IMG/VR virus record: IMGVR_UViG_3300044547_000138 | Span: 1-25,491 of that record | DNA: 25,491 nt | DNA from: a virus | Reading direction: 5' to 3' (one strand) | Shown here: piece by piece, positions 1 through 25,491 of the stretch | How positions within the stretch are numbered: position 1 is the stretch's first letter | Layout: every line of letters starts with the position of its first letter | Translations under genes and position numbers: made by a program | The notes under the pieces: generated by a model | The model's input: the letters and a program-made list of their open reading frames with translations, nothing else | What the model was told of the DNA's origin: nothing | The model's database searches: none

Positions 1-1509
1 ATTACCGCTTCTATCAATAGACTCCTCGTTGAAAGAAAATGATGCAACAGCACCTCTGCTCTTTGCACCCCTGCGATAGTTATTTAGTTTGACAATATCT
101 GCACTTGGGAAGTTTGCTCTCATTAAGAGGTTCTCAATGGCATCTCCAACATAAGCATTTTGCATAAAAAAACCGTAGCTGATTGTTCTTTCTGATAAGA
201 ACTTACCCCAGTCTTGAAGGTTTGCACTAACAGACATGTCTGTTCCAGATGACCATTCGTCAACATAGAATGTTCCATTTTTTACATATTCATAAATATC
301 AAACCGAACTTCACAGCCAGCCGTGTGTGATTTTGCAATCGTGTTGCCATACCCTCTCTCCAGAATGGTAACAACATTAGATGAATTAACCGATGCACAG
401 AGAATCGTTTCTTCTGATTGAGTATCTTTATCCAAAACTACAATAAAGCTATCTCCAGCACCACCAGCAGGAAGCACTGATCTGTCCAAAACAGTGAAGG
501 ACATATCTGCATTGGATATGTTAGATTGCAAAGTTGTAGTTAAATAAGATGCATCAATATTGTCAGATGGTGGTTTCTTAATTCTCCAGCCCGTGTATAT
601 TTCAACCTCAAGGTCTTTAACCATGTATTGACCATATGTTGAGCTATTGCTGAATATGTTAAACACTTTGGTTGTATTATCAAGATTGAGATCAACTGAT
701 GCTATTTCAGAGCCGCCCACTGGTAAGCTTGTTGAGTGAACATCTCTTGCTCTATTTACTGAGTATGAGATTACATAATCACTAATATCTGTTTCATAAA
801 TAGGAACAATCTCTTGTATGCGAGCATAATCTTGTGGATTTACCGTTGTGTAAACGGTTACTCTAATTCTAGAAACATTTTGTGACGATAGTGCCGTTGA
901 TAGTATATGATCTTGATAATACGAACCCGCTGGGATTGTTCCAACTTCGCTTAATAATGTATTTAGCGAACCATCAAATACCTGTAGCAGGTATGTTGAA
1001 ATCTGACCATAGAACTCTGATGTTACAATTCTTACCTTATTAACTTTTCTTGTTGTAAAAGTAGCTTCAACATAAGGATTTGTAGCAAACTGATAACCAT
1101 CGTATGTAGCGTGAGCATTTGCTGTACTTACACTATTTGACCACCACCCAAATTCAAGATTACTTCCAAGCTGTGTATTTGAAATATCTGACGATGTGAG
1201 TGATGGCATTGCATACCATGAACCATCTGCCCTAATGACATTACCATCAATATCTTTTGCACCAGCAACAGCCCAAGTAAAGGACTGTCTTTTTATCCCG
1301 TTCATAGCCTCTTTTGCAGGAAAGAAAAAACCTCTGCCTGGATAGGCATTGCTTGCTGGAGCATCATTGGTTGTAATAACCAAATTATCAACATGTCTAC
1401 TGTCCAACCATTTGATAATAATTTTTGGCTTAATTCTTTGAGCAGGAGATGTTATTGCTGTATTAAAAGAGCTAGACAGCTCTTTTCCATACATTCCAGA
1501 TGTTAGCAT
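1..1509 (-). CDS. Minor tail / baseplate protein, 3' end beyond window
   Basis: An open frame starts with ATG at 1509, directly after the stop of the upstream gene, and runs without a stop for 503 codons to the left edge, so the C-terminus is missing. The product begins MLTSGMYGKELSSSF. Around residues 115-235 there is a beta-rich region that reads like a discoidin-type (F5/8 C) carbohydrate-binding fold; around 240-300 (DISDYVISYSV onward) it resembles the body of minor tail proteins found after the distal tail protein in siphoviruses. The last visible residues (VASFSFNEES) resemble the first strand of a LamG/concanavalin-like domain, which would continue outside the window. Its place as the third gene after the tape measure fits a tail-tip protein. 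Domain names rest on pattern recognition, not a search; the tail role is likely, the fine function unknown. Confidence 0.75.
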   Translation of the reverse strand, partial: MLTSGMYGKELSSSFNTAITSPAQRIKPKIIIKWLDSRHVDNLVITTNDAPASNAYPGRGFFFPAKEAMNGIKRQSFTWAVAGAKDIDGNVIRADGSWYAMPSLTSSDISNTQLGSNLEFGWWSNSVSTANAHATYDGYQFATNPYVEATFTTRKVNKVRIVTSEFYGQISTYLLQVFDGSLNTLLSEVGTIPAGSYYQDHILSTALSSQNVSRIRVTVYTTVNPQDYARIQEIVPIYETDISDYVISYSVNRARDVHSTSLPVGGSEIASVDLNLDNTTKVFNIFSNSSTYGQYMVKDLEVEIYTGWRIKKPPSDNIDASYLTTTLQSNISNADMSFTVLDRSVLPAGGAGDSFIVVLDKDTQSEETILCASVNSSNVVTILERGYGNTIAKSHTAGCEVRFDIYEYVKNGTFYVDEWSSGTDMSVSANLQDWGKFLSERTISYGFFMQNAYVGDAIENLLMRANFPSADIVKLNNYRRGAKSRGAVASFSFNEESIDRSGN

Positions 1510-2574
1510 CTACACCTCCTCTAGCGTCATAGAGCAATCAAAATAGTATACATCATCTACAAGATCTCTTCTTATTAAATTTTCAGAAAAGGTTGATACA
1601 AAAACCATAACATTCTCTTCTGTATAGGGAGTAACTCCGTTCTCATCTTGATTAATAATTGTTAATGTATGAACATCTGGGTCCATAGCTACTGTCTTAA
1701 GGTAATTTCTTGACTCTCTATAGTCCACTGTCTTGCTACTATAGTTTGGAATAAAGCTCCATTTAATATTAAATGTTCTCTTGCCAGAAGAATTTGCTGC
1801 ATTATTCTTATAGTATCTAGACGAATCACCAGCCCAATTTATATTTTCAACGAATAATGGTGTTACAGAGTAATCAAATGTTCTTGTTTGATTAGTCAAT
1901 GGTTTTCCATCAAGCATTAATAGAGCCCTGATTAGCGAACTATCTGCAGTTATGTTCGCTCCAAACCTAATTGCCTCTGCACGAACATCCAGATTGTTAA
2001 GTATATTAATTCTTATTGTTGCTAAGAATATCTTGCCAGCGGTAGTGAGATTTACCTGACCAGATAGGTTTGCAACAGCAAAAGCAATTCTTGTTCCATT
2101 TGAAACCATTGATGAAAGAATTGCTATTTGAGATGCGCTATATGATGTTTTAACCATAGATGCAGACACTGATGAGTCGGAGCTCAAGACGCAAGATGAG
2201 ATTAAAATCTTTGTTCCGCTTGCTACAGAGTTAGAATCAGCGGAGAGTGAAGCACTTGCATAAGCAATCTTTGTAATATTTGTTTCAACAAGAACTTCTG
2301 CTGAAATTACAACATCACCATCCTGTCTTTCTGTTGCAATAACAACAGTTGCGCCATCAACAGCAAGATTTGCTGCTGCATATGCAATCTTGTATGCATT
2401 TGATGTGAGCTGAGAATTTGATGCAATCGTAATATTTGTAAATCTGAACTGATAAGAAGATACTGTTAGTGTTACACTACTGTTGATATCAATAGTGACA
2501 TCCGCAGCATCCGCTTGGTAGAAATCTATACCACGATTAAGTGGTTCACTAAATGAATAAAAACTATCTGACAT
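1510..2574 (-). CDS. Distal tail protein with 20-residue repeat array
   Basis: This 354-residue protein has two parts. Residues about 21-220 are a striking array of 20-residue units in exact register (41-60, 61-80 and so on to 201-220), each with an aliphatic strand such as KIAYASASLSAD followed by Ser/Asn/Asp turns, which suggests a beta-solenoid coil per unit. Residues about 225-354 form a domain also present in the next upstream gene: both have an aromatic strand, a long middle section with R.YL..VA, and a near-terminal SE.L(I/V)RRD motif before the final strand. Position after the tape measure and its small partner fits a distal-tail (Dit-like) or tail-tip protein. ATG at 2574 lies 3 bases after the preceding stop. 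The family is not named with certainty. Confidence 0.75.
   Translation of the reverse strand: MSDSFYSFSEPLNRGIDFYQADAADVTIDINSSVTLTVSSYQFRFTNITIASNSQLTSNAYKIAYAAANLAVDGATVVIATERQDGDVVISAEVLVETNITKIAYASASLSADSNSVASGTKILISSCVLSSDSSVSASMVKTSYSASQIAILSSMVSNGTRIAFAVANLSGQVNLTTAGKIFLATIRINILNNLDVRAEAIRFGANITADSSLIRALLMLDGKPLTNQTRTFDYSVTPLFVENINWAGDSSRYYKNNAANSSGKRTFNIKWSFIPNYSSKTVDYRESRNYLKTVAMDPDVHTLTIINQDENGVTPYTEENVMVFVSTFSENLIRRDLVDDVYYFDCSMTLEEV
1915..2454 (-). repeat. Nine tandem 20-residue coding repeats, probable beta-solenoid
   Basis: Residues 41-220 divide into nine 20-residue units with no insertion or deletion. The clearest begin TKIAYASASLSAD (101), TKILISSCVLSSD (121), VKTSYSASQIAIL (141) and TRIAFAVANLSGQ (161). 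The pattern is basic residue, three or four alternating hydrophobics, small residues, then polar turn. Residues 21-40 may be one further degenerate unit. The DNA copies have diverged, so the repeat is old and is held at the protein level. Confidence 0.75.
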
Positions 2575-2577
2575 TTT

Positions 2578-3000
2578 CTATTTCTCTTTAAGAGAAATCT
2601 CAACATTGTAGTAGGCACATTGGTTGGGGATATCTCTTCTCACTAGTGTTTCGCTGTATGATTCAACATAGACAACAGTATTATAAGATGGTTCTGCTGG
2701 ATCTAAGGTGATTGATAAACTTGCAGATGAAGATGTTTTGGCAACTGATAGCAGATAGTTTCTTGCCTTACGACCATCAATTGTTCTTTCTGGATGGTCT
2801 GGGAGATACTGAAAAGAAAGGGTGTATACATTCTTAGCGTTCTTAATAAACCTTTTTTTATTCCCGTTTAATAATTCAACATTTGACGCAGATGTTGCCA
2901 TTGAGCTTGAGAATAGGCGACCATGCTCGGTAATTTCTTCCCCATTAATAACTACCAAATGTGTAATACCAGATTGTTGATTTTGTATTGTAGCTACCAT
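2578..3000 (-). CDS. Dit-like tail protein, short paralogue
   Basis: A 140-residue protein whose ATG (3000) follows immediately on the tape-measure stop codon (3003-3001). It lacks signal peptide and membrane segments. From about residue 45 to the end it aligns by eye with the C-terminal domain of the following 354-residue protein: R.ARNYLLSVA matches R.SRNYLKTVA, and SYSETLVRRDIP matches TFSENLIRRDLV. The gene directly after the tape measure in siphoviruses of Gram-positive bacteria commonly encodes the distal tail protein that caps the tube and anchors the tip, so this role is inferred from position. It looks like a minimal one-domain version, with the neighbour being the same domain plus a repeat extension. 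Confidence 0.7.
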   Translation of the reverse strand: MVATIQNQQSGITHLVVINGEEITEHGRLFSSSMATSASNVELLNGNKKRFIKNAKNVYTLSFQYLPDHPERTIDGRKARNYLLSVAKTSSSASLSITLDPAEPSYNTVVYVESYSETLVRRDIPNQCAYYNVEISLKEK

Positions 3001-6000
3001 TTAGAAACCGCCCTGTATTCCATTATAACTTGTAAATGTTCTTGATTCTAAACCAGCTGCCTTTTGTTGTCTTGGGAGTACATTAACATTGTAATCCTTC
3101 ATCATTCCCTTAAACCATTCTTCTTCCCCGATAAAGGTGTCAACATTAATATTGACGGTTGATACACTTGTTGATCCACCACCACCTGCGTATGCTGGTG
3201 CTCCAGAAGGTGCTGTAAATCTTGATTGATTAATTCTTTGCATTGTTCCTAGACCCATATTTCTTACAGCATTTGCATTAACAACATACTCACCACCATG
3301 AAGGATTGCAGGAACTGGCATTGAAGGTGAACCAGGAACATAGCCACCAACTTTATATCCAGGAAGTTGCCCTATTAGAGTGTCTGTTGGCTTTCCACCA
3401 TAAAAATTCAATCTTGGGTCAACACTTCTCATAACCTCTTGCAAGAATTCCAAAGATTTTTTATGCAACAGTAGTTTGTACTGCTCATTATTTGAATCTC
3501 TTTTAATCGCCATTGATCTCTCAACAGAATCTCTAATTTGCTGAAGAGCGTTGCTGTCTAATTCGTCTGATAGAGCTTGTGAATAATTTGATGAAATTGC
3601 ATTATATGCTCCAGACAACGAACGAGCAGGTAATGATTCAGATGAGCTCAATAATGAATTAAGAACTAATCTTAGCTCTTGCATTTGATCTGGAGGCAGA
3701 TCAACAGTATCCATTGGTTTTTGCCATCTAGCTATGACATCTGGAAATTGAGAGACCATAGCAGTACCTTGCCATCCTTCTGGATCTGGTATCTCGTTCT
3801 TCATTCTAACAATATAACCACCTGTTGGTTCTTTAAAAATGTGACGCATTAAAGTTCTAAAATCACCATTTTGATCACCTAATAAAACATTAGTATTTGA
3901 AAGAGGGAAATTTCCTTCTTTTATACCAGAAGATGGATCATAGCCAAATAACATACTCATATTATTTAAGATTGGATTACCACTAGTATTATTTCCAAGA
4001 TAAGCAAACATTTGCTCAAAATCAAATCTTTGAATAAGACCAGGGCTATCATATGTTACAAGCTCTTTAAACTTAGTCATATCTCCTTTATTCTTGGCTT
4101 CAATCAATTGAAGCAAGAAATCATAGGCTCTTGCAACATACAGCCGACCTGCGCTAAAGCTATAAGCAGCACCTTTGAGCAATGGATATCCAGAAACTGG
4201 ACCGAACGAAGTCATATGCTTGAGCGCACTTGATGCTAAATCAGTTCCAATGTTTTCATCAACGCTTGCTGGTGGTTTTATTTGACTTAGACCAGGAATG
4301 GCTCCTTTATGAATCCCAATTTCAGATGGTGTCAAATTGCCGACTACTTGATCATATAGATCTGTTTTTTCTATTTTTGTCTTAACATCAAGTGGGAATT
4401 TAAAGTTTTCAAAATCCCAAATATCAGTCATATCAATAACATCTCCAGTATTTGCTGTTGATCTTCCTGTTGGATTAGGTAGCCCAATCATCTCCATAAT
4501 TGATTGGATTATTCCAGGATTATCGTTTGCCATTCTAAACGGAAGAGAGCTAGAACCTGAGGTTGTGGATGCAATTTCATTAAACTGAGTCTCAAGGAGG
4601 GAAGCGCCAGTTTTCTTTATGTCATCAATCTGGTTAAATGTAGGGAGTTTAAAATAGTTTCCTGTGCGTATTCCTTTTTGACTTTCCATTCTAAACAACA
4701 TCAAAGCTTGGAAAATTTTATTTGTTTGTTGATCTTGAATTAATTTTTTCCATGCATCAATTTCAAAATTATTAATTAATTCTTTTTCTGCTAGGAAATC
4801 AAATGGTATATCCTTTATGTCATTTATTCCACCAAGAGCATCGGCGTACTGAACTGACGCTACTCTACCGTAAGATCCCCCAGCGTATGAAACTGATTTT
4901 GCCCATTCATCAGTAGCCGTAAAAGGAGATAGATTTAAAGGTTGCATCTGAGGTGTGCCCGTCTGAACAGATACTGGATTAAACATTTTTATAGGGCTGG
5001 CTAGTGGTTTTGACATATCTGGTATTACATAATCCATAGTCTTCATACCTAGCTCTTTACCAGCAACTGATAGCCCCTTTTCTGGATCATAGAAAGTGCT
5101 AGAGGTTGGTTTCCATAGCTGCCCGATGATATCTCCATACTCACTTGGCATGAATTCTTTTAAGATGTCATTTACACCACCAAGATTTGTACTCTTTGTG
5201 TATTCAAGAAGCGTTTTTGTATTAAGTTCAAATCCAGGATATTTACTTGCTAAGTCTGGGACAACCAGAGAAGCTTGTCTGCGCATTCTTTCTGCCAAGA
5301 AAGTATTGAAATCTTCAATTAAGAAACCAGCCAGCATACCATATGCTTCACCTGTCCCAGATGTTGAATTGTATTTTGCTTCTTCTCCAATCATATCAAG
5401 CACAGTCGCAACCTTATACAATTCACCATTTGGTGAAATTGTTTCTGGGTATATTGATCTTAGGGATGCAAATGCTAGATTTCTGCGTGAATATGGAGTT
5501 GTTAATGTATTTAATATATTTGGGTCTTGATCAAGCTGTCCAGTCACCATTAGCAATAAAGCTTTTTTAAGTTCTCTTGAAGCATCAGTGCCGCCAAACA
5601 AAGCAGCCTGCATCATGTTCAACTCAGGATCTGTTGAACCTGGCTGGAATGCGCTAGTCAATCCAGGGATTCCTGTCTTTTTCTTAGTGAGAGCGTCTAA
5701 TACAAACTCTGGAGTATAGTACTTAGTCTCTTGATTTCTTGTAATTGTTTTTCTAAACTCATCCATGATCGGTGATTCTGGAGTGTACATTCCTGGATTC
5801 ATAGCTATTTGAGTTGCAAACCCAGTGCTGGTTTTATCAGTTACACCAGAACCTTTTCCTGTTTTTACAGAGAACATTGGATATTGTTTTTTAAATGTTG
5901 GATCAAACAAACTTTTTTTGCTAAATATTGCTGCGACTGAACTTGCAATAGCATCTTCAAAATCATTATTAGAAATAACACTTTCAGGATATCTCAATCT

Positions 6001-9000
6001 GAGCATTGCCTTGGTGTACTTGCCAATATATCCAAGCTGTGATTCATACAAACTTGCTTTTCTCAGAGAGAGAATATTATCAATACCCTCACCGCTTGGG
6101 AAAGCTAGGTCAACTCCAGCGTTAACAAAAAGATCATGAAATTCATTTGAAGATAACATTATTTCATTTGCAAATTCATCAAGATCAAGTCTTTGTCTAA
6201 CATTAAATATCTTAGCCATCATCTCTGATTCAACATTTGGTTTTCTAAAATTAATCTTCTCTAATAGATCTGGTATTGTAAGTTTTGCCTTCTTGGAGAA
6301 AGCTGGATTTAGCGGATCTGCAAGAGGTCTTCCTGGAAGGATTGGGTTCCCATATTTATCAAATGTTGATTTGTAGTACTTTTCTTCACTCCCAAACATG
6401 TCATAGACAGGTAACTTAGGAAGACCTGCGGTTTCTCTGTTAGCAAAAACTTCTGAAGCGGTATAATATCCTCTCTGTGTTCTTGTAAGATATTTTTGAT
6501 AAAAGCTGTCATATGCGGAAGCATATTTATCTTGAACTAATGATGTCGCACTCTTGAATATCCCTGGTTTTTTAACTACTGCACTAGAAGCAGCAGATGC
6601 ACCCATGCCTGGAACTTCATCAAGTGGAATCCAACTGAACGGATCTGATGGATCTTGAGTCATTTCAGTTAATCTAATTGAGGGAGTAGGAACTGTGCCT
6701 GCTGAGCGATTGCCAAGCAATTGTTCTAGTATATATTGTCTTCTTTGAATCAATGATGTCGCATAGTTTAATGCAGTATTGTTGTGTGGAATAACTGAAT
6801 GAGCAATCTCTGATATTCTTTCTGGTGTTATTAGTTTCAATTTCTGCGCTGAAGCAGCCATATCCTCTGGAGACATTGAGCCGAAAACTTTGGATGCATT
6901 AAGATATGATCCATGATTGAGAGGATCTGTTGTCATGCTCTTAAGCTCACCGACAATGTTGGTAAACTGTGTATGAGTATCTGGATTTGACATCTTAGGT
7001 TTTCCAGTTCCAGTGAACTTCAGTGAACCACCAGCGTCAATTCTTACTGGAACCCCAGACTCTGAATTAAGAATATTAGGGGTATCCCAACCAATAACAT
7101 CGTAGTTACCTAACCATGCATCAACTGCAAAATCTTTTTGGATCAATTTAATATAATCAGGCGATGATAACTGATCAGCAAATGAGTTTAGATTGGTTGC
7201 TTTTGGAATGATTTCTGAAATGAGTGCTGGACCATTATCAGTCATAATCGTTTTCAAATTAGTTGTTGCAACACCTAGCTCTCTATAAAGAGCATTTGCA
7301 AGCAATTCGTTTTCAATAAGTTCTTGAGTCGTTGCGTATTGACTTGTTGGCTGTTTCACATAATACTGAAGTTTGCTGGATGGGTTTTCGTAGAGTCCTC
7401 CTGGGTTAAATCCTTGCTTTTCACCAATCTTAACCAGGCTTGAGAAATCCAATTCAGGTTCTACTGAGGAGCGAACCTGGGCATTAGAAGCAGCAATAAG
7501 AGTATCAATAGAACTACTAGGACTACCAGCCATAGTGGTATCAATGAAGCTACCAGAACCAATTGACCCAAATTTAGGACTAAAGCCGCCTTGAGGCATT
7601 GTCATTCTTCCATTCAAAACATCAGCAATCAATGTAGATGGTGCTTTGCCAAATGTTTGTTTTATTGCCCCTGCTGGGTCATATAGATTGTTAAAACCGA
7701 TTAGTTCTGGAGCTATTGGTGTCTTAGCCCCTCCAGTCATTTTTGCATAAGAAGACTGTATTCTTCCTAACAGGTTTTTATTAGATAGAACAGTTGTTAA
7801 TCTATGAGCTCCAGCCTTACTTGCAGATGAACTTAGTGCTCCAGAAACCGCAGCAGCACCTCCTTCACCAAGAGTTGCTGTTAAAATAGATGCCCCTATT
7901 TTTGAAGTTGCTGCACGAGATATACCTGTTTTAACCGCACTGTTTATAAAACTTCCACCACCTAATGTTCCAATGCCGATTGAGTCCATAATTGCTTTAT
8001 CACCCGCTAGAGCAAAAGCTGTTTTTTTCCAACCTGGTATTTTTTCTCCAGACATTCTTTCATAAGTATTTAGCTCATTCATTGCTGTTTGATATGGTTT
8101 ACCAACAGTTGTTAGCTGACCATATTTACGAGGAACAAGAGGTATAGAAGCACCAGTTCCATAAAATAAATCATTTTGCCTTCTTGCGATATTATTAAGA
8201 GGATTTTGACTCTTAGAAGGTATAGCTGTTTCAATAAGCCCAGCAGCTGCGTTATATAAACTTACACCACCTACAACACCAAGTTGTTTAACAGAGTCTG
8301 CCACAGAATAAGCAAACTTACCAGTGCCTATTGCAAAATCACTTGCTTTAAAAATTGCTTTCTCAACAAGATTTAGACCTTTTTCTTTTTTCCAATTAAA
8401 CGGTTCATCTGCAACTTTTTTAATTTGCTGCTCTACCCTATCTGCAGACCCTCTTGTGTTTGAAGCTGTACCTTTCTTTCCACCTGGAACTTGACCACCC
8501 TTAATGAATTTTGGAATAAGGTTATTATTCATCTTATTCAAAGCACCTACACCGATTCTTGAAACCGCCTTCGCATTAAGAATGTATTCTCCACCATGAA
8601 GAAGTGTTGGTACACCTTCTTGTGTTGGCGCTGGGATGAAGCCCTCTGGATACCCTTGATTTTGATTTTGCGCTCTTGATGGAATTATTCCACCCTTCTT
8701 GAAGCCCTTGTAATTTCCAATAAATTCTTGATATGTAAGCGCTCTTAAATTTCTGGCGGCTCTAAGTTCATTATTTCTTGCAAAAGCATCTGCCCTACCC
8801 GTTCCAGCATATGTACCTGTAGGATTAAGAGGAGTGCTGCTACCTGGAGTTCCACCACCTGGTCCACCCGCTGCTGCATCTGCAGCGCCTGCTGCTGCAT
8901 CTTTTGCTGCATCTGCGGCTGCTTTTAGTTCAAGGTATTTATTAATTGCTGGATCAAGACTCTTTCTTAGCTTCTCCATCAGTGCTGGGTTTAGATCCAC

Positions 9001-12000
9001 CATGTTCTGGAAGCTTCTAAGGATGCTTAGGTTTCCATCAATGATTGCTTGATTGAAAACCTTTGTTGGCTCTGCTTCATCCAGTGCCTTCTTAAAGTTT
9101 GTAATGAAATCGTTCTTAACCTCATCTAAGAACTTGGTCTTCATATCCGTAAAGTTCTGAGCGAGACCAGATGTTATTACACCGAACGAATCAATTACTA
9201 ACTGCTTTCCTTCACCGAACTGTACTCCCATTCCAGCGAGCATTCCGATAGTAATACCAATTACAGTGTTTTCACTCTTATCAGATCCAAGACCAAATTT
9301 TTCTTTTGCTACTAATACAAGTTCGTCAAGATTTGTTGCAAATGGTCCAATAACCTTGTTTGGCATCTTGTCTGCAATTGTGGTTGCAAAACTTTCAAAC
9401 ATCGTACCAAATGTTGTATTCATATTGGTAGCGTTTGTTTCTGTTAATGTTTGAAGTTCTTGTAGTTGCGCCGTGTACTGCTCAACAGTAACTGGTGCAA
9501 TCTTTGTAATTAGAGCAGCAGACTCTTGGAACTTAGCAATTGATTCCTCAAAGAATAATGAAGCCGCATCTTTTGCTTCGTTAATAGCTTCCTTGAGAGC
9601 ATCAAGGTTTTCTTTTGCGAGATCCTTTGACCTTTCTTGCTCAATTGTTAAAAGGTCACTACTAAATCCTTTTTCATCAGCGCTCTGCTGAAGCTGTAGC
9701 ATTCTTGCGTCATCAACACGACCTTCATAAACAGCCAATGCGTAGTTTCTACGGAACTGCTCATTACTAAGAGCTTGGTTGTCAATAATCTTTCTTCTAT
9801 TGTTTTCGTATTCTTTCTTCTTGGTAAGTGATTCTTCTGCCTTTTCAAGCTTACCAAGTGTTTTGATTTGGACATCAAATACTTTTAGAGCAGATGTTTT
9901 TTGCTTTTCAAGAGCCTTAACGGATGCATCTACAAACTTAGTTAATGCATCTGCCATCTCTCCAGCAACATAATCTTGAAGTTTCTGAATGGCATCAACA
10001 ATGCCCTCCTCAATGGCTTTTGCAATTTTTCCAGTAGCGTCAGACTCTTCAAAGCCATCACCAAAGGAGTTACCCATGATTTCGCCAGCTTCTTCACCAG
10101 TTTCTTCTGCTGCGTCTTTAATCTTTGTATCATTACTGATTTTACCCTCGGCTGAGCTGATACCCTTAGATACACCCTTATCTAGCAGTCCAGTTGCTGC
10201 GTTAGCTACTGCATCAATGGCACCACTAGCAGCATTTTTACCCGCATCAACCAATCCATAAAGACCGTCAATAACGAAATTGATACTGTCACCAATCCAT
10301 CCAAATATTCCACCAACACCTGGAATTCTTTCAAGGAAACTAAACACTTTAGCAACAGCTTTTGGAATTAGTGTAAAGTATCCGATTATCAACTTAATTC
10401 CACCAGCGGTGATCCACACCATTCCCTTTAGCAAAGCGGCAATTAACTTAATAACAATCTTTACTGCACCAGAGGTAGCGGCAACAAGGTAATCAAAAGC
10501 TTTACCCCAGTTGCCTTGGAATATTGAAACAACAAACATTACGATATCAATAATCATGTACAGATATGGCTGAATAAAGTTTTCAACCAGCATCTTAAAC
10601 CAAGAAGCTACCTTTTGTAATACTTTTCCAACTACTTCAAATGCTTTTGAAAGACCGCCAACAGCATCTCCACCTTTCTTAGAACCACCACCGATTATTG
10701 AAAACAAATCCACAAACGGTTGGATCAGTAACAGAATGGCTTCTTTAAATATTGCCCATGCATTCTTAACTCTTAATATCGCACCAGAAGCTTTATCTTT
10801 AAAAGCACTAAAGTTTTTAACAATGATATAAACAGCAACTCCGATACCAAGCATGATTGCACCGATACCAGTTGATATGAGAGCAACCTTCATTAGCTTA
10901 AGAGCAATTGTTCCAAGCTTTGTAGCCTTCATGAAGCCAGTCATTGCGGTTGTCATTGTTCTGATTACACCAGTACCACCACCACCAGCCATCTGTTGAA
11001 TCTGCATTGCTTGAACTGCGGCTTTAGCGCCTTGTACCGACTTTGTATAAGCGGCTACTGGACCAGCGTTAAATGCAGCTGACGCTAGACCTCTAATATT
11101 TCCTGCACCAGTTGCAATCCCTCCACGGGTAGGTAGCATTCCTCTTGCAAAACCTCTTCCTGTTACGCCAGTAGCTGAAGTAAATGAATCAGCCAAACCA
11201 GGAAGCGCCGCTGTTCTTCTTGCTATTGCACCACCAATACCACCACGAGCAATTCTTAATGCTCTATCTTCAGTAATATCTACAAGACCTCTCTTTGTAG
11301 CAAGCCTTGCTCCACCAGCACCAGTTCTTGATATTCCAGCATCTGTGAGCATGGACTCTCTTAACACTGATGCTTCAGAAATTTTTCCAAGAATGTTACC
11401 ACCAACAAAACCACCCCTTGGACCAATTACACGACCACGAGCATTAAGTCGCATATTATTAGCAGAAAGCATACTTGCTTCATTTCTAAGATACTGATCT
11501 ACACCCAGTCTTCCTGTTGCTGCATGAGAAAGCCTCGCTGCTCTGTTTGCATTGATGGCACTTGTTCTAGCAGCGCCTGTAAGTCCAGTTAATGGTGTTG
11601 GGGTTGGAGCAATATTGCCAGGGAGTGTGATGTTGCGACCAACTCTTGTTGGCATACCAATCATTGATGATGCTGTACCGCCAGCAGGTGCAAAACTTGG
11701 AAGCATAGAAAGTGGTTGTTTCTTGCCAAGGAAACTGTTATACATATCTGTCATTGCCGTGGTTGCTTTCTTTGCTCCACCAGCAATTCCTACAAGACCA
11801 CCTTCAAAATTCTTTAACTTCGGTAAGAAGAATGTAGCTGCTCTTCCAAGCACACCGATAGATGATTGCATTGTTCCTAATGCAAGAATTACTGGTGCCA
11901 TTACTGCTAAGAAACCGAGGAAGCCAAGAATTAATTTGGATATTCTTTCTCTTGTTGTGTCACTTAGTGCTTGCCATTTTAGATAAAGATTGTTGATCGT

Positions 12001-13938
12001 ATCAGACAGTTTCTTTAATGATGGAGTTACATTTCTAAGTACATCTGCAGCAAAGTTTTTAAATGCAATCTTAATTCTCTGCGTAGCAACCGAAAGAGAT
12101 TTCAATGACTGCTCTAATTCCATGTTTGCTACATCAGCAGCACCAGATGCACCTGCGAGCTCAACAAGCATTGCACGACCAGCCTGTGTTTTTACCTGGC
12201 TGATTAAGTCAATGTCTTCATTCAACTTCTTCTCTTTAATCAGCTTAGCTACAGCATCTCGTGCCTCCATAGCACCTTTCTTTTCTGCTGCTGTAATACC
12301 ACCGCCTGCACCTTTGCCTTTAAACCCATCAACCAATGCTCCAACTTCAGCAGTAGCAATTCTTGCGATAACACCAATATCACTAAACTGACTTATTGTT
12401 TCTGGAAGTGCTGTACCGTTGAGTTTATTAAAGGCTCTGATGGATCCTTCAGCAACACCTGCCATTAATCTTTCTGGTGATTGATTAGCATTAACATTTT
12501 TCAAAGCAGCATCAAACTGATTCAATTGTTCAATAGCAACATACATTCTTGGACCCTGACGCTTTTCAAATATTTCAGACATCAGTTTCAGTCCAGCTTC
12601 AGTGTTTTTTCCACCTTCAACAACTTTTCCAAAAATATCAACAATAGCCTGAAGTCCTGTTAGACCAGTCTTTGTTGATTCGCTAAATGCGTTACCAGAT
12701 TTGCCAGTAACACCATATTGCTTAGAAAGTTTTGCTAGTAGTTCAACATTTTGCTTAGTAGGTACAATTGCTCTCTGAAGAGAAACTTTAATTGAGTTTG
12801 CAGAAGCACCAATATCAAAACCAGCAGCCTTCATTGGTGCAAGCAAAGCTGCTGCTTCTGTCATTGACAGACCGAAGCTCAAAGCCATACCACCAAGTTC
12901 AGGCAATGAATCAGCAAGGTCTTTCAACGAAAGTGCGGTGACATTTTCAATTGTGTTGAACATATTGAGCTGAACTGTTGCTGACGCTATAGCTTTAGAT
13001 TCACGATCAGCGGCTGATGTTACTTCATCAAATGCGCCAGCAACCTCGTATGCTCTCGTTGCATTAAAGAACAAAGCCGAGGATAGATCTTGTGCACCAG
13101 ATGCATCCATTCCTCCCAATTTTTCTGCAGCTAATGCTAATTCAGTAAGTGCTACAATATTTTCATTTGCAGTAACACCAAGTTCTGCAAAATCAACAGC
13201 CAGGCTAACTACTAAATCTTTTGCGACACCAAATCTTGCGCTTTGCTCGGTCAAAGCAGTATTTAGCTCTCTAAAGGAGTCGGTCATTTGCTTGACTCTT
13301 TTCTCCTTGTCTGGACCAAGATAATCTTTAAGCTTTGAGTTTGCTTGATCCGTTGTCATAGCAACGCCTTCAAGAACCTTTGTCAATCTTACAAATTGCT
13401 CATCAACCTTCAACAAGCTCTGGAAGCCCATTCTTGCAAATAGAAGGATTGGAGCTGTGAGGTTAATCATCAAGCTTCTACCAACGAACTGTGCGTCTTT
13501 ACCAATTCGTTGTAGCTTTAGTGATATTGAACTAAGGTCTGAACCAAATGCTCTAATTCGCAAACCTCTTAGGGTTGAATTAAATTGCTTTAATTCATTC
13601 CTGCTTTGAATTAGTTCTCTACCAAACGCTGTGGTTGTACCACCAGCTGATTGAATAGCCATAGCGTATGACTTGATGTTTGATTGAACACGCTTAGTCT
13701 CTGCGCCAAGAGCCTTCTGATTTGCAATCATCTGCTTGGCAGTCTTCGCATGATCATTCATGCTTCTGTTTGTCATTCCAAGAGCTTTGTTCACAGCTCG
13801 GCTGTGAGCATCAAGCTTGCTCATTGGTACCGTAATACCCCTTAGATTGAGGGCTAAGGCTCTAGTAGCGGCGCTAAGGTTAGTAATATCCTTAACGCCA
13901 TTAGTATGTACATTAATTATTAGATCAACATCAGACAT
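3001..13938 (-). CDS. Giant tape-measure protein with embedded kinase-like domain
   Basis: A single uninterrupted frame of 3645 residues, far longer than usual siphovirus tape measures. In order: N-terminal helical region and TP901-type core (about 1-560); hydrophobic segments at about 667-690, 1018-1040 and in the stretch 1123-1196; a charged, probably coiled-coil stretch (about 1313-1473); an Ala/Gly linker near 1670-1705; a first LHGGEY module (H1781); an insert with a HipA/PI3K-like kinase domain (about 2157-2409) and about 1100 residues I do not recognise; a second LHGGEY module (H3547); and a typical tape-measure tail with NINVDTFIGEEEWF. The role is to set tail length and pass into the cell envelope during DNA entry. 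The start lies downstream of the chaperone frames with no clear ribosome-binding site. The tape-measure call is firm; the purpose of the insert is unknown. Confidence 0.93.
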   Translation of the reverse strand: MSDVDLIINVHTNGVKDITNLSAATRALALNLRGITVPMSKLDAHSRAVNKALGMTNRSMNDHAKTAKQMIANQKALGAETKRVQSNIKSYAMAIQSAGGTTTAFGRELIQSRNELKQFNSTLRGLRIRAFGSDLSSISLKLQRIGKDAQFVGRSLMINLTAPILLFARMGFQSLLKVDEQFVRLTKVLEGVAMTTDQANSKLKDYLGPDKEKRVKQMTDSFRELNTALTEQSARFGVAKDLVVSLAVDFAELGVTANENIVALTELALAAEKLGGMDASGAQDLSSALFFNATRAYEVAGAFDEVTSAADRESKAIASATVQLNMFNTIENVTALSLKDLADSLPELGGMALSFGLSMTEAAALLAPMKAAGFDIGASANSIKVSLQRAIVPTKQNVELLAKLSKQYGVTGKSGNAFSESTKTGLTGLQAIVDIFGKVVEGGKNTEAGLKLMSEIFEKRQGPRMYVAIEQLNQFDAALKNVNANQSPERLMAGVAEGSIRAFNKLNGTALPETISQFSDIGVIARIATAEVGALVDGFKGKGAGGGITAAEKKGAMEARDAVAKLIKEKKLNEDIDLISQVKTQAGRAMLVELAGASGAADVANMELEQSLKSLSVATQRIKIAFKNFAADVLRNVTPSLKKLSDTINNLYLKWQALSDTTRERISKLILGFLGFLAVMAPVILALGTMQSSIGVLGRAATFFLPKLKNFEGGLVGIAGGAKKATTAMTDMYNSFLGKKQPLSMLPSFAPAGGTASSMIGMPTRVGRNITLPGNIAPTPTPLTGLTGAARTSAINANRAARLSHAATGRLGVDQYLRNEASMLSANNMRLNARGRVIGPRGGFVGGNILGKISEASVLRESMLTDAGISRTGAGGARLATKRGLVDITEDRALRIARGGIGGAIARRTAALPGLADSFTSATGVTGRGFARGMLPTRGGIATGAGNIRGLASAAFNAGPVAAYTKSVQGAKAAVQAMQIQQMAGGGGTGVIRTMTTAMTGFMKATKLGTIALKLMKVALISTGIGAIMLGIGVAVYIIVKNFSAFKDKASGAILRVKNAWAIFKEAILLLIQPFVDLFSIIGGGSKKGGDAVGGLSKAFEVVGKVLQKVASWFKMLVENFIQPYLYMIIDIVMFVVSIFQGNWGKAFDYLVAATSGAVKIVIKLIAALLKGMVWITAGGIKLIIGYFTLIPKAVAKVFSFLERIPGVGGIFGWIGDSINFVIDGLYGLVDAGKNAASGAIDAVANAATGLLDKGVSKGISSAEGKISNDTKIKDAAEETGEEAGEIMGNSFGDGFEESDATGKIAKAIEEGIVDAIQKLQDYVAGEMADALTKFVDASVKALEKQKTSALKVFDVQIKTLGKLEKAEESLTKKKEYENNRRKIIDNQALSNEQFRRNYALAVYEGRVDDARMLQLQQSADEKGFSSDLLTIEQERSKDLAKENLDALKEAINEAKDAASLFFEESIAKFQESAALITKIAPVTVEQYTAQLQELQTLTETNATNMNTTFGTMFESFATTIADKMPNKVIGPFATNLDELVLVAKEKFGLGSDKSENTVIGITIGMLAGMGVQFGEGKQLVIDSFGVITSGLAQNFTDMKTKFLDEVKNDFITNFKKALDEAEPTKVFNQAIIDGNLSILRSFQNMVDLNPALMEKLRKSLDPAINKYLELKAAADAAKDAAAGAADAAAGGPGGGTPGSSTPLNPTGTYAGTGRADAFARNNELRAARNLRALTYQEFIGNYKGFKKGGIIPSRAQNQNQGYPEGFIPAPTQEGVPTLLHGGEYILNAKAVSRIGVGALNKMNNNLIPKFIKGGQVPGGKKGTASNTRGSADRVEQQIKKVADEPFNWKKEKGLNLVEKAIFKASDFAIGTGKFAYSVADSVKQLGVVGGVSLYNAAAGLIETAIPSKSQNPLNNIARRQNDLFYGTGASIPLVPRKYGQLTTVGKPYQTAMNELNTYERMSGEKIPGWKKTAFALAGDKAIMDSIGIGTLGGGSFINSAVKTGISRAATSKIGASILTATLGEGGAAAVSGALSSSASKAGAHRLTTVLSNKNLLGRIQSSYAKMTGGAKTPIAPELIGFNNLYDPAGAIKQTFGKAPSTLIADVLNGRMTMPQGGFSPKFGSIGSGSFIDTTMAGSPSSSIDTLIAASNAQVRSSVEPELDFSSLVKIGEKQGFNPGGLYENPSSKLQYYVKQPTSQYATTQELIENELLANALYRELGVATTNLKTIMTDNGPALISEIIPKATNLNSFADQLSSPDYIKLIQKDFAVDAWLGNYDVIGWDTPNILNSESGVPVRIDAGGSLKFTGTGKPKMSNPDTHTQFTNIVGELKSMTTDPLNHGSYLNASKVFGSMSPEDMAASAQKLKLITPERISEIAHSVIPHNNTALNYATSLIQRRQYILEQLLGNRSAGTVPTPSIRLTEMTQDPSDPFSWIPLDEVPGMGASAASSAVVKKPGIFKSATSLVQDKYASAYDSFYQKYLTRTQRGYYTASEVFANRETAGLPKLPVYDMFGSEEKYYKSTFDKYGNPILPGRPLADPLNPAFSKKAKLTIPDLLEKINFRKPNVESEMMAKIFNVRQRLDLDEFANEIMLSSNEFHDLFVNAGVDLAFPSGEGIDNILSLRKASLYESQLGYIGKYTKAMLRLRYPESVISNNDFEDAIASSVAAIFSKKSLFDPTFKKQYPMFSVKTGKGSGVTDKTSTGFATQIAMNPGMYTPESPIMDEFRKTITRNQETKYYTPEFVLDALTKKKTGIPGLTSAFQPGSTDPELNMMQAALFGGTDASRELKKALLLMVTGQLDQDPNILNTLTTPYSRRNLAFASLRSIYPETISPNGELYKVATVLDMIGEEAKYNSTSGTGEAYGMLAGFLIEDFNTFLAERMRRQASLVVPDLASKYPGFELNTKTLLEYTKSTNLGGVNDILKEFMPSEYGDIIGQLWKPTSSTFYDPEKGLSVAGKELGMKTMDYVIPDMSKPLASPIKMFNPVSVQTGTPQMQPLNLSPFTATDEWAKSVSYAGGSYGRVASVQYADALGGINDIKDIPFDFLAEKELINNFEIDAWKKLIQDQQTNKIFQALMLFRMESQKGIRTGNYFKLPTFNQIDDIKKTGASLLETQFNEIASTTSGSSSLPFRMANDNPGIIQSIMEMIGLPNPTGRSTANTGDVIDMTDIWDFENFKFPLDVKTKIEKTDLYDQVVGNLTPSEIGIHKGAIPGLSQIKPPASVDENIGTDLASSALKHMTSFGPVSGYPLLKGAAYSFSAGRLYVARAYDFLLQLIEAKNKGDMTKFKELVTYDSPGLIQRFDFEQMFAYLGNNTSGNPILNNMSMLFGYDPSSGIKEGNFPLSNTNVLLGDQNGDFRTLMRHIFKEPTGGYIVRMKNEIPDPEGWQGTAMVSQFPDVIARWQKPMDTVDLPPDQMQELRLVLNSLLSSSESLPARSLSGAYNAISSNYSQALSDELDSNALQQIRDSVERSMAIKRDSNNEQYKLLLHKKSLEFLQEVMRSVDPRLNFYGGKPTDTLIGQLPGYKVGGYVPGSPSMPVPAILHGGEYVVNANAVRNMGLGTMQRINQSRFTAPSGAPAYAGGGGSTSVSTVNINVDTFIGEEEWFKGMMKDYNVNVLPRQQKAAGLESRTFTSYNGIQGGF
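3214..3360 (-). repeat. Second LHGGEY module of the tape measure
   Basis: Residues about 3527-3575 read GYKVGGYVPG, then VPAILHGGEYVVNANAV and GLGTMQRIN. This Gly-Gly / LHGGEY / NA.AV / G.G signature is repeated 1766 residues upstream. Modules like this usually sit once near the C-terminus of tape measures in this phage type, and the following C-terminal tail here has the usual form. Confidence 0.8.
6712..7470 (-). other. HipA/PI3K-like kinase domain inside the tape measure
   Basis: Residues about 2157-2409. A Gly-containing loop (GFNPGGLY, from G2176) leads to a strand with an ATP-site candidate Lys (YYVK, K2195). A helix follows with ENELLANALY (E2211 a candidate helix-C Glu). Then come DAWLGNYDVIGWDTPNIL with D2280 and N2288 as catalytic-loop candidates, and RIDAGG with D2301 as the metal-binding Asp. 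The C-terminal lobe ends with a helix around RRQYILEQLL. This order matches a kinase-like family I know from large bacterial toxins and some phage head proteins (NPGG.Y, YVK, DAWL.N.D, RID.GG). All visible key residues are present, so activity is plausible. The family call comes from memory of the pattern; substrate is unknown. Confidence 0.72.
8527..8709 (-). repeat. First LHGGEY module of the tape measure
   Basis: Residues about 1744-1804: FKKGGIIPS, a proline/Gln-rich spacer, then VPTLLHGGEYILNAKAV and GVGALNKMN. It matches the C-terminal module in order and spacing of key residues, with a longer spacer before VP. It marks where a normal-sized tape measure would be expected to end, about 1800 residues in. 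Confidence 0.75.
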
Positions 13939-13986
13939 GTTTGTACCAACAAATATTATCCCATTTTTTTAGATAATCAGCAATCA

Positions 13987-14316
13987 TTAATCTGCTTGAT
14001 ATCCCAATGGAATGCCGAAGTTCATTACTTCAAATGGTCTCATTGGCTCATCTGGCACTCTATCTTCTGGCGAGTACCAGTCATCTTCAAAGTCAACATC
14101 AGCGCCTTGAGCCAAGGCGAGCGCTTTGATATTCTTACTGAATTCATTAGTACAAGCTCGGTACAATAGAAACATCTCATGAAGGATTAGAGATTCTTCT
14201 AATTCCTCTAGATTTTTCCATGCACCGACCTGTACAAATATTTCTGATTCATATTTGAGAAGGGGAATCTCATTCCATGACAAGGGTTCACCACCCTCGC
14301 CATCCCCGTTTATTGG
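13987..14316 (-). CDS. Tail-assembly chaperone, frameshifted C-terminal part (GT-like)
   Basis: This frame has no good start of its own: the only candidate near its beginning is a TTG at 14283 with no ribosome-binding site. It is open back to 14325 and is entered by -1 frameshifting at CCCAAAC (14322-14316), which places the ribosome exactly in this frame. The fused extension begins PINGDGEGGEPLSWNEI and runs 109 residues, giving a chaperone of about 210 residues, with a Trp-rich, acidic C-terminal part (DFEDDWYSPEDRVPDE). In lambda and many other siphoviruses the equivalent G-T fusion binds the tape measure and recruits major tail protein. Position immediately before the tape measure agrees. 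The frameshift is deduced from sequence only. Confidence 0.85.
   Translation of the reverse strand, partial: PINGDGEGGEPLSWNEIPLLKYESEIFVQVGAWKNLEELEESLILHEMFLLYRACTNEFSKNIKALALAQGADVDFEDDWYSPEDRVPDEPMRPFEVMNFGIPLGYQAD
14281..14299 (-). promoter_or_regulatory. Stem-loop downstream of the frameshift site
   Basis: On the coding strand CGAGGGT (14299-14293) pairs with ACCCTTG (14287-14281) around the loop GGTGA: seven pairs, one of them G-U. It begins 16 bases after the slippery heptamer, farther than the usual 5-9. It could act as a frameshift stimulator, but this is weaker than the heptamer itself. Confidence 0.45.
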
Positions 14317-14618
14317 TTTGGGTCGTTACCCATTGCTGCAGCCATTACTTCACCAAATGTTCTAAGGTCAAGAATGTCTTCAAGCAAATCACGATTTGCA
14401 GCCAACTCTGGATCAGCCTTTCTCAGTGCGATTGAGGCTGCTGCGATCATCTTATCAATGTCCTCATCAGTCATTCCAGCTTCGTCATTGGACTTCATAT
14501 CGTTTGCAACCTTCATGAATTCACGAAGGTGCTTAATTGTCAAAGGCTTTACAATTCTCTTCTTTCCATCAGAAAATGTAATCTCAGTACCCTTAAACAG
14601 ATCAGTATTTGTTGCCAT
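14310..14618 (-). CDS. Tail-assembly chaperone, zero-frame product (G-like)
   Basis: A 102-residue acidic, helical protein starting at ATG 14618 with a clear AAGGAG ribosome-binding site. It opens with a small beta part (EITFSDGKKRIVKPLTIKHL) and continues with helices rich in Asp/Glu, the pattern of chaperones that coat the tape measure before tail assembly. It ends with NDPNQ and TAA; the slippery site CCCAAAC spans its last codons, so a minority of ribosomes should continue into the -1 frame. It lies between the major tail protein and tape measure, the standard place. Family assignment is mainly from position, size, composition and the frameshift signal, which together are strong. Confidence 0.85.
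   Translation of the reverse strand: MATNTDLFKGTEITFSDGKKRIVKPLTIKHLREFMKVANDMKSNDEAGMTDEDIDKMIAAASIALRKADPELAANRDLLEDILDLRTFGEVMAAAMGNDPNQ
14316..14322 (-). promoter_or_regulatory. -1 programmed frameshift slippery site CCCAAAC
   Basis: In the zero frame the codons are CCA AAC preceded by C, so the heptamer fits X XXY YYZ exactly. After slipping, the tRNAs re-pair on CCC and AAA. The next codon, CCA at 14316, belongs to the downstream chaperone frame, and the zero frame ends two codons later with TAA at 14312-14310. Confidence 0.85.
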
Positions 14619-14659
14619 TTTTTATGTGCTCCTTGTTTTATAATAATGGGAATAATGCA

Positions 14660-14704
14660 AAAACTCCCAAGTTTCAGTATATCATACCGACTCTCAGGAG
14701 TTTT
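14660..14704 (-). terminator. Inverted repeat after major tail protein gene, possible attenuator
   Basis: Reading in the direction of transcription, AAAACTCC (14704-14697) is matched by GGAGTTTT (14667-14660), a perfect 8-pair stem with a 29-base loop, followed by a short T run. It lies in the 112-base gap between the major tail protein and chaperone genes, one of the longest gaps in the window. A weak terminator here would favour abundant tail-tube protein over the downstream genes. The long loop and short T tract lower confidence. Confidence 0.4.
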
Positions 14705-14730
14705 CGCTTAGTACAAACTTTTGGTTTTAA

Positions 14731-15309
14731 TTAGATTTGGTCAATGATCTTGCCATATTCGTAACCAGTGTCACCGACTACTGGAAGAACACGGAACGAA
14801 ACTTCAAAAACTGAAGCTTCTGCTCTCTTCATTGATAGCATTGAAGTGGTCATTGACACTGCTCGCTTAGTGTTAAACTTGCGTGTCTTTGTCACTGATG
14901 CTGTTGAACCTGGGGCATATCCAGTTACCTGGAGTGCGTACTCAAATGGGTACACGCTCTGTGAACCGAACAACAAGGTCTTGGTGTTTGCGCCATCATT
15001 GTTTGCTTTGATGTCATCTCCACCAGTTGTATTGTCGTAGCTCCATGCTGTTGCAAGGTTGTTAAGAGTTCCTTCTGCGAGGGTTGTCTTAACCATTACT
15101 TTCACCTTTGACTGAATGACCTTTGCTGCGTCACCGTACTGGTCAATTTCAATGTCAACCATGTCTGGTTCCCACGAAATTTCAAGACCACCTTGGGTTG
15201 CGCCCACATCTGTCAAGCTATCAAAATCTGAGTTTGTCATCGTGATGTTGGAAACACCAGTTTTTACTGTTGCTTCACCAACTACGATATTGGAAGTTGT
15301 TACTGCCAT
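14731..15309 (-). CDS. Major tail protein (tail tube subunit)
   Basis: A 192-residue soluble, beta-rich protein starting at ATG 15309 behind a strong AGGAGG site. It begins MAVTTSNIVVGEATVKTGV and contains the phrase GGLEISWEPDMVDIEIDQYG (residues about 40-60), which matches tail-tube proteins in which a strand and loop contact the neighbouring subunit; later segments are beta strands ending with a symmetrical FEVSFRVLP strand. Size, strong translation signal, and position before the chaperones and tape measure all fit. The gene is followed by a possible transcription attenuator, consistent with a need for many copies. There is no extra Ig-like domain at the C-terminus. Confidence 0.85.
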   Translation of the reverse strand: MAVTTSNIVVGEATVKTGVSNITMTNSDFDSLTDVGATQGGLEISWEPDMVDIEIDQYGDAAKVIQSKVKVMVKTTLAEGTLNNLATAWSYDNTTGGDDIKANNDGANTKTLLFGSQSVYPFEYALQVTGYAPGSTASVTKTRKFNTKRAVSMTTSMLSMKRAEASVFEVSFRVLPVVGDTGYEYGKIIDQI

Positions 15310-15324
15310 TTTACTATCCTCCTG

Positions 15325-15519
15325 TTATTCAAGGACAAATATTTTCTTGCCCTTGCGATCTCGCCATTTAGAAATCTTTACGGCGTGATCTAATTTTATT
15401 TCATCTGAGCGGCGACCTATTCCTACGCCTTTTTGCCACTCAAACTCATAAACCTCTTTACCTAGTTTCACGGAAAACCCTGGGGTCTTGCCGATGTATG
15501 TAATTACATTATACTTCAT
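15325..15519 (-). CDS. Small basic protein of the neck/tail module, unknown function
   Basis: A 64-residue protein, strongly basic, beta-rich, with no membrane segment (MKYNVITYIGKT...). It sits between the tail terminator and major tail protein genes. Small genes of similar size and predicted fold occur at this place in many siphoviruses of Gram-positive hosts, but their role is not established. The ATG at 15519 has only a weak ribosome-binding site. I do not recognise a family; a structural or assembly role is inferred only from its position. Confidence 0.6.
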   Translation of the reverse strand: MKYNVITYIGKTPGFSVKLGKEVYEFEWQKGVGIGRRSDEIKLDHAVKISKWRDRKGKKIFVLE

Positions 15520-15544
15520 ATACTTTTATGATACCACAAATATA

Positions 15545-15955
15545 TCAGAGGCTCACTGAGAACAGCGAGAAATCAAGGTCCATTTGGTACCAACCTTCTT
15601 TTTCAATAGGCTCTGACAAAGAACTTGATACCAGTTGTGAGCTAAGAACTCTTACGCTTGAACTGGCAACATTCCCTTGAATCTGATCCCCTTCTCCAAG
15701 GAGCTTGATTAATCTTTCTGAGATTTGAAATAACCTGTCAACATCCGAATCATAAATAGAGTATCTAATTGCGTCATACCTGTTCCAGTATGACTCAACA
15801 GATGGGATATGTGGATTGTAATAGTAAATTACAAAAGGAGCTGTTTCTGTGCTGTAACCAATTACTGGGAAAAAATTCATAACTTTCCCAGCAATATTAG
15901 CCAGAGTGGTATCTGCCTTAAGGTAAGTGTTTATAGAATAGACGCTAATTGGCAT
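15545..15955 (-). CDS. Tail terminator protein (probable)
   Basis: A 136-residue protein starting at ATG 15955, three bases after the stop of the previous gene. It has an N-terminal helix (NTYLKADTTL), a PFVIYYYNPHIPS strand, a helical middle (DRLFQISERLIKLLG) and final strands (YQMDLDFSLFSVSL). This alpha/beta layout, with a helix beside a sheet and a strand-rich C-terminus ending in a hydrophobic alternation, is that of tail terminators, the ring that stops tail-tube growth and joins the tail to the neck. Order in the operon (adaptor, closure, completion, terminator, major tail protein) supports it. Identification is by fold pattern and place, not by a decisive motif. Confidence 0.68.
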   Translation of the reverse strand: MPISVYSINTYLKADTTLANIAGKVMNFFPVIGYSTETAPFVIYYYNPHIPSVESYWNRYDAIRYSIYDSDVDRLFQISERLIKLLGEGDQIQGNVASSSVRVLSSQLVSSSLSEPIEKEGWYQMDLDFSLFSVSL

Positions 15956-15958
15956 AAA

Positions 15959-16489
15959 CTACCTTACCACATCCACCCCGCCAGCACCTCTTGCGGTAAA
16001 ACCTTGTCTAATAAATTCTTGTTTAAGGTTTTTAATAATAACTTGTTTTGCAATCTCTCTAATTTCTTTTCTTTTTGAAGGAATCGCTACTTTTCTAACA
16101 GCTCTATAGAACTCCGAATAGCCTTGTGCAACAGAGGCTGATCTTACTTTCATAATCCCATTTCCTTTTCCTCTGATTACACCACCACCTTTTTTACCAG
16201 TTAAAAGAATTGCAGATCCGATCTGGATGTTTCCACCATCTTTTCTAAATGACCCTTTTGGATATGGTTTTACTTTTAAAGTCATGCCTGTTGGACCAAA
16301 TGGAATGATTTCGTATTGTAAATACTTTGCAGCCCTTCCTAGATCGGCTGTTGCCATCTTCATGTCACGCTTTGACCTCATCATTGCCTGCACTTGTGCA
16401 TGCTGAACTCGGACTGGTAGGACTGAATAGTAAATAGCAGCCATCTCTGTTTGAATCAAAGCTGACTTGTTAACCCGAATACTAAGCAT
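15959..16489 (-). CDS. Tail-completion / neck protein, HK97 gp10-like (probable)
   Basis: A 176-residue very basic protein. Its ATG (16489) lies 8 bases inside the end of the upstream gene, a sign of coupled translation. The N-terminal half is helical (RVQHAQVQAMMRSKRDMKMA), the middle holds a Gly-rich basic loop (TGKKGGGVIRGKGNG) and the C-terminal half has a long basic helix (REIAKQVIIKNLKQEFIRQG). HK97 gp10-type proteins have comparable length, basic charge and place between head-closure and tail-terminator genes. No catalytic motif is visible. The name is inferred from order and composition. Confidence 0.6.
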   Translation of the reverse strand: MLSIRVNKSALIQTEMAAIYYSVLPVRVQHAQVQAMMRSKRDMKMATADLGRAAKYLQYEIIPFGPTGMTLKVKPYPKGSFRKDGGNIQIGSAILLTGKKGGGVIRGKGNGIMKVRSASVAQGYSEFYRAVRKVAIPSKRKEIREIAKQVIIKNLKQEFIRQGFTARGAGGVDVVR

Positions 16490-16856
16490 TTTCCGTAATC
16501 TTCCTACAGGTTAAAAGAATCATTCTAACCTTACCGTTATAACCAGTTCTTTTATCAATGTTTACAATCTCTACTGGATAATCAACTATTGAATTACCGT
16601 AGCGGTCAACTACATTTTGAATTTTATTGCTATAGTTTGCATACTGAGCATCTTTGTGTGAAATAAAAAATTCAACCTCGTCAATATTTGCAACATACGG
16701 ATATGTTCTTCTTTCAGAAGACATTGACTGATACAGGGCTTTAATTGTTCCCGACATTGTGTATGATGTTGTTTGTTGCCCAGCAGCATTAACAGATGTT
16801 GTCTTAGTGTAGACATCCATTTTGTGCGGAAGGTTTATAAAAACACCGTTAGACAT
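16482..16856 (-). CDS. Head-closure (stopper) protein
   Basis: A 124-residue beta-rich protein starting with ATG 16856 directly after the stop of the adaptor gene. The strands MDVYTKTTSVNAAGQQTTSY, GTIKALYQSMS and DEVEFFISHKDAQY, with a final KVRMILLTCRKI strand, follow the pattern of SPP1 gp16-like head-tail joining proteins, a small barrel that seals the portal-adaptor channel before the tail docks. It overlaps the next gene by 8 bases. Position between adaptor and tail-completion genes agrees. Confidence 0.72.
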   Translation of the reverse strand: MSNGVFINLPHKMDVYTKTTSVNAAGQQTTSYTMSGTIKALYQSMSSERRTYPYVANIDEVEFFISHKDAQYANYSNKIQNVVDRYGNSIVDYPVEIVNIDKRTGYNGKVRMILLTCRKITENA

Positions 16857-17786
16857 TTAAACCACATAGTCCATTACAAACAGCGTGTAGTCCATAAGAA
16901 GGACATCTGCATCAATGTTGCCCGTTGTCTCAAAGAAGTTTGTGGTATTGATTTCATATCTAATTGTATCCATTTCAACTCTTTGAATTCCATGCCTTCT
17001 GAATTCAGAATCGTCATTCATCATGTCAACCAGCAAAAGATCCGCTGCCTGCTCAATATTGTTCGGAACAAATTGCCAACCAAAATCACCCTCAACTCTG
17101 TAAATACTTTGCTTATCAAATCTATTTACAAGCAAAAGAACATTCACGCTATCCAGAACAGATTTTCTAAATTGCAGGTAGTAGGAACTACCGAAGCTGT
17201 GAGGCTCTCTGATTTTCTCAATGTGATTTAAAGTTGCATCGGAGTAGTCGTGCAGAACCGTTTCATCATTTGTTCCTGGGTCGGATGTGACTTTCCTTAG
17301 CGTAGTGATTGGGTTTGGGATATGAAGTGTATTCTTCCCAGAACCCATGACCTCAAGATATTTATTAGGATAGTATTCAAAGGATTGACCACAGTAGGTA
17401 TTAATAATATTCCTTACCTTTTTCTCCATCTTTTCAAACTTGTCATACCAATCGGTTTCAAGCTCTGGATGGTCTTCAAAGAAGGTGTCAATATCAATGT
17501 ATGGCGTATAGACATTAAAGTATTGTGACTGTGTGTATGATGTCGCACTTATCGTATATGTAAAATCAGCACGATATCTTCCCGCAGCATTTAGCACATA
17601 GATACCAGAAGCTGCTTGACCATAGGTGATAGTATAAACTCCAGCACTTGATCTTGTTGCGTTTGTTGGACCAGAAACAAGTGATCCAAATTCATGGTAT
17701 AAACTAACTGACACCACATTAGATGTAGGGTCGCTTGGAAGCGTTAAAGTTAGTGTTTTGCTTGTTTCAATCTTTACATCATCCAT
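16857..17786 (-). CDS. Head-tail adaptor with N-terminal Ig-like domain
   Basis: A 309-residue protein. Residues about 94-309 match the head-tail adaptor (gp6/gp15-like) pattern: an acidic helix DIDTFFEDHPELETDWYD, a helix with KKVRNIINTYCGQSFEYYP, a strand with GSGKNTLHIPNPI, and later helices with EQAADLLLVDMM. The first 93 residues are instead a beta sandwich-like region (VVSVSLYHEFG, GVYTITYG, GRYRADFTYT), of the type found in phage baseplate and fibre proteins, and would make the adaptor larger than usual. The ATG at 17786 has no ribosome-binding site; TATAAT lies six bases upstream, suggesting a leaderless or nearly leaderless mRNA. The adaptor role is fairly sure, the N-terminal domain less so. 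Confidence 0.75.
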   Translation of the reverse strand: MDDVKIETSKTLTLTLPSDPTSNVVSVSLYHEFGSLVSGPTNATRSSAGVYTITYGQAASGIYVLNAAGRYRADFTYTISATSYTQSQYFNVYTPYIDIDTFFEDHPELETDWYDKFEKMEKKVRNIINTYCGQSFEYYPNKYLEVMGSGKNTLHIPNPITTLRKVTSDPGTNDETVLHDYSDATLNHIEKIREPHSFGSSYYLQFRKSVLDSVNVLLLVNRFDKQSIYRVEGDFGWQFVPNNIEQAADLLLVDMMNDDSEFRRHGIQRVEMDTIRYEINTTNFFETTGNIDADVLLMDYTLFVMDYVV

Positions 17787-17792
17787 AATACA

Positions 17793-17812
17793 ATTATAAC
17801 AGTATTACTGTT
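17793..17812 (-). promoter_or_regulatory. TATAAT box with adjoining palindrome before the adaptor gene
   Basis: TATAAT at 17798-17793 ends six bases before the ATG (17786). Bases 17798-17812 read AACAGTATTACTGTT, arms of seven bases mirrored around one centre base. The palindrome touches the -10 box on its upstream side, the place of many operators. No convincing -35 box is seen and there is no ribosome-binding site. Confidence 0.45.
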
Positions 17813-17821
17813 TTTCAGCCT

Positions 17822-17983
17822 TTAAAAAGTCTGCATTGCTAATGACACTTCTAAATCATTTATTTTATTAGTGACATTTTGCGTATTAAGAATCCATTTT
17901 TCCCCATCCCAAACCCAAGTCTTTCCGTTAGCAGAATGCGTATCGTCAGTAGCTGGATTGGAGGGAAAATTGATAGCAGCCAT
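17822..17983 (-). CDS. Small fibre-associated protein, 53 residues
   Basis: A short complete frame, ATG 17983 to TAA 17824-17822. The product begins MAAINFPSNPATDDTHSANG and continues with KTWVWDGEKWIL, a module common at the start of phage fibre proteins and related to the EGDLWFES / SYWVE segments that occur twice in the long fibre protein of this window. The remainder (NTQNVTNKINDLEVSLA) is a short amphipathic helix that could form a trimeric coiled coil. It could be a free-standing tip or linker of a fibre, or a remnant of a larger fibre gene. Start chosen because its upstream region resembles that of the 116-residue gene. Confidence 0.65.
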   Translation of the reverse strand: MAAINFPSNPATDDTHSANGKTWVWDGEKWILNTQNVTNKINDLEVSLAMQTF

Positions 17984-18022
17984 AGTTAGTATCCATTATA
18001 GATTATAAAGAACTTTTTTACG
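17981..18022 (-). promoter_or_regulatory. Promoter-like leader of the 53-residue gene
   Basis: The 42 bases ending in the ATG hold a GTAAAAAAG run and TATAAT (18000-17995) eleven bases before the start, with no ribosome-binding site. About 30 of 42 positions match the leader of the 116-residue gene with no gap. A second TATAAT overlaps slightly upstream. Confidence 0.5.
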
Positions 18023-18027
18023 AATTT

Positions 18028-18378
18028 TTAAACAATTCTATTAACATAGCCAGAAATGTTAATAACATTTGCTGTTCCAGCAAACCCTCTAATAACAAGA
18101 GAGTTGTTCATAGGAAGCCCTGGGACAACTAGTGTTAATCCAGCCTCAGCAGGAATGGTTGATTCAATATGATCTGTGTTAGCAGTTGTTCCACCGTATT
18201 CAATGGTTAGTTTAACTGCACTTGTTGATGAGTTAACGGCATAAATCCAAATTTCATCTAATGATGATGTCCCAGAAACGCAAGTATGAATCAATGTACC
18301 AGCAGTTGCGGTATTAGCAATTACAATTTGCTTACCATCTGTTGAGCCAGATAAGAGTCGTTTATAAAAGGTTGCCAT
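18028..18378 (-). CDS. Small virion decoration/attachment-type protein
   Basis: A 116-residue, beta-rich soluble protein. It begins MATFYKRLLSGSTDGKQIVI, continues with TATAGTLIHTCVSGTSSLDE, then IWIYAVNSS, and ends with GYVNRIV. I have seen this pattern (YKRLLSGSTDG, TAGTLIHTAVSGT, DEIWLYA) as a small structural protein of aquatic tailed phages. Its function is not established. Its place between fibre genes and neck genes would suit a head-decoration or fibre-anchoring subunit. Like the two genes that follow it starts without a ribosome-binding site but with a TATAAT box close upstream. Confidence 0.65.
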   Translation of the reverse strand: MATFYKRLLSGSTDGKQIVIANTATAGTLIHTCVSGTSSLDEIWIYAVNSSTSAVKLTIEYGGTTANTDHIESTIPAEAGLTLVVPGLPMNNSLVIRGFAGTANVINISGYVNRIV

Positions 18379-18417
18379 AGTCTATATCAATTATAATCCA
18401 TTTAGAGCTTTTTTACC
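18376..18417 (-). promoter_or_regulatory. Promoter-like leader of the 116-residue gene
   Basis: Contains GTAAAAAAG, then TATAAT at 18395-18390 eleven bases before the ATG at 18378. No Shine-Dalgarno sequence is present. It aligns without gaps to the leader at 17981-18022. It overlaps the stop of the Cys-rich gene by a few bases. Confidence 0.5.
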
Positions 18418-18586
18418 ACTTATTATGAGGGCAATTTAAACCCTCAATAACAATAGATGTAACAAAACAGTTACATTCATGTTCGGTGCAATTTTTATTT
18501 TCTCCAAGATATTCACACTGCTCGCATATGCGAATACATTCTTTTTTCTCTTCTGTGAGATCTTGTAAGTTTTCCCAAATTATCAT
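18413..18586 (-). CDS. Cys-rich mini-protein, probable zinc-binding (DUF6171-like)
   Basis: A 57-residue protein starting MIIWENLQDLTEEKKE. Its ATG (18586) overlaps the stop of the glycine-rich adhesin in an ATGA junction, which fixes this start and rejects a longer in-frame start at 18742. Cysteines at positions 17, 21, 24, 33, 38, 40 and 52 give CxxxCxxC, then ECNC, and a closing NCPHNKW. This layout matches a family of tiny phage proteins with a C..C / C.C / CP..W arrangement often found near tail-fibre genes; function unknown. A zinc-stabilised fold is the simplest reading. Confidence 0.72.
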   Translation of the reverse strand: MIIWENLQDLTEEKKECIRICEQCEYLGENKNCTEHECNCFVTSIVIEGLNCPHNKW

Positions 18587-20160
18587 GCCCAGTATACCCA
18601 ATGCTCCCATGTTCCAGACAGGTTTGTGTAAGTTGCTGTCCCAGCTTGTCCTGTACCCCATATTAGACCATTCGGGAATGAACCGCAAGTTGATCCGTTC
18701 CAACCAGCACCTACAGCCCCATCCGAGTTTCCCCAGTTGCATGACTGCTGCACATTGTTAAAGAATCCATGACCACCTGCATATCCAAGAAATATCCTAT
18801 ACCCAGTTCTTGTTCCAGATGTTGTATAAATGTTTGTAAAGTTTGTTGTGTTGTATCTCTCGTATCCAGCAAAATAACCAGTATGTCGTATATCCAAAGT
18901 ATCTCTTTGAACAAGCAACCCCTGATATGGAATATCCAAACCCAATCTATTTACTGTTGCGGTTCCGTTGTATGGACTTGAAAAAACTCTTACCCAAGGT
19001 TTTGATTCAATATAATTTGGTGAATAATACAATTCAACTGCCGATGTCATTGCGCCATCTCTAAACCAATAATTTCCTGCTGGATAACCAAGGTTTTGCA
19101 AAAACATTGGTGATGTTGCTGGATTAGATTGCGTTCCGTATGCTGGTGGTTTCTGAAGAGGATACCTTACGACAACAATTCCAGATCCACCTTCACCACC
19201 TTTATTGGTATTGTTATAGTGGGAACCTCCACCACCTCCACCACCAGTATTTGAGCCAGCATCACCGCCTCTGGTATTAGTTTGTGCATTGTTACTACCA
19301 CCGTATCCGCTATATCCATTATTATAACCAGCACCGCCAGAGTTAGAACCTACTGCCCCACCGCCTCCACCACCAATGCCTCCGTTACCACCGCTGCCAG
19401 CAGAATAAGCAGCTCCACCACCTCCACCGCCCCAATATAAATCAACACCAAGGATTGAAGAAAATTTTCCAGGACCACCATTTGGTTGATTTGTTGAGTC
19501 AGCACCTGGACCGCCTGCACCACCACCTCCACCAGAATAGTATTGACCACCACCTTGCCCACCACGACTTCCTTGACCAGAAGTTCCTACAACTGGTGCT
19601 CTGACATTGGTATCGCTGTATCCACTATGACCACCACCAGAACCGCCAGTAACTCCATTGCCATTATTTGGTGTGTATCCATAATATGAACTTCCACCAT
19701 AACCACCACCAATTGCGGTTAATGTTCCAAATGTAGAATTATTACCGCTTGTTGCAGAAATAGTAAATTGATGAACTGATGGCTGTGGTCCTGCAGTACC
19801 ATCTGTCCTGTATCCACCATTACCTGCTGGACCACCAAACCCACCTCTACCAACAGAAAGCGATATAACCTCTGGTCCTTTAACAGGATATATGCCAGTG
19901 AGAACTCCACCGCCCCCACCGCCTCCACCCATATCCATTCCACCGCCCCCACCGCCAGCAACAACAAGGTATTCAACATATCCATCTGAACCAGGATCGT
20001 GAATTGTGATAGATGATGAACCAACAGTTGTAAATGCGTGAACACGGTATTGAATACTGCCAACAGTAATTGTTGATTCAACTCCACCAGTTGCTATTAC
20101 TGGTCTAAAGCCCGTATATCTAGATACTGTTTTACTAGGGTTTAATTTTCGTATATCCAT
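18583..20160 (-). CDS. Glycine-rich adhesin with C-terminal recognition domain
   Basis: A 525-residue protein in three parts. Residues about 20-70 form the entry strand pattern ending VEYLVVAGGGGGG, typical of glycine-rich phage and surface proteins. Residues about 65-330 are a long Gly/Asn/Ser/Tyr-rich region with many runs of six or more Gly, a candidate polyglycine-II bundle as in the receptor-binding tips of some T-even-like phages. Residues about 345-525 are a compact domain with NYWFRDGA, KPWVRVFSSPY, TGYRIFLGYAGGHGF, two Cys (SCNW, STCGSF) and a final WEHWVYWA; it looks fibrinogen-like, with low confidence. It is the likeliest host-recognition protein here. Its start overlaps the upstream gene (TAATG) and its end overlaps the Cys-rich gene (ATGA). 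Confidence 0.75.
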   Translation of the reverse strand: MDIRKLNPSKTVSRYTGFRPVIATGGVESTITVGSIQYRVHAFTTVGSSSITIHDPGSDGYVEYLVVAGGGGGGMDMGGGGGGGGVLTGIYPVKGPEVISLSVGRGGFGGPAGNGGYRTDGTAGPQPSVHQFTISATSGNNSTFGTLTAIGGGYGGSSYYGYTPNNGNGVTGGSGGGHSGYSDTNVRAPVVGTSGQGSRGGQGGGQYYSGGGGGAGGPGADSTNQPNGGPGKFSSILGVDLYWGGGGGGAAYSAGSGGNGGIGGGGGGAVGSNSGGAGYNNGYSGYGGSNNAQTNTRGGDAGSNTGGGGGGGSHYNNTNKGGEGGSGIVVVRYPLQKPPAYGTQSNPATSPMFLQNLGYPAGNYWFRDGAMTSAVELYYSPNYIESKPWVRVFSSPYNGTATVNRLGLDIPYQGLLVQRDTLDIRHTGYFAGYERYNTTNFTNIYTTSGTRTGYRIFLGYAGGHGFFNNVQQSCNWGNSDGAVGAGWNGSTCGSFPNGLIWGTGQAGTATYTNLSGTWEHWVYWA

Positions 20161-20765
20161 TAATAAGATGTTCCATTCCAGGCTTTTTTAATTACCCGAA
20201 TATTTGTGAATCCACCTGTGTTTGCAGAGTTTGAATAAAATGAACTATCAACATACACAGTTTTACCAGCAGCATACGCCGCACTATAAAGAAGCGTTGC
20301 GCCATTGTAATGCTTGTTAAAACCATCTGCTGTATATACAATATAAAATTTACTTAAAGGAGACCACACAGCCAAGCTTTCATTGCCAGCTCCGTTATTG
20401 TACATACCATAATTACTTTGTCTATAAGGGTATGATGCATGGTCAATACTTGCATAACTAGCATTTGTTGTTGGATCTTCATTCCATCCAATCATTGCGT
20501 AGTTAAATGTTGTATCAACATAGCTTGAGTTTTTATTAAACTCAATTGTGCATGGCGCTGTGAATGATTGAGATGAGTAGGCTTGATTATCCCAACCAAA
20601 CCCGCCTGACATTTTAAATATTGAAACAAGGTCTGTGCCGTTTCCTCTTGCAATTAAATTTCCACTTAATGTGAAGTTAAGAGTTTCATATTGTAAATAA
20701 GTAGGGAGATTATTAGGCAACCAAGTTGAAACAGATGTTGACGGTAATAATCTTTCCGCTTTCAT
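20160..20765 (-). CDS. Putative receptor-binding module of the fibre cassette
   Basis: A 201-residue protein, beginning MKAERLLPSTSVSTWLPNN. Most of it is beta-rich with many aromatic and Asn/Gly/Ser residues (SGGFGWDNQAYSSQSF, NYAMIGWNEDP, KFYIVYTADGFNKHYNG), like a jelly-roll or concanavalin-type carbohydrate-binding domain; it ends IRVIKKAWNGTSY. No family is recognised with certainty. The start overlaps the preceding long fibre gene in a TAATG junction and its own stop overlaps the adhesin start, so the three are probably translated together. A tip or accessory adhesin of the fibre is the best reading. Confidence 0.6.
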   Translation of the reverse strand: MKAERLLPSTSVSTWLPNNLPTYLQYETLNFTLSGNLIARGNGTDLVSIFKMSGGFGWDNQAYSSQSFTAPCTIEFNKNSSYVDTTFNYAMIGWNEDPTTNASYASIDHASYPYRQSNYGMYNNGAGNESLAVWSPLSKFYIVYTADGFNKHYNGATLLYSAAYAAGKTVYVDSSFYSNSANTGGFTNIRVIKKAWNGTSY

Positions 20766-22021
20766 TACGAGAATATTCTTGCTGCCAGAATTGGCTGATC
20801 ATCGTCAGCTACACCTCCAAGAGCAACCCATGAACTTCCAATATATGCCTTAATTGTTGGCACTGTTGAATCAACCCAGAGATCACCTTCTGTTGGAGAT
20901 ACTGGGGCAGTATTGGAATACGGAATAAGCTTTTCTTTAGCATCAAGTTGTGATTGTATTGACGATGTAACCCCGTCTAAATATCCAATCTCTGTTGATG
21001 TAACATTAGCAATTGATGTTGTTTCTGGAAGAACAATTGTTCCCGTGAATGTAGCATTTGCAAGAGGGGCTTTTAGATCAAGTGCTGTCTGTGTAGCGTT
21101 TGAGATTGGCTTTCCAAGGTCTGTTGTATTATCAACACTTCCAAGACCAACCATTGATTTTGTAATACCTGAAACAGTTCCTGTGAAGGTAGGATCCGCA
21201 AGTGGTGCTTTAAGAGCGATTGATGATGTCAATGTTGTTGACAGAGATTCGTTATTTGCAAGCGATGTTGCAATCTCACCAAGAGTGTCTAGTGTTGCTG
21301 GTGCTGAATTTATCAAATCCCCAATAACGGTTTTTACATAAGCAGTCGTTGCGATCTGTGTATTATTTACTGTGTTAGCGGCAGTTGGGGCTGTTGGTAC
21401 TCCAGTAAATGCTGGGGATGCAATGTTGGCTTTTAAAGTAACTGTATTTGAAAGAGTACTAACATTGGCAGACAGGGTTGTGACAGTATTTGAAAGAGTA
21501 CTTGCATTACCTGAAATGTCTGTTACGGTGTTTGACAATGTACTTAGATTTGCAACTGTTGCATAAACTGTTGGTGTTACCCATTCTAAGCCAATCGCAG
21601 TGGATGAGTTCGCAGTTAATACCTTCCCATTAGTCCCGACTGGAAGACGGACTATCTCAGAAGAATTTCTTGCTAAGATATCTCCCTTTGTTGTTAGGGT
21701 TGTAGAACCACCCTCTGGACCTGTGAGACCAGTAGCACCTTGAGAACCATCAGCGCCAGATGTTTCAACCCAATAACTATCGTAATAAATAAATGTTTTA
21801 CCAGTATCAGATTCAAACCACAAGTCACCCTCTGATGGCGATACTGGTGGTGTTTGAGATACGGTTATACCGCCAGAGCTACTAAACTCAACAATTGCAT
21901 TACTTGTGTTCTTGTAATAAATTTTTCCATCAGCATAGTTAATAGCAAGCTCACCAGTCTCAAGAGATGTAGGAGCAGTATTAGCAGTACCCGAATTTTT
22001 TAATTTAATTACATTAGCCAT
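20765..22021 (-). CDS. Long fibre protein
   Basis: A 418-residue protein. Residues 1-46 are an attachment module (APTSLETGELAINYADGKIY) shared with the upstream fibre gene. A SEGDLWFES/SYWVE module (about 57-85) is repeated near the C-terminus (about 372-400). A short collagen-like stretch (GADGSQGATGLTGPEG, 89-104) follows, then heptad-like repeats with STLSNTVT (155-198) and fibre repeats: TAPTAANTVNNTQIATTAYV, TLDTLGEIATSLANN, MVGLGSVDNTTDLGKPIS and EIGYLDGVTSSIQSQLD. These are standard phage fibre repeats forming trimeric shafts. No S74 chaperone domain is present. A good ribosome-binding site (AAGAGG) precedes the ATG. It is co-transcribed with the next two adhesin-type genes. Confidence 0.85.
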   Translation of the reverse strand: MANVIKLKNSGTANTAPTSLETGELAINYADGKIYYKNTSNAIVEFSSSGGITVSQTPPVSPSEGDLWFESDTGKTFIYYDSYWVETSGADGSQGATGLTGPEGGSTTLTTKGDILARNSSEIVRLPVGTNGKVLTANSSTAIGLEWVTPTVYATVANLSTLSNTVTDISGNASTLSNTVTTLSANVSTLSNTVTLKANIASPAFTGVPTAPTAANTVNNTQIATTAYVKTVIGDLINSAPATLDTLGEIATSLANNESLSTTLTSSIALKAPLADPTFTGTVSGITKSMVGLGSVDNTTDLGKPISNATQTALDLKAPLANATFTGTIVLPETTSIANVTSTEIGYLDGVTSSIQSQLDAKEKLIPYSNTAPVSPTEGDLWVDSTVPTIKAYIGSSWVALGGVADDDQPILAARIFS

Positions 22022-22034
22022 TTAAGCCTCTTGT

Positions 22035-22919
22035 TTAGAAAGTACCACCATCAATTGTAGCAGTGTTCGCAGCAAGTGCTGCGAGCTGAGCGCTGTAGGC
22101 TTGAACATTTGAACCGATTGCAAGACCTAGTGCGGTTCTTGCATCAGCGGCTGTCGTTGATCCAGTACCGCCGTAAGCTAGTCCAACAGCAGTTCCCTGC
22201 CATGTACCAGTAGCGATTGTACCAACAGATGTAAGGCTTGATGTAACAACACTTGAAGCCAAAGTTGTATTTGAAAGTACTGCTGAGCCCCCAATGTAGA
22301 ATGACTTACCAGAAACAATATTGAAGTGCTCAGAAGATGTCCAAGCGTCAGTAGCATCAACCCAGTTCAATGTCTTATCTGTTGCACCTTTGATTGTAAA
22401 TCCAGCACCATCAGCAGTAGTATCTGTCGGTGTTTCAACATTAGCAAGAACAATATTCTTATCTTCAACAACGAGTGTTGCTGTGTTAAGAGTTGTTGTA
22501 TTGCCTTGAACAGTTAAGTCTCCAGTAACAGTCAGGTTGCCTGGTGTTGTGACATTTGCTGCCAAAGAAATTGTTCCAGCGTTATAAACAATTTGGTTTT
22601 CAGTACCAGACAGGGTTGGAAGTGAACTGTCAACATATGCCTTTGTAGCAGCATGCGTATTGGCTGAAGGAGTGGGAACAATTACAACACCAGAAAAAGT
22701 CTTGTCTCCAGTGATTGTTTGTGCTGTTGAAAGTGTTGTATAAGCACCATAACCACCAATAGCCTCCACAGCAGTAGCGCTTCCACCTGCACCACCAGTT
22801 CCCTTACCGTAGTAAAGAATATTATCTACTTCGTTAAATGCTAATTCTGCATTCTCCAAACTTGTAGGTGCGCCAGCACTGCCAGTCGCCCTTCTTTTAA
22901 TTCTCAGCGTATTCGCCAT
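22035..22919 (-). CDS. Fibre protein
   Basis: A 294-residue protein with the same N-terminal attachment module as the following gene (APTSLENAELAFNEVDNILY). A segment with THAATKAYVDSSLPT (about 88-102) is a typical fibre hinge. Residues about 125-160 (GNLTVTGDLTVQGNTTTL, then DKNIVLAN) and 232-253 (GTIATGTWQGTAVGLAYGG) are familiar from fibres and structural proteins of aquatic phages. It ends with TIDGGTF, nearly the same as the DGGNY end of the upstream 99-residue protein, which suggests a shared terminal strand or docking motif. ATG at 22919 overlaps the upstream stop (TAATG). Function is inferred as shaft or short fibre. Confidence 0.8.
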   Translation of the reverse strand: MANTLRIKRRATGSAGAPTSLENAELAFNEVDNILYYGKGTGGAGGSATAVEAIGGYGAYTTLSTAQTITGDKTFSGVVIVPTPSANTHAATKAYVDSSLPTLSGTENQIVYNAGTISLAANVTTPGNLTVTGDLTVQGNTTTLNTATLVVEDKNIVLANVETPTDTTADGAGFTIKGATDKTLNWVDATDAWTSSEHFNIVSGKSFYIGGSAVLSNTTLASSVVTSSLTSVGTIATGTWQGTAVGLAYGGTGSTTAADARTALGLAIGSNVQAYSAQLAALAANTATIDGGTF

Positions 22920-23218
22920 TAGTAATTCCCTCCATCCATTAATAGATTTGCTGCACTATGAACATGATCTGCCCTAGCCGCTAAATTGCTTACTCCAACA
23001 CTTGCAGTTCTAGTGACATCGGCTGGATCTGATGTAGCAAAGGAAAGTGATGCTAAATTTATAGTTCCAGCGGATTGAGTTAGTACTGTTGTATCATTCG
23101 TTTGTACGGTTACTGCTGTAATCTCAGAAGCAACCGTGATATTTGAGACATCTGTAGATACAGATAGAGATGTTATGTCACCACTAGTTACCTGAACGGT
23201 TGTGATGTCCCCAGCCAT
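22919..23218 (-). CDS. Short fibre-like protein
   Basis: A 99-residue Thr/Ser/Val-rich protein. The first half is a repetitive beta pattern (TTVQVTSGDITSLSVSTDVS, ITAVTVQTND), the second contains TASVGVSNLAARADHVHSAA, a phrase common in phage fibre proteins where the DHVH segment lies in the shaft or binds metal. It ends LLMDGGNY, paralleling the next gene. Its ATG shares a base with the upstream stop codon (TAATG). Likely a minor component or adaptor of the fibre assembly. Confidence 0.68.
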   Translation of the reverse strand: MAGDITTVQVTSGDITSLSVSTDVSNITVASEITAVTVQTNDTTVLTQSAGTINLASLSFATSDPADVTRTASVGVSNLAARADHVHSAANLLMDGGNY

Positions 23219-23550
23219 TACCTACTTACCTCACCAGTTACTGTTACTGTTCCAGTAATCAGTGTGGTGATAATGGTGCCATTAGTTTCTTGAAAATCAT
23301 AAACATATGTCCCTGCAGCAATATTTGCTGTAGCCGCAGCAGACAAAGACATAACAACAATGCCATTAGCACCGTTTGTAATTTCAGATGTAAATGTCGC
23401 TGCAGCCGTGTCAGAGTTTCTTTTCTTTCTAATCTGACCAGAGTAAGTTCTAGATGTAATAGTTACATTAGCATTAGCACTATTTCTAATGCGTAGCTCA
23501 TGAGCATAAGTATCGCCTTGATAAATAGTAATATTTCTAGTTGCAGCCAT
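23218..23550 (-). CDS. Ig-like baseplate/fibre adaptor protein (BppU N-terminal-like)
   Basis: A 110-residue beta-sandwich type protein. It has ITIYQGDTYAHELRIRNSAN at the start, RTYSGQIRKKRNSDTAAATF in the middle, and GTYVYDFQETNG followed by a closing strand. The order YQGDT, then S.QIR, then Y.YD.. matches the N-terminal domain of BppU-like baseplate proteins and small Ig-like proteins beside fibre genes. These anchor fibres to the virion. It is the first gene after the endolysin. The ribosome-binding site AGGAG is held in a hairpin (23549-23572), so its translation may be regulated. Confidence 0.72.
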   Translation of the reverse strand: MAATRNITIYQGDTYAHELRIRNSANANVTITSRTYSGQIRKKRNSDTAAATFTSEITNGANGIVVMSLSAAATANIAAGTYVYDFQETNGTIITTLITGTVTVTGEVSR

Positions 23551-23572
23551 AATATCTCCTATAAGATATTAT
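23549..23572 (-). promoter_or_regulatory. Hairpin enclosing the ribosome-binding site of the Ig-like gene
   Basis: On the coding strand ATAATATCT (23572-23564) pairs perfectly with AGATATTAT (23557-23549) around the six-base loop TATAGG. The Shine-Dalgarno AGGAG straddles loop and 3' arm, and the first two bases of the ATG lie in that arm. It sits in the 32-base gap after the endolysin and is the first gene of the fibre block. It could lower translation or act as a processing site; no T tract follows, so it is not a typical terminator. Confidence 0.55.
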
Positions 23573-23582
23573 CAAAGATTGG

Positions 23583-24425
23583 TTATGCCAGCAACGCAGC
23601 CCAAGTGTCTTGATCAACATCACCTGTAACTGAAAGACCTCTTGATTTTTGAAATTGCTTTACAAGCTCTTGTGTTTTAGGTCCAAAATCACCATCTGGC
23701 TTGCAAGCAAAACCATGTTTTGCAAGAAGAGTTTGCGCTTGCTTTACGGCAGAGCCTTTATTATCTTTCACAATGTTTGGCTTAGATGCAGCAGCTACTT
23801 TATTTGGAGCAGGGGTTGCTGCCTTTGCTTCAGCAGCAGCTTTTTGCTCTGTTACTGAACCAAATGGACTGCCTGGCTTTGGATTACGAGCAACATAATC
23901 CTTTACTGCTTGAGGTACTGCGTCACCACAAACATAACGGATATGCCAAGGCTCTGAAGGAACTACTTCCCAACTCCACCCAAACTTTTCAACATTAGCA
24001 ATCAACCAATTAATTCTTTTCTTATCACTTGCATTAGCAATATCAACTGCCAAGCCGAGGTTATGCTGTGACTTACCAGGTGTGGCAAGCATCGCCATAC
24101 CTTTCTTCAAGTACCAAGTCTTACCTTCAAAAGTTTTTGTTGATCCAGTTCCTGTATTCTCAAGAGTGTAGCGAGTAAGAAATCCAGCCTTTTGGCTCTC
24201 ATAACTACGATATAGATCGCCGCTACTCGTGGGCTTAAGCTCAACACCATCAGCCTTTGCAGCCTCAACCATTGCCAACCATGCATCAGCCGCAAGGTAA
24301 AACAATTTTCCACCGCCTGGAATATCCCTGAGTAAACTTGCATGTAATTTACCTGGTTCAACACCTTTAAGCGCAACAGGCATCTTTACTTCAACGATAT
24401 AATCCCATTCTGTTCTCTTAGCCAT
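23583..24425 (-). CDS. Endolysin: M15 D-Ala-D-Ala peptidase plus PG-binding domain
   Basis: A 280-residue protein that should cut the peptide stems of host peptidoglycan at lysis. Residues about 40-180 form a VanY/M15 zinc peptidase: SQHNLGLAVD supplies H121 and D128, and SEPWHIRY supplies E158 (catalytic base) and H161, giving the complete H-D-H zinc site. After an Ala-rich linker (about 192-218) residues 219-280 form a peptidoglycan-binding domain type 1 (KQAQTLLAKHGF, PDGDFGPKTQELVKQFQ, TGDVDQDTWAAL). No signal peptide is present, so holins must release it. The start at ATG 24425 has a GGAG site and lies 12 bases after the holin stop. Residues before the catalytic domain are also intact. 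Confidence 0.93.
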   Translation of the reverse strand: MAKRTEWDYIVEVKMPVALKGVEPGKLHASLLRDIPGGGKLFYLAADAWLAMVEAAKADGVELKPTSSGDLYRSYESQKAGFLTRYTLENTGTGSTKTFEGKTWYLKKGMAMLATPGKSQHNLGLAVDIANASDKKRINWLIANVEKFGWSWEVVPSEPWHIRYVCGDAVPQAVKDYVARNPKPGSPFGSVTEQKAAAEAKAATPAPNKVAAASKPNIVKDNKGSAVKQAQTLLAKHGFACKPDGDFGPKTQELVKQFQKSRGLSVTGDVDQDTWAALLA

Positions 24426-24437
24426 TACTTAATCTCC

Positions 24438-24683
24438 TTATTCTTTAGTTGCTTTTTTGTCAATCTTAGAAAAAACACTATTGATTTCTTCAATACTAAG
24501 TTTACCATCATCCAGGAAAGCTCGTGACAAACCTTCAACAACATACGCAACACCCGCAATGCCCGCCATGAAAATTGCTTTCCATAGCGGGACACCTGCG
24601 ATTGATCCAGCACCGACAACACCTAAGCCAGTTGCGGCGAAGGTAGCGAGTATTCTGAGTAGAATATTCTTTATCTGTGCCAT
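24438..24683 (-). CDS. Holin-like small membrane protein, directly before endolysin
   Basis: An 81-residue protein with a basic N-terminus (MAQIKNILLRI) and one or two hydrophobic segments (about 9-32 and 34-50, rich in Gly/Ala: ATGLGVVGAGSIAGV, AIFMAGIAGVAYVV) followed by a charged tail (DDGKLSIEEINSVFSKIDKK). Size, topology and position beside the endolysin are those of phage holins, which open the membrane at a set time. The ATG (24683) follows the previous gene by nine bases. No sequence-family name can be given, so the call rests on topology and context. Confidence 0.72.
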   Translation of the reverse strand: MAQIKNILLRILATFAATGLGVVGAGSIAGVPLWKAIFMAGIAGVAYVVEGLSRAFLDDGKLSIEEINSVFSKIDKKATKE

Positions 24684-24692
24684 TGTCTTAAC

Positions 24693-24890
24693 CTACTTGG
24701 TTCTTCCAAAAGCCGAATCGTTTGGATTCAACCAACGCATAATTACTGGTGCAATAGCAGCGACACCTGCTGTAGCAATTGCTTTCGGGTCATGATTGCC
24801 TGTCATATAGACAGCCAAAGCAGCTCCAAAAAACGATCTCGCCCATGACGAGAGCATTTTCTTATTTGATTCATTCAACAAAGTAGACAA
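24693..24890 (-). CDS. Second holin-like small membrane protein, TTG start
   Basis: A 65-residue protein with a central hydrophobic part (about 14-30 SWARSFFGAALAVYMTG and 36-52 KAIATAGVAAIAPVIMR) and polar ends, so probably one or two membrane passes. The start is TTG at 24890, supported by a strong AAGGAGGT site a few bases upstream; no ATG in the frame would give a full product. With the next gene it forms a two-holin or holin/antiholin pair before the endolysin. Low-frequency TTG initiation may set the ratio of the two. Function inferred from topology and place. Confidence 0.68.
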   Translation of the reverse strand: MSTLLNESNKKMLSSWARSFFGAALAVYMTGNHDPKAIATAGVAAIAPVIMRWLNPNDSAFGRTK

Positions 24891-24924
24891 AAGACCACCT
24901 CCTTACCCCAACGGGTCAATACCT

Positions 24925-24953
24925 ATTATATCTCAGAGTTATTTATTCGTCAT
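24925..24953 (-). promoter_or_regulatory. Candidate promoter before the lysis genes
   Basis: On the coding strand ATGACG (24953-24948, four of six -35 positions) is followed after exactly 17 bases by TATAAT (24930-24925). It overlaps the end of the upstream gene and lies about 35 bases before the TTG start of the first holin. It could give separate expression of the lysis and fibre genes. Confidence 0.5.
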
Positions 24954-25134
24954 TCTTTAGAATTTCATGTACATAATGCACAAGAATAGCAGTTAGCGTT
25001 GCAATTCCAGCAATTCTCTGAGTTACCCCAGAAAGCGTAATGTAGACAACAAGGCTTCCTGCGAGGGTAAATGCCAATCCAGCAGTAATATCCCACATCT
25101 TTTTGCTAAAACCAAACCAATTAAACTTTTTCAT
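24943..25134 (-). CDS. Small membrane protein from internal in-frame start
   Basis: The last 63 residues of the frame that enters from the right edge start with an ATG (25134) preceded by a strong GGGAGG site seven bases away. Alone they read as a complete small membrane protein: basic N-terminus (MKKFNWFGFSKKMWD), two hydrophobic segments (about 16-34 TAGLAFTLAGSLVVYITL and 38-56 TQRIAGIATLTAILVHYV) and a charged end. Topology and place before the holins suggest a third lysis or holin-like component. The alternative is that it is only the membrane-anchored C-terminus of the longer protein; the strong internal site favours at least some independent synthesis. Confidence 0.65.
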   Translation of the reverse strand: MKKFNWFGFSKKMWDITAGLAFTLAGSLVVYITLSGVTQRIAGIATLTAILVHYVHEILKNDE

Positions 25135-25491
25135 TTCTTTACCCTCCCTTATATAATACTTGTATATACTATTTTTTGTAAAATCTTCACCATCATCTTC
25201 CCCTGGACCTGCAATTTCTCCAGAGAACCCACCTTCTGACTCTTCTTCCTTTCTAGAACGACCTTCGGTTCCCCCAGAACTTCCAGAACCACCAGACCCT
25301 CCCGAACCACCGCCAGATGAACCACCAGTGCTTCCTCCAGTAGATGCAGAGCCAACAGCTATTGCAGCTACTGCGGCTGTTGCAGCCAAGATTGATTTAC
25401 GGGTTCCAACATCAATAGATGAACCTGTTGGGATGTAGTCATCAAACCCATCTCCATAGATGTCAACTTCTTCCTCAAACGATTCCTTAAT
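24943..25491 (-). CDS. Gly/Ser-linker protein with C-terminal membrane part, 5' end beyond window
   Basis: The frame is open from the right edge to TAA at 24945-24943 (182 visible residues), so its start lies outside. Visible parts are an acidic segment (IKESFEEEVDIYGDGFDDYI), a short hydrophobic Ala-rich stretch (ILAATAAVAAIAVGSA), a Gly/Ser linker, an acidic stretch (EEESEGGFSGEIAGPGEDDG), then the two-pass membrane region described separately. A TTG at 25389 is not a credible start as coding character continues upstream. I do not recognise the family. The linker and disordered acidic tail may be the true end of an upstream structural protein, with the membrane gene having arisen in the same frame. 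Confidence 0.55.
   Translation of the reverse strand: MKESFEEEVDIYGDGFDDYIPTGSSIDVGTRKSILAATAAVAAIAVGSASTGGSTGGSSGGGSGGSGGSGSSGGTEGRSRKEEESEGGFSGEIAGPGEDDGEDFTKNSIYKYYIREGKEMKKFNWFGFSKKMWDITAGLAFTLAGSLVVYITLSGVTQRIAGIATLTAILVHYVHEILKNDE
25153..25182 (-). promoter_or_regulatory. Possible internal promoter before the nested membrane gene
   Basis: On the coding strand TTTACA (25182-25177) and TATTAT (25158-25153) each match five of six consensus bases, with an 18-base spacer. They lie inside the longer frame, about 18 bases before the internal ATG, so the leader would be very short and hold just the GGGAGG site. AT-richness makes chance matches common. Confidence 0.3.

What the first reader, a model, noticed from the sequence alone, without database searches (positions are those of the whole stretch)
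6712..7470. Kinase-like domain built into a tape-measure protein
Residues about 2157-2409 of the tape measure carry the ordered signature of a HipA/PI3K-like kinase: GFNPGGLY loop, YYVK (K2195), ENELLAN (E2211), NYDVIGW to N2288, and RIDAGG (D2301). These are seen directly; the family link comes from known large toxins and phage head proteins with the same order. Tape measures enter the envelope or cytoplasm during DNA ejection, so an enzyme carried in one would be delivered before any phage gene is expressed. It could modify host defence, translation or cell-surface targets, or block superinfection. I know of no described tape measure with this domain.
Basis: partly seen in the sequence, partly recalled or inferred. 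Interest (0 to 1): 0.88.

Follow-up and report, generated by a model that had tools for sequence, protein, structure and literature searches.

The report
Swappable kinase cargo in phage tape measure
This phage's tail ruler protein carries a well-conserved kinase-type enzyme domain inside a stretch that closely related phages replace with completely different sequence, including a likely protease, which suggests that the tail ruler doubles as a carrier of exchangeable proteins for delivery into the bacterium at the start of infection.

Summary
The 3645-residue tape-measure protein (3001-13938, minus strand) carries a kinase domain at residues 2153-2413. All named catalytic residues (K2195, E2211, D2280, N2288, D2301) are invariant in 45 aligned homologues. 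An AlphaFold2 model (pLDDT 86, pTM 0.84) matches kinases in the PDB, best the HipA-like kinase CtkA.

The surroundings add more than the domain itself. The kinase lies in a payload slot of about 1,700 residues (DNA 3350-8420) between two copies of an LHGGEY motif. A relative 96% identical in DNA over the gene's 5' part has entirely different sequence there, with both flanks conserved. Among 58 complete relatives, those with one motif mostly lack a payload (1,797-2,612 residues); the 24 with two motifs are 2,586-3,781 residues long. Payloads include this kinase, a metzincin-type protease, transglycosylase-like domains and a recurrent family with no structural match.

Best explanation: an injected, exchangeable effector that works like polymorphic toxins and 'polyvalent' phage proteins. 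WhiB genes in 12 of 13 relatives' contigs point to actinobacterial hosts. Catalysis, substrate and delivery are inferred. Five near-invariant, non-catalytic positions are altered here, so a drifted or inactive kinase is possible. I found no publication describing such a slot in the held library.

The parts
3001..13938 (-). Tape-measure protein gene, 3645 aa, carrier of the kinase domain
   Evidence: PHROG tape-measure families up to 6.6e-27; Pfam PhageMin_Tail 3.8e-7; distant similarity to annotated Gordonia/Rhodococcus tape measures
6700..7482 (-). Kinase-fold domain, residues 2153-2413
   Evidence: Homologues, alignments A1 and A2, model and fold search
7396..7413 (-). Glycine-rich loop GFNPGG, residues 2176-2181 (Ser to Phe at 2177 in this lineage)
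7354..7356 (-). K2195, strand-3 lysine
   Evidence: 45/45; strand 53-57 of the model
7306..7308 (-). E2211, helix-C type glutamate
   Evidence: 45/45; helix 66-82 of the model
7075..7101 (-). Catalytic loop D2280 to N2288
   Evidence: Both 45/45
7036..7038 (-). D2301, metal-binding aspartate of RIDAGG
   Evidence: 45/45
3350..8420 (-). Payload slot (about residues 1840-3530), replaced by unrelated sequence in L098 and L100
   Evidence: Protein and DNA comparison
8575..8601 (-). First flanking motif LHGGEYILN, residues 1780-1788
3277..3303 (-). Second flanking motif LHGGEYVVN, residues 3546-3554
6440..7611 (-). Tract around the kinase that is mostly 92-100% identical in DNA to L099, against about 60% to its left: recent exchange of the kinase module
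3400..6612 (-). Rest of the payload after the kinase, no recognised domain; relatives only in the window's own phage group
10333..11934 (-). Hydrophobic segments in the ruler part (residues 669-1202), possible membrane-spanning region
   Evidence: Hydropathy scan

Best explanation
The tape measure of this tailed phage, probably of an actinobacterium, has a constant ruler part (about 1,800 residues), a payload slot closed on both sides by an LHGGEY motif, and a constant tail of about 100 residues. In this lineage the slot holds a kinase-fold domain plus about 1,000 residues of unknown function. The payload is assembled into the virion as part of the tape measure and leaves the tail with it during DNA ejection. 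The domain then phosphorylates a host molecule at the very start of infection, before phage genes are expressed. Shown here: kinase fold (by prediction), invariant catalytic residues, position in the tape measure, replacement of the slot between near-identical phages, and near-constant ruler length. Inferred: catalytic activity, entry into the cell, target and benefit. The target is unknown; host defence or translation factors are the likeliest guesses, by analogy with injected phage effectors and HipA.
For: Tape measure by PHROG/Pfam. Catalytic residues 45/45. Model pLDDT 86.4, pTM 0.84; best PDB match CtkA, E 1.5e-5, other chains TM up to 0.55, then many kinases. L098 keeps residues 1-1859 and 3524-3645 but not the middle; DNA 96.3% and 93.4% identical on either side of the swap. 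24 complete two-motif tape measures with first motif at 1780-1885 and 702-1884 residues between motifs. Other payloads: metzincin-type HExxHxxNxxH with Met-turn, transglycosylase-like. Recent exchange of the kinase tract and dN/dS 0.25. Same kinase family in other large phage proteins, some annotated particle-associated. Lambda tape measure associates with inner-membrane components during injection (PMC13190303).
Against: No activity data. Five near-invariant positions are substituted in this lineage, including the glycine-loop serine. A folded kinase may not fit the tail tube, so it would have to travel unfolded or sit in the tail tip; not testable here. No virion proteomics for this phage. 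Hosts only inferred. Only two tape-measure groups carry the kinase.
Confidence: 0.65

Rival explanations
1. The domain keeps the kinase fold but is no longer a working kinase. It serves as a binding or folding module (pseudokinase) that docks the tape measure to a tail or host protein.
For: S2177F, G2189K, D2287P, R2309T and A2310G depart from near-invariant positions only in this lineage; long branch in the tree.
Against: All catalytic residues are intact in 45/45, and the other tape-measure group (L069) keeps Ser, Gly, Asp and Arg at four of the five sites. dN/dS about 0.25 between window and L099, though from few differences.
Confidence: 0.15
2. The kinase works inside the virion or the producing cell, for example by modifying tail or capsid proteins during assembly, and is not an injected effector.
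For: Tape measures are made late and packed into tails; no delivery of this payload has been shown.
Against: The slot holds unrelated domains in close relatives whose adjoining genes are otherwise conserved, and single-motif relatives do without a payload, so assembly does not need this enzyme.
Confidence: 0.1
3. The payload acts at the cell envelope, as wall-degrading domains of tape measures do, or as adhesive or structural filler of the tail tip, and the kinase is incidental.
For: Two payload types have transglycosylase-like domains; wall-degrading domains in tape measures are established knowledge.
Against: A kinase needs ATP, which is cytoplasmic; the kinase and metzincin payloads show no recognised wall-degrading domain.
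Confidence: 0.08
4. The arrangement is an assembly artefact (chimeric contig).
For: Metagenomic contigs only.
Against: The same 3645-aa ORF is found in four other contigs from different metagenomes and a related version in a fifth; the frame is open throughout; a second family shows the same arrangement.
Confidence: 0.02

Closest known systems
HipA-like kinases, nearest solved structure Helicobacter pylori CtkA (3akk, 3akl)
   Same: Predicted fold (Foldseek E 1.5e-5 for the best chain, TM up to 0.55 for another); same order of glycine loop, Lys, Glu, Asp-Asn loop, Asp
   Different: 13-15% identity; no Pfam HipA model reaches its cut-off; lies inside a tape measure
Injected multidomain 'polyvalent proteins' of phages (Iyer et al. 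2017, PMC5512222)
   Same: Virus-borne multidomain proteins thought to enter the host with the DNA; kinase, protease and transferase modules in one carrier class; most relatives of this kinase lie in large phage proteins
   Different: The carrier here is the tape measure, which that paper does not mention; its kinase family is described as a different, C-terminally truncated one
Polymorphic toxin systems (PMC3482391)
   Same: Constant delivery part with exchangeable effector cassettes and nested swaps
   Different: Payload is internal, closed by a constant C-terminal tail; DNA downstream of the gene is conserved between relatives with different payloads, so no payload-specific immunity gene is seen directly downstream
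Tape measures with wall-degrading domains or glycine zippers (PMC10240207 for the zipper)
   Same: Extra domains in the C-terminal half; some payloads here also have glycine-zipper or transglycosylase-like regions
   Different: Kinase and protease payloads, and whole-slot exchange between near-identical phages
Legionella effector 'Effector protein B' (PDB 4jw1)
   Same: Profile search aligns its glycine loop, Lys and Glu in register (E 0.28)
   Different: Match not significant by sequence alone; an effector that acts on eukaryotic cells

Membership tests
HipA-like kinases | Pfam HipA_C or HipA_2 match above the curated cut-off | tested here: not met
   Best among 45 members 0.00066 (HipA_C), none for the window's own sequence
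HipA-like kinases | Kinase fold nearest to HipA-like structures | tested here: met
   CtkA ranks first in the PDB fold search
HipA-like kinases | Catalytic Lys, Glu, Asp-Asn and Asp in order | tested here: met
   45/45 at all five positions
HipA-like kinases | Phosphotransfer activity | not testable with these tools
   Needs an assay
Phage tape-measure proteins | Match to tape-measure profiles | tested here: met
   PHROG 6.6e-27
Phage tape-measure proteins | Lies in a tail or virion gene block | tested here: met
   Neighbouring window genes match tail-fibre and virion structural PHROG families, others are unknown
Phage tape-measure proteins | Length sets tail length | not testable with these tools
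   No isolate; ruler part near-constant at about 1,800 residues
Polymorphic toxin systems | Exchangeable effector part on a constant delivery part | tested here: met
Polymorphic toxin systems | Immunity gene next to the effector | tested here: not met
   DNA downstream (window 1-3363) is aligned at about 74% to L102 and L106, which carry other payloads
Polyvalent-protein kinase family (Iyer 2017) | Loss of the C-terminal kinase subdomain | tested here: inconclusive
   The model keeps a helical C-terminal part (helices 193-274), which argues against it, but the paper's alignment was not available

The most novel reading that the evidence does not exclude
Tape measures of a large group of actinobacterial phages are a dedicated injection vehicle: a slot marked by paired LHGGEY motifs takes interchangeable effector cassettes (kinase, metzincin-type protease, unknown domains) that enter the host ahead of the genome, a virion-borne counterpart of polymorphic toxins.
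Probability: 0.6. Interest if true: 0.9.

Novelty: new variant of a known kind. Interest (0 to 1): 0.82.

Why it matters
If right, the tape measure is more than a ruler and DNA conduit. It is also a protein-delivery arm whose contents can be exchanged, so phages could change their first-strike effectors without rebuilding the tail. It gives a simple signature (two LHGGEY motifs and a gene 2-5.6 kb longer than the payload-free form) for finding new phage effectors. It makes a testable link between tail ejection, host takeover and polymorphic toxins, and a kinase delivered this way would be an unusual takeover tool.

Tried and rejected
Direct Pfam, NCBIfam and PDB sequence searches gave nothing significant for the window's domain. 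Membership in HipA proper was not claimed because the Pfam cut-offs fail. The rest of the payload (about residues 2440-3515) has no recognisable relative outside this phage group. A structure of the recurrent payload family (alignment A5) was predicted with fair confidence (pLDDT 82, pTM 0.81) but has no PDB match (best E 0.28). I read an ADP-ribosyltransferase-like stretch in L155 by eye, and L134 has a weak Pfam hit (0.047); neither has a PDB hit, so it is not claimed. Independent capture of the kinase by the two tape-measure groups was considered; the tree puts all four tape-measure copies in one clade (SH-aLRT 97), but the branches are long, so one capture or two cannot be decided. Nine relatives first counted as lacking the motif have it with Ser in place of Asn. 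Chimeric assembly was rejected (same ORF in several metagenomes).

Full report
What was checked. ORF 3001-13938 on the minus strand encodes 3645 residues. Its N-terminal part matches PHROG tape-measure families (best 6.6e-27), scores just below the Pfam PhageMin_Tail cut-off, and is distantly similar to annotated tape measures of Gordonia and Rhodococcus phages.

The domain is real. tblastn finds it in 19 phage records, and an alignment search finds 345 viral-contig stretches encoding relatives and 59 loci in bacterial genomes, among Actinomycetota, Pseudomonadota and others. In 45 aligned sequences the strand-3 lysine (K2195), the helix glutamate (E2211), the catalytic-loop Asp and Asn (D2280, N2288) and the metal aspartate (D2301) never vary. 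The AlphaFold2 model (pLDDT 86.4, pTM 0.84) puts them in the canonical order: glycine loop between two strands, lysine in the third strand, glutamate in the next helix, then the two catalytic loops. Foldseek ranks the HipA-like kinase CtkA first in the PDB (E 1.5e-5 for the best chain; TM 0.55 for another), followed by many protein kinases and PI4KIIIB. In the viral library it ranks large phage proteins first (best 4.0e-16). HipA models in Pfam stay below their cut-offs, so I say it works like a HipA/PI3K-type kinase without filing it as HipA. Five near-invariant positions are substituted in this lineage (S2177F, G2189K, D2287P, R2309T, A2310G), so reduced or shifted activity is possible.

What surrounds it. 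Most other carriers of this domain are large proteins that do not match this tape measure outside the domain: some lie next to the portal, as in phages DSL-LC01, Forza and Phendrix, others are annotated ADP-ribosyltransferase. Tape measures carry it in two groups: the window's own (window, L003, L016-L019) and L069-L072. Only these carriers contain the LHGGEY motif, in a pair where the protein is complete.

The slot. Relatives were collected with the tape-measure N-terminus. L098, 98.6% identical over the first 500 residues, aligns to residues 1-1859 and 3524-3645 of the window protein and to nothing between; its own 1,695 residues there are unrelated. In DNA, identity is 96.3% over window 8421-18030 and 93.4% over 2532-3349, with sharp edges. 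L100 behaves the same way. L106 and L107 carry about 530 residues there, ending in HEMGHGFNLDH...SIMDY, a metzincin-type zinc protease signature whose key residues are kept in L114 at 42% identity; Pfam support is weak. The L154 and L155 payloads have transglycosylase-like domains. L115, L117, L119, L125, L134 and L160 share a further family, which recurs between paired motifs in many more contigs. Its model has no PDB match.

Numbers. Of 58 complete relatives (near-copies included), 24 have two motifs: total length 2,586-3,781, first motif at 1,780-1,885 (mean 1,827, SD 38), 702-1,884 residues between, and 99-102 residues after the second. Twenty-five have one motif by the pattern used and lengths 1,797-2,612; nine more have the same motif with Ser in place of Asn. 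So the ruler length is nearly constant while the payload varies. In L120 and L129 a worn second motif follows the first directly, which looks like an emptied slot.

Exchange happens at several levels. L114 and L119 share the first 123 payload residues at 99% and then differ; L098 and L100 share 333 residues at 88% and beyond that are only about 25% alike. Between the window and L099 the kinase and its neighbourhood (window 6440-7611) are mostly 92-100% identical in DNA against about 60% on the left. dS is 0.046 in the kinase, 0.30-0.38 in the ruler and mostly 0.46-0.95 in the rest of the payload. I read this as recent recombination of the kinase module. dN/dS of 0.25 suggests purifying selection, on few differences.

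Host and delivery. Twelve of 13 larger contigs of relatives encode WhiB proteins, which are typical of Actinomycetota and their phages; the window's own record was not tested, and the one contig from its own group that was, a 41-kb fragment, has none. Lambda's tape measure associates with inner-membrane components during injection (PMC13190303), and a glycine zipper shared by T6SS effector Tde1 and some tape measures is known (PMC10240207). Delivery of this payload is inferred from these.

Literature. Searches of the held open-access library found no tape measure with a kinase, ADP-ribosyltransferase or exchangeable payload; most subscription papers and all preprints are outside it. The closest concept is the 'polyvalent proteins' of Iyer et al. 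(PMC5512222), whose held text does not mention tape measures.

Verdict. Kinase-fold domain in a tape measure: about 0.95. Exchangeable payload slot: about 0.9. Active kinase delivered to the host: about 0.65. The novelty is the carrier and the slot more than the enzyme fold.

Noticed in passing
L115:7767-8933, L160, L125, L134, L117, L119, L240-L249 and others: A recurrent payload family (alignments A4, A5) with invariant Arg, His, Asn, Asp and a TP pair; model pLDDT 82, no PDB fold match. Possible new effector fold.
   Followed up: partly
L106:11458-13338, L107:10236-12116, L114:15710-17731: Payload with HExxHxxNxxH and a SIM-x-Y Met-turn, a metzincin-type protease signature in a tape measure; Pfam support weak.
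   Followed up: partly
L120-L123, L129-L131, C-termini of the tape measures: Degenerate second motif directly after the first with no payload between: possible emptied slot (sequences shown for L120 and L129).
   Followed up: partly
L081, L093 and L073: Two copies of the kinase domain in one large protein.
   Followed up: no
L181-L183 (Endozoicomonas), L191, L195, L202 (Pseudomonas), L206-L213 (mostly Gastranaerophilales): Relatives of the kinase domain in bacterial genomes; prophage or cellular context not examined.
   Followed up: no
window 23583-24425 (-): Endolysin-like protein whose best PHROG match is a tape-measure family (1.5e-40), so this lytic domain is fused to tape measures elsewhere.
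   Followed up: no
larger contigs of L098, L114, L140, L150, L156 and others: WhiB-family genes, two per contig in most.
   Followed up: no
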